DNA of 64,000 bases from Bacteroidaceae bacterium (lineage in GTDB: Bacteria; Bacteroidota; Bacteroidia; Bacteroidales; Bacteroidaceae): contig JAEEZS010000067.1 of assembly GCA_016291905.1 (NCBI GenBank), positions 71,926-135,925 of the forward strand, written 5' to 3'. The notes beneath the pieces are model-generated. The model ran no database searches. It saw nothing but the letters and a program-made list of their open reading frames with translations, and was not told the DNA's origin. How positions within the stretch are numbered: the first letter of the stretch is position 1; every line of letters begins with the position of its first letter. This document shows, one piece after another, positions 1-64,000 of the stretch. The position numbers and the translations under genes are program-made.

Positions 1-873
1 ATCGCGGTCATCTTCTTCACCTCCAAGCTGGCGGAGAACTCCGAGATTATCGCCATGTTCTCCACGGGCATCAGCTTCCACCGCCTCATGCGCCCCTACA
101 TGTTCTCGGCGCTGCTGATAGCCCTGTTTTCCTACGGCCTCGGCGCCTACGTCATTCCCAAGGGTAACGTGAAGCGCATCGCCTTTGAGAACAAGTACAA
201 GAAGAAGGTCATCATGGACACGGGGCACAACATCCAGTTAGAGGTGGAGGACGGCGTTATTGCCTACTTCGACCGCTTTGAGCGTGCCAACAGCACGGGC
301 TACCGTTTCCAGCTTGACCGTTTCGAGGGCAACACGCTGAAGAGCCACTTCACCGCCAAGACGCTCGTCTATGGCAACGACCCCGCGAACCCCGACAAGT
401 GGACGGCCAAGAACTGGCAGCTGCGCGACATCACCGACACGTTGGAGGTCATCACCAGCGGGCTCTCACGCGACACGGTGATTGCCATCCAGCCCTACGA
501 CCTGCTGGTTTCACAAGGGCAGCAGGAGACCATGACCACGCCCGAGCTGAAGCGCTACATCGACCGTCAGCGACGGCGCGGCATTGCCAACATCAAGGCC
601 TTCGAGATAGAGTACCACAACCGCATTGCCATCTCCTTTGCCGCCTTCATCCTCACCCTCATCGGCGTCAGCCTCTCCAGCAAGAAGGTGAAGGGCGGCA
701 TGGGCATGAACCTCGGCATCGGCATCGCCCTCTCGTTCGGCTACATTGTGTTCCAGACCATCTCGTCCACATTTGCCGTCAACGGCAACACACCCCCCGT
801 GGTGGCCGTCTGGATTCCCAACATCGTGTTCCTGCTCATCGGACTTTACCTCTATCACAAAGCACCGAAGTAG
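1..873 (+). CDS. LptF/LptG (YjgP/YjgQ) family permease, 5' end missing
   Basis: Probable inner-membrane subunit of the LptB2FG transporter, which extracts lipopolysaccharide from the inner membrane and passes it to the periplasmic bridge. The frame is open from base 1, so the gene begins upstream of the window; the ATG at 55 is internal. What remains is the rest of the first membrane block (FSALLIALFSYGLGAYVIP), a long soluble periplasmic region (about codons 55-200) and three C-terminal membrane segments (ISFAAFILTLIGVSLSS, LGIGIALSFGYIVFQ, IVFLLIGLYLYHK). That order, with a beta-rich domain between two membrane bundles, is typical of LptF/LptG. Which of the two it is cannot be told. It ends 43 bases before the helicase gene. 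Confidence 0.85.
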   Translation: MAVIFFTSKLAENSEIIAMFSTGISFHRLMRPYMFSALLIALFSYGLGAYVIPKGNVKRIAFENKYKKKVIMDTGHNIQLEVEDGVIAYFDRFERANSTGYRFQLDRFEGNTLKSHFTAKTLVYGNDPANPDKWTAKNWQLRDITDTLEVITSGLSRDTVIAIQPYDLLVSQGQQETMTTPELKRYIDRQRRRGIANIKAFEIEYHNRIAISFAAFILTLIGVSLSSKKVKGGMGMNLGIGIALSFGYIVFQTISSTFAVNGNTPPVVAVWIPNIVFLLIGLYLYHKAPK

Positions 874-874
874 G

Positions 875-902
875 TCATAGTTCATAATTCATAGTTCATA
901 GT
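875..902. repeat. Four 7-base direct repeats (TCATARt type)
   Basis: Units at 875, 882, 889 and 896 read TCATAGT, TCATAAT, TCATAGT, TCATAGT. They fill the short gap between the permease stop and the helicase start, followed by a T-run. Function unknown; probably low-complexity spacer. Confidence 0.6.
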
Positions 903-916
903 TTTTTTCATTATAG

Positions 917-2296
917 ATGTATTTCGACGAACTTAACCTAAACGATGATATCCTCGATGCACTCGATGCAATGAACTTCTCCGAGTGCACCCCCATTCAG
1001 GAGCAGGCCATCCCGCCGCTTCTCGAGGGGCGCGACCTCATCGGCATAGCCCAGACGGGTACGGGCAAGACGGCCGCCTACCTGCTGCCCGTCCTCAGCC
1101 GCCTCTCTGACGGAGGCTTCCCCAGCGATGCCGTCAATTGCGTCATCATGTCGCCCACGCGCGAGCTGGCACAGCAGATCGACCAGGCCATGGAGGGCTT
1201 CTCCTACTACGTCCCCATCAGCAGCGTGGCCGTCTATGGCGGCAACGACGGCATCCGCTTCGCCCAGGAGTGCCGCGGTTTCGAGCGCGGTGCCGACGTG
1301 GTCATTGCCACGCCAGGGCGGCTTATCAGCCATATCTCCCTGGGCAACATCGATCTCAGCCGCGTGTCGTTCTTTGTGCTCGATGAGGCTGACCGCATGC
1401 TCGACATGGGCTTTATTGACGACATCATGCAAATCGTCAAGCAGCTGCCGGCGGAGCGCCAGACGATGCTCTTCTCGGCCACCATGCCGGCAGAGATTCA
1501 GAAACTCGCTGCCACCATCCTGCGCGACCCCGTGGAGGTGAAGATTGCCGTCAGCCGCCCCGCCGAGGGCATACACCAGAGCGCCTTCGTCTGCCACGAG
1601 ACGCAGAAGCTCGGCATCGTCCAGCACATCTTCACCGAGAATCCCCCGAAGCGCGTCCTCGTCTTTGCCTCCTCCAAGCTGAAGGTGAAGGACATCGCCC
1701 GCGCCCTGCAGCGCATCGGGCGTGAGAAGGGGTTCACCGTGGGCGAGATGCACAGCGACCTCACGCAGGCCGAGCGCGACGAGATGATGCACCGCTTCCG
1801 TAACGGCCATATCGACGTCCTCGTGGCTACCGACATCGTGTCGCGCGGCATCGACATCGACGACATCCAGCTGGTGCTCAACTACGACGTCCCCCACGAC
1901 TGCGAGGACTACGTCCACCGCATCGGCCGCACCGCCCGTGCCGGCAGCGAGGGAGCGGCTGTCACCTTCGTCAACCGCGACGACCAGTCGCGCTTCCGCC
2001 AGATTGAGAAGTTCATCGGGCGCGAGGTGGAGAAGACGCCCGTCCCCGCCGAGCTGGGCGAGGCCCCCGACTATGCCCCCCATGCGTTCGACAAGAGCCG
2101 TCGCGGGCGCCATCGCGGAGGCAAGGGCAGGGGAGGAAAGGGGAAGAAACAGCCCCATGCAGAGTCCGCAAAGATGCAGCATGCCCCGTCGCAGCCCCCG
2201 ACAGGCACGTCCGGACAGGAGGCGAAGGCAGCCTCTCCCGCCAAGAAAAAACGCCGTCACCGCCGCAAAAGCAACCCCTCCGCTCCGCAGGAGTGA
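917..2296 (+). CDS. DEAD-box ATP-dependent RNA helicase (RhlE-like)
   Basis: Unwinds RNA duplexes with ATP, with a likely role in ribosome assembly or RNA turnover. All core motifs are visible in 459 residues: Q motif FSECTPIQ (21-28), Walker A AQTGTGKT (45-52), PTREL (80-84), TPGR (132-135), DEAD (156-159), SAT (187-189) and HRIGRTARAG (334-343). After about residue 390 comes a low-complexity basic tail rich in Arg, Gly and Lys (RRGRHRGGKGRGGKGKK, then KKKRRHRRK), usual for RhlE-type helicases and likely to bind RNA. The ATG at 917 puts the Q motif at its normal distance from the N terminus. Long open frames on the opposite strand are shadows of its high-GC codons. Confidence 0.95.
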   Translation: MYFDELNLNDDILDALDAMNFSECTPIQEQAIPPLLEGRDLIGIAQTGTGKTAAYLLPVLSRLSDGGFPSDAVNCVIMSPTRELAQQIDQAMEGFSYYVPISSVAVYGGNDGIRFAQECRGFERGADVVIATPGRLISHISLGNIDLSRVSFFVLDEADRMLDMGFIDDIMQIVKQLPAERQTMLFSATMPAEIQKLAATILRDPVEVKIAVSRPAEGIHQSAFVCHETQKLGIVQHIFTENPPKRVLVFASSKLKVKDIARALQRIGREKGFTVGEMHSDLTQAERDEMMHRFRNGHIDVLVATDIVSRGIDIDDIQLVLNYDVPHDCEDYVHRIGRTARAGSEGAAVTFVNRDDQSRFRQIEKFIGREVEKTPVPAELGEAPDYAPHAFDKSRRGRHRGGKGRGGKGKKQPHAESAKMQHAPSQPPTGTSGQEAKAASPAKKKRRHRRKSNPSAPQE

Positions 2297-2556
2297 CGTC
2301 AGGCCGTGGCCGTCGGCCCGCGTGGCGCGGCTGGTGGAGTAACCGGCGCCCTCGGCGCTTCGGGAGGTGGGGAAACCTGCAAAGGGGGATGAAACGGACA
2401 TGGCATTAAGTTTTAGAAGTTAGACAATAAGGTTTTCTTAATCTTGATGCAAAAGGTGGTCTTTTCTGCAATATCTACCAAATAATTTCGCATAAAAATG
2501 TTAATTATTTACCAATTTTAACATTTTCTATAGTTGGTGCTTATTGAGGCAAGTTT

Positions 2557-2722
2557 GTTCTCTTTTTCTCCAATTCTCCTGTTCTCCTGCACCGCCTTTT
2601 TTATGCTCTCTATTTATATATAATTATGTATATAATATATATCATATAATATACTTTAGATTACTTTTTAGAAAAGAGGGTGCAGTTTTTCTCCTCGGAG
2701 GAGAACAGGAGAAAAAGAGAAC
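2557..2722. repeat. Inverted repeat of TTCTCCTG-type units around an AT-rich core
   Basis: The left arm starts GTTCTCTTTTTCTCC (2557-2571) and runs through three 8-base units TTCTCCAA, TTCTCCTG, TTCTCCTG (2566-2589). The right arm (2697-2722) is its reverse complement with 8 bases missing. About 105 bases of mostly A/T lie between. A 7-base-arm palindrome (TTCTCCT-CGG-AGGAGAA) overlaps the inner edge of the right arm. It could form a cruciform or a long RNA hairpin. Function unknown. Confidence 0.7.
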
Positions 2723-2749
2723 TTTTTGCCGTTGGAGCTTTTGCATTCT

Positions 2750-2812
2750 CCACGCCCCCTGTCGCCATGGCTACGCCCCCGGTCGCGCTCGCCACGCCCC
2801 CTTCTAAATGTT
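2750..2812. repeat. Three-unit 21-base degenerate tandem repeat
   Basis: Units start at 2750, 2771 and 2792, exactly 21 bases apart, each opening with CYACGCCCCC. Units 1 and 2 continue in similar fashion (TGTCGCCATGG and GGTCGCGCTCG); unit 3 decays after the core. It sits in a gap with no gene and is GC-rich against an AT-rich background. Confidence 0.65.
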
Positions 2813-3100
2813 AATATGCAGAGTCGTTTTTTGCAAAATGCAGCCTTTGAGCCTTTTAGCATGGAGCGAGTTGACTGTATTGGCAAAAAAAAGCACAAAA
2901 AAAACGTCGTTTTTCCTTGTGCGTCCGGATTATTTTTATTTCCTTTGTAGCGAAAACAGATGGGAGAAGAAGTGCCAAAAACATGGCCGGAACGAAGCAA
3001 AAATCCGCCCTGACGGGCAGTGCGGCAGCAGCAGTTTGGTGGAGAAACAGAGTGCCGCAGAGGTGGGGTGAAAAAAAAGATGAAAAAATGGCAGGTGGAG

Positions 3101-3132
3101 TTTGCAATTGTTGTTTTTTTGTCGTAACTTCG
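3101..3132 (+). promoter_or_regulatory. Bacteroidetes-type promoter for the AAA ATPase gene
   Basis: TTTG at 3101-3104, then 20 bases, then TAACTTCG at 3125-3132 (one mismatch to TAnnTTTG). The spacing is that of the Bacteroidetes primary sigma factor, and the start codon follows at 3158. Confidence 0.7.
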
Positions 3133-3157
3133 CAGCGGATTATCGCTTTTTCGGTAA

Positions 3158-4336
3158 ATGGAGGCATTTTATAAGACGCACGAGTACTTGCTGGCCCACA
3201 CTGAGGCGGCTGTCCGGCGGCAGTTGATGGACGAAATCAACTGGGACGACCGACTCATAGGCATCAAGGGCACTCGCGGAGTGGGGAAGACGACGTTCCT
3301 CATCCAGTATGCGCAGGAGCAGCGTCGCCACGACCTGTCGTGCCTCTACATCAACATGAACAACTTCTACTTCCAGGGCCACTCGCTGACGGACTTCGCC
3401 GATGCGTTTGTGCGGCGCGGCGGTAAGACGCTGCTGGTGGACCAGGTGTTCAAGATTCCCGACTGGAGTCGCCAGCTCCGCTTGTGCTACGAGCGCTACC
3501 CAAAATTGCAGATTGTCTTTACGGGCAGCAGCGTGATGCGCCTGAAGGACGAGAACCCCGTGCTGAACGGCATCGTCACGTCGTACAACCTGCGCGGCTT
3601 CTCGTTCCGCGAGTTCCTCAACCTGCAGGCCGGCACGCAGATCCCCTCGTACGGGCTGCAGGACATCCTGCTGCACCACGAGCAGATAGCCCGCCAGGTG
3701 CTGCCCACCGTCAACCCCATGCAGTACTTCCAGGACTACCTGCACCACGGCTTCTACCCCTTTTTCCTTGAGAAGCGCAACTTCGCCGAGAACCTGCTGA
3801 AGACGATGAACATGATGATGGAGGTGGACATCCTGCTCATCCAGCAGATAGAGCTGGGCTACCTGTCGAAGCTGAAGAAGCTGCTTTACCTGCTGGCGTC
3901 GGACAGCCACCGCTCGCCCAACGTGAGTGCCCTGGCCGACGAGATTGGGCTCTCGCGCGCCACGGTGATGAACTACATCAAGTACCTGGCCGATGCACGC
4001 CTCATCAACCTGGTCTACAAGCCGGGCGACGATTTCCCGAAGAAGCCCGCCCGCGTGCTGCTCCACAACCCCAACCTCGCCTACAGCATCTACCCCGTGA
4101 AGGCCGACGAGGACGACGTAGCAGAGATGTTCTTCGTGAACAGCCTCTGGAAGGACCACGTGGTGAACAAGGGCGAGATACCCGGCACGCTGTTCATCGA
4201 CAACCGCCACACGTTCCACGTCACCGCCGCGGTGCTGCCCCCCAGGGTGAGCCCGGGCATGTACTACGCCGTGGGCAAGAAGGAGAAGGGCCGCGACAAC
4301 CTCGTGCCCCTCTGGATGTTTGGACTGCTTTATTAA
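3158..4336 (+). CDS. AAA-family ATPase with DUF4143-like C-terminal region
   Basis: A 392-residue member of the AAA_14/DUF4143 group of P-loop ATPases, common in Bacteroidetes and of poorly known role. Walker A is GTRGVGKTT (38-46) and Walker B is TLLVDQ (91-96). The usual Glu after the Walker B Asp is Gln here, so hydrolysis may be weak or use another residue. FTGSS (121-125) fits the sensor strand and FSFREFLNL follows as in relatives. Residues near 250-285 (NVSALADEIGLSRATVMNYIKYL) read as a winged-helix segment, suggesting nucleic acid or partner binding. It has its own promoter and stands alone between a repeat-rich gap and nifJ. Confidence 0.8.
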   Translation: MEAFYKTHEYLLAHTEAAVRRQLMDEINWDDRLIGIKGTRGVGKTTFLIQYAQEQRRHDLSCLYINMNNFYFQGHSLTDFADAFVRRGGKTLLVDQVFKIPDWSRQLRLCYERYPKLQIVFTGSSVMRLKDENPVLNGIVTSYNLRGFSFREFLNLQAGTQIPSYGLQDILLHHEQIARQVLPTVNPMQYFQDYLHHGFYPFFLEKRNFAENLLKTMNMMMEVDILLIQQIELGYLSKLKKLLYLLASDSHRSPNVSALADEIGLSRATVMNYIKYLADARLINLVYKPGDDFPKKPARVLLHNPNLAYSIYPVKADEDDVAEMFFVNSLWKDHVVNKGEIPGTLFIDNRHTFHVTAAVLPPRVSPGMYYAVGKKEKGRDNLVPLWMFGLLY

Positions 4337-4394
4337 AGACGAATAGATATTAGACATAAAAACATTAACCATTAAAAAATAGTTTTTTAGGATT

Positions 4395-7300
4395 ATGGCA
4401 AAAGAAAAGAAACTGATCACTTGTGATGGCAACGAAGCTGCGGCTCACATCTCGTACATGTTTACCGAGGTGGCTGCCATCTACCCCATTACGCCCTCTT
4501 CGACGATGGCTGAGCATGTCGACGAATGGGCTGCTGCGGGACGTAAGAACATCTTCGGCGAGACCGTGATGGTGCAGGAGATGCAGTCGGAGGGAGGCGC
4601 CGCAGGCGCTGTGCACGGCTCGCTGCAGGCGGGTGCCCTCACCACCACCTACACCGCCAGCCAGGGCTTGCTGCTGATGATTCCCAACATGTACAAGATT
4701 GCCGGCGAGCTGCTGCCCTGCGTGTTCCATGTCAGCGCCCGCACATTGGCCTCGCACAGCCTCTGCATCTTCGGCGATCATCAGGACGTGATGTCCACGC
4801 GCCAGACGGGCTTCGCCATGCTGGCTGAAGGCTCCGTGCAGGAGGTGATGGACCTTGCCGGTGTGGCCCACCTGGCTACCATCAAGAGCCGCGTGCCCTT
4901 CGTGAACTTCTTCGACGGCTTCCGCACGTCGCACGAGATTCAGAAGATTGAGCGTCTTGACAACGACGACCTCGCTCCCCTCATCGACCAGCAGGCGCTG
5001 GCAGAGTTCCGTGCCCGTGCCCTCAACCCCGAGCACCCCGTCATGCGCGGTATGGCCGAGAACCCCGACACCTTCTTCACCCATCGCGAGGTGTGCAACA
5101 AGTACTACGAGGCCGTGCCCGACATCGTGAACGACTATATGAAGGAGATTGAGCGCCTCACCGGCCGTCACTACGCCCCCTTCACCTACTACGGCGCTTC
5201 CGATGCCGAGAACATCATCATCTGCATGGGCTCTGTCACCGAGGCCACACGCGAGGTCATCGACTACCTTGCCGGTCAGGGCAAGAAGGTGGGTATGATC
5301 AGCGTACACCTCTATCGCCCCTTCAGCGTGAAGTACCTCAAGGCCGTGCTGCCTGCCAGCGTGAAGCGCATCGCCGTGCTCGACCGCACGAAGGAGCCCG
5401 GTGCCCTGGGCGAACCGCTCTACCTCGATGTCGTCGAAGCCCTCTCCGACAGGAAGGACCTCACCATCGTGGGCGGACGCTATGGTCTCGGCTCACACGA
5501 CACCACCCCCGCCCAGATTCTGGCCGTCTATGCCAACCTGGAGCTTGCTCAGCCTAAGAACGGCTTCACCATCGGCATCGTCGATGACGTCACCTTCACC
5601 TCGCTGCCGCAGGGCAAGGAGATTGCCGTGGGCGGCGCAGGAATGTTCGAAGCCAAGTTCTACGGCCTTGGTGCCGACGGTACCGTGGGTGCTAACAAAA
5701 ACTCCGTTAAAATCATCGGCGACAATACCGACAAGCACTGCCAGGCCTACTTCTCGTACGACTCGAAGAAGTCGGGCGGCTTCACCTGCTCGCATCTGCG
5801 CTTCGGCGACAGCCCCATCCGCAGCACCTATCTGGTGAACACCCCCAACTTCGTCGCCTGCCACGTACAGGCCTATCTGCACATGTACGACGTTACCCGC
5901 GGTCTGCAGAAGAACGGCACGTTCCTCCTCAACACCATCTGGGAGGGCGACGAGCTGCAGCAGAACCTCCCCGCCAAGGTGAAGAAGTATTTTGCTGAGA
6001 ACAACATCAAGGTCTATTACATCAACGCCACGAAGATCGCTCAGGAAATCGGGCTCGGCAACCGCACGAACACCATCCTCCAGAGCGCCTTCTTCCGCAT
6101 CACCGGCGTCATCCCCGTGGACCTCGCCGTGGAGCAGATGAAGAAGTTCATCGTCAAGAGCTATGGCAAGAAGGGTCAGGACATCGTCGATAAGAACAAT
6201 GCCGCTGTGGACCGCGGAGGCGAATACAAGGAACTTGTTGTCGACCCCGCCTGGGCATCGCTGGAAGTCCCCGCTGCCGAGCGCAAGGACGAGCCCGCGT
6301 TCATCCACGAGGTGGTGCGTCCCATCAACGCCCAGGACGGCGACCTGCTGCCCGTCAGCGCCTTCAAGGAGAGCATCGATGGCACATGGCCCTCGGGTAC
6401 CGCAGCCTATGAGAAGCGCGGCGTCGGCACCTTCGTCCCCGTGTGGAACGTCGACAACTGTATCCAGTGTAACAAGTGTGCCTACGTCTGCCCCCACGCC
6501 TGCATCCGTCCGTTCGTCATGGACGATGCCGAGGCTGCCGGCTTCAGCGCACCCACCATCGAGCTGAAGGCTCCCGCCGCCATGAAGGGCATGAAGTTCC
6601 GTGTGCAGGTGGGCATCCTTGACTGCCTTGGCTGCGGCAACTGCGCCGACGTCTGCCCCGGCAAGCCCGCTACAGGCCCCGCCCTGCAGATGGTGCCGCT
6701 GGAAACACAGCTGGAAGAGGCTGCCAACTGGGACTACTGCGTGAAGAACGTGAAGTCAAAACAGCACCTCGTGGACATCAAGCAAAGCCCCAAGAACAGC
6801 CAGTTCGCTCAGCCGCTCTTCGAGTTCAGCGGTGCCTGCTCAGGCTGCGGCGAGACGCCCTACGTCAAGCTCATCAGCCAGCTCTTCGGCGACCGCATCA
6901 TGGCCTCCAACGCTACCGGCTGCTCGTCCATCTACTCCGGCTCCATCCCCTCCACGCCCTACACGGTGAACGAGAAGGGACAGGGCCCGGCTTGGGCTAA
7001 CAGCCTCTTCGAAGACTTCTGCGAATATGGACTCGGCATGGAGCTTGCCAACAAGAAGCTGAAACTGCGCCTCGTCCGTCTGATGACGGAGGCTCAGACA
7101 TGCACCTGCTGCTCCGACGAGCTGAAGGCTCTCTTCAGCGAATGGATTGAGAAGCGCAACGATGCTGATGCCACGAAGGTGCTCGCTCCGCAGATTATCG
7201 CCGGCTGCGAGGCTTGTGGCTGCGACACATGCAAGAAGATTCTCAGCCTGAAGGACTACCTCGTCAAGCGCAGCCAGTGGATTATCGGCGGCGACGGTGC

Positions 7301-7937
7301 CAGCTACGATATCGGCTACGGCGGTCTCGACCACGTCATTGCCACCGGCGAGGACGTCAACATCCTTGTGCTCGACACTGAAGTCTATTCCAACACCGGC
7401 GGACAGAGCAGCAAGGCCACGCCTCTTGGCGCTATCGCCAAGTTCGCTGCCAGCGGCAAGCGCGTGCGCAAGAAAGACCTCGGCCTCATCGCCACCACCT
7501 ACGGCTACGTCTATGTGGCACAGGTGGCCATGGGCGCCGACAACAGCCAGTGCCTCAAGGCCATCCGCGAGGCAGAAGCCTATCACGGCCCCAGCGTCAT
7601 CATTGCCTACGCTCCCTGTATTAACCATGGCCTGAAGAAGGGCATGGGCAAGAGCCAGGCAGAGGAAGCCGATGCCGTCGCTTGCGGTTACTGGCACCTC
7701 TGGCGCTACAACCCCGACCTCGAGGCACAGGGCAAGAACCCCTTCAGCCTCGACTCGAAGGAGCCCAACTGGGCCGAGTTCCAGAACTTCCTCAAGGGTG
7801 AGGTGCGCTACGCCAGTGTGCTGAAGCAGTACCCCGACGAGGCACAGGAGCTCTTCGACGCCGCCGAGCTGATGGCGAAGAAGCGCTATGCCTCCTACGT
7901 CCGTATGAGCAAGATGGACTGGTCGGCTGAAGAATAA
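4395..7937 (+). CDS. nifJ: Pyruvate:ferredoxin (flavodoxin) oxidoreductase
   Basis: Oxidatively decarboxylates pyruvate to acetyl-CoA and CO2, reducing ferredoxin; the main entry of pyruvate into anaerobic metabolism. The 1180 residues match the usual single-chain length of about 1170-1200. YPITPSS near residue 31 is the substrate-domain signature. Two ferredoxin-type motifs, CIQCNKCAYVCPHAC (about 690) and CLGCGNCADVCPG (about 745), bind 4Fe-4S clusters; CSGCGETPY (about 814) and later Cys residues supply the cluster near thiamine diphosphate, and GGDGASYDIGYGG (about 963) is the thiamine-diphosphate/Mg motif. Codons are strongly biased to C or G at third positions, as in highly expressed genes here. 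A strong terminator follows. Confidence 0.97.
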   Translation: MAKEKKLITCDGNEAAAHISYMFTEVAAIYPITPSSTMAEHVDEWAAAGRKNIFGETVMVQEMQSEGGAAGAVHGSLQAGALTTTYTASQGLLLMIPNMYKIAGELLPCVFHVSARTLASHSLCIFGDHQDVMSTRQTGFAMLAEGSVQEVMDLAGVAHLATIKSRVPFVNFFDGFRTSHEIQKIERLDNDDLAPLIDQQALAEFRARALNPEHPVMRGMAENPDTFFTHREVCNKYYEAVPDIVNDYMKEIERLTGRHYAPFTYYGASDAENIIICMGSVTEATREVIDYLAGQGKKVGMISVHLYRPFSVKYLKAVLPASVKRIAVLDRTKEPGALGEPLYLDVVEALSDRKDLTIVGGRYGLGSHDTTPAQILAVYANLELAQPKNGFTIGIVDDVTFTSLPQGKEIAVGGAGMFEAKFYGLGADGTVGANKNSVKIIGDNTDKHCQAYFSYDSKKSGGFTCSHLRFGDSPIRSTYLVNTPNFVACHVQAYLHMYDVTRGLQKNGTFLLNTIWEGDELQQNLPAKVKKYFAENNIKVYYINATKIAQEIGLGNRTNTILQSAFFRITGVIPVDLAVEQMKKFIVKSYGKKGQDIVDKNNAAVDRGGEYKELVVDPAWASLEVPAAERKDEPAFIHEVVRPINAQDGDLLPVSAFKESIDGTWPSGTAAYEKRGVGTFVPVWNVDNCIQCNKCAYVCPHACIRPFVMDDAEAAGFSAPTIELKAPAAMKGMKFRVQVGILDCLGCGNCADVCPGKPATGPALQMVPLETQLEEAANWDYCVKNVKSKQHLVDIKQSPKNSQFAQPLFEFSGACSGCGETPYVKLISQLFGDRIMASNATGCSSIYSGSIPSTPYTVNEKGQGPAWANSLFEDFCEYGLGMELANKKLKLRLVRLMTEAQTCTCCSDELKALFSEWIEKRNDADATKVLAPQIIAGCEACGCDTCKKILSLKDYLVKRSQWIIGGDGASYDIGYGGLDHVIATGEDVNILVLDTEVYSNTGGQSSKATPLGAIAKFAASGKRVRKKDLGLIATTYGYVYVAQVAMGADNSQCLKAIREAEAYHGPSVIIAYAPCINHGLKKGMGKSQAEEADAVACGYWHLWRYNPDLEAQGKNPFSLDSKEPNWAEFQNFLKGEVRYASVLKQYPDEAQELFDAAELMAKKRYASYVRMSKMDWSAEE

Positions 7938-7946
7938 CATCCAGAA

Positions 7947-7987
7947 GGGAAAACAAGGGCGGGAGGAATACTCCCGACCCTTTTCCC
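7947..7987 (+). terminator. Hairpin terminator after nifJ
   Basis: A nested stem: outer GGGAAAA (7947-7953) pairs with TTTTCCC (7981-7987), inner GGGAG pairs with CTCCC around the loop GAATA. It lies 10 bases after the nifJ stop. Confidence 0.8.
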
Positions 7988-8018
7988 ATTTTATCATTTA
8001 ATTCCATTTACATCAAGT

Positions 8019-8222
8019 ATGATTTCCACACTCTTTTTTCTGGCGGGTCTTTGCCTCACCGTCCTCGCTTGCGTTGAGATAGGCACATCTCCACTCCTTT
8101 CCAAAAAGAAAAAGGTTCTCTACATCATTCTTATGGCCATCAGCAATTGGATTGGCATTTTTGTCTATATTGTTTTTGGTCGCAAGAAGATTAGACCCAA
8201 GAATACCGAAGCCGCGAGCTGA
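8019..8222 (+). CDS. Small two-helix membrane protein (67 aa)
   Basis: Two hydrophobic helices (ISTLFFLAGLCLTVLACVEI and VLYIILMAISNWIGIFVYIVF) separated by a Lys-rich turn (SKKKK), with a basic C-terminal end (GRKKIRPKN). The form resembles the small PLDc_N-like or 'phospholipase_D-nuclease N-terminal' membrane proteins, but the match is by shape only. The next gene encodes a clear paralogue ending in the same W-I-G-[IL]...[FY]GRKK/GKKK pattern, and both are preceded by TTTTATCAT. Function unknown. Confidence 0.7.
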   Translation: MISTLFFLAGLCLTVLACVEIGTSPLLSKKKKVLYIILMAISNWIGIFVYIVFGRKKIRPKNTEAAS

Positions 8223-8264
8223 AGGTTACCCTTTATTCCATAACCCCCAAAACCCCATTTTATC

Positions 8265-8441
8265 ATGATTGCAAAAATCGTTTACATTGTTGGTGTCGTT
8301 CTGGCAGTCCTTGGCTGTATCGACATTTGGAAATCAAAGAAGTTAGAGCTCATCCCGAAGATTATCTTCATGGTGCTGCTCATCGTCACCAGTTGGATTG
8401 GCCTCCTTGTCCACTATCTCTACGGCAAGAAAAAACTCTGA
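8265..8441 (+). CDS. Small membrane protein, paralogue of the preceding gene (58 aa)
   Basis: ATG at 8265, stop TGA at 8439-8441, 58 codons before the stop. It begins MIAKIVYIVGVVLAVLGCID and ends SWIGLLVHYLYGKKKL. Two hydrophobic helices flank the basic turn WKSKKLELIPK. The arrangement and the C-terminal W-I-G...YGKKK match the 67-residue protein encoded 42 bases upstream, so this is a tandem duplicate. A bidirectional terminator follows. Too short for most gene finders; the paired conservation is the argument that it is real. Function unknown. Confidence 0.7.
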   Translation: MIAKIVYIVGVVLAVLGCIDIWKSKKLELIPKIIFMVLLIVTSWIGLLVHYLYGKKKL

Positions 8442-8464
8442 GCCGCGTAAAGGTGTAGAAAGTG

Positions 8465-8495
8465 AAGGGAGCATCAGAAAAACTGGTGCTCCCTT
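8465..8495. terminator. Bidirectional terminator hairpin
   Basis: AAGGGAGCATCAG (8465-8477) pairs with CTGGTGCTCCCTT (8483-8495), 13 pairs with one G-U, loop of five A/A-rich bases. It separates the two small plus-strand genes from the convergent minus-strand gene at 8523. Confidence 0.8.
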
Positions 8496-8522
8496 TGTGT
8501 CGTAGTATGGGTATGAACTCTA

Positions 8523-9074
8523 TCAGAACGGGCCGCCGAAGCCTCCGAATCCGCCAAATCCTCCGAAGTCGAAAGGAGGGCCGTCGAAGGGCTGTCCCTG
8601 AGGATTCTCACCTTCTTGAGCCTGCTTGGCTGCCTTGCGGGCGCGGGCTATGGCGTCGGCATTGCTGGGGCGGTGTACCCACACGGCGTGGTGGCATTCG
8701 GAGATGCTGTTGAAGCCTGTGCGGATGCGGGTGCCCGTGCTGTCGTTGATGATGACGTAGGCACGGGGGCCTAAAAGTCCGCGGCGCTCGATGGTGAGAT
8801 TTTCGGTGAGGTGTGCCTTGTCGCCCCACTTGCAGTTGCGGCTGAACTGCTTCATCTCGGCGAGCTTATAGAATACCTCTTCATAGTCGCCACTGAGGAT
8901 GATATTGCCAGGCTTGCCGAACTCGTAATAGATGACAGAGTCGTTCGTGGCCTCCATCTCGACGGTGGTGCCGGTGAAGAGACTGCGGTTGATGCGGGTG
9001 TGGGCGGGCTGCGCGCTCAGGTGAAGTCCTGCCGCGAGGAGTATGAGAAGGAGGAGGGAGTGTTTCATGCGCAA
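8523..9074 (-). CDS. Secreted hypothetical protein with Gly-Phe-rich C terminus
   Basis: 183 residues. A signal peptide (KHSLLLLILLAAGLHLSAQ, cut after SAQ) sends it to the periplasm or beyond. The middle, about residues 30-140, is a mixed polar domain with no family I recognise (AYVIINDSTGTRIRTGFNS). The last 20 residues are almost only Gly, Phe and Pro (FDFGGFGGFGGFGGPF). ATG at 9074 or the second ATG two codons later could be the start. A possible promoter reads TACTTTCG on the minus strand (9098-9105). It faces two small membrane genes across a shared terminator and follows the tRNA pair on the same strand, but a tRNA terminator separates them. Confidence 0.75.
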   Translation of the reverse strand: MRMKHSLLLLILLAAGLHLSAQPAHTRINRSLFTGTTVEMEATNDSVIYYEFGKPGNIILSGDYEEVFYKLAEMKQFSRNCKWGDKAHLTENLTIERRGLLGPRAYVIINDSTGTRIRTGFNSISECHHAVWVHRPSNADAIARARKAAKQAQEGENPQGQPFDGPPFDFGGFGGFGGFGGPF

Positions 9075-9138
9075 TATTGTTTATTTGAATGACGGCGCGA
9101 AAGTAGGTGATATTTTTGAACTTTCCAAGTAAAACGGC

Positions 9139-9172
9139 AAAAAAACATCTTCCAGCCGTTGACAGGAAGATG
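9139..9172 (-). terminator. Terminator of the tRNA-Ser/tRNA-Glu unit
   Basis: Read on the minus strand, CATCTTCC (9172-9165) pairs with GGAAGATG (9153-9146), followed directly by TTTTTTTGCC. A classic stem plus T-run, 28 bases beyond the tRNA-Glu 3' end. Confidence 0.85.
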
Positions 9173-9199
9173 ATTTCTCTTTTTGTTTCGTTTACCTTG

Positions 9200-9272
9200 T
9201 AGCGCCTACGGGATTCGAACCCGTGTACCCGGCGTGAGAGGCCGGTATCCTAGACCCCTAGATGAAAGCGCC
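9200..9272 (-). tRNA. tRNA-Glu (anticodon CUC)
   Basis: 73 bases. Acceptor GGCGCTT pairs with AGGCGCT using two G-U pairs; anticodon stem CCGGC/GCCGG closes the loop CTCTCAC, giving CUC; T arm ACGGG-TTCGAAT-CCCGT. The discriminator is A and no CCA is encoded. It is 36 bases downstream of tRNA-Ser and shares its promoter and terminator. Confidence 0.95.
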
Positions 9273-9308
9273 ATAGGTGCAAAAAGGTTTCCTTCGCCCG
9301 CTCCTCTG

Positions 9309-9395
9309 CGGAAGCTGGGGGATTCGAACCCCCGGTACGGTAACCCGTACGGCAGTTTAGCAAACTGCTGGTTTCAGCCACTCACCCAAACTTCC
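9309..9395 (-). tRNA. tRNA-Ser (anticodon GCU)
   Basis: 87 bases including the discriminator G. Acceptor GGAAGTT pairs with AGCTTCC; anticodon stem GCAGT/ACTGC holds the loop TTGCTAA, giving GCU (reads AGC/AGU). A long variable arm (GTACGG...CCGTAC) marks a class II tRNA, as expected for serine. T arm GGGGG-TTCGAAT-CCCCC. No CCA is encoded. Confidence 0.95.
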
Positions 9396-9436
9396 AAACG
9401 GAGGTTCCGCTTACGCCTTAACCTTTTTTGCGGGTG

Positions 9437-9468
9437 CAAAGATAGGGCGACTTTTTGTTTCACGCAAC
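9437..9468 (-). promoter_or_regulatory. Promoter for the tRNA-Ser/tRNA-Glu unit
   Basis: On the minus strand TATCTTTG (9444-9437) is a perfect -7 box; 20 bases upstream is GTTG (9468-9465), one mismatch to TTTG. It is divergent from the promoter at 9505. Confidence 0.7.
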
Positions 9469-9504
9469 AAAAACGGGAAAAAAATTCGGTTTAGTGACAT
9501 TTTT

Positions 9505-9536
9505 TTTGTTTTTTCGCCCAGTGTGTGCTATCTTCG
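9505..9536 (+). promoter_or_regulatory. Promoter for the cupin-acyltransferase gene
   Basis: TTTG at 9505-9508, 20 bases, TATCTTCG at 9529-9536 (one mismatch). The ATG at 9557 lies about 20 bases on. This placement rules out the longer frame that opens at 9455. Confidence 0.75.
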
Positions 9537-9556
9537 CAGCGAAAACGAAGGTCATC

Positions 9557-10921
9557 ATGTCAACAAGTCAACAAGAGTCCATGCCGCGCGGGTGTCGTCT
9601 CATCCGTTTTCAGGAGTGTACCGACAGCCGTGGAAGCCTTGCCGTGGGCGAGACAAGGCACCAGATTCCGTTTGTGCCTGAGCGTGTGTTCTGGATTTAT
9701 GGTGTGCCCGAAGGGCAGGCGAGGGGAGAGCACAGTCACAACGAGTGCAGCGAGGTTATCGTGCCTGTGTGCGGTGCTTTTGATTTGCTGGTTGACGACG
9801 GCGAGCGTCGCCTGACGGTGCGCATGGATTCGCCCCTGACGGGTATCCTCATCCCCCCCTCGGTGTGGTGCCGGCTTGAGAGCTTCGCCCCAGGTACTGT
9901 GTGCGTGGTGTTTGCTTCGCACCCCTACAATGCTTCGGGCTATACGAACGACTATGCCGAGTACCACGCCGGTGTCGTCCACACCGTCCCGTACGATGAC
10001 ACGCACGCCGAGGAATGGAACGCCTTCGTCAGTACGTCGAAGAACGGCACGTTCCTCCTTGACCGTCGCTACATGGACTACCACGCCGACCGCTTCCACG
10101 ACTGCTCCCTTCTCTTTTATAAAAAAGGAGTGCTTATCGCCACCCTGCCCGCCAACTGGGTGGAGGAAGAGAACACCGTCTGCTCGCATGGTGGACTGAC
10201 GTACGGCGGACTGATACTCTCGCCTCACATCACGGCGGTGGAAGCGCTAGAGGTGTTCAGTTGTGCTATGGATTGGTTTCAAAAGACGCTTGGCGCCATG
10301 CGCTGGATCTATAAACCCATGCCTTACATTTACCATCGTCAGCCTGCAGAGGAAGATCTCTATGCCCTGTTCCGCGTGGGGGCTACGCTGCAGGGTCGCG
10401 CCATTTCGTCTGTCGTTGACATGAAGGACCGTCTGCCCATGCGCGAGCTGCGCCGAAGGGGGGCGAAAAAGGCTGCTGACGCGGGGATTACCTATACCGA
10501 GAGCACAAATTTCGCTGCTTTCTGGCCCATACTTGCCGGGGTGTTGCAGACGAAGCACGGACGAGCACCGGTGCATACGCTGGACGAAATAACGCTGCTC
10601 CACGAGCGCTTCCCTGAGAACATCCGCCTCTTCCTTGCCCTGCGCACGGACGGTGTGCCCATTGCCGGCACCGTCGTTTATGAGACGGAGCGTGTGGCGC
10701 ATGCGCAGTACATCGCTGCCTCTGACGAGGGTAGGGCGTTGGGAGCACTTGACGGGCTGTTCGGCTGGCTCATAGCCGAGTGCCTTGCCGACAAGGCATA
10801 CTTTGACTTCGGTATATCCACCGAGCAGGGGGGCACGTGGCTCAACGAGGGCTTGCAGTTCCAGAAGGAAGGTTTTGGAGCGCGAGCTGTGGTCTATGAT
10901 TCTTACGAAATCAAGTTTTGA
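9557..10921 (+). CDS. WxcM/FdtA-like cupin fused to a GNAT/FemAB-like acyltransferase
   Basis: 454 residues in two parts. Residues 1-135 match the sugar 3,4-ketoisomerase cupins (FdtA/QdtA/WxcM N-terminal type), which isomerise dTDP-4-keto-6-deoxyglucose; the cupin strand RGEHSHNECSEVI (57-69) and PPSVW (100-104) are visible. Residues 140-454 resemble FemAB/GNAT acyltransferases (FLLDRRYMDYHADRF, then YFDFGISTEQGGTWLNEGL near the end). WxcM proteins join isomerase and acyltransferase activities to make acylated amino sugars for surface glycans. Here the gene is isolated: no nucleotide-sugar or glycosyltransferase gene lies beside it. Start chosen because the promoter box ends at 9536. Confidence 0.8.
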   Translation: MSTSQQESMPRGCRLIRFQECTDSRGSLAVGETRHQIPFVPERVFWIYGVPEGQARGEHSHNECSEVIVPVCGAFDLLVDDGERRLTVRMDSPLTGILIPPSVWCRLESFAPGTVCVVFASHPYNASGYTNDYAEYHAGVVHTVPYDDTHAEEWNAFVSTSKNGTFLLDRRYMDYHADRFHDCSLLFYKKGVLIATLPANWVEEENTVCSHGGLTYGGLILSPHITAVEALEVFSCAMDWFQKTLGAMRWIYKPMPYIYHRQPAEEDLYALFRVGATLQGRAISSVVDMKDRLPMRELRRRGAKKAADAGITYTESTNFAAFWPILAGVLQTKHGRAPVHTLDEITLLHERFPENIRLFLALRTDGVPIAGTVVYETERVAHAQYIAASDEGRALGALDGLFGWLIAECLADKAYFDFGISTEQGGTWLNEGLQFQKEGFGARAVVYDSYEIKF

Positions 10922-10940
10922 CGTTTTTTTTGCCTGATTG

Positions 10941-10972
10941 TTTGCTTTAGCAAAAATTAAGCCGTATCTTTG
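10941..10972 (+). promoter_or_regulatory. Promoter for the first fasciclin lipoprotein gene
   Basis: TTTG at 10941-10944, exactly 20 bases, TATCTTTG at 10965-10972, a perfect match to the Bacteroidetes consensus. The gene starts at 11016. Confidence 0.85.
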
Positions 10973-11015
10973 CCCTCTGATTAAAACAGATAGTTTTAGG
11001 CAAAGTATCTAACCT

Positions 11016-13121
11016 ATGAAAAGACAGATTCTTTTATCCCTGCTGGGGCTTTTGTGCCTGACGGGATGTGTGGAGACGATTGACACGAGCAACCGCTATA
11101 CCTTCATGGGCGAAACGGTGGGCAGTTTTCTGGAGAAGAACGAGGACCTTTACGGCGATTTCAACTATATTCTTGATCGTGCCGGGCTGATGAGCCTACT
11201 GAAAGCCTACGGCTCGTACACATGTTTTGCCCCGACGAACGAGGCTGTGGAGCGCTACCTCGTCCAACAGGACAGTATCTATCGCGCCTCGCTGCTCCCT
11301 GGTTCACGCCGCGTGGTCTGGACGGGTATCACCTCGCCTAAGCTCGAAGATTTGACTGACTCGATGTGTGTCGTCATCGGCAATACCCACGTGTTGCCCA
11401 AGGGTTTCCTCACGACAGATATGGAAGGTGACGTGGTGCCTGCCATGAACCTCAACGACCGTTTCCTTACCATGAGCTTCGGCGTCGATGAAGACCTCCA
11501 CAGCGTCATGTATGTCAACGGCGCCAAACTGACGATCTATGATCAGGAGCAGGAGAACGGGGTAGTGCACACTGTGGCTGACGTCCTCAACCCCTCGACG
11601 AATACCGTGCCGACGCAGATTGCCGAGATGCCCTTCTTGAGCATCTTTTCCGATGCCCTTGCCCGTACGGGCCTTGAGGATTCGCTGCAGCTCTACAAGG
11701 ACGAGACTTATAAGGATGCCGACAAGTGGGCATCGAATGCCGACATGAACGGAGGTAAACTGCCTTATCCGCCCAATCGCTACTATGGCTATACCGCTTT
11801 CTGCGAGCCCGATAGCGTGTTCCATGCCAACGACATCTGGAACATCGACGACCTCTATGCCAAGTGCAGGCAGTGGTACCCCAACGCCACAGACCCCGAC
11901 TTCCACAGCGAGAATAATGCCCTTTGGCAGTTTGTCGCCTATCATTTGCTCAACTACCATTTGCTCTACACCCGTCTGGTGTGCTATAACATTGTGGGCA
12001 AGGCAGGTTCTACTTCTTACAAGTCTGAGAATCACTTTCCGCGCACGGCTGATCGTTATGAACACTACGAAACGTTACAGGGCACAATGATAAAAATCAT
12101 GATGCCGCGCAGCAGCGAGATTGTGGGCACAGACCAGAACGGCGTTATGCGAGATTACCGAAACACCATCTTCTTAAATTACTCGAAGGAGGTCTCGCGC
12201 AACAGTGTACTCGTGAATCCTTTCGACGTCACAGTACCCTCGAGGACAAGTGGGCAGCAAATACCCCTCAACATCCGCATTATGGACCCCTCGGAGGTAT
12301 TAGCTGACACCGCGCGCTACCCAGGCTTCTCGCAAGAGGCTCTTAACGGCTCCATCCACCTCATTGACCATCTGCTCATTTACGATGAGGACGTCATGGC
12401 AGGCTATGTCCTCAACAGCGTCATCCGCATCGACTATAGCGCTTTGGTGCCTGAGCTGACAAACAACCACCTCCGTTTCTACGACGGCACGGCGGGGTAC
12501 ACATTCGTGTCGGATGCGGGCTTCTTCATCCCCAACGGCTACAGCAAATACGTGAAGGTATTTAGCGACGAGTGCCGCCTCTCGTATTTGGTGCCGCGTG
12601 ACGGCTTTGACGAGTACATGGCCGATCTCTGTATCTGTAAGGGGCAGTTCGACTTTGCTTACCGCCTGCCCCGTGTGCCGCCAGGGACGTACGAGATTCG
12701 CATCAGTTATATCGGTGGTGGCGACCGAGGCATCGTGCAGTTCTATGTTGACAACGAGATTACTGGTATCCCTGTGGATAACCGTATCTATGCCGACAAT
12801 CCCCGTATCGGATACGTGGCTGACAACCTTACCGATGACAATGGTGTGGCTAACGACAAGCAGATGAAGAACCGTGGCTACCTTAAACTACCTACAGGAT
12901 ACTATGCGCCTTACGTGGGTGGTGTGGCTCGCAAATATACCCACGGCGTGCGTCTTGTCGTCACGACGAAGTATCTGAATAGGGAACCCCATTGGATTCG
13001 TATAAAGAACGTCCATGATACCGACAGCGGTTCGGACTTCTACAATCACGATTTTATTGAGCTTGTCCCTGTCAGCTGGCTCCGTCGCGAGGATGTTTCC
13101 GTCGAAGAACAGCGGCTTTAA
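11016..13121 (+). CDS. FAS1 (fasciclin) domain surface lipoprotein, copy 1
   Basis: 701 residues with a lipoprotein signal peptide (LLSLLGLLCLTGC, lipid on Cys18). Residues about 25-190 form a fasciclin-type domain (GSYTCFAPTNEAVERYL is the typical FAS1 'FAPtd.A' block); about 205-475 looks like a second, larger FAS1-like unit ending IHLIDHLLIYDEDV; the last 200 residues appear beta-rich. FAS1 domains bind proteins or glycans and mediate adhesion; in Bacteroidetes such lipoproteins often accompany SusC/SusD genes, but none is adjacent here. The next gene is a full-length paralogue with long identical blocks. It has its own perfect promoter. Confidence 0.85.
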   Translation: MKRQILLSLLGLLCLTGCVETIDTSNRYTFMGETVGSFLEKNEDLYGDFNYILDRAGLMSLLKAYGSYTCFAPTNEAVERYLVQQDSIYRASLLPGSRRVVWTGITSPKLEDLTDSMCVVIGNTHVLPKGFLTTDMEGDVVPAMNLNDRFLTMSFGVDEDLHSVMYVNGAKLTIYDQEQENGVVHTVADVLNPSTNTVPTQIAEMPFLSIFSDALARTGLEDSLQLYKDETYKDADKWASNADMNGGKLPYPPNRYYGYTAFCEPDSVFHANDIWNIDDLYAKCRQWYPNATDPDFHSENNALWQFVAYHLLNYHLLYTRLVCYNIVGKAGSTSYKSENHFPRTADRYEHYETLQGTMIKIMMPRSSEIVGTDQNGVMRDYRNTIFLNYSKEVSRNSVLVNPFDVTVPSRTSGQQIPLNIRIMDPSEVLADTARYPGFSQEALNGSIHLIDHLLIYDEDVMAGYVLNSVIRIDYSALVPELTNNHLRFYDGTAGYTFVSDAGFFIPNGYSKYVKVFSDECRLSYLVPRDGFDEYMADLCICKGQFDFAYRLPRVPPGTYEIRISYIGGGDRGIVQFYVDNEITGIPVDNRIYADNPRIGYVADNLTDDNGVANDKQMKNRGYLKLPTGYYAPYVGGVARKYTHGVRLVVTTKYLNREPHWIRIKNVHDTDSGSDFYNHDFIELVPVSWLRREDVSVEEQRL

Positions 13122-13182
13122 AAGTTTATAGTCTATTGACTACTGATTTCCGACCAAGAATTACAAAAATTTTCTTTTTTTA

Positions 13183-13214
13183 TTTGTTTGTTTGTTTTTT
13201 CTGTGTTATTTTTG
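13183..13214 (+). promoter_or_regulatory. Promoter for the second fasciclin lipoprotein gene
   Basis: TTTG at 13183-13186, 20 bases, TATTTTTG at 13207-13214, a perfect consensus. The gene starts at 13277. Confidence 0.8.
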
Positions 13215-13276
13215 CAGCATGAAAGAAAAGAAGGCAAAAGCTTCTGCTGAAAAAGAACGTTAAAAACAAATATAAT

Positions 13277-15400
13277 ATGAAAAAAAACACATCATTACGG
13301 AACGGCTTTATTGCCTTGATGGTGTCGTGCTTGGTGCTTTCCGCTTGTAAAGAGGATATTGACACCAGTAATCGTTACACTTTCATGGGTGAAACAATCG
13401 GAAGTTTCCTTGAAAAACACGAAGATCTCTACAGTGACTACAACTACATCCTCAATCGTTCGGGTATGATGAGTCTGCTGAAGGCCTATGGTTCCTACAC
13501 CTGTTTTGCCCCGACGAACGAGGCTGTGGAGCGTTATCTTTTCCAGCAGGACAGTATCTACCGTGCCTCTTTGGGTACTCCCAAGGTGGTTTGGACGGGT
13601 ATCACCTCGCCCGTACTTGAGGACCTCTCCGACTCCATGTGCACCGTTATCTCCAACACCCACATTTTGGCGCAAGCTTTCCTCACCACCGAGATGGAAG
13701 GAGACGTCGTGCCTGCCATGAATCTCAACGATCGTTTTCTTACTATGAGCTTTGGTGTTGATGAAGACCTCCATAGTATCATGTATATTAATGGTGCTCG
13801 TCTGACAGTCTACGATCAGGAACAGGAGAACGGTGTCATCCACACGGTGGCCGACGTCCTCAACCCCTCAACGAACACCCTGCCGACGCAGATTGCCGAT
13901 ATGCCCTTCCTCAGCATCTTTTCCGACGCGCTGGTAAGGACTCGCCTCGATGATGACCTGCAGCTCTATAAAGACGATAGCTACACCGATGCCGATAAGA
14001 TTGCCAGGAATGCTGATATGAGCAATAACCCGGTGCCTTATCCCCCCAGCCGTTACTATGGCTATACCGCTTTCTGCGAGACTGACAGCGTGTTCCATGC
14101 CAACGGCATTTGGAACATCGATGACCTCTACGCCAAGTGCAAGCTATGGTATCCTGATCCTAACGAGAGCCCCGACTTTACCAGCGAACACAATGCCCTC
14201 TGGAAGTTCATGGCCTATCACCTGCTTGATTGGCACCTACTCTACACCCGCCTGGTATTCTATAACCTAAGCGGAAGAGCCAATGGCGTCTCTTTCAAAT
14301 CCGAGAACCATTTCTCGAAGTATTCCGACCGCTTTGAATACTACGAGACCAAGCTGGGCACCATGGTCAAGATCATGATTCCCCGCAGCGCCGATATCAG
14401 CGGTATTACTCCTGACGGCAAGATGCGCGAATACCGCAACACCATCTTCCTCAACTACTCGAAGGAGATTTCGCGCAACAGCGTTCCTGCAGACCCGTGG
14501 AACGTCACTGTGCCGTCGAAGTCAACCGGACAGCAAATACCCGTCAACGTCCGCATTCTCGATCCCACCGAGTGTCTGGCCGACACCGTTCACTATCCCA
14601 AGTTCTTGCAGGAGGCTCTCAACGGCTCCATTCACCTACTTGACAACCTGCTCATCTACGACGATGATGTGATGGCCGGCTACGTGCTCAACAACATCAT
14701 TCGTATCGACTGGTCCGCTGTTATTCCCGAACTGACCAACAACCACCTCCGCTGGTACGACGGTACGGCCGGTTACCAGTTTGCGGGAGGAGGCTCTGGC
14801 TTCTTCATCCCCGATGGATATAGCAAGCACGTCCGTATTTACTCCGATGAGTGCAAACTCTCCTACTATATGCCGAATGACGGTTGGGACGAATATGAAG
14901 GTGATCTGCTCACCTGCCGAGGACAGTACGACTTTGCCTATCGTCTGCCCCGTGTACCGCCAGGGACGTATGAGATTCGTGTCAGCTCCATCAATGAGCC
15001 GGAGCGAGGCGTCGTGCAGTACTATGTCGACGGCGAAGTCACCGGCATCCCCAAGGATAACCGTATTTATGCCACCAACCCCCGTATCGGCTACATTCCA
15101 GACGCCCAAACCGATGACAACGGCGTGGCCAACGACAAGGAAATGAAGAACCGCGGCTACCTGAAACTGCCCATCAGTTACTGGTCGGTTCGTGAAGGTG
15201 GCGCAGCACGTAAATACGATCATGGTGTCCGCATCGTGCTCACTACCAAGTACCTGTCGGGTGAAACTCACTGGCTCCGCATGAAAAACGTCAACGACAA
15301 TCCTACCGCCAACGAGTACCTCAACCACGACTATTTCGAGCTCGTCCCCGTCAGCTGGCTGCGTCGCGAGGACATTTCTCTCGATGAAAAGCGTCAATAA
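13277..15400 (+). CDS. FAS1 (fasciclin) domain surface lipoprotein, copy 2
   Basis: 707 residues, collinear with the gene 155 bases upstream. The lipoprotein signal ends VLSAC. After it, IDTSNRYTFMGET is identical to copy 1, and GSYTCFAPTNEAVERYL marks the first FAS1 domain. Differences cluster in the mature N-terminal segment, around the NGGKLPYPPN/SNNPVPYPPS loop and in the C-terminal beta region (SYWSVREGGAARKY versus GYYAPYVGGVARKY). Two copies with separate promoters suggest independent expression or diverged binding partners. The endonuclease-like gene begins 8 bases after its stop and may be cotranscribed. Confidence 0.85.
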   Translation: MKKNTSLRNGFIALMVSCLVLSACKEDIDTSNRYTFMGETIGSFLEKHEDLYSDYNYILNRSGMMSLLKAYGSYTCFAPTNEAVERYLFQQDSIYRASLGTPKVVWTGITSPVLEDLSDSMCTVISNTHILAQAFLTTEMEGDVVPAMNLNDRFLTMSFGVDEDLHSIMYINGARLTVYDQEQENGVIHTVADVLNPSTNTLPTQIADMPFLSIFSDALVRTRLDDDLQLYKDDSYTDADKIARNADMSNNPVPYPPSRYYGYTAFCETDSVFHANGIWNIDDLYAKCKLWYPDPNESPDFTSEHNALWKFMAYHLLDWHLLYTRLVFYNLSGRANGVSFKSENHFSKYSDRFEYYETKLGTMVKIMIPRSADISGITPDGKMREYRNTIFLNYSKEISRNSVPADPWNVTVPSKSTGQQIPVNVRILDPTECLADTVHYPKFLQEALNGSIHLLDNLLIYDDDVMAGYVLNNIIRIDWSAVIPELTNNHLRWYDGTAGYQFAGGGSGFFIPDGYSKHVRIYSDECKLSYYMPNDGWDEYEGDLLTCRGQYDFAYRLPRVPPGTYEIRVSSINEPERGVVQYYVDGEVTGIPKDNRIYATNPRIGYIPDAQTDDNGVANDKEMKNRGYLKLPISYWSVREGGAARKYDHGVRIVLTTKYLSGETHWLRMKNVNDNPTANEYLNHDYFELVPVSWLRREDISLDEKRQ

Positions 15401-15408
15401 TAAGAACA

Positions 15409-16437
15409 GTGATTAGCGTACAGCGAACAGCGCTGATACTACTTTCCGGTTTATGGCTCCTTTTGTCCCTTGTGGCACAGAGGGAGCCTTCTCTTCGTTT
15501 TCGCATAGCATTCTACAACGTAGAAAATCTGTTTGATTGTCATCACGACAGCCTGAAGGACGACATCCAATATCTTCCCGAGGGGAAGCGTCAATGGACG
15601 TTCTCGCGCTATTGGCAGAAGCAACGCCATATTGCCGAAGTGATAGCTTCAATAGGTGATGAGGCCGCCCCTGCATTAGTTGGGTTTTGCGAGGTGGAGA
15701 ATGACAGCACGCTTTTCGACCTCACCCGTCGTTCCCCTTTGCGCACAGCAGGGTATCGTTACGTCACTACCCACGGTGATGATCCGCGTGGTATTGATGT
15801 GGCACTTCTCTACCGTCCCTCCCTCTTCCGACTGTTTGACGCTGCTGAATATCCTGTGCCTGTGCAAACCCTCAACAACGACGCTCACGCTCGCCCGGTG
15901 CTTCATGTCAGTGGAATGATGCTCTCGGGCGATACGCTCGACGTCCTTGTCTGCCACTGGCCAAGCCGCCTGGGTGGAGCCCGCGCTTCTGAACCTTTGC
16001 GCAAACTTGCGGCTTCAGTGGTACAGCACCTCTGCGACTCTCTATACAATGTGCGTACGACGCCTCTCATCCTTGTTATGGGCGACTTCAACGAGTCGCC
16101 TAACGCTCCTGCCATCCTGCAGTTGGAAGAAAAAGCCCGTCTTGTCAACCTTGCCCGTCAGGCAAAACCGACATTTGAAAAAAAGGCATCCTCCTCTCGC
16201 ACCCCTTTCGGTACTTACCGTTACAAAGGACGCTGGGAGCAACTTGACCAAATGCTTGCTTCTCCCCTTTTGGCTGAGCGCCTTAAGCCCTTCTGTGTCT
16301 ACAACGCCCCATTCCTATTAGAGAAAGAGCCCCTCTATGGAGGCGTTCGGCCCTTCCGCACCTACAACGGCTATCGCTATAAAGGCGGCTATAGTGATCA
16401 CCTGCCTATCTATGTGGATTTGGAACTAACCTATTGA
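15409..16437 (+). CDS. Secreted endonuclease/exonuclease/phosphatase family protein
   Basis: 342 residues. The N terminus is a signal peptide (TALILLSGLWLLLSLVAQ). The mature part carries EEP-fold landmarks: IAFYNVENLFD (first catalytic Asn strand), VGFCEVEND (metal-binding Glu), VLVCHWPSRLGG, ILVMGDFNESP (catalytic Asp-Asn) and YSDHLPIYVDL (catalytic Asp-His). The family includes nucleases and phosphodiesterases; which substrate it cuts cannot be told, but export suggests extracellular nucleic acid or phosphate scavenging. No ATG is available before the signal peptide; GTG at 15409 is the best start. It follows the fasciclin gene by 8 bases and overlaps the non-coding leader of ileS. Confidence 0.8.
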   Translation: MISVQRTALILLSGLWLLLSLVAQREPSLRFRIAFYNVENLFDCHHDSLKDDIQYLPEGKRQWTFSRYWQKQRHIAEVIASIGDEAAPALVGFCEVENDSTLFDLTRRSPLRTAGYRYVTTHGDDPRGIDVALLYRPSLFRLFDAAEYPVPVQTLNNDAHARPVLHVSGMMLSGDTLDVLVCHWPSRLGGARASEPLRKLAASVVQHLCDSLYNVRTTPLILVMGDFNESPNAPAILQLEEKARLVNLARQAKPTFEKKASSSRTPFGTYRYKGRWEQLDQMLASPLLAERLKPFCVYNAPFLLEKEPLYGGVRPFRTYNGYRYKGGYSDHLPIYVDLELTY

Positions 16438-16480
16438 AGAAAGTTATTTTTCATAGGCAACCCCCAAATCTTCATTTTCT

Positions 16481-16512
16481 TTTGGTGGTTATGGGAAAAA
16501 TATGTAATTTTG
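16481..16512 (+). promoter_or_regulatory. Promoter for ileS
   Basis: TTTG at 16481-16484, 20 bases, TAATTTTG at 16505-16512 (perfect). It fixes the ileS start at 16548 rather than at any upstream ATG in the same frame. Confidence 0.85.
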
Positions 16513-16547
16513 CGGCTCAAAACGAAAACAATCTATTTTATCCGTTT

Positions 16548-19500
16548 ATGAACGAAAAATTTGCGGAATATGGCATGTTGAACCTGGCGGACGTGGCTCG
16601 CGAGGTGCTGGAGAAATGGGACGCGCAGGATGTATTTGGTAAGAGTGTTACTGAACGCGAGGGCTGCCCGTCGTTTGTCTTCTACGAGGGCCCTCCCTCG
16701 GCCAATGGTATGCCGGGCATTCACCACGTCATGGCGCGCAGCATCAAGGATACCTTCTGCCGCTACAAGACGATGAAGGGCTACCAGGTTGCCCGCAAAG
16801 CGGGTTGGGACACCCACGGCTTGCCTGTCGAGCTTGGTGTGGAAAAACTGCTGGGCATCACCAAAGAGGACATCGGCAAGAGCATCAGCGTGGACGACTA
16901 CAACCGCCACTGCCGCGAGGAGGTAATGAAATATACCAAGGAGTGGACCGACCTGACGCACAAGATGGGTTATTGGGTAGACCTCGACAATCCCTACATC
17001 ACCTACGACAACCGCTACATCGAGACGCTGTGGTGGCTGCTGAAGCAGCTCTACGAGCAGGACTTGCTCTACAAGGGCTACACCATCCAGCCCTACAGCC
17101 CCGCTGCAGGCACAGGCCTGAGCAGTCACGAGCTGAACCAGCCAGGCTGCTACCGCGATGTGAAGGACACGACAGTCACGGCGCTCTTCCGCATGACCGA
17201 CCCGCGTCCCGAGATGACGGAGTGGGGGACACCTTGCTTCATCGCCTGGACCACGACGCCCTGGACACTGCCTTCGAACACGGCGCTCTGCGTAGGACCC
17301 GACATCGACTATGTGGCTGTGCAGACCTACAACCCCTATACGGCTGAACGCATCACTATCGTCATGGCCGAGGCGCGTATGGATGTCTATCTGAAAGGTG
17401 AGCGCGTGGAGACCATGGAGGAGTTGCTGGCACTCGATGCGCGGCTGAACGAACTGAAGTTCGCCCCCTACCGCGTCGTGGGGCGTTACAAGGGTACCGA
17501 CATCGTGGGTATGAAATACGCCCAGCTGATGCCGTGGGTAAAGCCCTTGGAGAAGGTTGACACCCTCAGCCCCGCCTATGTGCGTGACTATGCTGCTGCC
17601 CACCCTGAGAAGACGTTTGCCTATGGCAAGGACACCTTTGTGGAGCTCTCCGAAAGGGCTTTCCGTGTCATCCCTGGCGATTATGTCACGACCGAGGACG
17701 GTACGGGCATCGTCCATATCGCCCCCACGTTTGGTGCCGACGACGCCAAGGTGGCCCGTGCGGCTGGCGTACCCGCTTTGTACCTAATCAATAAGAAGGG
17801 CGAAACGCGGCCGATGGTCGATCTCACAGGCAAGTACTACCTAGTGGAGGAGTGCGCCGAACCGTTTGTCGCCGCCTGCATGGACACCGCGCTCTACAGC
17901 CGCCACGCCGGCGACTACGTGAAGAACGCCTACGCTCCGAAGTACAACGAGGGCGGACGCTACGATGAGGCTGCTGCCCAGAAGGACGACGACCTTAATG
18001 TCGTCCTCACCGTGGAGATGAAAAAGGAGGGAATTGCCTTTAAGATTGAGAAGCACATCCACAACTATCCCCACTGCTGGCGTACCGATAAGCCCGTGCT
18101 CTACTACCCGCTCGACAGCTGGTTCATTCGCAGCACCGCCCGTAAGGAGGAGATGATGGCGCTGAACAAGACCATCCTATGGAAACCTGAGAGCACGGGT
18201 ACGGGTCGCTTCGGCAAGTGGCTGGAGAACCTCAACGACTGGAACTTGAGCCGTAGCCGCTATTGGGGTACACCATTGCCCATTTGGCGTAATGCCGACA
18301 CCCGCGAGGAGCTATGTATCGGTAGCGTGGAGGAACTCTATGATGAGATAGAAAAGAGTGTTGCTGCAGGTTTCATGAAGGAGAATCCTTACAAGGCTGC
18401 AGGCTTCATTCCCGGCGTCTATACAGATGAAAACTACAGCAAGATTGACCTTCATCGCCCCTATGTCGATGACATTGTACTTTGTTCGCCCTCGGGCAAA
18501 CTGATGAAGCGCGAGACGGACTTGATCGATGTGTGGTTCGATAGTGGCGCCATGCCCTTTGCCCAGATGCACTATCCCTTCGAGAACAAGGAACTTGTCG
18601 ATAGTGGCGCTGTCTATCCCGCTGACTTTATTGCTGAAGGTGTTGATCAGACACGCGGTTGGTTCTTTACCCTCCACGCTATCAGCACGATGGTGAAGCA
18701 CTCCGTGGCCTACAAGGCCGTCATCAGCAACGGACTGGTGCTCGACAAGAACGGCGCGAAGATGTCGAAGCGCCTGGGCAACGCCGTCGATCCCTTCGGG
18801 GCTATCAGCAAGTACGGTGCCGACGCCGTGCGCTGGTACATGATTACCAACTCCAGCCCCTGGGACAACCTGAAGTTCGACGAGAAGGGCGTTTCAGATG
18901 TCATTGGCAAGTTCTTCGGCACACTCCACAACACGTACAAGTTCTTTGCTCCCTACGCTAACCTCGACGGCTTCCGCTATGCCGAGGCCGAGGTGCTCGT
19001 CAGCCAGCGTCCCGAGATTGACCGCTGGATACTGAGTGAGCTCAATACCCTTGTCCGTAACGTCGATGCCTGCTATGCCGACTACGAGCCCACGAAGGCC
19101 GGACGCCTTATCAGCGATTTTGTTACTGACAACCTTTCCAACTGGTATGTACGTCTTTGCCGCAAGCGTTTCTGGGGCGCAGGCTACACCGAAGACAAAT
19201 TGGCTGCCTACCAGACGCTCTACGTCTGTCTGGAAACGGTGGCACGTCTCATGGCGCCCATCGCTCCGTTCTATGCCGACAAACTCTATACCGACTTGGT
19301 AAAGGTTACCGGCAGAGATGACGTTTGTAGTGTCCATCTGGCACGTTTCCCCGAAGCCGACGAAGCTGTCATTGATCGTGAGTTGGAGCTCCGCATGGAG
19401 CTGGCGCAGAAGGTGTCGTCGATGGGCCTTGCCCTGCGTAAGAAGGTGAACATCATTGTCAAGCAGCCCCTTCAGAAGCTGATGATACCTGCCAGCGGAG

Positions 19501-20132
19501 AGATGAAAACCCGCTTGGAGGCTGTCAAGGCACTCATCATGAACGAGGTGAACGTCAAGGATATTGACTTCGTAGAAGACGCTGAGGGCATCTTGGTGAA
19601 AAAGGTGAAGTGTAACTTCAAGGTGTTGGGCAAGAAGTTCGGCCCGCTTATGAAGCAGGTGGCTGTAGCGGTGTCGTCGATGACGCAAGGGCAGATAGCC
19701 CAGTTGGAAGCCGACGGACGTATTGCCCTGCCGCTCCCCGGCACGACGCAGCTGGCAGAGATCGAGGCTGACGAAGTGGAAATCTTCAGCGAGGATATCC
19801 CAGGCTGGGTGGTTGCTAATGAGGGATTGCTGACTGTGGCACTTGATATCGTTGTCACTGACAAATTACGTCTTGAAGGTCTGGCACGTGAGCTGGTGAG
19901 CAAGATACAGAACATCCGCAAGGCCAGCGGCTTCGAGATCAGCGACCGCATCAGCGTCCGTCTCACCTCCAACCCTTTGCTTGATGCCTCTGTCAATGCC
20001 CATCGTGACTACATCTGCGGTCAGGTGCTGGCTGATAGCCTCGAAATAAGCACCGATGTTAGCGAAAATGCCGAGGAATTGGCCTTTGATGAGTTTGCCG
20101 TGAAGGCCGAGGTGGAGAAAGTAAAATCTTAA
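16548..20132 (+). CDS. ileS: Isoleucyl-tRNA synthetase
   Basis: Charges tRNA-Ile with isoleucine. 1194 residues from the ATG at 16548, longer than the roughly 940 of the E. coli enzyme and typical of the eukaryote-like (type 2) form. The class I signature HIGH appears as GIHH in GPPSANGMPGIHH (48-60) and the second signature is KMSKR (738-742). GWDTHGLPVE and WTTTPWTLPSNTALCV are the usual catalytic and editing-domain blocks. The C-terminal region lacks the Cys-rich zinc finger of type 1 enzymes. Type 2 enzymes are often insensitive to mupirocin; that is family knowledge, not shown here. An in-frame ATG at 16434 lies upstream of the promoter and is rejected as start. Confidence 0.96.
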   Translation: MNEKFAEYGMLNLADVAREVLEKWDAQDVFGKSVTEREGCPSFVFYEGPPSANGMPGIHHVMARSIKDTFCRYKTMKGYQVARKAGWDTHGLPVELGVEKLLGITKEDIGKSISVDDYNRHCREEVMKYTKEWTDLTHKMGYWVDLDNPYITYDNRYIETLWWLLKQLYEQDLLYKGYTIQPYSPAAGTGLSSHELNQPGCYRDVKDTTVTALFRMTDPRPEMTEWGTPCFIAWTTTPWTLPSNTALCVGPDIDYVAVQTYNPYTAERITIVMAEARMDVYLKGERVETMEELLALDARLNELKFAPYRVVGRYKGTDIVGMKYAQLMPWVKPLEKVDTLSPAYVRDYAAAHPEKTFAYGKDTFVELSERAFRVIPGDYVTTEDGTGIVHIAPTFGADDAKVARAAGVPALYLINKKGETRPMVDLTGKYYLVEECAEPFVAACMDTALYSRHAGDYVKNAYAPKYNEGGRYDEAAAQKDDDLNVVLTVEMKKEGIAFKIEKHIHNYPHCWRTDKPVLYYPLDSWFIRSTARKEEMMALNKTILWKPESTGTGRFGKWLENLNDWNLSRSRYWGTPLPIWRNADTREELCIGSVEELYDEIEKSVAAGFMKENPYKAAGFIPGVYTDENYSKIDLHRPYVDDIVLCSPSGKLMKRETDLIDVWFDSGAMPFAQMHYPFENKELVDSGAVYPADFIAEGVDQTRGWFFTLHAISTMVKHSVAYKAVISNGLVLDKNGAKMSKRLGNAVDPFGAISKYGADAVRWYMITNSSPWDNLKFDEKGVSDVIGKFFGTLHNTYKFFAPYANLDGFRYAEAEVLVSQRPEIDRWILSELNTLVRNVDACYADYEPTKAGRLISDFVTDNLSNWYVRLCRKRFWGAGYTEDKLAAYQTLYVCLETVARLMAPIAPFYADKLYTDLVKVTGRDDVCSVHLARFPEADEAVIDRELELRMELAQKVSSMGLALRKKVNIIVKQPLQKLMIPASGEMKTRLEAVKALIMNEVNVKDIDFVEDAEGILVKKVKCNFKVLGKKFGPLMKQVAVAVSSMTQGQIAQLEADGRIALPLPGTTQLAEIEADEVEIFSEDIPGWVVANEGLLTVALDIVVTDKLRLEGLARELVSKIQNIRKASGFEISDRISVRLTSNPLLDASVNAHRDYICGQVLADSLEISTDVSENAEELAFDEFAVKAEVEKVKS

Positions 20133-20163
20133 CAAATGCCTAATTTCTAATTATTGAATCACT

Positions 20164-20550
20164 ATGGCAGAAAAAACACGTTATTCTGACGCCGAACTCG
20201 AGGAGTTCCGCGCCATCATTCTGGAAAAGCTGGAGTTGGCCAAGCGTGACTACGAGAACCTAAAGGACAGCTTGATGAACAAGGACAACGATGACCAGGA
20301 CACTTCCCCCACTTACAAGGTACTGGAAGAAGGAGCCAATACCTTGGCCAAGGAGGAAACCATGCGTCTGGCTCAGCGTCAGATGAAGTTCATCAACGAC
20401 TTGCAGGCTGCTCTTGTCCGCATTGAGAACAAAACCTATGGTATTTGCAAGGTTACTGGTAAGCTGATTCCTGCCGAGCGCCTGCGTGCTGTGCCCCATG
20501 CCACTATGAGTATTGAGGCAAAGCAGGCTTCCAAGAAAAAACGCAGATGA
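20164..20550 (+). CDS. TraR/DksA-family protein lacking the zinc cysteines
   Basis: 128 residues. DksA-type proteins enter the RNA polymerase secondary channel and tune stringent-response transcription. The N-terminal two-thirds is a charged, probably coiled-coil helix (ELEEFRAIILEKLELAKRDY, then EETMRLAQRQMKFINDLQAAL). The C-terminal finger region is YGICKVTGKLIPAERLRAVPHAT: the canonical four cysteines are reduced to one, with T, P and H at the others. Cysteine-poor members are known in the family. It lies 31 bases after ileS and its stop overlaps the lspA start by four bases (ATGA), so ileS, this gene, lspA and the DUF4296 gene look like one operon. Confidence 0.88.
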   Translation: MAEKTRYSDAELEEFRAIILEKLELAKRDYENLKDSLMNKDNDDQDTSPTYKVLEEGANTLAKEETMRLAQRQMKFINDLQAALVRIENKTYGICKVTGKLIPAERLRAVPHATMSIEAKQASKKKRR

Positions 20551-21188
20551 AAAATCGTAAGCGAAACGACGTCCTGCTGGTATCCGTGCTGGCAGTATTG
20601 CTGCTTGTGGCTGATCAGATCATAAAGATACTGGTCAAAACGAATATGCGCCTCTACGAGAGCATCCATATTACCGATTGGTTCTACATCTATTTCACCG
20701 AGAACAACGGTATGGCTTTTGGCATGGAGTTGTTTGGTAAGCTGTTCCTTACCTCGTTCCGCATTATGGCTGTGGCTTTCATCATCTGGTACGTCATTAA
20801 GATTGTAGGAAAAGGCTTCCCGAAAGGTTATCTGGTGGCTGTGGCACTCATCATCGCAGGAGCGTCTGGCAATATCCTCGACTGCCTGTTCTATGGGCAG
20901 ATATTTAGTGTTAGCACTCCCTCCAGCCTTGCCACTTTTGTTCCTTGGGGTACTGGTTATTCGGGATTGTTTTACGGCAAGGTGGTTGACATGCTCTACT
21001 TCCCGCTTGTGGAGTGGGATTGGCCCTCGTGGGTGCCCCTGCTGGCAGGCAAGCATTTTATCTTCTTCAGTCCCATTTTCAATTTTGCAGATTCGTGCAT
21101 CACGGTGGGATTATTCATGGTCATCCTCTTCTACAGCCGTTGTCTGAGCCTTACACCGCCTGCCCGACGTCGGAAGAATGAAAAATAA
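20547..21188 (+). CDS. lspA: Lipoprotein signal peptidase (signal peptidase II)
   Basis: Membrane aspartic protease that removes the signal peptide from lipid-modified prolipoproteins. 213 residues with four hydrophobic segments. The catalytic aspartates are D148 in GKVVDMLYFP and D182 in IFNFADSCI; FTENNGMAFG (50-59) and the GNILD block (109-112) are also conserved. It is longer than the typical 160-170 residues because of an extra periplasmic stretch (about 117-165, including WDWPSW), as in other Bacteroidetes LspA. It overlaps the preceding gene by four bases, implying translational coupling. Confidence 0.95.
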   Translation: MKNRKRNDVLLVSVLAVLLLVADQIIKILVKTNMRLYESIHITDWFYIYFTENNGMAFGMELFGKLFLTSFRIMAVAFIIWYVIKIVGKGFPKGYLVAVALIIAGASGNILDCLFYGQIFSVSTPSSLATFVPWGTGYSGLFYGKVVDMLYFPLVEWDWPSWVPLLAGKHFIFFSPIFNFADSCITVGLFMVILFYSRCLSLTPPARRRKNEK

Positions 21189-21209
21189 ATTACTTTGTCA
21201 TTCTTTATT

Positions 21210-21232
21210 CAGGCGGATTTCAAATCCGCCTG
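21210..21232. repeat. Perfect 11-base-arm palindrome
   Basis: CAGGCGGATTT (21210-21220), one C, then AAATCCGCCTG (21222-21232). A second, weaker hairpin (GAGGG...CCCTC) follows by about 21260. The centre TTTCAAA is shared with the terminator hairpin at 58054-58084, so both may belong to one class of GGCGG...TTTCAAA...CCGCC elements. It could serve as an lspA terminator or be a REP-like insertion. Confidence 0.7.
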
Positions 21233-21234
21233 CT

Positions 21235-22230
21235 ATGAATAGAGGGATTTATACCCCCTCTTTGCAAGCCGTTTCCGCCCGCAGGGCTTTTCATTTTTCA
21301 TTTTTCATTTTTCTTTTTTCATTGTTGCTGCTCGTTTCCTGCAAGGTAGAGCGTCCGAAGGAGGTGTTGCCTCCATTAAAAATGGAGGACGTGCTTTACG
21401 ACTATCATTTGGCGCAGGTGATGGGAAGTGAGATGACGGGAGAGAACACGTACAAGCGTGGACTTTATGTGGACTATGTCTTTCAGAAACACCACGTCAC
21501 GCGTGCGCAACTTGATTCGTCGCTGGTGTGGTATGCCCGCAATCCCAAAGAACTGTCTTCGATTTATGAACATCTGGGGACACGCATGGAACGGGAGATG
21601 AATTACCTGAAACAACGTCAGGCGCAGGTGTCGGCCCGCGGCCCGCAATCCGTGGAAGGCGATTCTGCCGACCTCTGGTACGATAACCGTCACTTCATCC
21701 TTACCCCTACGTCGCTTGACAACTACCGCTCGGTCTCCATACCCTTCGACGCCAATTTCCATAAGTGCGACACCATCCGTTGGACGTTCGATGCCTTGTT
21801 CATTGGCCAATCTGTTGACCCCAAAAGACTTGCCGTTGCCAGCCTGATTGTGCGGTATGCCAACGACTCCGTCCTCGCTCGCGATGTGGTGCTGAAAGAG
21901 AGTGCTCCAGTCTCTATCACGTTGCAGAACTCCGATTCCGTTAATGTGAAAAACATTACGGCAGGGGTTTATTTCCAAAGCGAAACAATTACAGACCATC
22001 TTGTAGTGGCTCAAAACCAGCTGTTTCGCTATCATAAACAAGCGCCCAAAGATATCGCTCAGGTGGCATCGGTAACGACAGATTCTACAGCTGTGGCGAA
22101 GAAGAGCCGCTCGCTCAAAAAGAAGAAAACAAAGAAAGATCCCCAAATGGGAAAAGAAAAAAACGAATCTGCTTCTCCAAAGAAAGACGTTAAGACACGG
22201 GAAAACGTCCGCATGGATGTAGAAGAATAA
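21235..22230 (+). CDS. DUF4296-type lipoprotein
   Basis: 331 residues from the ATG at 21235; another in-frame ATG at 21178 would overlap lspA and place a palindrome inside the coding region. The signal peptide core FHFSFFIFLFSLLLLVSC ends at the lipid-attachment Cys. The first mature 110 residues (MEDVLYDYHLAQVM, then YKRGLYVDYVFQKHHVTRAQLDSSL) match the DUF4296 pattern of Bacteroidetes lipoproteins. The centre is a predicted beta-rich domain and the end is highly charged (SRSLKKKKTKKD). The role is unknown. The stop is 8 bases from the end of the convergent methyltransferase gene. N-terminal boundary uncertain. Confidence 0.75.
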   Translation: MNRGIYTPSLQAVSARRAFHFSFFIFLFSLLLLVSCKVERPKEVLPPLKMEDVLYDYHLAQVMGSEMTGENTYKRGLYVDYVFQKHHVTRAQLDSSLVWYARNPKELSSIYEHLGTRMEREMNYLKQRQAQVSARGPQSVEGDSADLWYDNRHFILTPTSLDNYRSVSIPFDANFHKCDTIRWTFDALFIGQSVDPKRLAVASLIVRYANDSVLARDVVLKESAPVSITLQNSDSVNVKNITAGVYFQSETITDHLVVAQNQLFRYHKQAPKDIAQVASVTTDSTAVAKKSRSLKKKKTKKDPQMGKEKNESASPKKDVKTRENVRMDVEE

Positions 22231-22238
22231 TCTTTTTC

Positions 22239-23000
22239 TTATTGAAAAGTCCTACGGCGGAACTCGGCGCAGGTTATAGCCGTAGCGATGGCGACGTTGA
22301 GCGATTCGCCTGTTATGGCGTCAGCAGGGTAGGGGGGAATGAACAGTTTCTCCGTGACGAAGCGACTGACTGCGGGCGAAATGCCATTTCCTTCGTTGCC
22401 CATGACGATGAGGCCGTTTTGTGAAAGAGGATGCTGGTAGATGTTTGCGCCCTCTAGAAAAGTGCCATAGACTGGGGTGCCCTTGGGTAGATTGGCGAAG
22501 TAGCTCGGCAAATCGGTATAGCAGACTTTGACGCGGGCAATGGAGCCCATCGTGGCCTGTACTACCTTGGGGCTGAAGGCATCAGCTGTTCCCTGCGAGC
22601 AGATAATCTGCCGGATGCCAAACCAATCAGCCGTGCGAATGATGGTGCCGAGATTTCCTGGATCCTGCACGTCGTCAAGCACAAGCGTCAATCCGGAAAG
22701 GGGAAACGAGAGGGCAGATGAGCGAACATCGGGCATATTAAATACAGCCAGAACTTCTTGAGGTGTTTTCAGGAAACTGGTTTTGGAAAGCTCTTCGTCT
22801 GTGACTTCGATGATTTCCGTTTGGGCTGGGAAGGCGCCGATTTCGAGCCACGTCCGCGTGGCAACGATGAAACGGGGGCGATAATAGGGCAGCAGGTCGC
22901 CGACAACCTTTGGCCCCTCGGCTACGAAAAGTCCCTCTGACTGGCGGTTTTTCTTCAGCTCCAGCGAGCGGATGAGTTTAAGCTTGGCTTTACTGAGCAT
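22239..23000 (-). CDS. SpoU/TrmH-family RNA 2'-O-ribose methyltransferase
   Basis: 253 residues. SPOUT enzymes move a methyl group from S-adenosylmethionine to the ribose 2'-oxygen of rRNA or tRNA. An N-terminal substrate-binding domain (LKLIRSLELKKNRQSEGLFVAEGPK) precedes the knotted catalytic domain with motif 1 LDDVQDPGNLGTIIRTADWFG-type block (about 109-129; Asn and Arg conserved), motif 2 IVMGNEGNGIS (about 195) and motif 3 GESLNVAIATAI (about 228). Which base it modifies cannot be deduced; RlmB/TrmH-type is the closest description. It is divergent from the TamL-like gene, with 129 bases between starts. Confidence 0.9.
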   Translation of the reverse strand: MLSKAKLKLIRSLELKKNRQSEGLFVAEGPKVVGDLLPYYRPRFIVATRTWLEIGAFPAQTEIIEVTDEELSKTSFLKTPQEVLAVFNMPDVRSSALSFPLSGLTLVLDDVQDPGNLGTIIRTADWFGIRQIICSQGTADAFSPKVVQATMGSIARVKVCYTDLPSYFANLPKGTPVYGTFLEGANIYQHPLSQNGLIVMGNEGNGISPAVSRFVTEKLFIPPYPADAITGESLNVAIATAITCAEFRRRTFQ

Positions 23001-23129
23001 ATCGGCCGCGAATTTAATAAAAAAAGAAGATAGGAAGGATGGAAAATGAAAAAAAAGCGCTAATTTTGCAAGAATTTTAAAAGAGTATGCCGAGACGCAT
23101 TACTGCGGCTCGGCAAGGAAGAGTAAGGA

Positions 23130-25409
23130 ATGAAAAAAAGAGCGATTCAAAGGCAGGCCTGTCGTTGCGGATTTCATGGCTGCAATACGGGAGCGAGGGA
23201 GATAAAAATCTCCTCGAGAATCCGTTTGCTTTTCGTTCTTTTTCCCTCTCTCTTAATCCTTTCCCTCTCCTCATGCAGCGTCAACAAGTTTCTTCCCGAC
23301 GACGGTTATCTGCTGGACGAGGTGGAGATGGTCTCGACGGACAAAAAGGTATCAGTTTCATCTTACAAGAGCCAGGTCTTGCAGCGTCCTAACACCCGTC
23401 TTCTGGGGCTTGTCCGCTGGCCTTTGCGCCTCTATTGCCTCTCGGGCAAGGCGGACAATTACGTTAACCGTACTATCCGCAGGCTGGGCGAAGCTCCTCG
23501 AATTTACAATTCTGCTCAGACCGACCAAAGTGCGCTGAACATCCGTCGTACATTGGTTAGCAAAGGCTTCCTGAAAGCAAATGTGGCATCGGAAACGGCA
23601 CTCAAGGGGCGCAAGGCGAAAGTAACCTACACCATCGACCCGGGAGGGATGTACACGGTGCGTTCCATCCGTTGGCGCGGAATGTCGTCTGAACTGATGG
23701 ACTGCGTACTAGCAGACACGATACACACGTTGCTTCAACCTCACATGCCCTTCAACTCCAATGTGCTTGATGACGAACGTCTCCGCATCACGGAGCACCT
23801 TCACAACCAGGGTTTCTACACCTTCCAGAAAGACAACATCACCTTTGTGGCTGATACGGCTCGCGAGAGCACGGAGGTGGACCTTTCGGTGATGGTCAGA
23901 ACCCGCTTCCACCGCTATACCATCGATAGCGTCCGCTACGAGATGACCGACTATCCCTTCTTGCGCCCGAATTTGCTGGAAAGCCACTCCCTCATCCGCC
24001 CGGGACAGATTTATAATGCCCAGCGCGTGAAAGGGACATACCGTTCGTTCTCTCGTTTCGGCGCGGTGAAGTATACCAACATTAGCTTTACCGAGACATC
24101 CGACAGCACACTCTCGTGCCTTATTTCTGTGTCGCCTGCCAAACGTATGTCTGTCAGTCTGGAGCTCGACGGCACCAACACCGCTGGCGACCTTGGCGTT
24201 TCCACGTCACTCTCCTTCGTAAACCGCAACCTTTTTCACGGCTCCGAGCAGCTTTCTCTCAAGCTTCGTGGCGCCTATGAGACCATTACCCAGTTGCAGG
24301 ACTATTCCGGAGATCACTACATCGAATATGGTGCCGACATGGGCCTCAACTTCCCGAAGCTCATCCTCCCCTTTATCTCCGAGCGCTTTCAGGCCCGCAG
24401 CCGCGCTACCACGCAGCTTGACTTCGGTTGGAACTCGCAGGACCGCCCCGAATTCACCCGTCGTGTGCTTTCGGCCGGATGGGGATACCTTTGGAACAGC
24501 ACGCGCAACTTGCAGCACCGTTACGACCTGGTTGGCGTCAACTTCGTCTCTGTGCCTGTTAAGGACCAATACTTTATTGACACTTATCTCAACCAGTACA
24601 ACAGCCGCAACTCCATCCTCAAGTTCAATTACGAGGACCTCTTCATCATGCGCACGGGCTACTCGTTCTACTATAACTCCATGCCTACGGTTGTGGACCG
24701 CAACACCTTCTTCGCCCATTATTCGTTGCGTGCTGGCATCGAGACAGCGGGCAACCTGCTCTACAGCCTCTCTCATCTCACCCATGCTGTTCAGGATTCC
24801 CTCGGGCAGTACCGCGTGGGAGGTATAGCCTATGCGCAATATGTCAAGGGCGATCTCAGCTGGACAACCAACTTTAACCTCAACAGACGCAGCAGCCTTG
24901 TGACACACCTCTCGGCAGGCGTCGCCTTCCCCTACGGCAATGCCCGCATGCTCCCCTTTGAGAAACGCTACTATGCCGGAGGCGCCAACAACGTGCGCGG
25001 ATGGTCGTTGCGCAGCCTCGGCCCAGGCAGCTATGTCACCCGCGACGGCACTATCGACTACATCAACCAGTCGGGCGACATGCGCCTCTTCGGCAGCATC
25101 GAATATCGGCCTCACCTCTTTTGGAAACTCGACGGCGCCCTATTTGTTGATGCCGGCAATATCTGGACCATCTACGATTACGACGACCAACCCGGCGGAC
25201 AGTTCCTCCCCGACAGCTTTTGGCGCCAGATTGCTGTAGCCTACGGAGCCGGCGTGCGCCTCGACATGAGCTTCATCGTCGTCCGATTCGATGCAGGCAT
25301 GAAAGCCGTCAACCCCGCCTACGCCAGCGGTCCGCAGCGCTATCCCGTTGTCCATCCCAACTTTAAGCGCGACTTTGCTTGGCACTTCGCCGTAGGTTAT
25401 CCGTTCTAA
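23130..25409 (+). CDS. tamL: TamL-like outer-membrane lipoprotein (Omp85/BamA superfamily)
   Basis: 759 residues. TamL is the lipidated Bacteroidetes counterpart of TamA and works with TamB in outer-membrane assembly. A lipoprotein signal (RLLFVLFPSLLILSLSSC) is followed by SVNKFLPDDGYLL; POTRA-like repeats fill about residues 60-330 (QTDQSALNIRRTLVSKGFLKA is typical); the rest is a 16-strand-type barrel with RGWSLRSLGPGSY (the Omp85 'RGY/RGW' block) and a terminal strand FAWHFAVGYPF. The signal peptide has an unusually long leader before its hydrophobic core, so the start could be later, but no other ATG fits. A -7 box TAATTTTG lies at 23061-23068 without a clear -33. The YycJ-like gene follows by 13 bases. 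Confidence 0.88.
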   Translation: MKKRAIQRQACRCGFHGCNTGAREIKISSRIRLLFVLFPSLLILSLSSCSVNKFLPDDGYLLDEVEMVSTDKKVSVSSYKSQVLQRPNTRLLGLVRWPLRLYCLSGKADNYVNRTIRRLGEAPRIYNSAQTDQSALNIRRTLVSKGFLKANVASETALKGRKAKVTYTIDPGGMYTVRSIRWRGMSSELMDCVLADTIHTLLQPHMPFNSNVLDDERLRITEHLHNQGFYTFQKDNITFVADTARESTEVDLSVMVRTRFHRYTIDSVRYEMTDYPFLRPNLLESHSLIRPGQIYNAQRVKGTYRSFSRFGAVKYTNISFTETSDSTLSCLISVSPAKRMSVSLELDGTNTAGDLGVSTSLSFVNRNLFHGSEQLSLKLRGAYETITQLQDYSGDHYIEYGADMGLNFPKLILPFISERFQARSRATTQLDFGWNSQDRPEFTRRVLSAGWGYLWNSTRNLQHRYDLVGVNFVSVPVKDQYFIDTYLNQYNSRNSILKFNYEDLFIMRTGYSFYYNSMPTVVDRNTFFAHYSLRAGIETAGNLLYSLSHLTHAVQDSLGQYRVGGIAYAQYVKGDLSWTTNFNLNRRSSLVTHLSAGVAFPYGNARMLPFEKRYYAGGANNVRGWSLRSLGPGSYVTRDGTIDYINQSGDMRLFGSIEYRPHLFWKLDGALFVDAGNIWTIYDYDDQPGGQFLPDSFWRQIAVAYGAGVRLDMSFIVVRFDAGMKAVNPAYASGPQRYPVVHPNFKRDFAWHFAVGYPF

Positions 25410-25422
25410 ATGATTGTGAACT

Positions 25423-26247
25423 ATGAAAATTCAATTTATAAGTCTTGCTTCTGGAAGCTCGGGAAACTGCTACTACGTGGGCGTCTCGGGCATCAGCGAA
25501 GCTGAGGACTACGGCATCCTCATTGATGCCGGCATTCCCGTGCGCACCATTCGTCAGGACCTGCGCAACGTGGGCATACCCTTCGAGCGTGTCTCGGCTG
25601 TCTTCGTCACCCACGATCATGCCGACCATATCAAGGCCCTCGGCACCTTGGGCGAGCGCTGCCAGCTGCCCATCTATGCTACGCGCGAGACTCACGTCGG
25701 CATCAACCGCAACTACGTCACCACGCAGAAGCTTATTTCTTCTATGCACTACGTCGAGAAGGACGTCCCTCTCCACTTTCGCGACTTCACCATCACCCCC
25801 TTCGAAGTACCCCACGATGCCAACGACACCGTCGGCTATTGCGTGGAAATCCTGGGGCGTACGTTTGTTTTTGCTACCGACACAGGCCACATCACCGATA
25901 CCGCCTCGGCTTATATCGACAGGGCTAACTACCTCATTATCGAGGCCAACTACGACCCCGACATGCTGCGGCGCGGGCCCTATCCCCCTCACCTCAAGCG
26001 CCGCATCACAGGCCCTACGGGACATCTCAGCAACGAGGAGACCGCTGCCTACCTGGTGGAGCACCTCGCACCCCACACCTCGCACGTCTGGCTCTGCCAT
26101 CTCAGCGCCGAGAACAACCATCCCGACTTGGCCTACAAAACTGTCGAGTGGCGCCTGCGCGAGCGCGGCATCATCGCAGGCAAAGATTTCTATCTAGCCC
26201 CTCTCAAGCGCACCACTCCCTCCGATTTGTTTGAATTTGAGGTGTAA
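25423..26247 (+). CDS. YycJ/WalJ-type metallo-beta-lactamase-fold hydrolase
   Basis: 274 residues, no signal peptide, so cytoplasmic. The metal site HDHADH near residue 64 (VFVTHDHADHIKAL), the later FATDTGH and a C-terminal CHLS histidine complete a two-metal site. LASGSSGNCYYV at the N terminus is typical of the YycJ/WalJ group, thought to act as nucleases or phosphodiesterases in DNA or RNA metabolism. It follows tamL by 13 bases and is probably cotranscribed. A palindromic repeat array follows 48 bases after its stop. Confidence 0.9.
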   Translation: MKIQFISLASGSSGNCYYVGVSGISEAEDYGILIDAGIPVRTIRQDLRNVGIPFERVSAVFVTHDHADHIKALGTLGERCQLPIYATRETHVGINRNYVTTQKLISSMHYVEKDVPLHFRDFTITPFEVPHDANDTVGYCVEILGRTFVFATDTGHITDTASAYIDRANYLIIEANYDPDMLRRGPYPPHLKRRITGPTGHLSNEETAAYLVEHLAPHTSHVWLCHLSAENNHPDLAYKTVEWRLRERGIIAGKDFYLAPLKRTTPSDLFEFEV

Positions 26248-26295
26248 GCACACAGATGCTCGCTTTCGTTCGAATGTCAGATGTAGCGATTGTTA

Positions 26296-26385
26296 TTGTA
26301 CCAAACCCGTTAGGACACGTGTCCCAACGGGTTAGGTAAGGTGTCCCAACGGGTTAGGACACGTGTCCTAACGGGTTTGGTACAA
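26296..26385. repeat. Four 22-base phased units forming a 90-base palindrome
   Basis: Units begin at 26297, 26319, 26341 and 26363, exactly 22 bases apart, each with the core AACSSGTT (AACCCGTT once, AACGGGTT three times). Units 2 and 3 share GTGTCCCAACGGGTTAGG. The outer 29 bases on each side (26296-26324 and 26357-26385) are perfect reverse complements. The sub-palindrome GGACACGTGTCC occurs twice. It lies between two genes on the plus strand, just before a promoter. No spacers, so not a CRISPR. Confidence 0.85.
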
Positions 26386-26399
26386 CAAGAAATGTTTAT

Positions 26400-26430
26400 T
26401 TTGTGATTTGAAACAATTGCGCTACCTTTG
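26400..26430 (+). promoter_or_regulatory. Promoter for the 191-aa lipoprotein gene
   Basis: TTTG at 26400-26403, 19 bases, TACCTTTG at 26423-26430 (perfect). It begins 15 bases after the palindromic array, so a protein bound there could affect it. Confidence 0.75.
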
Positions 26431-26476
26431 CAACCCGATAGAATGACGTCATAGTTGTAAAGACTGTAACAATAAG

Positions 26477-27052
26477 ATGAAAAAAGGATTATACGTTTTG
26501 TTGCTCGCTTTGGCAGCCTCGTGTGGAATGAACTCCTGCGGGACTTGTCGTGTGCATAAGGTGAAGAAGGCTGTCTTCGTGATGACGGAACAGGACACGG
26601 TATTCGACATTATGGCTACGGATACCTACGACAGCATCTCCTTCTCTGCAAATATGGTTGATGACGCCAAATGGGATATCACCGAGAGAATGCTTGCTTC
26701 CAACGGGGAGAGTGAGCGCTGGGACGAAATAAGCTTTCGGGGAGTTTGCGACGTGAAGTATTGTTTTCATCGTAAAGGGTACGAGGACTCCGACACACTG
26801 TACGGCTGGCAGGTGCATCTTCCGAATAGCGTGCAGATTCTTTTGAACAATGAGGGAAAGCAGCTGAAAATCTTTGGCAAAGATTATGGCGAGAAGGTGA
26901 CGCTTTTCACGCCTGACGACAAGCTTATCGCTGAAAAAAACGCTGACAAGAATACGGTTGATTTCCGCATTCCCGCTGGATTGGACTATCTGAAAGTGGA
27001 CATCACGCGCGACAGCGGCACGCATTTTGTCTTTAACTACCCCGTGCGATAG
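26477..27052 (+). CDS. Hypothetical lipoprotein
   Basis: 191 residues. The signal peptide KKGLYVLLLALAASC ends in a lipobox (Cys16). The mature protein starts GMNSCGTCRVHKVKKA and then reads as mixed alpha/beta with four further cysteines, ending in a beta-rich stretch (GTHFVFNYPVR). I recognise no family. It stands alone with its own promoter between the palindromic array and tRNA-Lys. Confidence 0.75.
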   Translation: MKKGLYVLLLALAASCGMNSCGTCRVHKVKKAVFVMTEQDTVFDIMATDTYDSISFSANMVDDAKWDITERMLASNGESERWDEISFRGVCDVKYCFHRKGYEDSDTLYGWQVHLPNSVQILLNNEGKQLKIFGKDYGEKVTLFTPDDKLIAEKNADKNTVDFRIPAGLDYLKVDITRDSGTHFVFNYPVR

Positions 27053-27148
27053 TAGCGTGCTTCAAGGGCGGAAATCTACGGAATGACACCCCTTTTCTTC
27101 CTGAAAAACAAAAAAAGAGGTGCTTCGCATGAAAAAAACGGGAAAACG

Positions 27149-27180
27149 TTTGGTTAGTTCCGAAAAAGGCAGTACCTTTG
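27149..27180 (+). promoter_or_regulatory. Promoter for tRNA-Lys
   Basis: TTTG at 27149-27152, 20 bases, TACCTTTG at 27173-27180 (perfect). The tRNA starts at 27206. Confidence 0.85.
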
Positions 27181-27205
27181 CCGCGCTTTTCGAAAAAAGC
27201 ACGTT

Positions 27206-27278
27206 GCACCCTTAGCTCAGTTGGTAGAGCACCTGACTCTTAATCAGGGTGTCCAGGGTTCGAGCCCCTGAGGGTGTA
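27206..27278 (+). tRNA. tRNA-Lys (anticodon CUU)
   Basis: 73 bases. Acceptor GCACCCT pairs with AGGGTGT; D arm GCTCAGTTGGTAGAGC; anticodon stem CCTGA/TCAGG with loop CTCTTAA, giving CUU; T arm CAGGG-TTCGAGC-CCCTG. Discriminator A, no encoded CCA. It immediately precedes the xylan utilisation locus. Confidence 0.96.
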
Positions 27279-27293
27279 CGAGGAGAGGAAAAT

Positions 27294-27327
27294 GGCGCTG
27301 AGGAATTATTCTTGGCGCCGTTTTTTT
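27294..27327 (+). terminator. Rho-independent terminator after tRNA-Lys
   Basis: An 11-pair stem (27294-27304 with 27309-27319, three G-U pairs) over the loop ATTA, followed by G and seven T. Confidence 0.85.
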
Positions 27328-27436
27328 ATGACAAATGTGACTGATACTGTGACTGACTTTCTTTAGATGATTTTTACAGAATTTGTGTTTTCTTAATTTT
27401 TCGTTGCTTTTCCTTTTTTCTTTCCTTATTATTATT

Positions 27437-27444
27437 TATCTTTG
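27437..27444 (+). promoter_or_regulatory. -7 promoter box of the xylan locus
   Basis: TATCTTTG is a perfect -7 element, 41 bases before the first SusC start. No TTTG sits at the right distance (the upstream stretch is pyrimidine-rich), so an activator may be needed. No regulator gene (HTCS, SusR or ECF sigma) is seen in the window. Confidence 0.6.
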
Positions 27445-27484
27445 CACGCGGAAAATAATAATTAAAAATATTTAATAAAGATTT

Positions 27485-30400
27485 ATGAATCAAAATCTGT
27501 CAAAATCGAGGAGTCTGAAGCAACTGATGAGACAGACCATTCCCGCGATTTTGATGCTGTTCTCATTCAGCACCATGCTGGCCCAGAACGGCATCAAAGT
27601 AAGGGGTACAGTCACAGACAACCTCACGGAGCCCCTGATAGGCGCCGCGGTAGTGGTGAAAGGAGATGCTTTCCGAGGTACGGTGACTGATATTGACGGT
27701 AACTTCGAGTTGGAGGTGCCATCGGAGCGGTCGGTGCTGGTGATTTCCTATGTAGGTATGACCGCGAAGGAGGTCACGGTTGGCAAACAGCGTGAATTCA
27801 AGGTTTCCCTTGCTGACGACACGGAGATAGAAGAAGTCGTGGTGGTGGGTTTCGGCCAGCAGAAAAAAGTGTCTGTGGTGGGTGCTATTACGCAGACCAC
27901 GGGCGAAGTTCTTGAGCGCACGGCAGGTATCGGTAGTGTGGGTGCAGCCCTCACGGGTAACCTTCCCGGTGTCACTACCATTGCTTCTACCGGTCAGCCT
28001 GGTGAAGAAGACCCGCGTATTTTCATTCGTGGTGCAGCAGCCTGGGGTAAGGATTCGGAAGGAAATGATATAGATGTTCAGCCTCTTATCCTTGTCGATG
28101 GTGTCAAGCGCGAAATCAGGTCCGTTGATATTTCATCCGTAGAGACTATTTCGGTATTGAAGGACGCTTCTGCTACGGCCGTCTTCGGTGTTGAAGGTGC
28201 TAACGGCGTTATCCTTATCACGACCAAGCGTGGCGTGGAGGGTAAGGCGAAGATTAATGTTGGCTACAACTCTACATTGAAGGCTGTATCGAAGCTTCCC
28301 CGCAAGTACGACTCCTACGACGGCTATATGTTCCGCAACCAGGCTATCGAGCATGAACTGGCTGTAGGAGGTGACGCTTCCTGGGCATACTATCGTCCGC
28401 AGACCTTCATCAACAACTTCCGCAATCAGGATTATACCGTAAAGCCAAACTATGACGCTGAAGGCAACTACCTCGGCGACTACAGTCAGGCAGAACGCTA
28501 TCCGAACGTTGACTGGCAGGAGGAGATGTTCAAGGATTTTGCTTTATCCTATAACACCAACCTCAATCTCTCCGGTGGTACAGAGTACGTGAAGTATTTC
28601 GTGGCCTTTGACTTCCAGAATGAAGGCGATATGACAAAGATTTGGGACAACCATCAGGACTATGTGGGCGGCTATACCTACAATCGTCTGAATGTGCGTT
28701 CGAATCTTGACTTCCAGATTACGAAGACCACGCAGTTTAAGGTAAACCTGGCAGGTTCTAATGCGCAGCAGAAGGCTCCGCGCTATTATTGGGGTAATGA
28801 CGGCATGTTCTTCCAGCAGCAGAAATGGGCTGGTGCATACGGTATGGCACCCAACCTCTTCCCCGTGCAGTTCTCCGATGGCTCGTGGGGTTACTATCCG
28901 TTGGTTTCCAACATCGAGAACTCTCCTATGAGCGTGGCTACGTCCGGCTATGAGTTGAGGACAATAACACGTATATTTACTGACTTTTCTCTTGAGCAGA
29001 AACTTGATTTCATCACGAAGGGACTTGTCGCACGCGGCACGATTTCCTGGGACAACCAGTTCAATGAGAGTAGCCGAGGTATTTCCGACCTTCATGCAAC
29101 GAAAAGAGCCTACATTCTTCCTGAGGATGGCCAGTTCTCGCCAGAGAACTTGATTGATGCAACAACAGGCTTCGATTTTTATGAAAGTCGTGACTGGTCC
29201 ACCGTAGCAGGTAGCGTAAGCAGCACTAGTCGTGCCACGGAGATGTCGCTCCAGCTCTACTGGGCCCGTCAGTTCGGCATCCATAACGTGACTGCCATGG
29301 GTAACTGGAAACGCCGTATCAACGCAGGTAATGCCGACCTTGAGTTCCGCCGTGAGGACTGGGTGTTCCGTACCACCTATGACCTGAAGAGCAAGTATTT
29401 CGCTGAGTTCAATGGCGCTTACAACGGTTCTCAGAAGTTCTCCCCGGCCAACCGCTTCGCCTTCTTCTGCTCAGGGGCAGCAGGTTGGATGATTTCGGAA
29501 GAGAATTTCATGCGGTGGTTCAGGGAAAAGGGGATTATTGATATGCTCAAAATCCGCGGCTCCATCGGTGAGATAGGTGATGACAATGCCGGTGCACGTT
29601 GGGCTTACTTGACAGAATGGTCTGTGATTGGTCCTTATGGTGTCTCTCTAGACGGTTCCAACAGCCCGTTCACTGGATACAAGGAATCGGGCATCGCCAG
29701 TCCTGACCTCCGTTGGGCAACCGTGTTGAAGAAGAATCTCGGTTTCGACTATGGATTCTTCGGAGGTATGTTCGCAGGAAGTTTCGATTTGTTCCGCGAC
29801 GACCGTTATGACATCTTTATCAACGGTAACGATCGTTCGGTGCCTTCCTACTATGGTGCAGCGAAGACCCCTGACATCAACAAGGGTAGGATAAAGAATA
29901 CCGGTTTCGAACTTGAGCTTCGTTTCAATAAGGTGCTGGCGAATGGCATGCGTTTCTGGGCAAATGCCAATTACACGCACGCGCACAACGTAATCCTTTT
30001 AAAAGATGACCCGGCATTGATTCCGGCTTATCGAAAGGCACAGGGTTATTCTCAAGGGCAATACGTTTCATTTATTGACAACGGCTTTGTCAGCACCTAC
30101 GACGAACTCTACAGCACGCCTGCACGTGAGAAGGACGATAGCCAGGTGCTCATCGGCGACCATTATATCGTTGACTTCAATGGTGACGGTATCGTTGACG
30201 AGACAAACGACCAGGCTCCTTACGGCTACACAGAAAACCCGGAGCATACCTACAATGCCACTATCGGCTGGGATTGGAAGGGATGGAGCGTGTTTGCACA
30301 GCTCTATGGTGTCACAGGTGTCACACGTGACGTAGGCCTTCCTTCATTCAACAATAAGCTGCTCACCGTATATGATAATGGTACTTGGTGGAATCCGGTA

Positions 30401-30703
30401 GATGGAACGGGCAAGGTCGTCGTGCCACGCTTCGCTACTCAAGTTTCGTACAACGACGGTACGCAGTATCTTTACGACGGTTCCTATTTCCGACTCAAGA
30501 ACGTGGAAGTCGCTTACACATGGACTAAAGGATGGGTAAAGACGCTTGGTTTCACAAGCTTGAAGGTTTACCTGAATGGTAACAACCTCTTCCTTATTAC
30601 AAAGATGCCTGACGACCGTGAGAGTAACTACGGATGGAGTGGTAGCGGTGGTGCTTACCCAACTGTCAGGCGTTATAATTTCGGATTTAAGCTTTACCTT
30701 TAA
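27485..30703 (+). CDS. SusC/RagA-family TonB-dependent transporter (XusA-like)
   Basis: 1072 residues, outer membrane. Imports oligosaccharides powered by TonB, capped by its SusD partner encoded next. Signal peptide (TIPAILMLFSFSTMLAQ); CarboxypepD_reg-like domain about 36-110 (GIKVRGTVTDNLTEPLIGAA...SYVGMTAKEV); TonB-box-like EIEEVVVVGFGQQKK near 114; plug about 125-260 ending GVEGANGVILITTKRG; then a 22-strand-type barrel to the terminal RRYNFGFKLYL. It is first in a run of eight plus-strand genes. The order SusC-SusD-SusC-SusD-lipoprotein-GH10-like fits the xus xylan locus of Prevotella bryantii; substrate assignment is inference. Confidence 0.93.
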   Translation: MNQNLSKSRSLKQLMRQTIPAILMLFSFSTMLAQNGIKVRGTVTDNLTEPLIGAAVVVKGDAFRGTVTDIDGNFELEVPSERSVLVISYVGMTAKEVTVGKQREFKVSLADDTEIEEVVVVGFGQQKKVSVVGAITQTTGEVLERTAGIGSVGAALTGNLPGVTTIASTGQPGEEDPRIFIRGAAAWGKDSEGNDIDVQPLILVDGVKREIRSVDISSVETISVLKDASATAVFGVEGANGVILITTKRGVEGKAKINVGYNSTLKAVSKLPRKYDSYDGYMFRNQAIEHELAVGGDASWAYYRPQTFINNFRNQDYTVKPNYDAEGNYLGDYSQAERYPNVDWQEEMFKDFALSYNTNLNLSGGTEYVKYFVAFDFQNEGDMTKIWDNHQDYVGGYTYNRLNVRSNLDFQITKTTQFKVNLAGSNAQQKAPRYYWGNDGMFFQQQKWAGAYGMAPNLFPVQFSDGSWGYYPLVSNIENSPMSVATSGYELRTITRIFTDFSLEQKLDFITKGLVARGTISWDNQFNESSRGISDLHATKRAYILPEDGQFSPENLIDATTGFDFYESRDWSTVAGSVSSTSRATEMSLQLYWARQFGIHNVTAMGNWKRRINAGNADLEFRREDWVFRTTYDLKSKYFAEFNGAYNGSQKFSPANRFAFFCSGAAGWMISEENFMRWFREKGIIDMLKIRGSIGEIGDDNAGARWAYLTEWSVIGPYGVSLDGSNSPFTGYKESGIASPDLRWATVLKKNLGFDYGFFGGMFAGSFDLFRDDRYDIFINGNDRSVPSYYGAAKTPDINKGRIKNTGFELELRFNKVLANGMRFWANANYTHAHNVILLKDDPALIPAYRKAQGYSQGQYVSFIDNGFVSTYDELYSTPAREKDDSQVLIGDHYIVDFNGDGIVDETNDQAPYGYTENPEHTYNATIGWDWKGWSVFAQLYGVTGVTRDVGLPSFNNKLLTVYDNGTWWNPVDGTGKVVVPRFATQVSYNDGTQYLYDGSYFRLKNVEVAYTWTKGWVKTLGFTSLKVYLNGNNLFLITKMPDDRESNYGWSGSGGAYPTVRRYNFGFKLYL

Positions 30704-30718
30704 TTGCGTATATCTATT

Positions 30719-32764
30719 ATGGAATATAATAAGAACATTCATTCACTTTTGTTGGGTTCATTGCTTCTTCTGGTTGGCGGTGTTTTCTTCACTTCCTGTA
30801 CCGACTGGCTTGAAAAGGAGAAAGAGGCTATCGTAGCAGAGGATGAGGCGTTCAAGAACTACCGCAATTTCCAGGGATATATTGAAGAGATTTATGACTG
30901 TATCCCTAATAAGGAAATGGCTAACTACTGTTCCGCATGGAATTTTGGTGATGACGCTGTTCACAACCCAGAAGGTTATGCGCACATGGATCACCAAGTT
31001 GACCTTGGCAACTATCGTAACTGGTGGACCAACGGCCAGTGCTGGTTGAACGGAGCAGGAAAAGATGGCTCTTGGGCACCCAAGTATTCACTCTGGAAAG
31101 GCGCATGGTATAGCATTCGTAAGTGCAATATGGGTATTGAGAACATCAAGTCGCTCGTTGGAACTGACGAAGAACGCGACCTGTTGCTCGGACAGATGTA
31201 CTTCTTCCGCGCGTGGTGGCATTTCGAGCTGATGTGTTACTTTGGTGGTCTTCCATACATTGACGAAGCCTTTGAGGCCTCAAAAATTCCAGAGCTTCCA
31301 CGCCTTTCTTTCCAGGAATGTGCAGACCGCTGTGCAGAAGATTTTGAAAGGGCTTATAGCCTTCTTCCTCAGGATTGGGACGAGACACTTGCCGGTATGC
31401 AGACCTCGGGAAAGAACGATTTGCGTATCAACAAGTTTATGGCTCTCTGCTACCTTGGCAAGTGCTATCTCTGGGCAGGGTCTCCCCTTATGAAGGAAAT
31501 GGAAAAGACCAAGACTGGTGGCGTTGCCCAGCTTTTAGGCGCAAGCTCCAACGGCAAGACCTACGATTATGATGTTGAATACTGTAAGAAGGCAGCTGAG
31601 ACTCTTGGCAAGGCTCTTGACATGGTAAAGAAGGGTACAGTTCGGTACAAACTTGCAGAATTCAAGTATTCTAACATCTACGATCACGTGCGCGATGAAA
31701 ATGCCGAGTCAAATTATTCAGACATATTCTATACGAGAGGGCAGAACTGGCTTCAGCCTGGTTCTACCGAAGCCATTTTCCGTGGCCTATCCGCTAGAGA
31801 TGACTGTAACTGGAACTGCTCGAAGATTTTCGGTCCGAAGGTTTTAGGCATTGTGCCCCATGACAACATCATTCATCATCCTACAGCAAACCTCATCGAC
31901 CAGTATGGTATGGCAAACGGGCAACCCATCTATCTTGTGCAGAATGGAGAATTAGTGCTGAACCCGGCTTCTGGTTGGGATCCGGAGCATCCATACAAAG
32001 ATCGCGACCCACGATTCTATCACGATATTGTGTTCGACGGTTTCCACTATGTTCTCAACACAGAAAACTTTACTGATGCCCAGAAGAAGCTGAAGCTTGA
32101 TTATTGTTCCCTTTACAGCAATGGAGCCATGCGCGCCATTGATAATGGAAGCAGCACGGGCTATTTTATTCAGAAGCTAGTACCACATCAGTGTAATGAA
32201 TTAGACAGGTGGTGTTATGGATGGGAAAACGGCAACGCCTTCCATAGCTATCTTCCTTATATGCGTCTTGCTGACATCTATCTGATGTATGCTGAGGCTA
32301 GGACTGCTATTGCAACAAATGTGGCAGGACTTAACGAAAGGCCTGAATATTGTCCGTCATTTTCTGCTGTGGACGCCATCAACGCACTTCGCGATCGTGT
32401 AAACTCTGGCGATTATCCCATGGAGCATGTACCCGCTAACCTTCGCGACACCAGGGAGCACTTTATGGATGAGGTACGCCGTGAACGTGCTGTGGAGCTT
32501 TCTTTTGAAGGCTTCCGCTGGTGCGACCTGCAGCGTTGGCTCCTCCTTACAGAGCCTCCTTATACGGTGAAATACTCTCATGAGTTTGAGCGTCTGGAAG
32601 CGGACGACTGGTTTAAGAGTCATGATCCAAAGGACGCAAAGGTTGGAAACTTTCAAAGGAAAGATCTTATCACCCGACGTTTGGAGTCAAAGCACTACTG
32701 GTTCCCGCTTCCTGACAAGGATACCTATCTTTACGAAGGATTTCCTCAGAATCCAGGATGGTAA
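30719..32764 (+). CDS. SusD/RagB-family glycan-binding lipoprotein (XusB-like)
   Basis: 681 residues from the ATG at 30719; the frame also allows TTG at 30704, right after the SusC stop. Lipoprotein signal LLLGSLLLLVGGVFFTSC (Cys27). SusD features: N-terminal EAFKNYRNFQGYIEEIYDCI, an internal TPR-like block (MYFFRAWWHFELMCYFGGLPYID) and the C-terminal FMDEVRRERAVELSFEGFRWCDLQRW helix with a final NPGW. It forms the lid on the XusA-like pore and binds the glycan. Longer than the usual 500-600 residues, as in xylan-type SusD homologues. Confidence 0.93.
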   Translation: MEYNKNIHSLLLGSLLLLVGGVFFTSCTDWLEKEKEAIVAEDEAFKNYRNFQGYIEEIYDCIPNKEMANYCSAWNFGDDAVHNPEGYAHMDHQVDLGNYRNWWTNGQCWLNGAGKDGSWAPKYSLWKGAWYSIRKCNMGIENIKSLVGTDEERDLLLGQMYFFRAWWHFELMCYFGGLPYIDEAFEASKIPELPRLSFQECADRCAEDFERAYSLLPQDWDETLAGMQTSGKNDLRINKFMALCYLGKCYLWAGSPLMKEMEKTKTGGVAQLLGASSNGKTYDYDVEYCKKAAETLGKALDMVKKGTVRYKLAEFKYSNIYDHVRDENAESNYSDIFYTRGQNWLQPGSTEAIFRGLSARDDCNWNCSKIFGPKVLGIVPHDNIIHHPTANLIDQYGMANGQPIYLVQNGELVLNPASGWDPEHPYKDRDPRFYHDIVFDGFHYVLNTENFTDAQKKLKLDYCSLYSNGAMRAIDNGSSTGYFIQKLVPHQCNELDRWCYGWENGNAFHSYLPYMRLADIYLMYAEARTAIATNVAGLNERPEYCPSFSAVDAINALRDRVNSGDYPMEHVPANLRDTREHFMDEVRRERAVELSFEGFRWCDLQRWLLLTEPPYTVKYSHEFERLEADDWFKSHDPKDAKVGNFQRKDLITRRLESKHYWFPLPDKDTYLYEGFPQNPGW

Positions 32765-32766
32765 GA

Positions 32767-32794
32767 CGATTAATGATTAACGATTGATGATTAA
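32767..32794. repeat. Two 14-base direct repeats
   Basis: CGATTAATGATTAA then CGATTGATGATTAA, in the gap between the first SusD and second SusC genes. Probably low-complexity spacer. Confidence 0.5.
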
Positions 32795-32806
32795 TAAGAC
32801 AATCTT

Positions 32807-35764
32807 ATGAAAATAAAAACGAATATATTTCTCTTTGCCATACTTGCTGTAGCGCCACTGACAGTCAATGCTCAGATTACTGACGACGCTGATTCTATCG
32901 TGGCAAAAAAGAAAGTCCACGTTGCCTTCCGCGACAAGGATTCTGACCAGCTTCTTGGAGGTATTTCCTATGTTGACATGGAAGAGCTTCAGAAGAAGGA
33001 TTATACGATGAGTAGCCTTGAAGACATGTATGCTCTTGTGGGTGGATGGAATGGAAACAACCTTTGGGGCATGGACAATGAGCGTCTTGACAATAACGAC
33101 AATAACAACCTTCCGCTTGTTATTATCGACGGAGTAAAGCGCCCGTCTAACAACGTGCTTCCTTCTGAGATTGAGCAGATAACCTTCCTTAAAAGTGCGC
33201 AAGCAGTCGTTCTCTATGGCTCTAAAGGGGCAAAGGGTGCTATCCTTATCACTACCAAGCGTGGCATGGTTGACGGTCTTCAGATTATTGCAAACGCAAA
33301 CACTGGCTACCATGTGGCAAAGGAATTTCCAGAGTATCTTGGCGCTGCAGAGTACATGACACTCTACAACGAGGCCTGTTTGAACGACCAGCTTGCCACA
33401 GGCGCAAAGTACAGCCAGATGGACATCTACAATCATGCTGTAGGTGATAATCCTTACCGTTATCCGAACGTAAACTACTATTCAGACGAGTATATTCGCA
33501 AAGCATATAACCGTTCTGAAGCCACGTTGGAGATACAGGGTGGTGGTACTCGTGCTCACTTCTATACGAATATCAACTACTATCGTCTCGAAGATCTTCT
33601 TAATTTCGGTCTGGCAAAGAAAAACTACACCGATCGTTTCAGCGTTCGTGGAAATGTTGACCTCGTTATCAATAGGCTCGTCAAGGGTTATGCTAATGCC
33701 AGCGCTACATTCTACAATGCCAACAAAAACAAAGGAGACTTCTGGAGTGAGGCAGCGACTGCGCGTCCAAACTTCCCGGAAAACGCAGCACCTTTGATTC
33801 CTATTGAAATGGTTGACCCTAATGCTTCTAAGGCTCTTGCTATCCTTGGCAAATCTCTCAACCTTCTCGACGGAGAGTATTTCCCTGGCGGCACGAAAGC
33901 CACCCAGACAAATGCTATTGCTGATTGTTATTTCGGTGGAAGGACAAGAGACGTTAGCCGTCAGTTCCAGTTCGATTCAGGTATCATTTATGATATGGAT
34001 AAGTTCGTAAGAGGCCTGTCATTCAAAACATTGTTTGCTATTGACTATGCTGCAAACTACAGTCTTTCCTATGATAACAAATACGCTGTATTCATCCCCA
34101 CATGGAGTAACTATAATTCGCAGGACATTATTGTTGGCCTAACTCAGCAGAACGATGAAGTCGTAACAGGCCACATGGCTATGTCAAATACTGCATATCG
34201 CCAGACAATTAGCTGGAATGGTCATTTTGACTACGACCATACTTTTGCAGGCAAGCATCATTTTACGGGAATGCTTCTTGCAAATATGTTTACCACGACA
34301 TCCAGTGGTTCTTACCATCGTTATACCAATGCAAACTTAGGCCTACAAGCGGGTTACGACTACATGGGCCGTTACTTTGCTGATTTTTCAATGGCAGGAG
34401 TACATTCTTCCCGTCTTTCCGAAGGGCATCGTAACGCCCTCTCACCTTCATTCACTCTTGGTTGGAACATAGCCAAAGAGAATTTCATGAAGGGGAGTGG
34501 TGTGGACGATTTGTTGCTCAGTGCCTCTTACAGCGATCTGAATGAGGATATGGATGTCTATATGGGCAGCAAATACTTCTATCTCTACGATGCTTTGTGG
34601 GCAACTGACGGTAGTGACTTCTCCTGGAATGAAGGAGCCAGTTCCGACCGAACTTATTCCACAATGGGTAGCAATCCAACCCTTGACTTCATTCATCGAA
34701 AAGAATACTCTGTAAGTCTTCGTGGTTCGTTCTTCCAAAAACTTCTTACCACAAACCTTACATTCTTTAATTCGGATTTGGCAGGTTTCATTATCCAGAA
34801 CCCAACCCAATTCCCTTCATATTTGCAGGGTGGTCTTTCCGGAAGTTCTTTCAAGCCGGCAATCAACAATAATATCCAAAACCGCAAGGGTCTTGATTTC
34901 AACGTAACAGTTCAGAAGCAGTTGGGTCAGGTTCACGCTGCGCTTGGATTTGTCGGAACCTATCTCCAAACAGAGTGGAAGAAGTTCGATGAAACCATAG
35001 ATCCTAACGCTCCAGACAAGCACATTGAAGGCCAAGCCCTTGACGCCCTTTGGGGGTACAAATGTCTGGGCTTCTACACAGAGGATGACTTTGACTTGAA
35101 AGAAGGCAAGTACACTTTAAAAGATGGCCTCCCCAGTTCAAAACTTGGTGGCAACATCCGTCCAGGTGACTTGAAGTACGAGGATGTGAATGGCGATGGA
35201 ACCATTACCAATAAGGACATGGTTGTTCTTGGCAAGTCGGGTAATGTTGTTATTTTCGATAACAATGGTAACCCAACTGGCACAGGCCTGGGCTACATCG
35301 GTGCTCCTTTTACACCAGGTGTGAACCTCACACTCAAGTATAAGAATTTTACACTCTTTGTGCTTGGCAATGGTCAGTTCGGTGCATATGGGATGAAGAA
35401 CAACAGTTACTATTATATGGATTACGAATCCAAGTACTCTGTAAATGCACGTGGCCGTTGGACACCAGAGACTGCAGATGTGGCTACCCATCCTCGTCTG
35501 ACTACACAAAGCTCGCCCAATAATGCTGCGGCATCCACATTCTGGCTATATAGCACAGACCGTTTTAACATCCGCAAGCTACAGCTTACGTACGACTTCC
35601 CTACGGAAATGTTGAACAATGGAAAGGTAGTTAAGGCTCTCTCTGTTTATTTCAACGGAAACGACCTCCTCACTATTTCAAAAGAGCGTAAGTTGATGGA
35701 GACAAACGTTGGTTCTGCTCCTCAGACTCGTTTTTATAATCTTGGCGTAAAGGTAACCCTCTAA
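32807..35764 (+). CDS. SusC-family transporter without the N-terminal carboxypeptidase-like domain (XusC-like)
   Basis: 985 residues, outer membrane. The signal peptide (IFLFAILAVAPLTVNAQ) is followed after only a short linker (VHVAFRDKDSDQLLGGISYV) by the plug (PLVIIDGVKRPSNNVLPSEI, then GSKGAKGAILITTKRG). The CarboxypepD_reg-like domain and the usual EEVVVVGYG box of SusC proteins, both present in the first SusC here, are absent. The barrel is complete and ends APQTRFYNLGVKVTL. Paired with the SusD gene 11 bases downstream. Coupling to TonB may differ from the first transporter. Confidence 0.9.
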   Translation: MKIKTNIFLFAILAVAPLTVNAQITDDADSIVAKKKVHVAFRDKDSDQLLGGISYVDMEELQKKDYTMSSLEDMYALVGGWNGNNLWGMDNERLDNNDNNNLPLVIIDGVKRPSNNVLPSEIEQITFLKSAQAVVLYGSKGAKGAILITTKRGMVDGLQIIANANTGYHVAKEFPEYLGAAEYMTLYNEACLNDQLATGAKYSQMDIYNHAVGDNPYRYPNVNYYSDEYIRKAYNRSEATLEIQGGGTRAHFYTNINYYRLEDLLNFGLAKKNYTDRFSVRGNVDLVINRLVKGYANASATFYNANKNKGDFWSEAATARPNFPENAAPLIPIEMVDPNASKALAILGKSLNLLDGEYFPGGTKATQTNAIADCYFGGRTRDVSRQFQFDSGIIYDMDKFVRGLSFKTLFAIDYAANYSLSYDNKYAVFIPTWSNYNSQDIIVGLTQQNDEVVTGHMAMSNTAYRQTISWNGHFDYDHTFAGKHHFTGMLLANMFTTTSSGSYHRYTNANLGLQAGYDYMGRYFADFSMAGVHSSRLSEGHRNALSPSFTLGWNIAKENFMKGSGVDDLLLSASYSDLNEDMDVYMGSKYFYLYDALWATDGSDFSWNEGASSDRTYSTMGSNPTLDFIHRKEYSVSLRGSFFQKLLTTNLTFFNSDLAGFIIQNPTQFPSYLQGGLSGSSFKPAINNNIQNRKGLDFNVTVQKQLGQVHAALGFVGTYLQTEWKKFDETIDPNAPDKHIEGQALDALWGYKCLGFYTEDDFDLKEGKYTLKDGLPSSKLGGNIRPGDLKYEDVNGDGTITNKDMVVLGKSGNVVIFDNNGNPTGTGLGYIGAPFTPGVNLTLKYKNFTLFVLGNGQFGAYGMKNNSYYYMDYESKYSVNARGRWTPETADVATHPRLTTQSSPNNAAASTFWLYSTDRFNIRKLQLTYDFPTEMLNNGKVVKALSVYFNGNDLLTISKERKLMETNVGSAPQTRFYNLGVKVTL

Positions 35765-35775
35765 TAAAAAACAAG

Positions 35776-37596
35776 ATGAAGACAAGAAACATTATATTGT
35801 ATTTTATCGGTCTCCTCGCTATTTGTTCATGCGATGATATGTTTGAGCCGTTGGATGAAAACAATCGGCAGGAGGATGCCATGTATGAAGAGTCTAAGTA
35901 TGCGTATGGTCTGCTGATGTACGGCTACGATCGTCTTCCATATATTACGACCACTCAGACGGATATTGCTACAGATGACGCCATGACCAACCTGAGAACC
36001 AGCTCTTACATGAATATGGCAACTGGCACTTGGGCTTCAGACAATAACCCTATGTCGCAGTGGGACAATTGTAAGGATGGCATCCAGTATGTCAATCTCT
36101 TTCTCTCAAAAGTAGAAAAGGTGAAGTGGGCTCCAAGTGCCGCTTCCAAGCAGCAGATGTTCATTGATCGTTTGAAAGGCGAGGCATTTGGTCTTCGTGC
36201 TATCTTTTATTTCTATTTGCTTCAGGCTCATGGAGGCTATGCTGACGATGGAGTGCTCTATGGTGTGCCTTTGCTTACTGCCCCTGAAGACGGTAGTTCC
36301 GATTTCAATCAGCCACGCGCCACTTTTGCCGACTGCGTGAAACAATGTTTCGCCGACTGCGACAGCGCGATGGCACTTCTCCCTGCTGATTATGAAGACA
36401 TAGACAATGATGATCAAATCCCTGCAAAGTATCAGGTTCTTGGTGCTCAAAAAACGGGTTACAACCTTGTGTTCGGTGCCAGGTCTAAAGGTCTTGTTTC
36501 AGGTAAGATTGCCGAGGCTGTAAAGGGACAGGTTGCCCTTCTTGCTGCAAGTCCTGCATTCCGCGAACAAAGCGGCGTGACTTCTGCCGAGGCAGCAACT
36601 TTGTGCGCAAATGTCCTCAAACGCATTGGTGGATTAGAAGGATTTGACAATACAGGCAACGTTTGGTACAAGAATAAAACAAAACTTGCTCCGGAAGCAT
36701 CAGAAATGCCAGAAATGCTATGGCGCGAGGATCGTCATAAGAATGCAGAGCAGGAAAGAGAAAACTTCCCGCCAACGCTGTATGGTAATGGTCGCGTTAA
36801 TCCATCACAGAATCTTGTTGACGCTTTCCCCATGCGTAGCGGTCGTCCTATCAGTGATTCTCAGTCTGGTTATGATCCTCAGAATCCATACGCAAACCGT
36901 GATCCGCGTCTTGATGATAACGTCCTTTATAACGGCGTAACATTCAGAAAAACGGTTATCATTACAGGGACTTATCCGAACGAAAAGAACGAGACGGATG
37001 ACAACCTCAACAGTATCAGTACATCAACACGTACAGGCTACTACTTGAAGAAGCTTCTCCGTGACGATGTAAGTCCATTAGCTAGCTCTCTCATTGAGCA
37101 GCAGCATATCTATCCACGTATCCGTTACACAGAAATCTTCCTGGCTTATGCAGAAGCTGCAAACGATGCATGGGGACCTAAAAATGATCCAACAGGCGTA
37201 GGTTTCACAGCTTATGATGTTATCAAGGCCATACGTGTTCGTGCAGGACTTGCAACCAACGAAATTGGAATGCCACTTCCGGAAGGTGACGTTTATCTTG
37301 AAGAGTGCGCAGGTGACCAGGCAAAAATGACAGACCTTATTCGTAATGAGCGTCGTCTTGAACTTTGTTTTGAAAACAAACGTTTCTGGGACCTTCGTCG
37401 TTGGATGTTGCCGCTCAATGAACCTATTAAAGGTATGCAGATTGACCTCAACAAAGAAACGGGTGAACTAACATATACTATTCTTTCAGATGTTGAGGAA
37501 CGTAAGTACGACAGTTCATATCAGTGGTACGGACCTATTCCAAAGAGTGAAATACTTAAATGGAGCAAGCTCAAGCAAAACAAGGGTTGGCAATAA
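35776..37596 (+). CDS. SusD/RagB-family glycan-binding lipoprotein (XusD-like)
   Basis: 606 residues. Lipoprotein signal NIILYFIGLLAICSC (Cys19). SusD landmarks: ESKYAYGLLMYGYDRLP, the helix block KGEAFGLRAIFYFYLLQAHGGY, and the C-terminal LIRNERRLELCFENKRFWDLRRW followed by a final LKQNKGWQ. Partner of the preceding SusC. It differs clearly from the first SusD, so the two pairs likely bind different chain lengths or side-chain patterns. Confidence 0.93.
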   Translation: MKTRNIILYFIGLLAICSCDDMFEPLDENNRQEDAMYEESKYAYGLLMYGYDRLPYITTTQTDIATDDAMTNLRTSSYMNMATGTWASDNNPMSQWDNCKDGIQYVNLFLSKVEKVKWAPSAASKQQMFIDRLKGEAFGLRAIFYFYLLQAHGGYADDGVLYGVPLLTAPEDGSSDFNQPRATFADCVKQCFADCDSAMALLPADYEDIDNDDQIPAKYQVLGAQKTGYNLVFGARSKGLVSGKIAEAVKGQVALLAASPAFREQSGVTSAEAATLCANVLKRIGGLEGFDNTGNVWYKNKTKLAPEASEMPEMLWREDRHKNAEQERENFPPTLYGNGRVNPSQNLVDAFPMRSGRPISDSQSGYDPQNPYANRDPRLDDNVLYNGVTFRKTVIITGTYPNEKNETDDNLNSISTSTRTGYYLKKLLRDDVSPLASSLIEQQHIYPRIRYTEIFLAYAEAANDAWGPKNDPTGVGFTAYDVIKAIRVRAGLATNEIGMPLPEGDVYLEECAGDQAKMTDLIRNERRLELCFENKRFWDLRRWMLPLNEPIKGMQIDLNKETGELTYTILSDVEERKYDSSYQWYGPIPKSEILKWSKLKQNKGWQ

Positions 37597-37621
37597 TAAT
37601 AAAATGTAAATAAGTATTATT

Positions 37622-38842
37622 ATGATGAGATTTAAGAGATACATATACGTAGTAGCCTTGGGAGCACTTTCTCTCACGTATGCGTCTTGCTATAATTCAG
37701 AGCATGAGTTCCCAGACTTCGAAGGGGGGACAACAGCCTATTTTGCCTATCAGTTCCCAGTACGTACACTCATACTTGGTAACGACATCTACGACAACAC
37801 CCTCGACAACGAACATAAGTGTCGGATATGGGCGACTATGGGCGGAGCCTATCACGGGCGCAAAGCCACTGTGGATATTGTTGTTGACGAATCGCTCTGC
37901 GACAATCTCTTTTTTGTCGATGAAGGCGGCAATGCAGCTGCTCCTGTACGCCCTCTGCCATCAACATACTATAAACTATTATCCGACGTTATTCCTTACA
38001 ATAGTGATACTCGCGGGTATGTGGAGGTACAGTTCACAGACGCTTTCTTCAATGATGAAAAAGCCATTGAGAACACCTATGTCATTCCGCTTTTGATGAC
38101 GAATGTAAAAGGTATTGACCACATTCTTACGGGCACGCCACGTGAAGGACTTTCTCCCTCTCGTACGAATACAGAGGATTGGGAGATTCTTGCAAAGGAC
38201 TATGTGCTTTATTGCGTGAAGTATATGAATCCATGGCAAGGAAAATACATTCGTCGTGGTGTTGACAATGTGACGGAAAAAGGAACTACCACAACCGTTG
38301 TTCGCAGGGATATGTCACTTGTAAACACAGACCTCGAACATTATAAGGAGAACCCTGTAAACCAAAACGACGAAGTATGTGGTATTACCACAAAAAACAT
38401 GAAACAGGCTATCTTCCCTGTATTAATAAATATTGGTAAAGATACATCTGGAGATGCCAGACCTTCTCAAACGTGTAACCTTATGCTCACATTTGATGGT
38501 AACAAATGCACTGTCTCTACCGACGATGATGATGCGGAATCCTCCGGCTCCGGCGAATTCATCGCTAAGGGAACAGAGAAGCCTGAATACAAGGACTACC
38601 AATGGGGAAGCAACAATGGCGTTCCCGTTCAACGCGACATTCTCCGTCTGGCATACAATGTGACCTTCAAGAAAGGCAAGGTCATTGGTAAAAAGAAAGT
38701 GAAAGGCGCTGACGGTAAAGAAGTGGAAGTAGATTGGGTACTTGAGGATGATATTGATGTATCAACAAACGATACGCTCGTTGTACAAACTCGTGAATCA
38801 AACAAGAGGGAATTCTTTACACCCAAATACGTTAAACAATAA
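37622..38842 (+). CDS. Surface glycan-binding lipoprotein, DUF1735-like (XusE-like)
   Basis: 406 residues. Lipoprotein signal YIYVVALGALSLTYASC (Cys23). The N-terminal half (YFAYQFPVRTLILGND, then VDIVVDESLCDNLFF) resembles the DUF1735 beta-sandwich found in Bacteroidetes glycan-binding proteins; the C-terminal half (YVKYMNPWQGKYIRRG) looks like the DUF5627-type lipocalin-like domain that often accompanies it. In Prevotella xylan loci this position holds xusE. Probable role: binding xylan at the surface. It is 25 bases after the second SusD and 15 before the GH10-like gene. Confidence 0.8.
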   Translation: MMRFKRYIYVVALGALSLTYASCYNSEHEFPDFEGGTTAYFAYQFPVRTLILGNDIYDNTLDNEHKCRIWATMGGAYHGRKATVDIVVDESLCDNLFFVDEGGNAAAPVRPLPSTYYKLLSDVIPYNSDTRGYVEVQFTDAFFNDEKAIENTYVIPLLMTNVKGIDHILTGTPREGLSPSRTNTEDWEILAKDYVLYCVKYMNPWQGKYIRRGVDNVTEKGTTTTVVRRDMSLVNTDLEHYKENPVNQNDEVCGITTKNMKQAIFPVLINIGKDTSGDARPSQTCNLMLTFDGNKCTVSTDDDDAESSGSGEFIAKGTEKPEYKDYQWGSNNGVPVQRDILRLAYNVTFKKGKVIGKKKVKGADGKEVEVDWVLEDDIDVSTNDTLVVQTRESNKREFFTPKYVKQ

Positions 38843-38857
38843 TAGGAGGCAAAGAAT

Positions 38858-40528
38858 ATGAATAAGTTTTATAGAAACGGTCTCTTGATGTTGGTTGCAG
38901 GAGCATTTGCAGTCTCCTGTGCCGACTATAATGTGACAGACGATTTCAAGGCTGACCCCGATCCAAGTTTCGTAGAGCCATACAAGGATTATGCTCCCGT
39001 TAAGTCATACATCGACAGAACCACCTATACAAACATGTCTCTTGGTGCAACGCTCAAGGTGTCAGAATTCAACAAACAGGAACTGGCCCATGCCGCAGCT
39101 GTCACTAACTTCGACAATCTTGCTTTTGGAACTACCCTTATGCCGGGAGCAATAATCAACGCTAAAGGTGTGATGAATTTCCTTGATATGATGGACCTTC
39201 TTGACCATGTCGAAGAAATAGGTGGCGAGGTGTTCGGCAGTCCTATCGTTGCCAATGCGAATCAGGCTGATGATTGGTTGAATATGCTTACAGCTCCTAT
39301 TGAAATCATCGTAGAGCCTATTGATGATAAGTTTGTTGACTACACCACTATGGAAGAGTTCACAGGTACTGCATTCAACAGTAGTCCAACCATCGTTAAG
39401 AATTATGATGGTAACGACAATGCACTAATGGTTCCAAAGGGGAGAAGAGGAAAGGTTTATATTGTGGAAGGCTTTGACATTGATCCGTCTGGTATTTACA
39501 CCATCACGTTCTATGCTAAGGTTGACAATATTGAAAAGGATGAAACTATCATATGTACTTTCGCCGACAACAAGATTCAGGAGAAAGATGAAAATAAGAA
39601 GTTCCCCATCAAGCCTAACAAATGGAATAAGATGGTCATTGAGGCACAGCCTGCAGAGGGAGCAACAGAAGGTTATTTGATGATTGAGGGTAATTTAAAT
39701 GCTGATGTCTATATAAAGAGCGTTAGTGTTGTTCACAATCCGGACAATCACCGCCCTCAAACAGCAAAGGAGAAGAAAGATACTATCAACTATGCGCTCA
39801 ACGCATGGTGCGAAGGTCTAATGAAGGTTAACGACCGTCGTATTAAGTCATTCGACCTCATTGACGAAGCCATCGACTCAAAGACTCAACTTGAGAATGG
39901 TATGTTTGACCTCAAGCATTCAACTGCCCAAATTTACTGGCAAGATATCCTTGGCAGTGAAAACTATGCTCCGGCAGTGGCAAAGGCGGCACGCGCTGCA
40001 TACCAGAAATATGAGGGTAATCCTTCTGAGTTGAAATTCTTTATTAGCGAAACAGGGCTTGATGATCAAAAGAAATTCGAGAGTCTCAACTACTGGATTA
40101 ACATCTGGGACGCGAACGGGGCAAAGATTGATGGCATCAATGCTAAATTAAATCTTAGCTATAGCGAGAATAAGGAGACGCAGGATGCAAATGTGGCATC
40201 GCTCAACCTCCTCCTTGATAACCTTGCATCAACAGGCAAACTGATTCGCCTCTCTAATTTCGACATCAAGTATCAGGATGCTACAGGCGTAAATGTTGCA
40301 GCGAAAGATATTAAGGACGAGCAGCGCCAGAAGCTTGCTGACTATTACGGCTATGTAATCAAGAGCTACATGAAGAAGATTCCACATGAAAAGCAGGCAG
40401 GCATCTGTAAGGGTAATCTGGCTGACACGACCGATCCGGTAGGTCTTTGGTCTATTGACAGCAAGAGTAAGGACTGGGTACGCACCGCCACTTATAAAGC
40501 ATTCTGCGATGCGCTCAGCGGAAAATAA
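38858..40528 (+). CDS. GH10-xylanase-like lipoprotein with degenerate active site and inserted CBM
   Basis: 556 residues; lipoprotein signal ends AVSC (Cys21). The fold reads as a GH10 barrel split by an insert: residues about 60-147 match the GH10 N-terminal half and about 300-556 the rest; the insert (about 150-295) looks like a CBM4/9/22-type module, as in Bacteroidetes Xyn10 enzymes. Catalytic sites are altered: the GH10 'HTLVWHSQ' block is SPIVANANQ (128-136); the acid/base block WDVVNE is FDLIDE (332-337), keeping Glu337; the nucleophile block ITELDI is RLSNFDI (464-470), with Asn467 replacing the nucleophile Glu; the 'GIGTQMH' block is GINAKLN (426-432). It is therefore probably a xylan-binding surface protein, not an enzyme. 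Confidence 0.82.
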   Translation: MNKFYRNGLLMLVAGAFAVSCADYNVTDDFKADPDPSFVEPYKDYAPVKSYIDRTTYTNMSLGATLKVSEFNKQELAHAAAVTNFDNLAFGTTLMPGAIINAKGVMNFLDMMDLLDHVEEIGGEVFGSPIVANANQADDWLNMLTAPIEIIVEPIDDKFVDYTTMEEFTGTAFNSSPTIVKNYDGNDNALMVPKGRRGKVYIVEGFDIDPSGIYTITFYAKVDNIEKDETIICTFADNKIQEKDENKKFPIKPNKWNKMVIEAQPAEGATEGYLMIEGNLNADVYIKSVSVVHNPDNHRPQTAKEKKDTINYALNAWCEGLMKVNDRRIKSFDLIDEAIDSKTQLENGMFDLKHSTAQIYWQDILGSENYAPAVAKAARAAYQKYEGNPSELKFFISETGLDDQKKFESLNYWINIWDANGAKIDGINAKLNLSYSENKETQDANVASLNLLLDNLASTGKLIRLSNFDIKYQDATGVNVAAKDIKDEQRQKLADYYGYVIKSYMKKIPHEKQAGICKGNLADTTDPVGLWSIDSKSKDWVRTATYKAFCDALSGK

Positions 40529-40601
40529 GGAACAAAAATATTAAGTTTGAGAATAATATATTTTATTGTTGTTTTATTTATTAATCTAAATTTATTCAAT
40601 T

Positions 40602-42740
40602 ATGAAGAAAATCTTTACTTTGATTGCTCTCTTAGCAGTGTTTATGGGAGCAAAAGCTGATTGGGTACAAGATTACAAGATCGACTACTCACAGAACACT
40701 GGATTCCCATTCTATGTGATGGATTATGTACCAGAGTGGTATGACGGTGTCATGACCGACTTTGGCGCAATGTACAAGTATGTTCAAGTAACGGACGATG
40801 CAGAAGAAACCAGCGACGTCATTGTTAAGACACAAGGCGGCGTTGAGTATTACAAAATTGAATTAAGCGAACCCGGATGGCATCAGTATTTCATTGCTGA
40901 CGGTATCCCCACAGAACTTGATGGAGCTTACACTGTTAAAGCAATGGTGAAGGCTTCAGAGGCTTGCACTATCAACGTCAACATGGGTTGGGGTTGGGGA
41001 AACGGCCAGCAGACGGGTACTTCCGTATCCATCCCCACAGAGTGGACTGAGGTAGAATGGGAGTATAGCGGCATCGGTGGCTCTTCCTGTAACCTTGTCG
41101 CGCAGCCTGGTACTGTTACTGCAACCATCGAATGGAAGTATGTTGTAGTTTCTCACAATCAGAAGGATGTTAGACCCGTTGAATGGATTGAGAATCTTGT
41201 AAATGGTGATGCTGAGAAATCATGGGAAGAACTAGGTCTTGCCGACGTCAGATTCAATGACCAGGAAAACAACTACAAGATTTGTGCTTGGGGTAAGGAG
41301 AAAGATAGAAACATGAACGAGGAAGGTGGTTGGGATCCGTTCCCCTGCGATATTGAGGAGGTTGACGGTAGCCATGTGTTTGTCGTTCACGGTCAAGCCG
41401 CTACTACTGAAGGCGATGCTTCCGCATGGGACAACCAGTTCTGGATTCAGTCTCCGCAGTCTTGGAAATCTGGCACACAGCTCAAGATTCAGTTCCGCTA
41501 CAAGGCATCAAAGGCCGTTACGGTAGCCACTCAGATTCACAATCAGAACCCGTCTGACTACCTTATCTGGCACGCTATTGGTGACATTAGCTTTACAGAA
41601 GAGTGGCAAGATTTTGATGGTATGATGACAATGGCTGATGATATGGCTGGCGGCTGGTCAATCGCATTCCAGCTGAACCAGAACGACAAGGATGCCATTA
41701 ACTTCTACTTTGACAACCTCTCGTGGCAAAACATGAAGCTCGACGAGGGCTACTTCGTTGCTGGCGCTAACCCCAATGATGGCCTTGAGTATGACTTCGA
41801 CAATGCTATCCCGTTTGATTTTGATGAAAGCGAAGGTTTATACATTGCTACTGTAGGTGAGAAGAACGCTTATGTCTCTCAAATTATGATCTCTACCATT
41901 CGCGGTAACGATGCAGCATTCAAGGGTGCTACCCTTAAGCCTAATGGCGCTATCCACAATAATCCTGACGAATGGCTCGACTATACAGAGTCAAGTCTTG
42001 CTAAGCTGAATCTCCCGGGTGCTGGTATCTGGAAAATCTATCTTGATACCGAGTATAAGTCAATGGCATTTGAGATGCTTGAGGGCACCGTCATCGATCC
42101 TATTGAAATCAATCCTAACCCAACAGAAATTGTTGTGAATGCCTTGGAGAGAGACGATCTTTCAGATGGTACGAATCAAGATGGTACACCTAATATCAGA
42201 GAAGATGTAGGTGGCTCTGGTGAGACTTGGGACAACCAGTTCTGGATTCGCGCTAATCGTACGCTTAGCACGGGTGAAGTAACTGTGCTCCAGTTCAAAT
42301 ATAAGGCTTCTCTTGAAGCAAAGACTACTACACAGTGTCACAGAGAACCCGGTGACTACCTGCACTGGGCTGCTATCGGTGATGTTAACTTCTCTACTGA
42401 ATGGCAGGACTTTGAGACGAAATTCACTGTTCCTTCTGAAGCCAACGGCATGCAGTCCATCGCATTCAACATGGCTGAAATCAAGGAGGCTTGCGTTTAT
42501 GAGATTAAGGATGTTGTTTGGAAACTTGAGGACGACACGGAGTCTCTCATCAGCCAGACTGATGCCTATAACTTCTACGCAAAGGTAGTTGGAGGCAGCA
42601 TCTACTCCTTAGGCATTAAGAATACAGTCAGTGACAACGATGATGAATCCACCGTTACATATAACCTCGCAGGTCAGCGTGTATCTAAGGATTATAAGGG
42701 CATCGTTGTTAAGAACGGCAAAAAGCTGTTTGTTAAGTAA
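40602..42740 (+). CDS. Secreted multi-domain carbohydrate-binding protein with C-terminal sorting-like tail
   Basis: 712 residues. Signal peptide KKIFTLIALLAVFMGAKA. Three beta-sandwich CBM-like modules: about 60-190 (GWHQYFIADGIPTELDGAYTV), about 270-385 (AWDNQFWIQSPQSW...FRYKAS) and about 540-665 (TWDNQFWIRANRTL...FKYKAS). The last two are clear internal duplicates (both contain the WDNQFWI and IGD..F..EWQDF landmarks). The end TYNLAGQRVSKDYKGIVVKN followed by GKKLFVK matches a tail seen on several secreted proteins here. No catalytic domain is visible. It probably binds xylan outside the cell, next to the GH30 gene. Confidence 0.8.
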   Translation: MKKIFTLIALLAVFMGAKADWVQDYKIDYSQNTGFPFYVMDYVPEWYDGVMTDFGAMYKYVQVTDDAEETSDVIVKTQGGVEYYKIELSEPGWHQYFIADGIPTELDGAYTVKAMVKASEACTINVNMGWGWGNGQQTGTSVSIPTEWTEVEWEYSGIGGSSCNLVAQPGTVTATIEWKYVVVSHNQKDVRPVEWIENLVNGDAEKSWEELGLADVRFNDQENNYKICAWGKEKDRNMNEEGGWDPFPCDIEEVDGSHVFVVHGQAATTEGDASAWDNQFWIQSPQSWKSGTQLKIQFRYKASKAVTVATQIHNQNPSDYLIWHAIGDISFTEEWQDFDGMMTMADDMAGGWSIAFQLNQNDKDAINFYFDNLSWQNMKLDEGYFVAGANPNDGLEYDFDNAIPFDFDESEGLYIATVGEKNAYVSQIMISTIRGNDAAFKGATLKPNGAIHNNPDEWLDYTESSLAKLNLPGAGIWKIYLDTEYKSMAFEMLEGTVIDPIEINPNPTEIVVNALERDDLSDGTNQDGTPNIREDVGGSGETWDNQFWIRANRTLSTGEVTVLQFKYKASLEAKTTTQCHREPGDYLHWAAIGDVNFSTEWQDFETKFTVPSEANGMQSIAFNMAEIKEACVYEIKDVVWKLEDDTESLISQTDAYNFYAKVVGGSIYSLGIKNTVSDNDDESTVTYNLAGQRVSKDYKGIVVKNGKKLFVK

Positions 42741-42781
42741 AAATCCCTAATATCTCTCTAAATAGAGAGTGTATAACTTCA

Positions 42782-42825
42782 TCGTGCGTCACGTTTCCGT
42801 CGAAATGCCAGAACGTGACGCACGA
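42782..42825. repeat. Perfect 14-base-arm hairpin in the GH30 leader
   Basis: TCGTGCGTCACGTT (42782-42795) and AACGTGACGCACGA (42812-42825) flank a 16-base loop. It lies 42 bases after the CBM-protein stop and 31 bases before the GH30 ATG at 42856. It may end part of the upstream transcript or protect the downstream one. Confidence 0.8.
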
Positions 42826-42855
42826 GTTGTTGAAAAAGAAAAAAGTAATACTAAC

Positions 42856-44373
42856 ATGCGAAGGATTATTACTGTTTTCATTCTGCTGACAGCTGTTACT
42901 GCTATTAAGGCAGTAACCATCACAATTACGGTGTACGACACCCGCTGCCAGACCATCACGGGCTTCGGTGCAGCCTGCTGTGACGGAGCCATGTGCCCGT
43001 TTGGCACCGACACAAAGCCCGTGGAGTTGCTCTATGGCGCTAAGTCGAAGATAGGACTGAACATCATGCGCATGGAAATTTCGCCAAACTTCGAAGGCGA
43101 TGTGAAAGTACCGGAGTGGGGCAACTGGGACACACCCTACGACTGGAATGGCTCTCTGCCTTCGGCCAAGATTGTCAAGCAGCGCGGTGGCATCGTGTTC
43201 GGCACGCCTTGGTCACCTCCTGGCGAATATAAGACCAACGGCACGGCGCAGGGCGGAAATTCCGACGACCAGGGCAACCAGCGCGGGCAGCTGCGTGAAG
43301 ACTGCTATGAGAAATTCTTTCCGTGGCTGAATACTTTTCTTCAGTGGATGAAGAGCAAAGGCGTCAACGTCGATGCCGTATCCATCCAAAACGAGCCCGA
43401 CTGGTGGGTCAACTATTCCGGTTGCCTCTACACGCCCCAGCAGCAGCTCAACCTTGTCAAGAACTATGCACACATGCTAGACCGCGACACTTATTCTGGT
43501 GTGCGCCTCATCAGTGCCGAACCATTGGGCTTCGACCCCAGTTACTTCGATGCGCTGTTGAACGACCCTGTAGCCCGTGAGCAAATCGATATTGTTGCGG
43601 GCCACATCTATGGTCACCCACCATTGGGGAACCTGAAGACCGTTGCTGAAAAAGCAGCCAAATATGGCAAAGAGGTGTGGATGACGGAGCATTCGGTGAC
43701 CGACAATATCGACCGTCTGCCCAATTGGCACGAACAGTTGATCTTTGCCGAGGAACTCAATGAATGTATGTTGGCAGGTTGCACAGGCTACATTTACTGG
43801 TATATGCGTGCCCACTGGGCCTTCGTTGGCACAGGTGAGACAAAATATAATCCAGGTAACACCAAGAACACGTTGCTGCCTCGTGCCTATGTTATGTCGC
43901 ATTTCTCGAAGCATGTCACTGGCTCCACTCGCTTGAAAACTTCGCGTGATAAAACTACCGGAGAAGGTGCTGCCGCTGAGTTTTCGGCATATATTAAGGG
44001 TGATTCGCTCATAGTTATGGCTATCGACACAACAGCGAGTGTTCGCAATCTGAAGATTAATCTTCCTGTGAAGGTGAAGAGTGGTGTGCATCTATATTCG
44101 ACGGGCAATGAGACAGAGAATCTCTGCCAGACGAAGGACATTACCATTGATGAACCTACCGATGTGGTGGTAGTTGAGAAGCCTGCCTATAGTCTGAACA
44201 CCTATATCTTCATGATTGATGATGGTAGTGCTGTTGAGGAACTGACGCAAGCGGACAATGACAGCCCCAAGACCTATTACGACCTGCATGGACGACAATT
44301 GGACGAACCTCATGGACTCTGCATTGAGAAAACTGCCAATGGTCGCACCAGAAAAGTCATGCTGGGACATTAA
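42856..44373 (+). CDS. GH30-family endo-xylanase (glucuronoxylanase-like)
   Basis: 505 residues from the ATG at 42856; an in-frame ATG at 42769 would include a strong hairpin and delay the signal peptide (RRIITVFILLTAVTAIKA). The catalytic (beta/alpha)8 barrel shows TITGFGAACCDGAM, the acid/base Glu180 in SIQNEPDWW and the nucleophile Glu278 in EVWMTEHS, both at GH30 positions. A side beta-domain follows (about 390-460), and the C-terminal YYDLHGRQLDEPHGL...GRTRKVMLGH resembles the sorting-like tail. GH30 subfamily 8 enzymes cut glucuronoxylan near methylglucuronic acid branches; that subfamily is suggested, not proven. It is the only intact glycoside hydrolase in the locus. Confidence 0.88.
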   Translation: MRRIITVFILLTAVTAIKAVTITITVYDTRCQTITGFGAACCDGAMCPFGTDTKPVELLYGAKSKIGLNIMRMEISPNFEGDVKVPEWGNWDTPYDWNGSLPSAKIVKQRGGIVFGTPWSPPGEYKTNGTAQGGNSDDQGNQRGQLREDCYEKFFPWLNTFLQWMKSKGVNVDAVSIQNEPDWWVNYSGCLYTPQQQLNLVKNYAHMLDRDTYSGVRLISAEPLGFDPSYFDALLNDPVAREQIDIVAGHIYGHPPLGNLKTVAEKAAKYGKEVWMTEHSVTDNIDRLPNWHEQLIFAEELNECMLAGCTGYIYWYMRAHWAFVGTGETKYNPGNTKNTLLPRAYVMSHFSKHVTGSTRLKTSRDKTTGEGAAAEFSAYIKGDSLIVMAIDTTASVRNLKINLPVKVKSGVHLYSTGNETENLCQTKDITIDEPTDVVVVEKPAYSLNTYIFMIDDGSAVEELTQADNDSPKTYYDLHGRQLDEPHGLCIEKTANGRTRKVMLGH

Positions 44374-44415
44374 GGACATTGCAATCAAAAGCTGGAAGTA
44401 ATCAAATAGTTTCTC

Positions 44416-44499
44416 AGCCCAAGCAAATAAATCCGTAGCCCAGTGGAATAATCGCTCAGCGTAGTGGAATAAATTCGCAGCGCAGGGGGATATTATTAA
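44416..44499. repeat. Four-unit 21-base degenerate tandem repeat
   Basis: Units at 44416, 44437, 44458 and 44479, exactly 21 bases apart, opening AGCCCA, AGCCCA, AGCGTA, AGCGCA; units 2 and 3 share AGTGGAATAA. It fills most of the 194-base gap between GH30 and the Tat-exported hydrolase. Other arrays with 21- or 22-base phasing lie at 2750, 26297 and 56401. Confidence 0.75.
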
Positions 44500-44567
44500 T
44501 ATGTGATGTGCTATCTATTCGTAGCTATGCGGACAGAGTGAAACATGGATTAATAATAAAGAGAAAG

Positions 44568-45497
44568 ATGAAAAAGGATTTGACGCGCAGGCAGTTTCTT
44601 TTTACTGGTGCCGTAGCTGCAGTCGGAATGGCACTACCGGCAGAGATTAGAGGGGCAGAGAGGAGTCTAGTGAAAAAAGCACCTAAGGACTCGGCATTCA
44701 CCGTTTGGCAGATTCCCTCGCATAGTAACACCATAGGCAACTCATACGTTTTCAGGACAAAGACTGGGCGGGTCATCGTCATGGACGGGGGATTTCCCGA
44801 GGAGGCATTTACTTTGCGCGGCTTCATCGGAGCCTTGGGCAACGAAGTGGAGGCTTGGTTTATCTCTCATCCGCATGACGATCACATGGGAGCCCTTAAT
44901 GAGATTCTGAAGCAGGGTTTACAGGATCTTCGCATCAAGGCCATCTACCATTCCAGCATCGTTGACGAGGTCATTGATGCCGAACCTACCGAAGCTGAAA
45001 AAACCAGGGACTTCTATGAAAGGCTCAGTAAGTGCGAAGCTAAGGTAGTGGATATACAACAGGCCGGACAGGTGCTTGACTTTGATGGAATGAAGCTAAA
45101 GATAGTGAGCGTAGCCACTCAGCTAACCACGAATCCCTATAACAACAATTCCATGATTATGCGCGTCTGGGACAAGCGGAAATCTATGGTTTTCCTAGGC
45201 GATGCAGGCGTAGAGTGTGGCAATCTGGCTTTGAACGGACCGTATGCCGAGGACCTGAACTGCGACTATCTGCAGATGGCACACCATGGGCAGAACGGTT
45301 GTTCGGAGGAGTTCTACCGTTCAATTAAGTTCCGTGCCTGTCTATGGCCCACCCCGATGTGGGTTTGGAACAACGATACAGGTGGAGGCTTTGACACAGC
45401 GAATCTGACGACGGTGAGAACTCGTGAATGGATGGACGCGATAGGCATCAAGGAGCATCATGTCTCTGTGCGCGACGGACTGTGGAGGCTGGACTAA
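44568..45497 (+). CDS. Tat-exported metallo-beta-lactamase-fold hydrolase
   Basis: 309 residues from the ATG at 44568. The N terminus MKKDLTRRQFLFTGAVAAVG is a twin-arginine signal (TRRQFLF), meaning export in folded form. The metal site is SHPHDDHMG near residue 104, with GDAG and AHHGQNG histidines later (about 210 and 233). The family covers nucleases, phosphodiesterases and esterases; the reaction here is unknown. It lies between the GH30 and M6 protease genes but is separated by a 21-base repeat array and by the protease's own promoter, so it is probably its own unit. An upstream in-frame ATG (44508) is not used because the Tat signal starts at 44568. Confidence 0.85.
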   Translation: MKKDLTRRQFLFTGAVAAVGMALPAEIRGAERSLVKKAPKDSAFTVWQIPSHSNTIGNSYVFRTKTGRVIVMDGGFPEEAFTLRGFIGALGNEVEAWFISHPHDDHMGALNEILKQGLQDLRIKAIYHSSIVDEVIDAEPTEAEKTRDFYERLSKCEAKVVDIQQAGQVLDFDGMKLKIVSVATQLTTNPYNNNSMIMRVWDKRKSMVFLGDAGVECGNLALNGPYAEDLNCDYLQMAHHGQNGCSEEFYRSIKFRACLWPTPMWVWNNDTGGGFDTANLTTVRTREWMDAIGIKEHHVSVRDGLWRLD

Positions 45498-45559
45498 GTG
45501 TAATTGAAAATAGCTTTAGTGGCTTTTTCTAGGCTATGCCTCGGAAATACTCATTTTAT

Positions 45560-45591
45560 TTTGGATTTTCACGGGGCTTGCACTATCTTTG
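45560..45591 (+). promoter_or_regulatory. Promoter for the M6 metalloprotease gene
   Basis: TTTG at 45560-45563, exactly 20 bases, TATCTTTG at 45584-45591 (perfect). It fixes the start at 45630. Confidence 0.85.
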
Positions 45592-45629
45592 CAAATCAAT
45601 ATCGTGAAACAAGAATTAGAACTAGGTTT

Positions 45630-48600
45630 ATGAAGCGAATCCTAACTTTTGCATCGCTGGTGATGTTTGCTGTGTGCCTATTTGCTGTGCCAGCCTATCG
45701 CAAGCCGTTTCAGGCTGTTTTGGATAACGGAAATCCTGTCACTGTTCGTTTGACGGGTGATGAGTTTTTCCATTTCTATGTGGATGAGGAGGGAAATGAG
45801 CTAGAGCGTTTGTTTGACGGGCGTTTCACTCGTGTGAGGTCTCCTTGGATGGCTGCCGCGCGCCGTACCGAGGGGCAACAACGTCGTCAGTTGGCCTATG
45901 CGCAACGTATGCGACGCGCCGAGAAGGCTCGCAAGGCAGGAGCGTTCGTTGGATCGAAGAGGGGCTTGGTAATTCTTGTCAGCTTCGCGGACGTGAAGAT
46001 GCAGGAGACGCATACGCGCGAAGTGTTTGACGCTATGTTCAATAGGGAAGGCTACAACGACAACGGCCACGTGGGCAGTGTGCGCGATTATTTCAAGGCA
46101 CAGAGTTACGACCAGTTTGAGATAAATTTCGATGTCGTTGGTCCCTACACGCTCAAGGATTCAATGGCCTACTATGGCGAAAATGATTCTCGTGGCGATG
46201 ACAAGCATGTCGGCGCTATGATTGCCGAGGCGGTGAAGTTGGCCGACAAGGATGTGAATTTTAAGTTTTACGACTGGGACGACGACGATGAAGTGGATCA
46301 GGTGTTCGTGATTTATGCCGGCTATGGTGAAGCCTCAGGAGCACCTAAGGAAACTATTTGGCCCGTTGAATGGTGGCTTTCTAGTTCGGACTATGGGAAG
46401 ACGATACGTTTGGATAATGTGACAATCAACCAGTTTGCTTGCAGCTATGAACTTGGCGGTACCAGAGGCATGGAACTGAGTGGCATCGGTACAGCGTGCC
46501 ACGAATTCAGCCACTGCCTCGGCCTGCCCGACTTCTACGATACGGCGGGTGGATCGAACTTCGGCCTTGATAGCTGGAGCGTTATGGACTACGGCTGTTA
46601 CAACGGCACGGTAGACTCAGAGGGATATTCTCAAGGTAATATCCCCTGTGGCTACACGGCCTACGAGCGTATGTTCTGCGGCTGGCTTGAACCTGAAGAA
46701 CTGGCTGACGGGCGCAACATTAAGAACATGAAGGCCTTGACGGACGCGCCCCAGGCATACATTATTTATAATGATGCGCATCGCAACGAGTATTACCTGC
46801 TGGAAAACCGTCAGAAGAGCTCATGGGATAAGGGACTTGGTGGACATGGTATGCTTGTTGTCCACGTGGATTACTTATCCTCGGCGTGGGAAAACAACAC
46901 TGTTAACAATACTAAGAGTCATCAGCGTTGTACTATTATCCCTGCTGATAACAGCTTTAAGAGCGGATCCTACGTCTCATCGAAGGAATTAGCAGGTGAC
47001 CCTTATCCTGGTACATCAAAAAACACATCCCTGACAGATACCTCAAAGCCTGCAGCCACGCTCTACAACGAGACTCTTGACGGGCGTTTTCTGATGGGTA
47101 AACCCATCGAAGAAATCAAGGAGTCGGGTGGATTAATCTCGTTTCTTTTCATGGGTGGCGATGCAGGCACCCTCCGCACCCCTGTGGCTGAGTCGGCAAC
47201 GAATGTGAAAGAGCATTCATTCACTGCGCATTGGTCCAGAATTTCGAGTGCTGAGGCTTACACGCTTTCCGTGACATCAGGCGATGCCGACCCTGTCTAT
47301 TATGAGGGAATCGTTGACACCTTCTATGTGGTTGCAGGACTTGACTCTACCGTTATCCATTCTTACTGTGTAAAGGCTACAGCCAAAGAACGTGAATCAT
47401 CTTGGAGCAACGCTGTCACAGTCCGTCTGAAGGGCTTTGGCGAATGGACCGAGTGGGAGCCCTATGGCGATGGTACGGCAGTCTATCACTACTCAAGCAA
47501 GGGTATATTCCGTGATATGGGCGACAAATCCTATCCTATTTTTGTCCGTACCTCCAACGCTACGCCAACCTTGCATCAGTTCCGCCTCTACGGTTGGGGC
47601 GATGATGTGACGCTTGACATCGACTACGATTCGACTACCGGCCATTGTAGTGTTGCCCAGCAGTACATCGGCTACACCGACACTTACTATGGCTGTGGCA
47701 AGGTATATGTTGCCGACGAAGTTTATTACCAGAACACTGTGCTCGGCCGTTTCACGACATGGAGTGCTTACCCCAGCCGCTTCGATACCTCGTCTGGTAC
47801 TTTCACCCTCTACGTGGCATATTATGACCTCATAGACCTTACTTCCAACTGGGGCGAGGCTGTCGAGACGGTTACCGTCGCTGGCGGTAATTTTAAGGAT
47901 TATTCCATTGAAGTCGCATTGGGTGCTCTCCAAGAGCTTGACAATGGTACAGCAATACAAAACGTGGTCATCACTCCTGGCTCCAGTGTTGCCCATTGGC
48001 GTTATGCCGTCATCGACAAAAAGCTGTCGGGTGAATCGTCAGAAATGAGCGGCTATATCAATGGTATCACCGACGGCTCTATTGCCTCCACTTCAAGCAC
48101 CGGCATACAGAGTTTTGGAATAACCGTTTCTAGCGGCAGTTATACCGTGCTGGCTATCTCTTACGACGATTTGAACGTGCCGCAGAAATACGACTTCAAG
48201 ACCTTCAGTTTCTCGACGGGGAATGACTGGAAGGTGCTCGGCATGGCCCGCTATACCGATGATGTCCTCTGTACGCTGTTTGAGGGCTTTGATATGGTGA
48301 CTTACGATGTGGAGGTGCAGGAGAGTATCTCTATGCCTGGTTTCTTCCGCATGAAGAATCCCTACGGGCTCAATCATCCGAATAACACATCTAGTGATGT
48401 GCTTCCTGGTGACTACTACATCGAGATTAATGCCACAAATCCTCAAGCTGTAACCATTGCCTTACAGGCCATGGGTGTCGATTGGGGTTATGGAGAATGT
48501 ATGATGGGCTCCGTGCCTGGGGCAGATTATTGGGGCAAGTTCGAGAATTCCGTCATCACTTTCTCCGCGCCGAAATCCATATATATCATTATGGGTACCA

Positions 48601-48797
48601 GCAATTTCTATACTACCAACTACAATGGTGGTTTTCGTCTCGACCTTACTTCCTGCGGCATTAGCCTGCCTGAGACTCCTCTCCTTCAGGAAGAGACAGA
48701 CGATGCTCCTCTCTATGACCTGCAGGGACGTCCTGTTGCCTTTCCGCAACGAGATGGATTCTACATCGCAGGTGGCAAGAAAGTCATCGTTAGGTAA
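45630..48797 (+). CDS. M6-family secreted zinc metalloprotease (immune inhibitor A-like)
   Basis: 1055 residues. Signal peptide KRILTFASLVMFAVCLFAVP; a propeptide-like region to about 110; the catalytic domain (about 110-520) holds HEFSHCLGLPD (291-301), the HExxHxxGxxD zinc motif, and a later SVMDYG Met-turn. After it come a fibronectin type III-like module (about 520-600, SATNVKEHSFTAHWSRISSA), further beta domains, and the tail LYDLQGRPVAFPQRDGFYIA followed by GGKKVIVR. M6 proteases degrade extracellular proteins; here it could process host or dietary protein or other surface proteins. Own perfect promoter; a terminator shared with the convergent CotH gene follows. Confidence 0.9.
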   Translation: MKRILTFASLVMFAVCLFAVPAYRKPFQAVLDNGNPVTVRLTGDEFFHFYVDEEGNELERLFDGRFTRVRSPWMAAARRTEGQQRRQLAYAQRMRRAEKARKAGAFVGSKRGLVILVSFADVKMQETHTREVFDAMFNREGYNDNGHVGSVRDYFKAQSYDQFEINFDVVGPYTLKDSMAYYGENDSRGDDKHVGAMIAEAVKLADKDVNFKFYDWDDDDEVDQVFVIYAGYGEASGAPKETIWPVEWWLSSSDYGKTIRLDNVTINQFACSYELGGTRGMELSGIGTACHEFSHCLGLPDFYDTAGGSNFGLDSWSVMDYGCYNGTVDSEGYSQGNIPCGYTAYERMFCGWLEPEELADGRNIKNMKALTDAPQAYIIYNDAHRNEYYLLENRQKSSWDKGLGGHGMLVVHVDYLSSAWENNTVNNTKSHQRCTIIPADNSFKSGSYVSSKELAGDPYPGTSKNTSLTDTSKPAATLYNETLDGRFLMGKPIEEIKESGGLISFLFMGGDAGTLRTPVAESATNVKEHSFTAHWSRISSAEAYTLSVTSGDADPVYYEGIVDTFYVVAGLDSTVIHSYCVKATAKERESSWSNAVTVRLKGFGEWTEWEPYGDGTAVYHYSSKGIFRDMGDKSYPIFVRTSNATPTLHQFRLYGWGDDVTLDIDYDSTTGHCSVAQQYIGYTDTYYGCGKVYVADEVYYQNTVLGRFTTWSAYPSRFDTSSGTFTLYVAYYDLIDLTSNWGEAVETVTVAGGNFKDYSIEVALGALQELDNGTAIQNVVITPGSSVAHWRYAVIDKKLSGESSEMSGYINGITDGSIASTSSTGIQSFGITVSSGSYTVLAISYDDLNVPQKYDFKTFSFSTGNDWKVLGMARYTDDVLCTLFEGFDMVTYDVEVQESISMPGFFRMKNPYGLNHPNNTSSDVLPGDYYIEINATNPQAVTIALQAMGVDWGYGECMMGSVPGADYWGKFENSVITFSAPKSIYIIMGTSNFYTTNYNGGFRLDLTSCGISLPETPLLQEETDDAPLYDLQGRPVAFPQRDGFYIAGGKKVIVR

Positions 48798-48820
48798 GCC
48801 AGGGGTGAGAAACGTATAAA

Positions 48821-48854
48821 CAAGAGGATGTGTCATTTGTGGCACATCCTCTTG
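48821..48854. terminator. Bidirectional terminator hairpin
   Basis: CAAGAGGATGTG (48821-48832) pairs perfectly with CACATCCTCTTG (48843-48854) across a 10-base loop, between the convergent protease and CotH genes. Confidence 0.85.
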
Positions 48855-48913
48855 TTGACTTTGACGTTCTGTCGTTTAATTAGAAGGGATTATGGATAGA
48901 TGATGTGATGTAA

Positions 48914-51900
48914 TTATCGGTAGAGTATCTTCTTTCCGTTTTGGATGTAGAGGGTGCCAGGCTGTGGGTTGAGTACACGTCGGCCTTGGAGGTCATAGAT
49001 GGAATAATCTCCCATCTCCTCTTGAAGGATAGGCAACGAGATTTCCATACCTGTGATAATGGATTGCGTGTGGGCAAGGTCGGCGGTAGTGATGACGTTA
49101 GTCTGTCCGATGGTGGGACGGAGCATAACGTAGGTAGAAGCGCCACCGTCAGGAAAGAGGCCGACGGTTTGATAGCCCGCGCAGGCAGGATAGTGGAACA
49201 CATCGGTAGAATTTGGAATTATTAATGAATTAGTAGTTTCTTCTTGTGAGGGGGACGTGAGCAGCACGAAGCCTCCTTCAGTGGCGAGGCGGAAATCAGC
49301 ATGGGGTTGGTTGTAGGGCTCTACCTTGTCGCACCAGATAATCTTATAGCCATGAGCAGGCACAACGTTATTGACTCCCTCAATAGCGGGAACCTGGAAC
49401 TTATGCACGTTCAGCGTATCGTCGCTGAGGTACCAGCCTGTGAGGTCAACATCGGCATCAGAGCTATTGTAGATCTCAATCCAATCGTTCTTCTTCCAAA
49501 GGTCGTTGACATAGATGGTATTGGCGGGACTTACTTCGTTGATACGCAAGACTCCCTTTCCTTCAAGGGAGGGTTGAGTAGAGGCTTCATAGATAGCCGT
49601 GAGGCTAATGGTGCCAGCGGAGGGCAGTTCGTATTCCTCGTCGGTGCTGACGAAGGTGTCGCCCGTGTCGCTTGTCACTTCGGTGGTAAGGGTTGCGTCC
49701 CAATAGAGATCTGTGCTGTTAGCAGCGTTATTGTGAAGTTCTACTGCAATAATGTTGCGTCCCTTCTTGAAAAAAGAGGTTCTAAGGGTAATCGTGCCGC
49801 TGTCAGGGTTGTCAGAGGCATACGTGGAGGCAAGGGTGTTGAAGGAAGGTGTGCCAGAAGGCATTAGGTAGCGGCCTGCCTCTACGCCGTTGACGTAAAT
49901 TACAAAGCCATCGTCGCAGGTGAAATCGAGCGTGAAGACATCGTTTGATGCCGGGGCGTCGCTAAGGTTAACAGTGGTTCGGAAGTAGCTGGTGGGGTAC
50001 TTGTTATTGGTGTTGCCACCATAGTCGAGGAAAGTGTTATAGCCACGGCTGTTACTGCCGTCGGTGACGAAGTAGCCAAGGGGAGCTTTGCCGACGTCCC
50101 ACGCGCTATCATCGTAGTCTGTGGTTTTCCATGAAGTGCCATCGAGACTGCCCCGATCGTAGTAATGCCATGTTGATCCGCGAGGGAAAAGCTCTTTCGT
50201 CGTGGTGGATGACGAACTGCTCCAGCCTTTGAAGGTATAGCCTGCAGGTGCCTGCGCTTTGACGGTGACAGGAGCAAAGAGTTTGCCTGAGAAGCGATTG
50301 GTGGGCACAGGCAGTCCGTTAATAGTGAGACGTGCCTCGTCAATGTTGGCCCTGAGTGTGGCGGTAACGGGCGACTTGCCACTAAGCTTCATGCGCGAAT
50401 AGTTCTTCATATAGTTTATATTGCGCGTCTGGTAGCTGGCGTTAAGTTTGTTGATGAGGTCATTGGCCGTTCCCCACGGGCTGCGCCACTCGTAGGAGAG
50501 AGGTTCTTCAATACGTGTGGCCAGTTCAGTGATGATTTCGCGGCAGCGGTTGGGCTCGAAAACGCTGCCTGCGACAAGACAAAAGGCATCGGTGAATTGC
50601 TTGCGGAACTGGGCGTTGTTGAGCATGTTGAGGAAGATGGTAACGACTTCAATCTCGGCTGTCAGTTGTCCTTTGAAGTCGCCGCGTAGGGCATCGAAAG
50701 TAAAGATGCGTTTGCCCTCGAAAGTGGTGAAGGGGTCGCCGACACTAAATGAACCGTCGAGGTCGAAGACGATGAAGCGAAAGCGGCCCTCCTCTGTACG
50801 GGGACGGAATGCCTTAAGGTTGTTTTTCGGCCAGTCCCAGTTGCCAAGATAGAACTCCAGGGCAATGTAGTTGATAAAATTGTCAATGTCGACAAGTTTC
50901 TTGATTTCTTCATAAACGTTGTCATCGGCTGCGTTCTTTGCAAGGAGATACCAGCGGTCGAAAGCTTCTTTCGTGCCTGCCATTTGGATGTAGTTGCTGT
51001 CAGGCGAGATTTCAAACTGGTCCTGCTCCTCGGCACTGAGACCGTAGTTGGCATAGGCGAAGTGCTTGTTGTTGGGCTCGCGCATGTTGATGAGGCCGAT
51101 ATACGAGCCGTTGATAAAGTGCATGACGGGGACATAGGCTTGGCAGTCGGCATCGATACCTGATCGGGCGATGATGGCCTGCAGGGCAGCGTCCTTGATG
51201 CGGCAGTCGCTGTCGTTGCCGCCATTGCGGATTTGAACAGTCTTGTTTTTGTTGAAGGGTTTCTCCTCGAAGATGGGGTACTCATAGAAATTTTTATGCC
51301 CATCGTATTGGCGGTCGGCTTTGAGTTTAAAGGAGTGATGCCCCCAGCCGCGACTCCAACCACCGCACGTCGATAAGTTCACCTCTTGGTTGATGACCAT
51401 TTGGCCATCCTCGGTTATGAGTTCGAAGTTGACGGGGCGATCCCAGTCCATGTTCCAGTTGCATTTGGCGTCCTGTCCGTTTCCGGCGCGCCCGTTGGGG
51501 CCTTTCTCGAAAAGACCGTATTCTTTGCTATAGAGGTTGTCGTGGTCGGTGGTGACGGAGAGGATGGGCAACGTATATTCCTTGTCTTTATAGATGTAGG
51601 AGCGAGTGACAACGGGGCTGGGTAGCATGTCATCCTTGAAAAGACGGAAACGGTAAACGGTCGTTTTCTTAATATTCAGAATGCCCGTGCGGCTGGTGGT
51701 GCCATTTTCGAGGGTGGGGATGGAACCATCGGTGGTGTAGCGCAACAAGGCTCCGCCGGGGATGGTGACACGCACCGTGAGGCTGTTCGTAAAGAGTTGC
51801 GAGTCCTGCTGCACTTCGGGAGCGGGCAATTGCTCGTCTGCAAAGGTAGAGCCGTCGTTGCTGGCTGAAGGAGTAGGGGTGGAGGTGTAGCGCCATTCTT

Positions 51901-53176
51901 CGGCGCCATCGGTAATGCGGGCATAGGAGGCGCGGCTGACGGCAGCAGGATACTCCTGCGAGGCAATCGGCGTGCCGTCGTCGGAAGAGATGTAGAGCAT
52001 ACCGCCCTCAGGATTGAGCTCAATGTCCACCTGGTCGTGGCCGTAGCGCCAGTCGTAGTGGTCGAACCACAGCGTCATGTAGCCGTGGGCTGGGATAGAG
52101 CCAATGGTAGGAGGCAAACGGAATTTGGTCAGGTTGTCTGCCTCATCGCTCACATAGTAGTGTGCCAGCGTGACGCTGACATCGGTGGGATTGTAGAGCT
52201 CCACGAATCCGCCATAGTTAAACGAAGGGTCAAGGTAGGTGTCGATGTTGGCTACCATGATTTCGTTGATGATGAGCGATTCGGCTGTAGCCCCGTTCTT
52301 GGTGACAACGACCGTGCAGGAGGCCGTAACGCCACTTCCGTCGGTAGCCTGGGCGGTAATGACGGCTGTTCCCTTTCCCTTGCCGGTGACAAGGCCTTCG
52401 TCGTCGACGGTGGCGATGCTGTTGTCGGAACTGCTCCACGCAAGTCTTCGATAGGTGGCGTCAGCAGGGACGATAGTTGCCACGATGGTTACTGTCTCGC
52501 CCAGCCCGATGCTCAGTTCCGAAGGCTCGAGGCTGATGCTTTCGGCTTGGACGATGGTGCCCCACAGTTCCAGTCGGAAATTGTCGAAAAGACACCAGTT
52601 GTACTGCTGGTAGTCGTCGCAGTAGATGCCGAAGACGAGTTCTCCATCGGTGACATCGACCTCCAGTTCGTTGTGATACATGCCAAGCGTGAAGTAGTAT
52701 TCGCCACTCTCCATGCTGTTGGGGTAATAGACGTTTTCGCCTATTTCGGAATTATAGAGCAGGTGGGCCCCGTTGGCGTTTTCTGTGGCATATTCGCCAT
52801 AGCAGGCTTTGACGGCCGTCTCCTCGTTGTTGGCATAGAGGTAGGCGTTGATGCGCTCGTTGCCTTCAAAGTGCTGGTCTAGGAGGCTCTGGCTGCTATT
52901 ACCCGGGCGATAGAGGGCGCTGGCCGAAAGGCGATAGTGGCCGTTAGGGAGGTCCTTGACGTGTTGATAGAAGTCGAACGTGGTGTTCCAGAATTCGCCT
53001 GCCCACACCCATCCTTGGGCATGGCCGATGTCCGAACCCTGCCAGCCGTCGTTTGCCGCGTTGTCGAAGTTGGGGTTGACGATGTATTCGCTGGTGATGT
53101 CAATCCACCCGTTCTGGGCGTGAGCGAACGAACAGACGAAGAGGGTGAGTATGATGAAGTAATTGCTTCTTTTCAT
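48914..53176 (-). CDS. Secreted CotH-kinase/lamin-tail/Ig-like mosaic protein
   Basis: 1420 residues. Signal peptide YFIILTLFVCSFAHA. Domains in order: a galactose-binding-like beta domain (about 22-205); BIG2 Ig-like (about 212-292, LSIGLGETVTIVATIVPADA); lamin-tail domain (about 300-445, INEIMVANIDTYLDP); a chitobiase C-terminal-like module (about 455-530, RYTTDGSIPT); a CotH kinase domain (about 535-960) with GNWDWPKNNLKAFRP and the metal motif FIVFDLDGSF (801-810); a galactose-binding-like domain; a second lamin-tail domain; and the tail IYDLQGRRVLNPQPGTLYIQ followed by NGKKILYR. CotH domains phosphorylate proteins on Ser/Thr in spore coats. It begins 30 bases after uxaA on the same strand, so may be in the uxaB-uxaA operon. 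Confidence 0.85.
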   Translation of the reverse strand: MKRSNYFIILTLFVCSFAHAQNGWIDITSEYIVNPNFDNAANDGWQGSDIGHAQGWVWAGEFWNTTFDFYQHVKDLPNGHYRLSASALYRPGNSSQSLLDQHFEGNERINAYLYANNEETAVKACYGEYATENANGAHLLYNSEIGENVYYPNSMESGEYYFTLGMYHNELEVDVTDGELVFGIYCDDYQQYNWCLFDNFRLELWGTIVQAESISLEPSELSIGLGETVTIVATIVPADATYRRLAWSSSDNSIATVDDEGLVTGKGKGTAVITAQATDGSGVTASCTVVVTKNGATAESLIINEIMVANIDTYLDPSFNYGGFVELYNPTDVSVTLAHYYVSDEADNLTKFRLPPTIGSIPAHGYMTLWFDHYDWRYGHDQVDIELNPEGGMLYISSDDGTPIASQEYPAAVSRASYARITDGAEEWRYTSTPTPSASNDGSTFADEQLPAPEVQQDSQLFTNSLTVRVTIPGGALLRYTTDGSIPTLENGTTSRTGILNIKKTTVYRFRLFKDDMLPSPVVTRSYIYKDKEYTLPILSVTTDHDNLYSKEYGLFEKGPNGRAGNGQDAKCNWNMDWDRPVNFELITEDGQMVINQEVNLSTCGGWSRGWGHHSFKLKADRQYDGHKNFYEYPIFEEKPFNKNKTVQIRNGGNDSDCRIKDAALQAIIARSGIDADCQAYVPVMHFINGSYIGLINMREPNNKHFAYANYGLSAEEQDQFEISPDSNYIQMAGTKEAFDRWYLLAKNAADDNVYEEIKKLVDIDNFINYIALEFYLGNWDWPKNNLKAFRPRTEEGRFRFIVFDLDGSFSVGDPFTTFEGKRIFTFDALRGDFKGQLTAEIEVVTIFLNMLNNAQFRKQFTDAFCLVAGSVFEPNRCREIITELATRIEEPLSYEWRSPWGTANDLINKLNASYQTRNINYMKNYSRMKLSGKSPVTATLRANIDEARLTINGLPVPTNRFSGKLFAPVTVKAQAPAGYTFKGWSSSSSTTTKELFPRGSTWHYYDRGSLDGTSWKTTDYDDSAWDVGKAPLGYFVTDGSNSRGYNTFLDYGGNTNNKYPTSYFRTTVNLSDAPASNDVFTLDFTCDDGFVIYVNGVEAGRYLMPSGTPSFNTLASTYASDNPDSGTITLRTSFFKKGRNIIAVELHNNAANSTDLYWDATLTTEVTSDTGDTFVSTDEEYELPSAGTISLTAIYEASTQPSLEGKGVLRINEVSPANTIYVNDLWKKNDWIEIYNSSDADVDLTGWYLSDDTLNVHKFQVPAIEGVNNVVPAHGYKIIWCDKVEPYNQPHADFRLATEGGFVLLTSPSQEETTNSLIIPNSTDVFHYPACAGYQTVGLFPDGGASTYVMLRPTIGQTNVITTADLAHTQSIITGMEISLPILQEEMGDYSIYDLQGRRVLNPQPGTLYIQNGKKILYR

Positions 53177-53206
53177 TGAAATCCGATTAAATGCTTTCTG
53201 GCTCCC

Positions 53207-54715
53207 TTAAAGCGTCACGCCGTTCTTGAAGATGGAGATTTCGTGAATGCCCGCTTGCTCGTTTTGGGTATATTCGCCGTTGGCGACCTGAAGAATCTTT
53301 TGGATGAATGCATCAAGCGTTTCATCCATATCCTTGTCCTCGATAAGCACACCAGCATTGAAATCTATCCACGTAGGCTTATTCCGATAGAGGGCGGAAT
53401 TGGTGGAAACCTTTAGCGTGGGGACGAAAGAGCCGAAGGGCGTACCTCTGCCCGTGGTGAAAAGCACAAGCTGGCAACCCGCAGCAGCTAAAGCCGTAGA
53501 TGCTACGAGGTCGTTGCCAGGAGCTGAGAGTAGGTTCAAACCGTTCTCCTTCAATCGCTCGCCATATTCCAGCACGCCGCAAACGACGGATTGTCCCGAC
53601 TTCTGCGTGCAGCCGAGCGCCTTTTCTTCCAGCGTGGAGATGCCGCCAGCTTTGTTTCCTGGCGAGGGATTCTCGCCACACGACTCTCCATGTGACAAAA
53701 AGTATGTCTTGAAATTGTTGATAAGCGATATCGTTTGTTGGAGGAGAAGCTCACTTTCACAACGTTCCATAAGAATTGTCTCGGCACCAAACATCTCGGG
53801 CACTTCAGTCAGAATGGTAGTGCCGCCTTGTTCTTCACAGAGAAAATCGGAAAAAGCACCAAGTAGAGGATTGGCCGTAATGCCGGAAAATCCGTCTGAG
53901 CCTCCGCACTTAAGGCCAACACGTAGTTGTGAGGCGGGGACCGTTATGCGCTTGTCCTGCTGTGCTTTGTGGACGAGTTCCTTCAGTAGCGCGACACCAT
54001 GGGCAACTTCGTCACCCGCAACTTCCTGACAAACCATAAACTTCACGCGGTTGGTGTCGTAGTTGCCGCAGAACGCTTCAAAATCACGCGGCTGGTTATT
54101 CTCACATCCAAGCCCAACGACAAGGATAGCACCTGCATTGGGGTGGTGGACCATGTCCCGAAGTACTTTCTTGGTATTCTCGTGGTCCTCGCCAAGCTGG
54201 GAACAGCCATAGTTGTGAGGAAAGTGAAAGATGCCGTCAATCCCTTCGATGGAGTCTCCTCCCAGTTCCACTTTGGTCTTTTCTACAATCAGTTTGATGA
54301 TGCCATTCACACAGCCCACCGTAGGAATAACCCACACCTCATTGCGGATGCCCACCTGTCCGTCGCTGCGGACATATCCTTGGAAAGTGAGCTGATTGTC
54401 GGAAAGCTGAGGCTTCTTCTGTCCCTTTGGCTTGATGTCGCTATAGTCCAGTGTGCCTGCCAGGTTGGTTTTGATGTCCTCGTGGTCAAGATACGAGCCT
54501 TGACGAATGTCGTGAAGGGCGTGTCCGATAGGGAAGCCGTATTTAATGACGTTTTCTCCCTCTGCGATGTCTTTCAGGGCACACTTATGTCCTGCAGGAA
54601 CATCCGTCAGGAGGGTAATCTGTTGTCCGTCCACGTTGATTTCGCAGCCTTTTGACAAAGGCTGAAGCGCTACGATGACGTTATCGGCTGGGTTAATTCT
54701 TAAAAACGGCTTCAC
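53207..54715 (-). CDS. uxaA: Altronate dehydratase
   Basis: Converts D-altronate to 2-keto-3-deoxygluconate in the galacturonate pathway. 502 residues, close to the usual ~495. The N-terminal SAF-like domain (LRINPADNVIVALQPL, then DVPAGHKCALKDI) is followed by the catalytic region with GYVRSDGQVGIRNEVWVIPTVGC, HNYGCSQLGED, VGLGCENNQP, LKCGGSDGFSG and SHGESCGENPSPGNKAGG, where the conserved cysteines and His lie. Directly downstream of uxaB (37 bases), so uxaBA is an operon. UxaC and the KDG kinase/aldolase genes are not in view. Confidence 0.95.
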   Translation of the reverse strand: MKPFLRINPADNVIVALQPLSKGCEINVDGQQITLLTDVPAGHKCALKDIAEGENVIKYGFPIGHALHDIRQGSYLDHEDIKTNLAGTLDYSDIKPKGQKKPQLSDNQLTFQGYVRSDGQVGIRNEVWVIPTVGCVNGIIKLIVEKTKVELGGDSIEGIDGIFHFPHNYGCSQLGEDHENTKKVLRDMVHHPNAGAILVVGLGCENNQPRDFEAFCGNYDTNRVKFMVCQEVAGDEVAHGVALLKELVHKAQQDKRITVPASQLRVGLKCGGSDGFSGITANPLLGAFSDFLCEEQGGTTILTEVPEMFGAETILMERCESELLLQQTISLINNFKTYFLSHGESCGENPSPGNKAGGISTLEEKALGCTQKSGQSVVCGVLEYGERLKENGLNLLSAPGNDLVASTALAAAGCQLVLFTTGRGTPFGSFVPTLKVSTNSALYRNKPTWIDFNAGVLIEDKDMDETLDAFIQKILQVANGEYTQNEQAGIHEISIFKNGVTL

Positions 54716-54752
54716 GGAACTTTGTTCTAAACAATTATCGTTATCCTATTCC

Positions 54753-56234
54753 TTACAGAATTCCTTTGACAGTCTCCTTCATGCCTTTGGACTGAATCTG
54801 ATTGAGGAAATCTGTGACTCTGTCCGTAAGGCCTGGAATCGTGTTGAGGTCCATTCCTGATTCTTTCCAGATGATGTCAGTTGCACCCAGCACGCCCTCT
54901 GCCACCTTGCGCGTGTCGCCCGTGGCCCACAGTTCCTTAAGGAGCTGTACGATTTCAGGCGAATCGTTGGGCTGGATGGGGGCTCCGTCAGCCCGTGTGC
55001 CTCCTTTATAATAGGTGATAATAGCAGCAAGGCCTAGCACAAGTCCTTGGGGCAGCACCCCTTTGCGTTCCAGATAAATCTTCAAGCCAGGCAAATCGCG
55101 CGTCTCGAACTTCGGGAAGGAATTCAGCATGATGGACGTAACCTGATGATCGACGTAAGGATTGTCGAAGCGTTCCAGCACATCGGCGCCAAAGCGTTCC
55201 AGCTCTGCCATCGGGAGGTTGAGCGTCTGCATCAGTTCGTCGAACTGCACTTTCTTGATGTATTTTCCGACAATGGGGTCGTGAAGCGCATCGCGGACGA
55301 TGTTGATGCCCGACAGATAGGCTACGGGTGACAGAACCGTGTGCGGGCCGTTGAGGAGGGTAACCTTACGCTCGTGATAGGGGGCTTCGTTCTCTGTGAT
55401 GATGCCGTGGAGCCCTGCACGGTCGGCAGGGAACTCTTTACGCAGGGCACGGATGGAAAGGTTGGACGGTTTTTCTATTACCCAAAGGTGGAAAGCCTCA
55501 GCCTGTACCATCAGGTTGTCCACATAGCCGGCACGTTTCTGCAACTTGTTGATGTCCTTTCGGGGGAAGCCTGGCACAATGCGGTCCACCAGCGTAGTGC
55601 ATACATAGTTGTAGCGCGTGAACCAGTTCTTGAACCGCTCATAGTCCCTTCCAAGGTCATCCTTCCAAAGCTCAATGTACTGCATGATGCATGTCTTCAG
55701 GTGATGTCCATTGAGGAAAATCAGCTCGCAAGGCATGATGATGAGTCCCTTTTTGGCATCTCCGTTGAAGGCCTTGAATCGGCGATAGAGCAACTGTGTG
55801 AGCTTGCCAGGATAGCTGGAGGCTGGGGCGTCGCTCAGTTTGCAGGTGGGGTCAAAGTGGATGCCCGCTTCGGTGGTGTTTGAGATGACAAACCGTATCT
55901 CGGGCTGTTCGGCAAGCGCCATAAAGGCAGCATTCTGGCTGTAGGGATTCAACGCCCGGCTGATGACGTCGATACGGTCTAGCGTATCGACAGGCTTCCC
56001 TTCCAGACGCCCCTGCAGATTGACATGATAGAGGCAGTCCTGCCCGTTGAGCCAGTCAACCATACCTTTTTCAATGGGCTGAACAACGACAACCGATGCG
56101 TTGAAGTTGGTTTTCATGTTCATGTTCCACACAATCCAGTCGGCAAATGCGCGAAGGAAGTTACCCTCCCCGAACTGGATGATTTTCTCAGGTGCGATGC
56201 TCTTTGGAGCAGTCTGCTTATTCAACGGTTTCAT
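54753..56234 (-). CDS. uxaB: Tagaturonate reductase (altronate oxidoreductase)
   Basis: NADH-dependent reduction of D-tagaturonate to D-altronate, the step before uxaA. 493 residues, as in E. coli UxaB. The N-terminal Rossmann part shows IIQFGEGNFLRAFADWIVW (glycine-rich), and the mannitol-dehydrogenase-like C-terminal domain contains the KVTLLNGPHTVLSPVAYLSG block with the Lys-x-x-x-Asn-x-x-His catalytic pattern. A -7 promoter box lies at 56291-56284. With uxaA it breaks down hexuronates released from pectin or, via other steps, from glucuronoxylan. Confidence 0.95.
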   Translation of the reverse strand: MKPLNKQTAPKSIAPEKIIQFGEGNFLRAFADWIVWNMNMKTNFNASVVVVQPIEKGMVDWLNGQDCLYHVNLQGRLEGKPVDTLDRIDVISRALNPYSQNAAFMALAEQPEIRFVISNTTEAGIHFDPTCKLSDAPASSYPGKLTQLLYRRFKAFNGDAKKGLIIMPCELIFLNGHHLKTCIMQYIELWKDDLGRDYERFKNWFTRYNYVCTTLVDRIVPGFPRKDINKLQKRAGYVDNLMVQAEAFHLWVIEKPSNLSIRALRKEFPADRAGLHGIITENEAPYHERKVTLLNGPHTVLSPVAYLSGINIVRDALHDPIVGKYIKKVQFDELMQTLNLPMAELERFGADVLERFDNPYVDHQVTSIMLNSFPKFETRDLPGLKIYLERKGVLPQGLVLGLAAIITYYKGGTRADGAPIQPNDSPEIVQLLKELWATGDTRKVAEGVLGATDIIWKESGMDLNTIPGLTDRVTDFLNQIQSKGMKETVKGIL

Positions 56235-56283
56235 AGGCCTTAACTCTTTTATCCAAAAACAAGTTACTGATTCTTTTGCGCCG

Positions 56284-56291
56284 CAAAGGTA
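56284..56291 (-). promoter_or_regulatory. -7 promoter box of uxaB-uxaA
   Basis: TACCTTTG on the minus strand (perfect -7), 50 bases before the uxaB ATG. No TTTG at 19-21 bases, so activation may be needed. Confidence 0.6.
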
Positions 56292-56400
56292 CGGATTTTA
56301 TTTCAAATCCCCACACGTACGCGCGAAAAAAAGGTACAGAGCTATTCGGATAATCCGCACATTTCGCCGTCCCCCCTCCCTATAACATCAGCTGTTGTTC

Positions 56401-56463
56401 CGCCAGAAGCTTATTCTATTTTGCCAGAAGCTAATTCTGTGTCGCCAGATGCTTGGGCTGAGC
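56401..56463. repeat. Three-unit 21-base degenerate tandem repeat
   Basis: Units at 56401, 56422 and 56443, exactly 21 bases apart: the first two read YGCCAGAAGCTWATTCTRTKT and the third opens CGCCAGATGCTTGGGC. The following bases (ACAGCCCAATGGGCTACGC) keep a loose echo. It lies in the 701-base gap between uxaB and a small beta-barrel gene. Confidence 0.75.
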
Positions 56464-56509
56464 GCACAGCCCAATGGGCTACGCTCGTAGCGTTAGGATT
56501 TCACCCCAT

Positions 56510-56776
56510 CACCTACCTTCTCTCTTGTAAGGTGTTGAAAATAAAAGCGTAAATGCAGGTAGGTGTTTGCCTAACACCTACCTAACACCTACCATATCGA
56601 AACACACACCCTCATCTTTGTTTTTTTAGAAAATCCAAAAGCCCTCTATTACAATCCTTTTCCACCCTTCCAGACATTTAGGTAGGAGATAGGTAAGTGT
56701 TTGGTAGGTGTCTCACAAACACCTATCTGGCTTAACGACTTGTATAATAGCTTGTTTTGAAGGAGTAGGTAGGTGT
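56510..56776. repeat. Cluster of 11-base TAGGTAGGTGT units in both orientations
   Basis: Minus-orientation copies: two 11-base units CCTAACACCTA at 56570-56591. Plus orientation: AGGTAGGTGTT at 56557-56567, forming a hairpin with 56573-56583 over the loop TGCCT; three consecutive 11-base units at 56679, 56690 and 56701 (TAGGTAGGAGA, TAGGTAAGTGT, TTGGTAGGTGT), facing AACACCTATCT at 56718-56728; a further TAGGTAGGTGT at 56766-56776. Partial copies lie near 56510 and 56528. About 85 bases of AT-rich sequence separate the two main clusters. No gene is credible across the gap. Confidence 0.8.
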
Positions 56777-56870
56777 TGGCATTTTTCGAAAAACATCTTC
56801 CCCAAATAGCCCATGTAAATAGAATCGCATCAAATGTTGGGAAACTTCATTGTAGATATTTGGAAAATAA

Positions 56871-56902
56871 TTTGGATTTTTGTTGGAAGTGTAGTATCTT
56901 TG
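56871..56902 (+). promoter_or_regulatory. Promoter for the small beta-barrel gene
   Basis: TTTG at 56871-56874, 20 bases, TATCTTTG at 56895-56902 (perfect). The gene starts at 56936. Confidence 0.85.
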
Positions 56903-56935
56903 TCGTCGTATTAATTCTTTAAACCGTTTAAGCAA

Positions 56936-57391
56936 ATGAAAAAACTGATGATGATTGCCGTGCTGATGGTGTCTGCACTGGCTGTTAACGCTCAGGACTA
57001 CAACTGGGCAGTAGGTGTACGTGGTGGCTGGGAGAATGCCGGTATCACGTTAAAGAAGGGTATGGGCGGCACGGCTCTGGACTTCACGGGAAGCTGGGAT
57101 TTCCGCTCGGAATATACCCGTCTGAGAGTGCAGGGCCTCTATGAATGGCAGCAGAACCTCAGCGGCGGCCTTGACTGGTACTATGGTATTGGTGCTCACC
57201 TCGGCCTCTGGGGCGATGAACACAACAATGGTTCTTTCTGGGCTGGTGTTGATGCTGTTCTGGGTCTTGAGTTCAAATTCCCCGAATTGCCTATCGCCCT
57301 TTCGCTGGACTATCGTCCTGGTGTGAATGTCCTGCCGAACGTAGGTGTTGGCTATGGTGATGTAGGCTTCGGTCTGAAGTTCTGCTTCTAA
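56936..57391 (+). CDS. Small outer-membrane beta-barrel protein
   Basis: 151 residues. Signal peptide KKLMMIAVLMVSALAVNAQ. The mature part alternates polar and apolar residues in short strands (YNWAVGVRGGWENAGITL, LDWYYGIGAHLGLWG, LSLDYRPGVNV) and ends GDVGFGLKFCF with a terminal aromatic, as in 8-strand barrels of the OmpW/OmpX type. Function unknown. It has its own perfect promoter and follows the 11-base repeat cluster, so is a candidate for regulation from there. Confidence 0.85.
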   Translation: MKKLMMIAVLMVSALAVNAQDYNWAVGVRGGWENAGITLKKGMGGTALDFTGSWDFRSEYTRLRVQGLYEWQQNLSGGLDWYYGIGAHLGLWGDEHNNGSFWAGVDAVLGLEFKFPELPIALSLDYRPGVNVLPNVGVGYGDVGFGLKFCF

Positions 57392-57393
57392 AA

Positions 57394-57502
57394 ACGATAG
57401 CGAAGACAAAGAACGATAGCGATGGCGATAGCGAAAGCGACCATTGCTATCGTTCTTTGATTTCATTTATCGCCACCGCCATCGCTATCGCTATAGCCAT
57501 CG
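57394..57502. repeat. GATAGC/GATGGC hexanucleotide repeats in inverted blocks
   Basis: Between the barrel stop and the GNAT start, CGATAGCGATGGCGATAGCG-type hexamers (about 57394-57440) face an inverted block CCGCCATCGCTATCGCTATA (about 57476-57495), with the hairpin at 57407-57459 between. The gap is almost entirely repeats, including the bases just before the GNAT ATG. Confidence 0.7.
57407..57459. terminator. 14-pair hairpin, probable terminator
   Basis: CAAAGAACGATAGC (57407-57420) pairs perfectly with GCTATCGTTCTTTG (57446-57459) across a 25-base loop, 16 bases after the barrel stop. Confidence 0.65.
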
Positions 57503-57508
57503 TTCACT

Positions 57509-58027
57509 ATGGAACTATCAATTCGTCCTGCCACAACAGCTGACATAGCACTTATAGGCCAGCTGGCTGACGTGTGCTTCCGCCATACCTACCGCGATAT
57601 ACTCAGCGCGGAGCAGTTGGAGTACATGATGGACTGGATGTACTCGGCAGAGAACCTGCGCAAGCAGATGACGGAGGAGGGGCATGTCTATTTCCTTGCG
57701 GAGGCAGACGGCAAAGCTGTGGGCTATGTGTCCGTGCAGCTGGAGGGGAAGGCTGAGGACGGACTGCCGCTGTGGCATTTGCAGAAGATTTATGTCCTAC
57801 CTGACTTACAGGCTGGCGGAGTAGGGAAGCGTCTATTCCATCATGCGCTATCCTATGTGCGCCGGCAGACGGGAGCACCCTGTCGTGTGGAGCTGAATGT
57901 TAACCGAAACAATAAAGCTGTGGGCTTCTATGAGCATCTGGGGATGCGCCGGATGCGCCAAGGGGACTTTCCTATTGGAAATGGCTATTACATGAATGAC
58001 TATATCATGGGGATAGAGATAGAATAG
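57509..58027 (+). CDS. GNAT-family N-acetyltransferase
   Basis: 172 residues. Transfers an acetyl group from acetyl-CoA to an unknown amine. The fold landmarks are IRPATTADIALIGQLADVCF (start), the central VGYVSVQLEGKAEDGLPLWHL strand, LQKIYVLPDLQAGGVGKRLF (about 92-111), whose QAGGVGKRL is the CoA-binding Q/R-x-x-G-x-G/A pattern, and VELNVNRNNKAVGFYEHLGM. It resembles RimI/YhfO-type single-domain enzymes. Preceded by hexanucleotide repeats and followed by a terminator shared with the convergent lipoprotein gene. Confidence 0.9.
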   Translation: MELSIRPATTADIALIGQLADVCFRHTYRDILSAEQLEYMMDWMYSAENLRKQMTEEGHVYFLAEADGKAVGYVSVQLEGKAEDGLPLWHLQKIYVLPDLQAGGVGKRLFHHALSYVRRQTGAPCRVELNVNRNNKAVGFYEHLGMRRMRQGDFPIGNGYYMNDYIMGIEIE

Positions 58028-58053
58028 CAGAAAAGCAGGAAATATAATAAGCA

Positions 58054-58084
58054 ACTGGGCGGTACTTTCAAAGTACCGCCCAGT
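58054..58084. terminator. Bidirectional terminator palindrome
   Basis: ACTGGGCGGTACTTT (58054-58068), one C, AAAGTACCGCCCAGT (58070-58084): a perfect 15-base-arm stem between convergent genes. It shares the TTTCAAA centre and GGCGG flanks with 21210-21232. Confidence 0.85.
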
Positions 58085-58108
58085 CGTTTGATTAGCTTCT
58101 TGTTCAGC

Positions 58109-58555
58109 TTATTCGTGACGCGGAGGACGCGGGCCGCCCTTCAGCTTGCCAAGGCGGGCTGTGACGGTAGTCTCCGTCTCGCTATAGATGAGGCCAAGAC
58201 CCAGCACGCGATAGCTCTCTGATTTGGCCTGCGGATACATGACGAAGTCCCAGCCGGGGTTCTTCTCCAGCATGTCGTAGATGGCATGGCTGGCGCCTTC
58301 GGGTAGCAGCTCAGGGGTAAGGCCCATAATGGGAGCGGTAACGGTGGCATATTCGCCCTTGAACAGACGCTTCCAGTCTATACCAAACACACGGATGACA
58401 GTAGCTGTGCCAGTAACAGGCTCCGAAAGAATCATGTCGTCGGCATTAAGCTCAATACGCACGTTCGGCTCACGCATGGAGCGGGAGAGGGTAGTGCAAC
58501 TTGTGAAGGCCAACATGGCAACAGCCAAAATCAACAAAAAATGATACTTCTTCAT
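58109..58555 (-). CDS. Hypothetical lipoprotein
   Basis: 148 residues from the ATG at 58555; the frame opens earlier, but the signal peptide KKYHFLLILAVAMLAFTSC (lipobox Cys) sets the start. The mature part is mostly strand-like and ends with the basic PRPPRHE. No family recognised. It lies 59 bases downstream of the glucokinase gene on the same strand and may share its transcript. Confidence 0.8.
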   Translation of the reverse strand: MKKYHFLLILAVAMLAFTSCTTLSRSMREPNVRIELNADDMILSEPVTGTATVIRVFGIDWKRLFKGEYATVTAPIMGLTPELLPEGASHAIYDMLEKNPGWDFVMYPQAKSESYRVLGLGLIYSETETTVTARLGKLKGGPRPPRHE

Positions 58556-58614
58556 TCTTTCTTTAATAATTTTAAAAAGGTAGTAATAAAATTGAAAACA
58601 GTTTTCAAACGTAA

Positions 58615-59571
58615 TCAGGCTTCCCATCCGAGGGCGGATGCGCCGAGGACGGCTGCATCGGAGTCCTTGAGCTCGCTGACGAGCACCTTGACTTTGCCCT
58701 TCCAGATGCGGAGGACGGTGTTGTCGAGGGCTTCGCGGACGGGCTTCATGATATATTCACCGGACTTGGTAAGACCGCCGAAGAGGATGATGGCCTCGGG
58801 GGCGGAGAAGGCGACGAAGTCTGCAAGAGCCTCGCCAAGCAGTTTGCCGGTGAACTCGAAGATTTCGAGCGCAATCTTATCGCCCTTGACAGCGGCATCA
58901 TAGACATCCTTCGACTCGATGGGACGGTCGGTAATGGCGCGCAGGAGGCTGGGCTCCTTGCTCTGCTCAAGACGTTCCTTAGCCGTGCGTGCTACACCCG
59001 TAGCTGAGCAGTAGGCTTCGAGGCAACCCTTGCGTCCGCAGCCGCAGAGACGTCCGTTACGTTCAACGATGACATGGCCAAGTTCGCCAGCAAAACCATC
59101 GTGGCCATAGACGAGCTGTCCGTTGATGACGATGCCCGAGCCGACGCCCGTGCCGAGGGTGATTTCGATGAAGTTCTTCATGCCGCGGGCAGCACCGTAG
59201 GTCATTTCGCCGATAGCGGCAGCATTAGCGTCGTTGGTAACGGCAACGGGGATGCCGAGACGCTCGCTGAAAGCTCTGGCCAGGGGGAGGACGTCCTTCC
59301 ACGGAAGGTTGGGGGCAAACTCGATGGTGCCCTTATAGTAATTGCCATTGGGGGCGCCGATGCCGAAGCCGCGAATCTTGTCGATGCCGCCTACCTCGAG
59401 GATGAGGGGGAAGAGCGCCGTACAGATGGCGTTCACATAGTCTTCAAAAATGGTGTACTGCTGAGTTTTGACCGAGCCGGTCTTCAGGATGTGGCCATCA
59501 GAATCTACAATGCCGAAAACGCTGTTCGTACCACCGATGTCCATTCCTACTACATAAGGCTTTTCGTTCAT
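58615..59571 (-). CDS. ROK-family glucokinase
   Basis: 318 residues, cytoplasmic. Phosphorylates glucose (or a related sugar or N-acetyl-sugar) with ATP. The N-terminal phosphate motif is GMDIGGTNSVFGIVD; the second ATP block is LGTGVGSGIVING; the ROK signature includes GHDGFAGELGHVIVERN and the zinc-binding CGCGRKGCLEAYCS (His and three Cys). NDANAAAIGEM holds the catalytic Asp. Most Bacteroidetes ROK proteins with these motifs and no N-terminal helix-turn-helix are kinases, not repressors. A -7 box TATCTTTG lies on the minus strand at 59628-59621. Confidence 0.92.
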   Translation of the reverse strand: MNEKPYVVGMDIGGTNSVFGIVDSDGHILKTGSVKTQQYTIFEDYVNAICTALFPLILEVGGIDKIRGFGIGAPNGNYYKGTIEFAPNLPWKDVLPLARAFSERLGIPVAVTNDANAAAIGEMTYGAARGMKNFIEITLGTGVGSGIVINGQLVYGHDGFAGELGHVIVERNGRLCGCGRKGCLEAYCSATGVARTAKERLEQSKEPSLLRAITDRPIESKDVYDAAVKGDKIALEIFEFTGKLLGEALADFVAFSAPEAIILFGGLTKSGEYIMKPVREALDNTVLRIWKGKVKVLVSELKDSDAAVLGASALGWEA

Positions 59572-59620
59572 GATATTTACTTTTAAGGGGTGAATAATGA
59601 GTTTTTATTGTTTCCGAGCG

Positions 59621-59628
59621 CAAAGATA
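59621..59628 (-). promoter_or_regulatory. -7 promoter box of the glucokinase gene
   Basis: TATCTTTG on the minus strand, 50 bases before the start; no -33 TTTG at the right spacing. Confidence 0.55.
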
Positions 59629-59726
59629 GAGAAAAAATGAACATCTTTATCGCAGGAAGCGATAATTTTTTTCAACCTCTTTATTTTTCTTAACAAGGAG
59701 AAATGTTAAATAAGAAAAAAACGAAG

Positions 59727-59734
59727 TAACTTTG
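59727..59734 (+). promoter_or_regulatory. -7 promoter box of the TonB-receptor-like gene
   Basis: TAACTTTG (perfect), 48 bases before the start at 59782; -33 box not convincing. Confidence 0.55.
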
Positions 59735-59781
59735 CGCCGTTTTTCCAATCGTATGTAAAGAAAATAATAAAAGGAAGGAAA

Positions 59782-62700
59782 ATGAACGTTTTTGTTAAGC
59801 CAAATGAGCAGAGCGATGCTCGCATCAGTTCTGCCATGGCAAAAAAAGGTCGGATGAAATCCAAACAAAATCTCAGGTTGTTTTCAGTGGTTGCCCTGTT
59901 GTTGATGGGCGTGGTGTGTGTGTCGGCTCAGCCGCGATTTGAGATAAAAGTGACGGGTACCGTTATGGACAGCAAAACCTCAGAGCCGTTAGTGGCGGCT
60001 GTGGTGAAAGCTACCTCGTCGAATGGCGAAGAGGGATCGTTTGCCATTACGAGTGAGAAAGGTACGTTTGAACTTACGGTTAACCGTCCTGGCAAATACA
60101 CATTGGAGTTCTCTTATTTGGGCTATAAGACGTTTTCAAAAGACTACAACTTCCGTCCTGGCCAGGCGAACAACATTGGCCGGATCAAGATGGAGGAAGA
60201 TGCCGTGGCGTTGAAGGAGGCGCAGGTCATTGGTAAGAATATGCGTGTGAAGCAGACTGCCGACACCACTATCATCAATGCCGATGGCTATAAGGTGATG
60301 GAGGGAGCCTCGGCTGAGGACCTCATTGCCAAGATGCCGGGTATGCGCATTACCGAGAGTGGTGTGGAAGCCCAGGGCGAAACCGTCGAAAAGGTGCTTG
60401 TGGATGGCAAGGAATTCTTTGAGAATGACCCGAAGCTGGCGCTGAAGACCCTCCCCGCCGAGGTGGTGCAGAGCGTGGCTGTGTTTGACAAGAAATCCGA
60501 TCAGGCCGAGTTCACAGGCTTCGACGACGGCGAGCGATTCAAGGCGCTTGACGTCCGCACCCGTTCCTATAAGCGTAATGGTGTGTTTGGAAAGATTACC
60601 GCTCAGGGTGGTGCCGACGTGCCAACGAAATACACCCCCGAGGAGAGCCTGACGCCCCGTTATAACTTCAACTTCAATCTGAACATTTTCAACGGCGACC
60701 GCCGCGTGACGCTGATGGGACTCTCAAACAACGTCAACCAGCGTAATTTCTCGTTCGATGACCTGATGGGCGCCGGAATGATGGGCGGCATGGGCGGACG
60801 TATGCGTGGCGCACAAAACGGCGTAGCCAAGTCCAACGGTCTGGGCGTCAACTACAACGATGCACTTTTTGATGACAGGCTGGAGATCCAGGGCAGCTAT
60901 TTCTTCAACTCTACCGATACCCATCAGGAGGATTCTACCTTTAGCGACTACCTGACTATCGACCGCCGTACGGAGGCCTACTCGCGCAGCGATACGAAGA
61001 ACCTGAATCACTCGATGAACATGCTCATCCGCTTTACGCCCGGCGATAACGACCAGATAGTGTTCCGTCCCCGCTTCAGCGCCCAGCGCAACAGCTCAAC
61101 GAATTCTTCCCGCAACTACACCATCTCTCCGTTGGCTCGCGATACCGCTTCAACCTCCAACGAGACGATTTCACGAGGTGACGGCTACAACGTAGGCGGT
61201 AACCTGACGTGGCTGCACAAGCTGAATGACAAAGGGCGTGTGCTTTCGTTGGGATTCAACGGCACCCTTTCAGGTAGTGGCAGTAATTCTGATGCCATGC
61301 GCACCATCAACGCCACATACGTTGACCAAAATGCCACAAACGAAACGAACAACTACAATTATGGTGCCGACGTGACTTGGACGGAGCCCATCAACGAGAA
61401 TATGCAGTTGACGGCTTCGTTGAACATGCGCAACAACCATTCAGAAAGCGAACGCGTGACGACGTACGACCAAATGGGCGACATGGTGAATGGCAGGAGA
61501 CTTGACCCCATCGTCCGCGACTCCATCGACGCCAACCTCTCCAACACGTTCATCAGCGACTATAAGACGCAGGGCGCTAACGTCGGTTATCGCTTCCACA
61601 ACGATAAGCTGAATGTGATGGCCCGCATGGAACTGCAGCGTGCCGACCTTTCCGGCCGTCAGACCTACGATTACTATCGTGGGGCTCCCGGGAGTGACCC
61701 TTCGTACGTTATCGACTCGAAGATTTACTACAATGTTATGCCGATGGCCATGTTCGAATGGACGGTCAATAGCGGTAACAGCCTGAACATATTCTATCGC
61801 AGCAGTTCATCGGCTCCAGGCATCAACCAGTTGCAGCAAAGCGTAAACAACACCAATCCTCTGGCGCTTTCTACGGGTAATCCCGACCTCGGCCAGCAAC
61901 AGAGCCACAACATCAATGCCCGTTTCATTCATAGCAATATGGAAAAAGCTACCAACCTGCAGTTCCATCTGGGTGGCGGAATGGTGAACAACCCCATCGG
62001 TACGGTGACTACCATTGTCAACACGCGCACTACGGTGGACGCACTTCCCATCGCCTTCTACCAGCAGGGCGGCGACCAGTTCAAGGGCCTTGAGCTGGTG
62101 AGAGGTGCGCAGATTACCCGCCCGATGAACCTCAGCGACAATACCTACAACCTGTTTGCAGGACTGACCTACGGCTTGCCCTTTGACCTTATCATGAGTA
62201 ACGTAAACATTAATCTCGATGGAGGATACAATGTCTATACTGGCGTACAGGAGGTCGTGACGGCCGATGAGAACGGTAAGCTGAAGTGTGATGCACTCAA
62301 GACAAAGAGCATCAGCCGTAGCATCGCGCCGGGCTTGGAAATCACCTCGAACATCAGCCAGAATCTGGACTTCTCGCTCCACTACGACTTGGCATTCAGC
62401 GATGTGCAGAGCAACACCAATCCGCGCAACTACCTTACTCATAGCGCTAGCGGCACGTTCCAATGGGTTATCTGGAAGGGTATCACCATGGAACATAGCG
62501 CCAACTATACTTATTATACTGGTAGCGCTATGGAGGGAGAGGATATTTCAACCTTCCTCTGGAACGCATCTTTGGGCAAAAAGTTCTTGAACAATGCCCT
62601 TGAAGTGAAAATCTCCGGCTACGACATCCTCGGTACACAACGCTCCTATACCCGTAGTGTCAGCGATATGGCCATCACCACCAGCTATTATAACGTAATG

Positions 62701-62829
62701 CCTCGCTATGCCATGTTGACGATTGTCTATAATCTGCGGTCCTTCAAGGGGGTCAATACCTCCGTTTCAGAAGGTGGTGGCATGCGCGGCGGAATGATGC
62801 GTGGAGGCCCGGGAATGATGCCCTTCTAA
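59782..62829 (+). CDS. TonB-dependent-receptor-like outer-membrane barrel
   Basis: 1015 residues. The hydrophobic core LFSVVALLLMGVVCVSAQ is a signal peptide; ATG codons at 59836 and 59854 in the same frame are alternative starts. A CarboxypepD_reg-like domain spans about residues 52-140 (KVTGTVMDSKTSEPLVAAVV, then FSYLGYKTFS); a plug-like region follows (AEDLIAKMPGMRITESG); the rest is a large barrel of the OMP_b-brl_3 type. It has a Gly/Met-rich internal loop (MGAGMMGGMGGRMRG) and a Gly/Met-rich end (GGMRGGMMRGGPGMMPF). No SusD follows, so it is not a SusC pair. The sialidase gene starts 22 bases on, and the two may be coexpressed. Confidence 0.88.
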   Translation: MNVFVKPNEQSDARISSAMAKKGRMKSKQNLRLFSVVALLLMGVVCVSAQPRFEIKVTGTVMDSKTSEPLVAAVVKATSSNGEEGSFAITSEKGTFELTVNRPGKYTLEFSYLGYKTFSKDYNFRPGQANNIGRIKMEEDAVALKEAQVIGKNMRVKQTADTTIINADGYKVMEGASAEDLIAKMPGMRITESGVEAQGETVEKVLVDGKEFFENDPKLALKTLPAEVVQSVAVFDKKSDQAEFTGFDDGERFKALDVRTRSYKRNGVFGKITAQGGADVPTKYTPEESLTPRYNFNFNLNIFNGDRRVTLMGLSNNVNQRNFSFDDLMGAGMMGGMGGRMRGAQNGVAKSNGLGVNYNDALFDDRLEIQGSYFFNSTDTHQEDSTFSDYLTIDRRTEAYSRSDTKNLNHSMNMLIRFTPGDNDQIVFRPRFSAQRNSSTNSSRNYTISPLARDTASTSNETISRGDGYNVGGNLTWLHKLNDKGRVLSLGFNGTLSGSGSNSDAMRTINATYVDQNATNETNNYNYGADVTWTEPINENMQLTASLNMRNNHSESERVTTYDQMGDMVNGRRLDPIVRDSIDANLSNTFISDYKTQGANVGYRFHNDKLNVMARMELQRADLSGRQTYDYYRGAPGSDPSYVIDSKIYYNVMPMAMFEWTVNSGNSLNIFYRSSSSAPGINQLQQSVNNTNPLALSTGNPDLGQQQSHNINARFIHSNMEKATNLQFHLGGGMVNNPIGTVTTIVNTRTTVDALPIAFYQQGGDQFKGLELVRGAQITRPMNLSDNTYNLFAGLTYGLPFDLIMSNVNINLDGGYNVYTGVQEVVTADENGKLKCDALKTKSISRSIAPGLEITSNISQNLDFSLHYDLAFSDVQSNTNPRNYLTHSASGTFQWVIWKGITMEHSANYTYYTGSAMEGEDISTFLWNASLGKKFLNNALEVKISGYDILGTQRSYTRSVSDMAITTSYYNVMPRYAMLTIVYNLRSFKGVNTSVSEGGGMRGGMMRGGPGMMPF

Positions 62830-62851
62830 TATTCATTTTATAGTACTTACC

Positions 62852-64000
62852 ATGAAAAAAGACATTTTTTATCTTCCTTTGTTGGTGGCGTTGGGCTTTT
62901 TCCTTTCGCTAACCACTCCGTTGCAAGCTGATGATTCGGACGATGAGTATGCGGAGGAAATTTTCCCTAGTACGGGAGTGCCCTGCTATCGTATTCCATC
63001 CGTTGCCTGCACGCGTAAGGGCAATCTGATTGCTGTGGTTGACTATCGCTACGGCGGTACCGATATTGGCTATGGCTCCGTTGAGTTACGCCGTCGCATC
63101 AGTCATGATAATGGTGCTACATGGGGCGATGAATTGGAATTTACGCATGGAAAGTACGCCACTTCTCCCCAGCCCAAGTACGATGCTGCTTATGGTGACC
63201 CCTGTATTGTGGCTGACCGAACAGGCGATAGCATTCTGGTGATGAGCTGCTCGGGAAACACGGGCTTCCAATACGGCACACGAGAGGTACATCAAGGCAT
63301 TGCTCGTTTCTACAGTACGGACGAAGGGGAGACATGGAGTGAACCGGAATATATCCAGGAATCCGTGTATGCCCTGTTTGATAAGAGTTCCCGAGGCCCT
63401 GTCCGTTCGTTGTTTATTGGTTCGGGCAAAATACATCAGAGTCGCTATGTAAAGGTGGGAGCATTTTACCGCTTGTATTGTTCAGCGTTGGTAAAGGATG
63501 TAAACAACACCTATTGCAACTATGTGCTTTATAGCGATGATTTCGGAGGCTCTTGGAATTTGCTTGGCGATGCAGACACGCCCGCCATACCTTCTGGTGC
63601 CGATGAACCGAAAACAGAGGAATTGCCCGATGGTAGTGTCATTTGTAGTAGCCGCATCAGAGGAGGGCGAAAGTTCAACATCTTCACATTTACGGATGCT
63701 GTGAAAGCTGAAGGCTCGTGGGGCACAGTCGCCACGTCCGATGCGTCCAACAATGGTACTTCGGCGGTAGGTAATTCTTGTAATGGTGAAATCATGATTC
63801 TCCCAGCCATTCGCAAGGCCGATGGAGAGAAACTCTATATTGCTTTGCAATCCGTTCCCTTTGGTTACGGAAAATCGAGCGATGGACGTGACAACGTGGG
63901 TATCTATTACAAGGAGTTATCCGATAAGAGCGATTTTGGCTCTCCCGCTGATTTTGCAAGTAATTGGGATGGGCGTCATCAAGCCACCCATCTTCGTTCG
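62852..64000 (+). CDS. GH33-type exo-sialidase, 3' end missing
   Basis: The frame is open from the ATG at 62852 to the window edge (383 codons). Signal peptide IFYLPLLVALGFFLSLTTPLQA. The catalytic YRIP motif is CYRIPSVAC (45-53), with Arg47 expected to bind the sialic acid carboxylate; Asp boxes SHDNGATW (84-91), STDEGETW (155-162) and SDDFGGSW (228-235) show a six-bladed propeller. It releases terminal sialic acids from host glycoconjugates. The gene must continue beyond 64000. Confidence 0.9.
   Translation, partial: MKKDIFYLPLLVALGFFLSLTTPLQADDSDDEYAEEIFPSTGVPCYRIPSVACTRKGNLIAVVDYRYGGTDIGYGSVELRRRISHDNGATWGDELEFTHGKYATSPQPKYDAAYGDPCIVADRTGDSILVMSCSGNTGFQYGTREVHQGIARFYSTDEGETWSEPEYIQESVYALFDKSSRGPVRSLFIGSGKIHQSRYVKVGAFYRLYCSALVKDVNNTYCNYVLYSDDFGGSWNLLGDADTPAIPSGADEPKTEELPDGSVICSSRIRGGRKFNIFTFTDAVKAEGSWGTVATSDASNNGTSAVGNSCNGEIMILPAIRKADGEKLYIALQSVPFGYGKSSDGRDNVGIYYKELSDKSDFGSPADFASNWDGRHQATHLRS

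Follow-up and report, generated by a model that had tools for sequence, protein, structure and literature searches.

A putative pseudo-xylanase lipoprotein of family GH10 in the xylanase position of a xus-type locus from a Bacteroidaceae bacterium

The closest described system is found in the human gut, in Bacteroides ovatus, where BACOVA_03431 of the PUL-XylL locus is described as a surface lipoprotein of family GH10 that is inactive and binds the xylans BGX and CX (PMC4491172). Its neighbor in the xusE slot, BACOVA_03430, bound none of the xylans tested (PMC4491172); position alone is therefore no proof of binding. CBM-inserted GH10s (P. bryantii Xyn10C, BACOVA_04390, the B. intestinalis enzyme and Pm25) also sit in this slot of the xus locus, which is defined by its gene order (PMC7848910). 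Their barrel is split after beta-3, they are active, possess both catalytic Glu and carry two inserted CBMs; xylan binding of Pm25 is ascribed mainly to its CBMs (PMC7848910). Structure and position of the xus-slot GH10 are said to appear invariable (PMC7815789). A further parallel, drawn in PMC4491172, concerns GH18 chitin-binding lectins without catalytic residues, in which a hydrolase fold is reused as a lectin.

Here we analysed a window of 64,000 nucleotides from a Bacteroidaceae bacterium with kinship to rumen Prevotella. All coordinates refer to this whole stretch, and all genes of the locus lie on its forward (+) strand. The locus starts with a first SusC-like transporter (27485–30703; TIGR04056, E 1.5e-216) and a first SusD-like lipoprotein, the ORF of which begins with TTG (30704–32764), followed by a second SusC-like transporter (32807–35764; TIGR04056, E 7.8e-113) and a second SusD-like lipoprotein (35776–37596). 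Both SusD-like proteins gave weak NanU/SusD matches, and their counterparts in a related locus (L118:5396-7267 and L118:771-2540, respectively) match SusD_RagB. Next come a XusE-like protein with a BT_3987-like N-terminus and DUF5627 according to Pfam (37622–38842) and a GH10-type lipoprotein of 556 aa (38858–40528), in the following termed dGH10, which has almost certainly lost catalysis. Downstream we found a separate CBM protein with CBM_4_9 matches (CBMp, 40602–42740) and a GH30-like glycoside hydrolase (42769–44373; Pfam GH59, GH_cc and GH30), a candidate endo-acting enzyme.

This is the gene order of a xus-type locus. The succession susC-susD-susC-susD-xusE-dGH10 was present in 69 of 69 window-type loci with 9 kb of upstream sequence, the other 11 being shorter. 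Around other GH10 genes the same order, with the GH10 in last position, occurred in 26 of 40 stretches: 25 of these GH10s have both Glu, and the remaining one (L269) lacks the acid/base residue only. A sequence-only reading of the window had placed the protein where active Xyn10 sits in the xus locus, and this holds. The xusE gene precedes dGH10 in 78 of 80 relatives, and in the two without it the contigs start inside or just before dGH10. CBMp adjoins dGH10 on the 3’ side in all 80 loci. A GH30-like gene is within reach in 9 of the 80; further genes downstream of dGH10 in some of the loci encode SASA/esterase, GH43, GH3, GH2 and GH30. An additional GH10 with intact motifs was detected in 14 of 80 loci, in four of them directly after CBMp (L177, L201, L202, L234). 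The genome of the window contains three GH10 genes, namely dGH10 and two copies with intact motifs on other contigs (G000:C46 and G000:C28, i.e. L001 and L002; 736 and 699 aa). An intact CBM-inserted GH10 was sought in this genome, which is 93% complete, and none was found.

Several neighboring ORFs of the window are mentioned for completeness. CBMp consists largely of CBM-like modules and ends in the tail ‘TYNLAGQRV...KNGKKLFVK’, which we take to resemble C-terminal sorting tails. Similar tails are found on an M6-type peptidase (45504–48797) and on a protein of 1420 aa (48914–53176), the latter presumably CotH-like. Positions 11016–15400 encode a pair of adjacent fasciclin-domain proteins, each about 700 aa long.

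The first 21 codons of dGH10 (38858–38920) encode a signal peptide with the lipobox AVSC. Cys21 is present in 80 of 81 sequences (window plus relatives), and the one exception, L230, is a cut sequence; the protein is thus a predicted lipoprotein, as had been proposed. The mature part comprises an N-terminal GH10 half (residues 41–150, 38978–39307), which contains the block ‘SPIVANANQ’, a beta-rich insert resembling CBM4/9 (residues 151–296, 39308–39745) and a C-terminal GH10 half (residues 297–556, 39746–40525). The GH10 barrel is hence broken after its third strand by about 145 residues. Pfam GH10 (PF00331) matched residues 305–507 with E 1.9e-12 and 47.5 bits, above the curated cut-off of 22.1, and together with the barrel fold this assigns dGH10 to the GH10 sequence family. 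While a PDB search with the single sequence gave 0 matches, a profile including homologues matched solved GH10 xylanases with both halves. An AlphaFold2 model built on a 66-row alignment reached a pLDDT of 91.7 and a pTM of 0.78; it replaced an earlier model on 10 rows, in which the N-terminal half had a pLDDT of 68.4. With this model, GH10 xylanases were the best Foldseek matches (prob 1.00). For the two-domain entries at the top of the ranking the TM-score, normalized by target length, was about 0.34; most single-barrel entries scored about 0.7–0.8 (2dep_A 0.81). An NCBIfam scan returned just two chance matches far below cut-off, and a plasmid collection searched with dGH10 gave no match. 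Both the GH10 fold and its interruption by a CBM-like insert, as put forward from the letters alone, are borne out by these results.

To describe the state of the active site we compared 21 columns between dGH10 and 33 GH10 homologues that have both catalytic Glu. The nucleophile is replaced by Asn467 (40256–40258). In the block ‘HTLxWHSQ’, now ‘SPIVANANQ’, His, Trp and His have become S128, A132 and N133, and in ‘GIGTQMH’, now ‘GINAKLN’, Gln and His have become K430 and N432; these were the replacements named in the sequence-only reading, and the alignment agrees with each of them. The -2 subsite is altered as well (K to M95, N to T92), as are a Trp now F332 and the Asn of ‘NE’, now D336. The beta-8 Trp is G519, and the shortened beta-8 loop (residues 515–531, 40400–40450) lacks the Trp-Arg segment of active enzymes. 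Only E337, S466, D469, D523 and W531 are retained among the 21 columns. From the set that marks an active GH10, i.e. two catalytic Glu (acid/base on beta-4, nucleophile on beta-7) together with the -1 His, Trp, Asn and Gln, the former acid/base Glu337 (39866–39868) is the sole survivor.

The loss is fixed in the family. A scan of named genomes yielded 111 relatives, of which 80 were kept, several being contigs that also supply rows of another collected set; together with the window they make up the 81 sequences analysed. The nucleophile column contains Asn in 80 sequences and Asp in one (L185). A Glu in this column, sought as a refutation, was found in 0 of 81. The acid/base column is less uniform (E 76, K 2, D 1, G 1, R 1). 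The claim that only the acid/base Glu is kept is hence correct for the window copy, but it is no rule of the family. Judged from these replacements, absence of catalysis is inferred with near certainty.

One could nevertheless imagine that dGH10 is still an enzyme which acts by another route or on another substrate, using Glu337 alone or with a substitute residue. The high frequency of Glu337 and the invariance of E398 and E437 in all 81 sequences would be in line with this, and conservation of Glu337 in 76 of 81 is indeed more than a wholly function-free site would need, which also counts against the explanation we prefer. On the other hand, five natural relatives do without it, and dGH10 has lost the nucleophile, the -2 Lys and, in the -1 subsite, His, Trp, Gln and Asn. 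E398 aligns with the Asp of ‘NDYN’, and since an enzyme with both catalytic Glu (L064) also has Glu at this position, E398 is unlikely to be a new nucleophile. With the same-slot protein BACOVA_03431 being inactive as well (PMC4491172), we regard residual enzyme activity as very improbable.

The loss of catalytic residues would also suit a decaying pseudogene or an assembly artefact. Decay was rejected on the basis of substitution rates: in 22 close pairs median dN/dS was 0.087 for the N-terminal barrel, 0.094 for the insert and 0.080 for the C-terminal barrel (median dS 0.79–1.09), and ratios of about 0.08–0.09 mean that dGH10 is under purifying selection. An assembly error was rejected because of the 80 further records. 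The ORF is open in all 81 sequences, one being cut at a contig end, including those of Prevotella sp. P5-92, MN60 and HUN156. Decay or artefact is therefore a negligible option. A GH10 fold whose catalytic apparatus is gone and which is maintained by purifying selection fits the earlier description of dGH10 as a former enzyme.

We consider it likely that dGH10 is a pseudo-xylanase lipoprotein of the xylan locus susC-susD-susC-susD-xusE-dGH10-CBMp, derived from an active CBM-inserted GH10, which has lost hydrolysis and acts as a surface glycan-binding protein. The sequences show a missing nucleophile, disrupted -1 and -2 subsites, a lipobox, a conserved slot and purifying selection. The protein would sit on the outer face of the cell, next to the SusCD transporters, and would hold xylan or a decorated xylooligosaccharide for true endo-enzymes and for import, while cutting would be left to the GH30 or to other GH10s encoded downstream. 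Surface display and xylan binding are inferred, and the xylan-binding role is argued by analogy with BACOVA_03431, which occupies the same slot and is reported as surface-exposed, inactive and xylan-binding (PMC4491172).

To compare the two proteins the gene of BACOVA_03431 had to be located. Genome G804 is, we assume, that of B. ovatus ATCC 8483. One of its loci (L158) has the order susC-susD-susC-susD-344 aa-dead GH10-GH30-GH98. Since this order agrees with the locus tags given in PMC4491172, L158:11925-14174 is presumed to be the BACOVA_03431 gene. G804 contains a second dead GH10 (L117:17802-19553, minus strand) in another susCDCD locus with GH115, GH2 and GH97 nearby. It was rejected as a candidate for BACOVA_03431, as its neighbors GH115 and GH2 do not fit the published families and those of L158 (GH30, GH98) do; the parts of PMC4491172 consulted contain no mention of it.

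Like BACOVA_03431, dGH10 follows susC-susD-susC-susD and a xusE-like gene, has lost the nucleophile, shows a disrupted -2 subsite and has a GH30 gene close downstream. The two GH10 halves share 29% and 30% identity with the L158 protein, and profile comparison gave a probability of 99.6. There are also clear differences. The presumed BACOVA_03431 gene encodes 750 aa, dGH10 only 556 aa with a shorter insert. In the former the nucleophile column reads Asp and the acid/base column Asn; in dGH10 they read Asn and Glu. BACOVA_03431 is directly followed by GH30 and GH98, dGH10 by the CBM gene, and the partner genes of BACOVA_03431 fall into a different branch from those of the window locus. From the active CBM-inserted GH10s, with which it shares slot and split barrel, dGH10 differs in its predicted lack of activity, in the catalytic pair and in the number of inserted CBMs. 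The GH18 lectins belong to another fold family and have another ligand.

Where might binding take place? Mean column conservation was 0.84 and 0.81 in the two barrel parts versus 0.67 in the insert. Segments facing the cleft, which were assigned by hand, had a value of 0.87 compared to 0.805 for the remaining barrel (Mann-Whitney p 0.009). The old active site furthermore contains a set of invariant or nearly invariant polar residues: N133, D333, E398, N428, N467, D469, Y472, K518 and D523. The higher conservation of the barrel and these new polar residues make the rebuilt cleft a candidate functional site, and we think that it, rather than the insert alone, would serve as such.

The insert itself is more diverged. 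A Pfam match to CBM_4_9 (E <= 0.01) was obtained for 3 of 10 window-type members and none for the insert of the window protein. The family profile weakly matched CBM4-2 of a xylanase (3jxs, 1k42; E 0.3–0.7), which we take to be Rhodothermus Xyn10A. Against the inserted CBMs of two active homologues (L012, L177) the best BLASTP E was 0.14; because similarity is nearly absent, CBM-type binding by the insert is putative. A clearer relationship was seen for the neighboring gene. Two stretches of CBMp share 43% and 33% identity (BLASTP) with a CBM inserted in the intact L012 enzyme; for the L177 enzyme the values are 41% and 30%. The counterpart of CBMp in active CBM-inserted GH10s is presumably their second inserted CBM. 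By these alignments, a CBM of the kind that lies within the barrel in active enzymes is encoded by the adjacent gene in this locus.

The chief competing role would be that of a docking or structural subunit, in which the dead barrel takes the place of the enzyme in a SusCD utilisome and ties CBMp, XusE or the transporters together while itself binding glycan weakly, if at all. Glycoside hydrolase and SGBP lipoproteins sit on SusC in the levan and dextran utilisomes (PMC7618045). The constant adjacency of dGH10 and CBMp in 80 of 80 loci, the high conservation of the whole barrel even outside the cleft-facing segments and the poor match between the insert and the CBMs inserted in two active homologues would also suit a docking function. 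Against it stand the cleft-facing segments as the most conserved part and the precedent of BACOVA_03431, which binds xylan from the same slot (PMC4491172). We judge docking in place of binding to be unlikely; the two roles are compatible and may coexist.

According to the record titles, the 80 relatives stem from Prevotella, Prevotellaceae, Bacteroidaceae, Bacteroidales, one ‘uncultured bacterium’ and one Muribaculaceae. Most are MAGs of the Prevotellaceae type and many are from ruminants. A ruminant stomach compartment is named in 20 of 80 titles, and 37 more carry RUG or RUI codes, presumably those of rumen collections. The 23 titles with neither include Prevotella sp. P5-92, MN60 and HUN156, which are apparently isolates, and one deer colon MAG. 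The Muribaculaceae label belongs to a contig of 3.6 kb; its window-type dGH10 (L230:2-1555) groups with that of Prevotella sp. P5-92, and a misbinned contig or a transfer are possible alternatives. Within the genus of the window a full-length match to dGH10 was found in 6 of 19 genomes, including its own. Eleven genomes had none, and two (G004, G012) gave intact CBM-inserted GH10s only.

In order to see whether the window type is the only one of its kind we inspected 131 GH10 ORFs, which had been collected because they resembled dead or active query sequences. Both Glu were present in 108, a number that is due to this selection and represents no frequency; one ORF was too short for a judgement and 22 were changed. 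Ten of the latter belong to the window type and seven to the BACOVA_03431 type (L115, L127, L158, L160–L163); five are of other kinds. Nucleophile and acid/base positions are Asp/Cys in L117, Gly/Glu in L041, Ala/Lys in L076 and Ala/Asn in L055; L053 has kept the nucleophile and has Asp at the acid/base position. All changed GH10s for which upstream genes are present lie in the xus slot, among them L041, L076 and L055 from other Bacteroidales. None of the 33 dead rows in the 66-row alignment has the Trp-Arg loop of beta-8, a pattern compatible with common descent and with convergence alike. In L053:1-2274 (L269) the GH10 with acid/base Asp has a shortened beta-8 loop and stands in tandem with an intact GH10; it is possibly an intermediate of inactivation.

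Was catalysis lost once or several times? A tree of the partner genes was calculated from four linked proteins encoded by the susC/susD/xusE genes (49 of 52 loci with xusE, 2490 columns). It is a quick tree (LG+G4, no mixture model) in which, according to a warning, two long branches come together, those of L268 and of the window group. Dead loci appeared in four separate places. In AU tests on the partner genes a single clade of all dead loci was rejected with p 1e-40. Unions of the window group with the XylL group (p 1.6e-4) and with the L105/L124 group (p 0.014) were rejected too. As the partner genes reject a single clade of dead loci, catalysis has probably been lost several times in the same slot.

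The GH10 sequences themselves gave a more divided answer. Of 137 rows 132 passed the coverage filter and 86 remained after thinning. In the resulting tree 23 nucleophile-dead rows cluster with an SH-aLRT of 88, which is not starred and comes with long-branch warnings. For single placements and GH10 AU tests distant and longest rows were omitted; L081_2693, L079_186 and L103_135 remained in the single placements. Placed singly, the dead groups settled at separate points among the active sequences (supports from 51 to 96). In a careful GH10 tree without the other dead groups, the window group stood on a long stem outside the tandem actives. The AU test, in which six window-type rows were omitted as well, rejected neither one dead clade (p 0.61) nor a clade of the window group with Prevotella-type actives (p 0.74). 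The latter tree, whose grouping was chosen after the single placements had been seen, lies 19 log units above the free search, compared to 6.6 for one dead clade. When two groupings of the partner tree were imposed on GH10, p was 0.04 and 0.19.

Part of these data would suit a single ancient origin, in which one dead GH10 paralogue, arisen for instance by tandem duplication, was kept or lost differentially across Bacteroidales, so that the window protein and BACOVA_03431 would go back to one ancestor that was already inactive. The cluster of nucleophile-dead rows, the AU result for one dead clade, the p of 0.04 for a partner-tree clade imposed on GH10 and the missing Trp-Arg loop all point in this direction, as do tandem dead and intact copies, seen in four window-type loci and in L269, where an intact copy follows L053. 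The scattered positions of dead loci on the partner tree speak against it, although differential loss would give the same picture; so do the separate landing sites of singly placed groups and the difference of 19 versus 6.6 log units, albeit for a grouping picked post hoc. Moreover, the dead groups have long stems, which can draw them together artificially. We consider a single origin possible, while leaning against it. Repeated loss of catalysis in the xus slot is, from the trees, somewhat favored.

The wider proposal, for which we see even chances, is that the xylanase slot of xus loci is a hot spot of pseudoenzymes. At least 3 and perhaps 5 lineages would have lost the catalytic pair independently, each without the beta-8 Trp-Arg loop: the window type in Prevotellaceae, the BACOVA_03431 type, the L041/L076 type, L055, and L053 with loss of the acid/base residue only. 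In the window lineage the active site would have been rebuilt into a conserved polar ligand site and the xylan-binding type of CBM placed in the neighbor gene.

The idea of an inactive GH10 as a binding protein had been presented as new in the sequence-only reading, but its kind was already described in 2015 with BACOVA_03431 (PMC4491172). In the open-licence literature this locus tag appears in PMC4491172 only, and a query for ‘inactive GH10’ with xylan and Bacteroid led to this paper and works citing it, as far as their accessible text goes. No report on the window-type group was found in the accessible parts of that literature, and the sections viewed of PMC11107044, on two rumen xylan degraders, and of PMC8631079 contain no mention of an inactive GH10. 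What is new here is a clade, large and conserved, whose members are pseudoenzymes as a rule, along with evidence, short of proof, for repeated loss. The dGH10 group is an exception, at the same position, to the invariability of the GH10 as worded in PMC7815789.

All 10 window-type members scanned are assigned to GH10 by Pfam, so that an annotation which goes by family would list them as xylanases; wherever the protein in this slot is assumed to be the endo-enzyme, the xylanase potential would come out too high. If inactivation recurs in this slot, surface binding can outweigh cutting there. The dead GH10s would then form a natural set of pseudoenzymes in which to study the change from hydrolase to lectin inside a defined transport machine.
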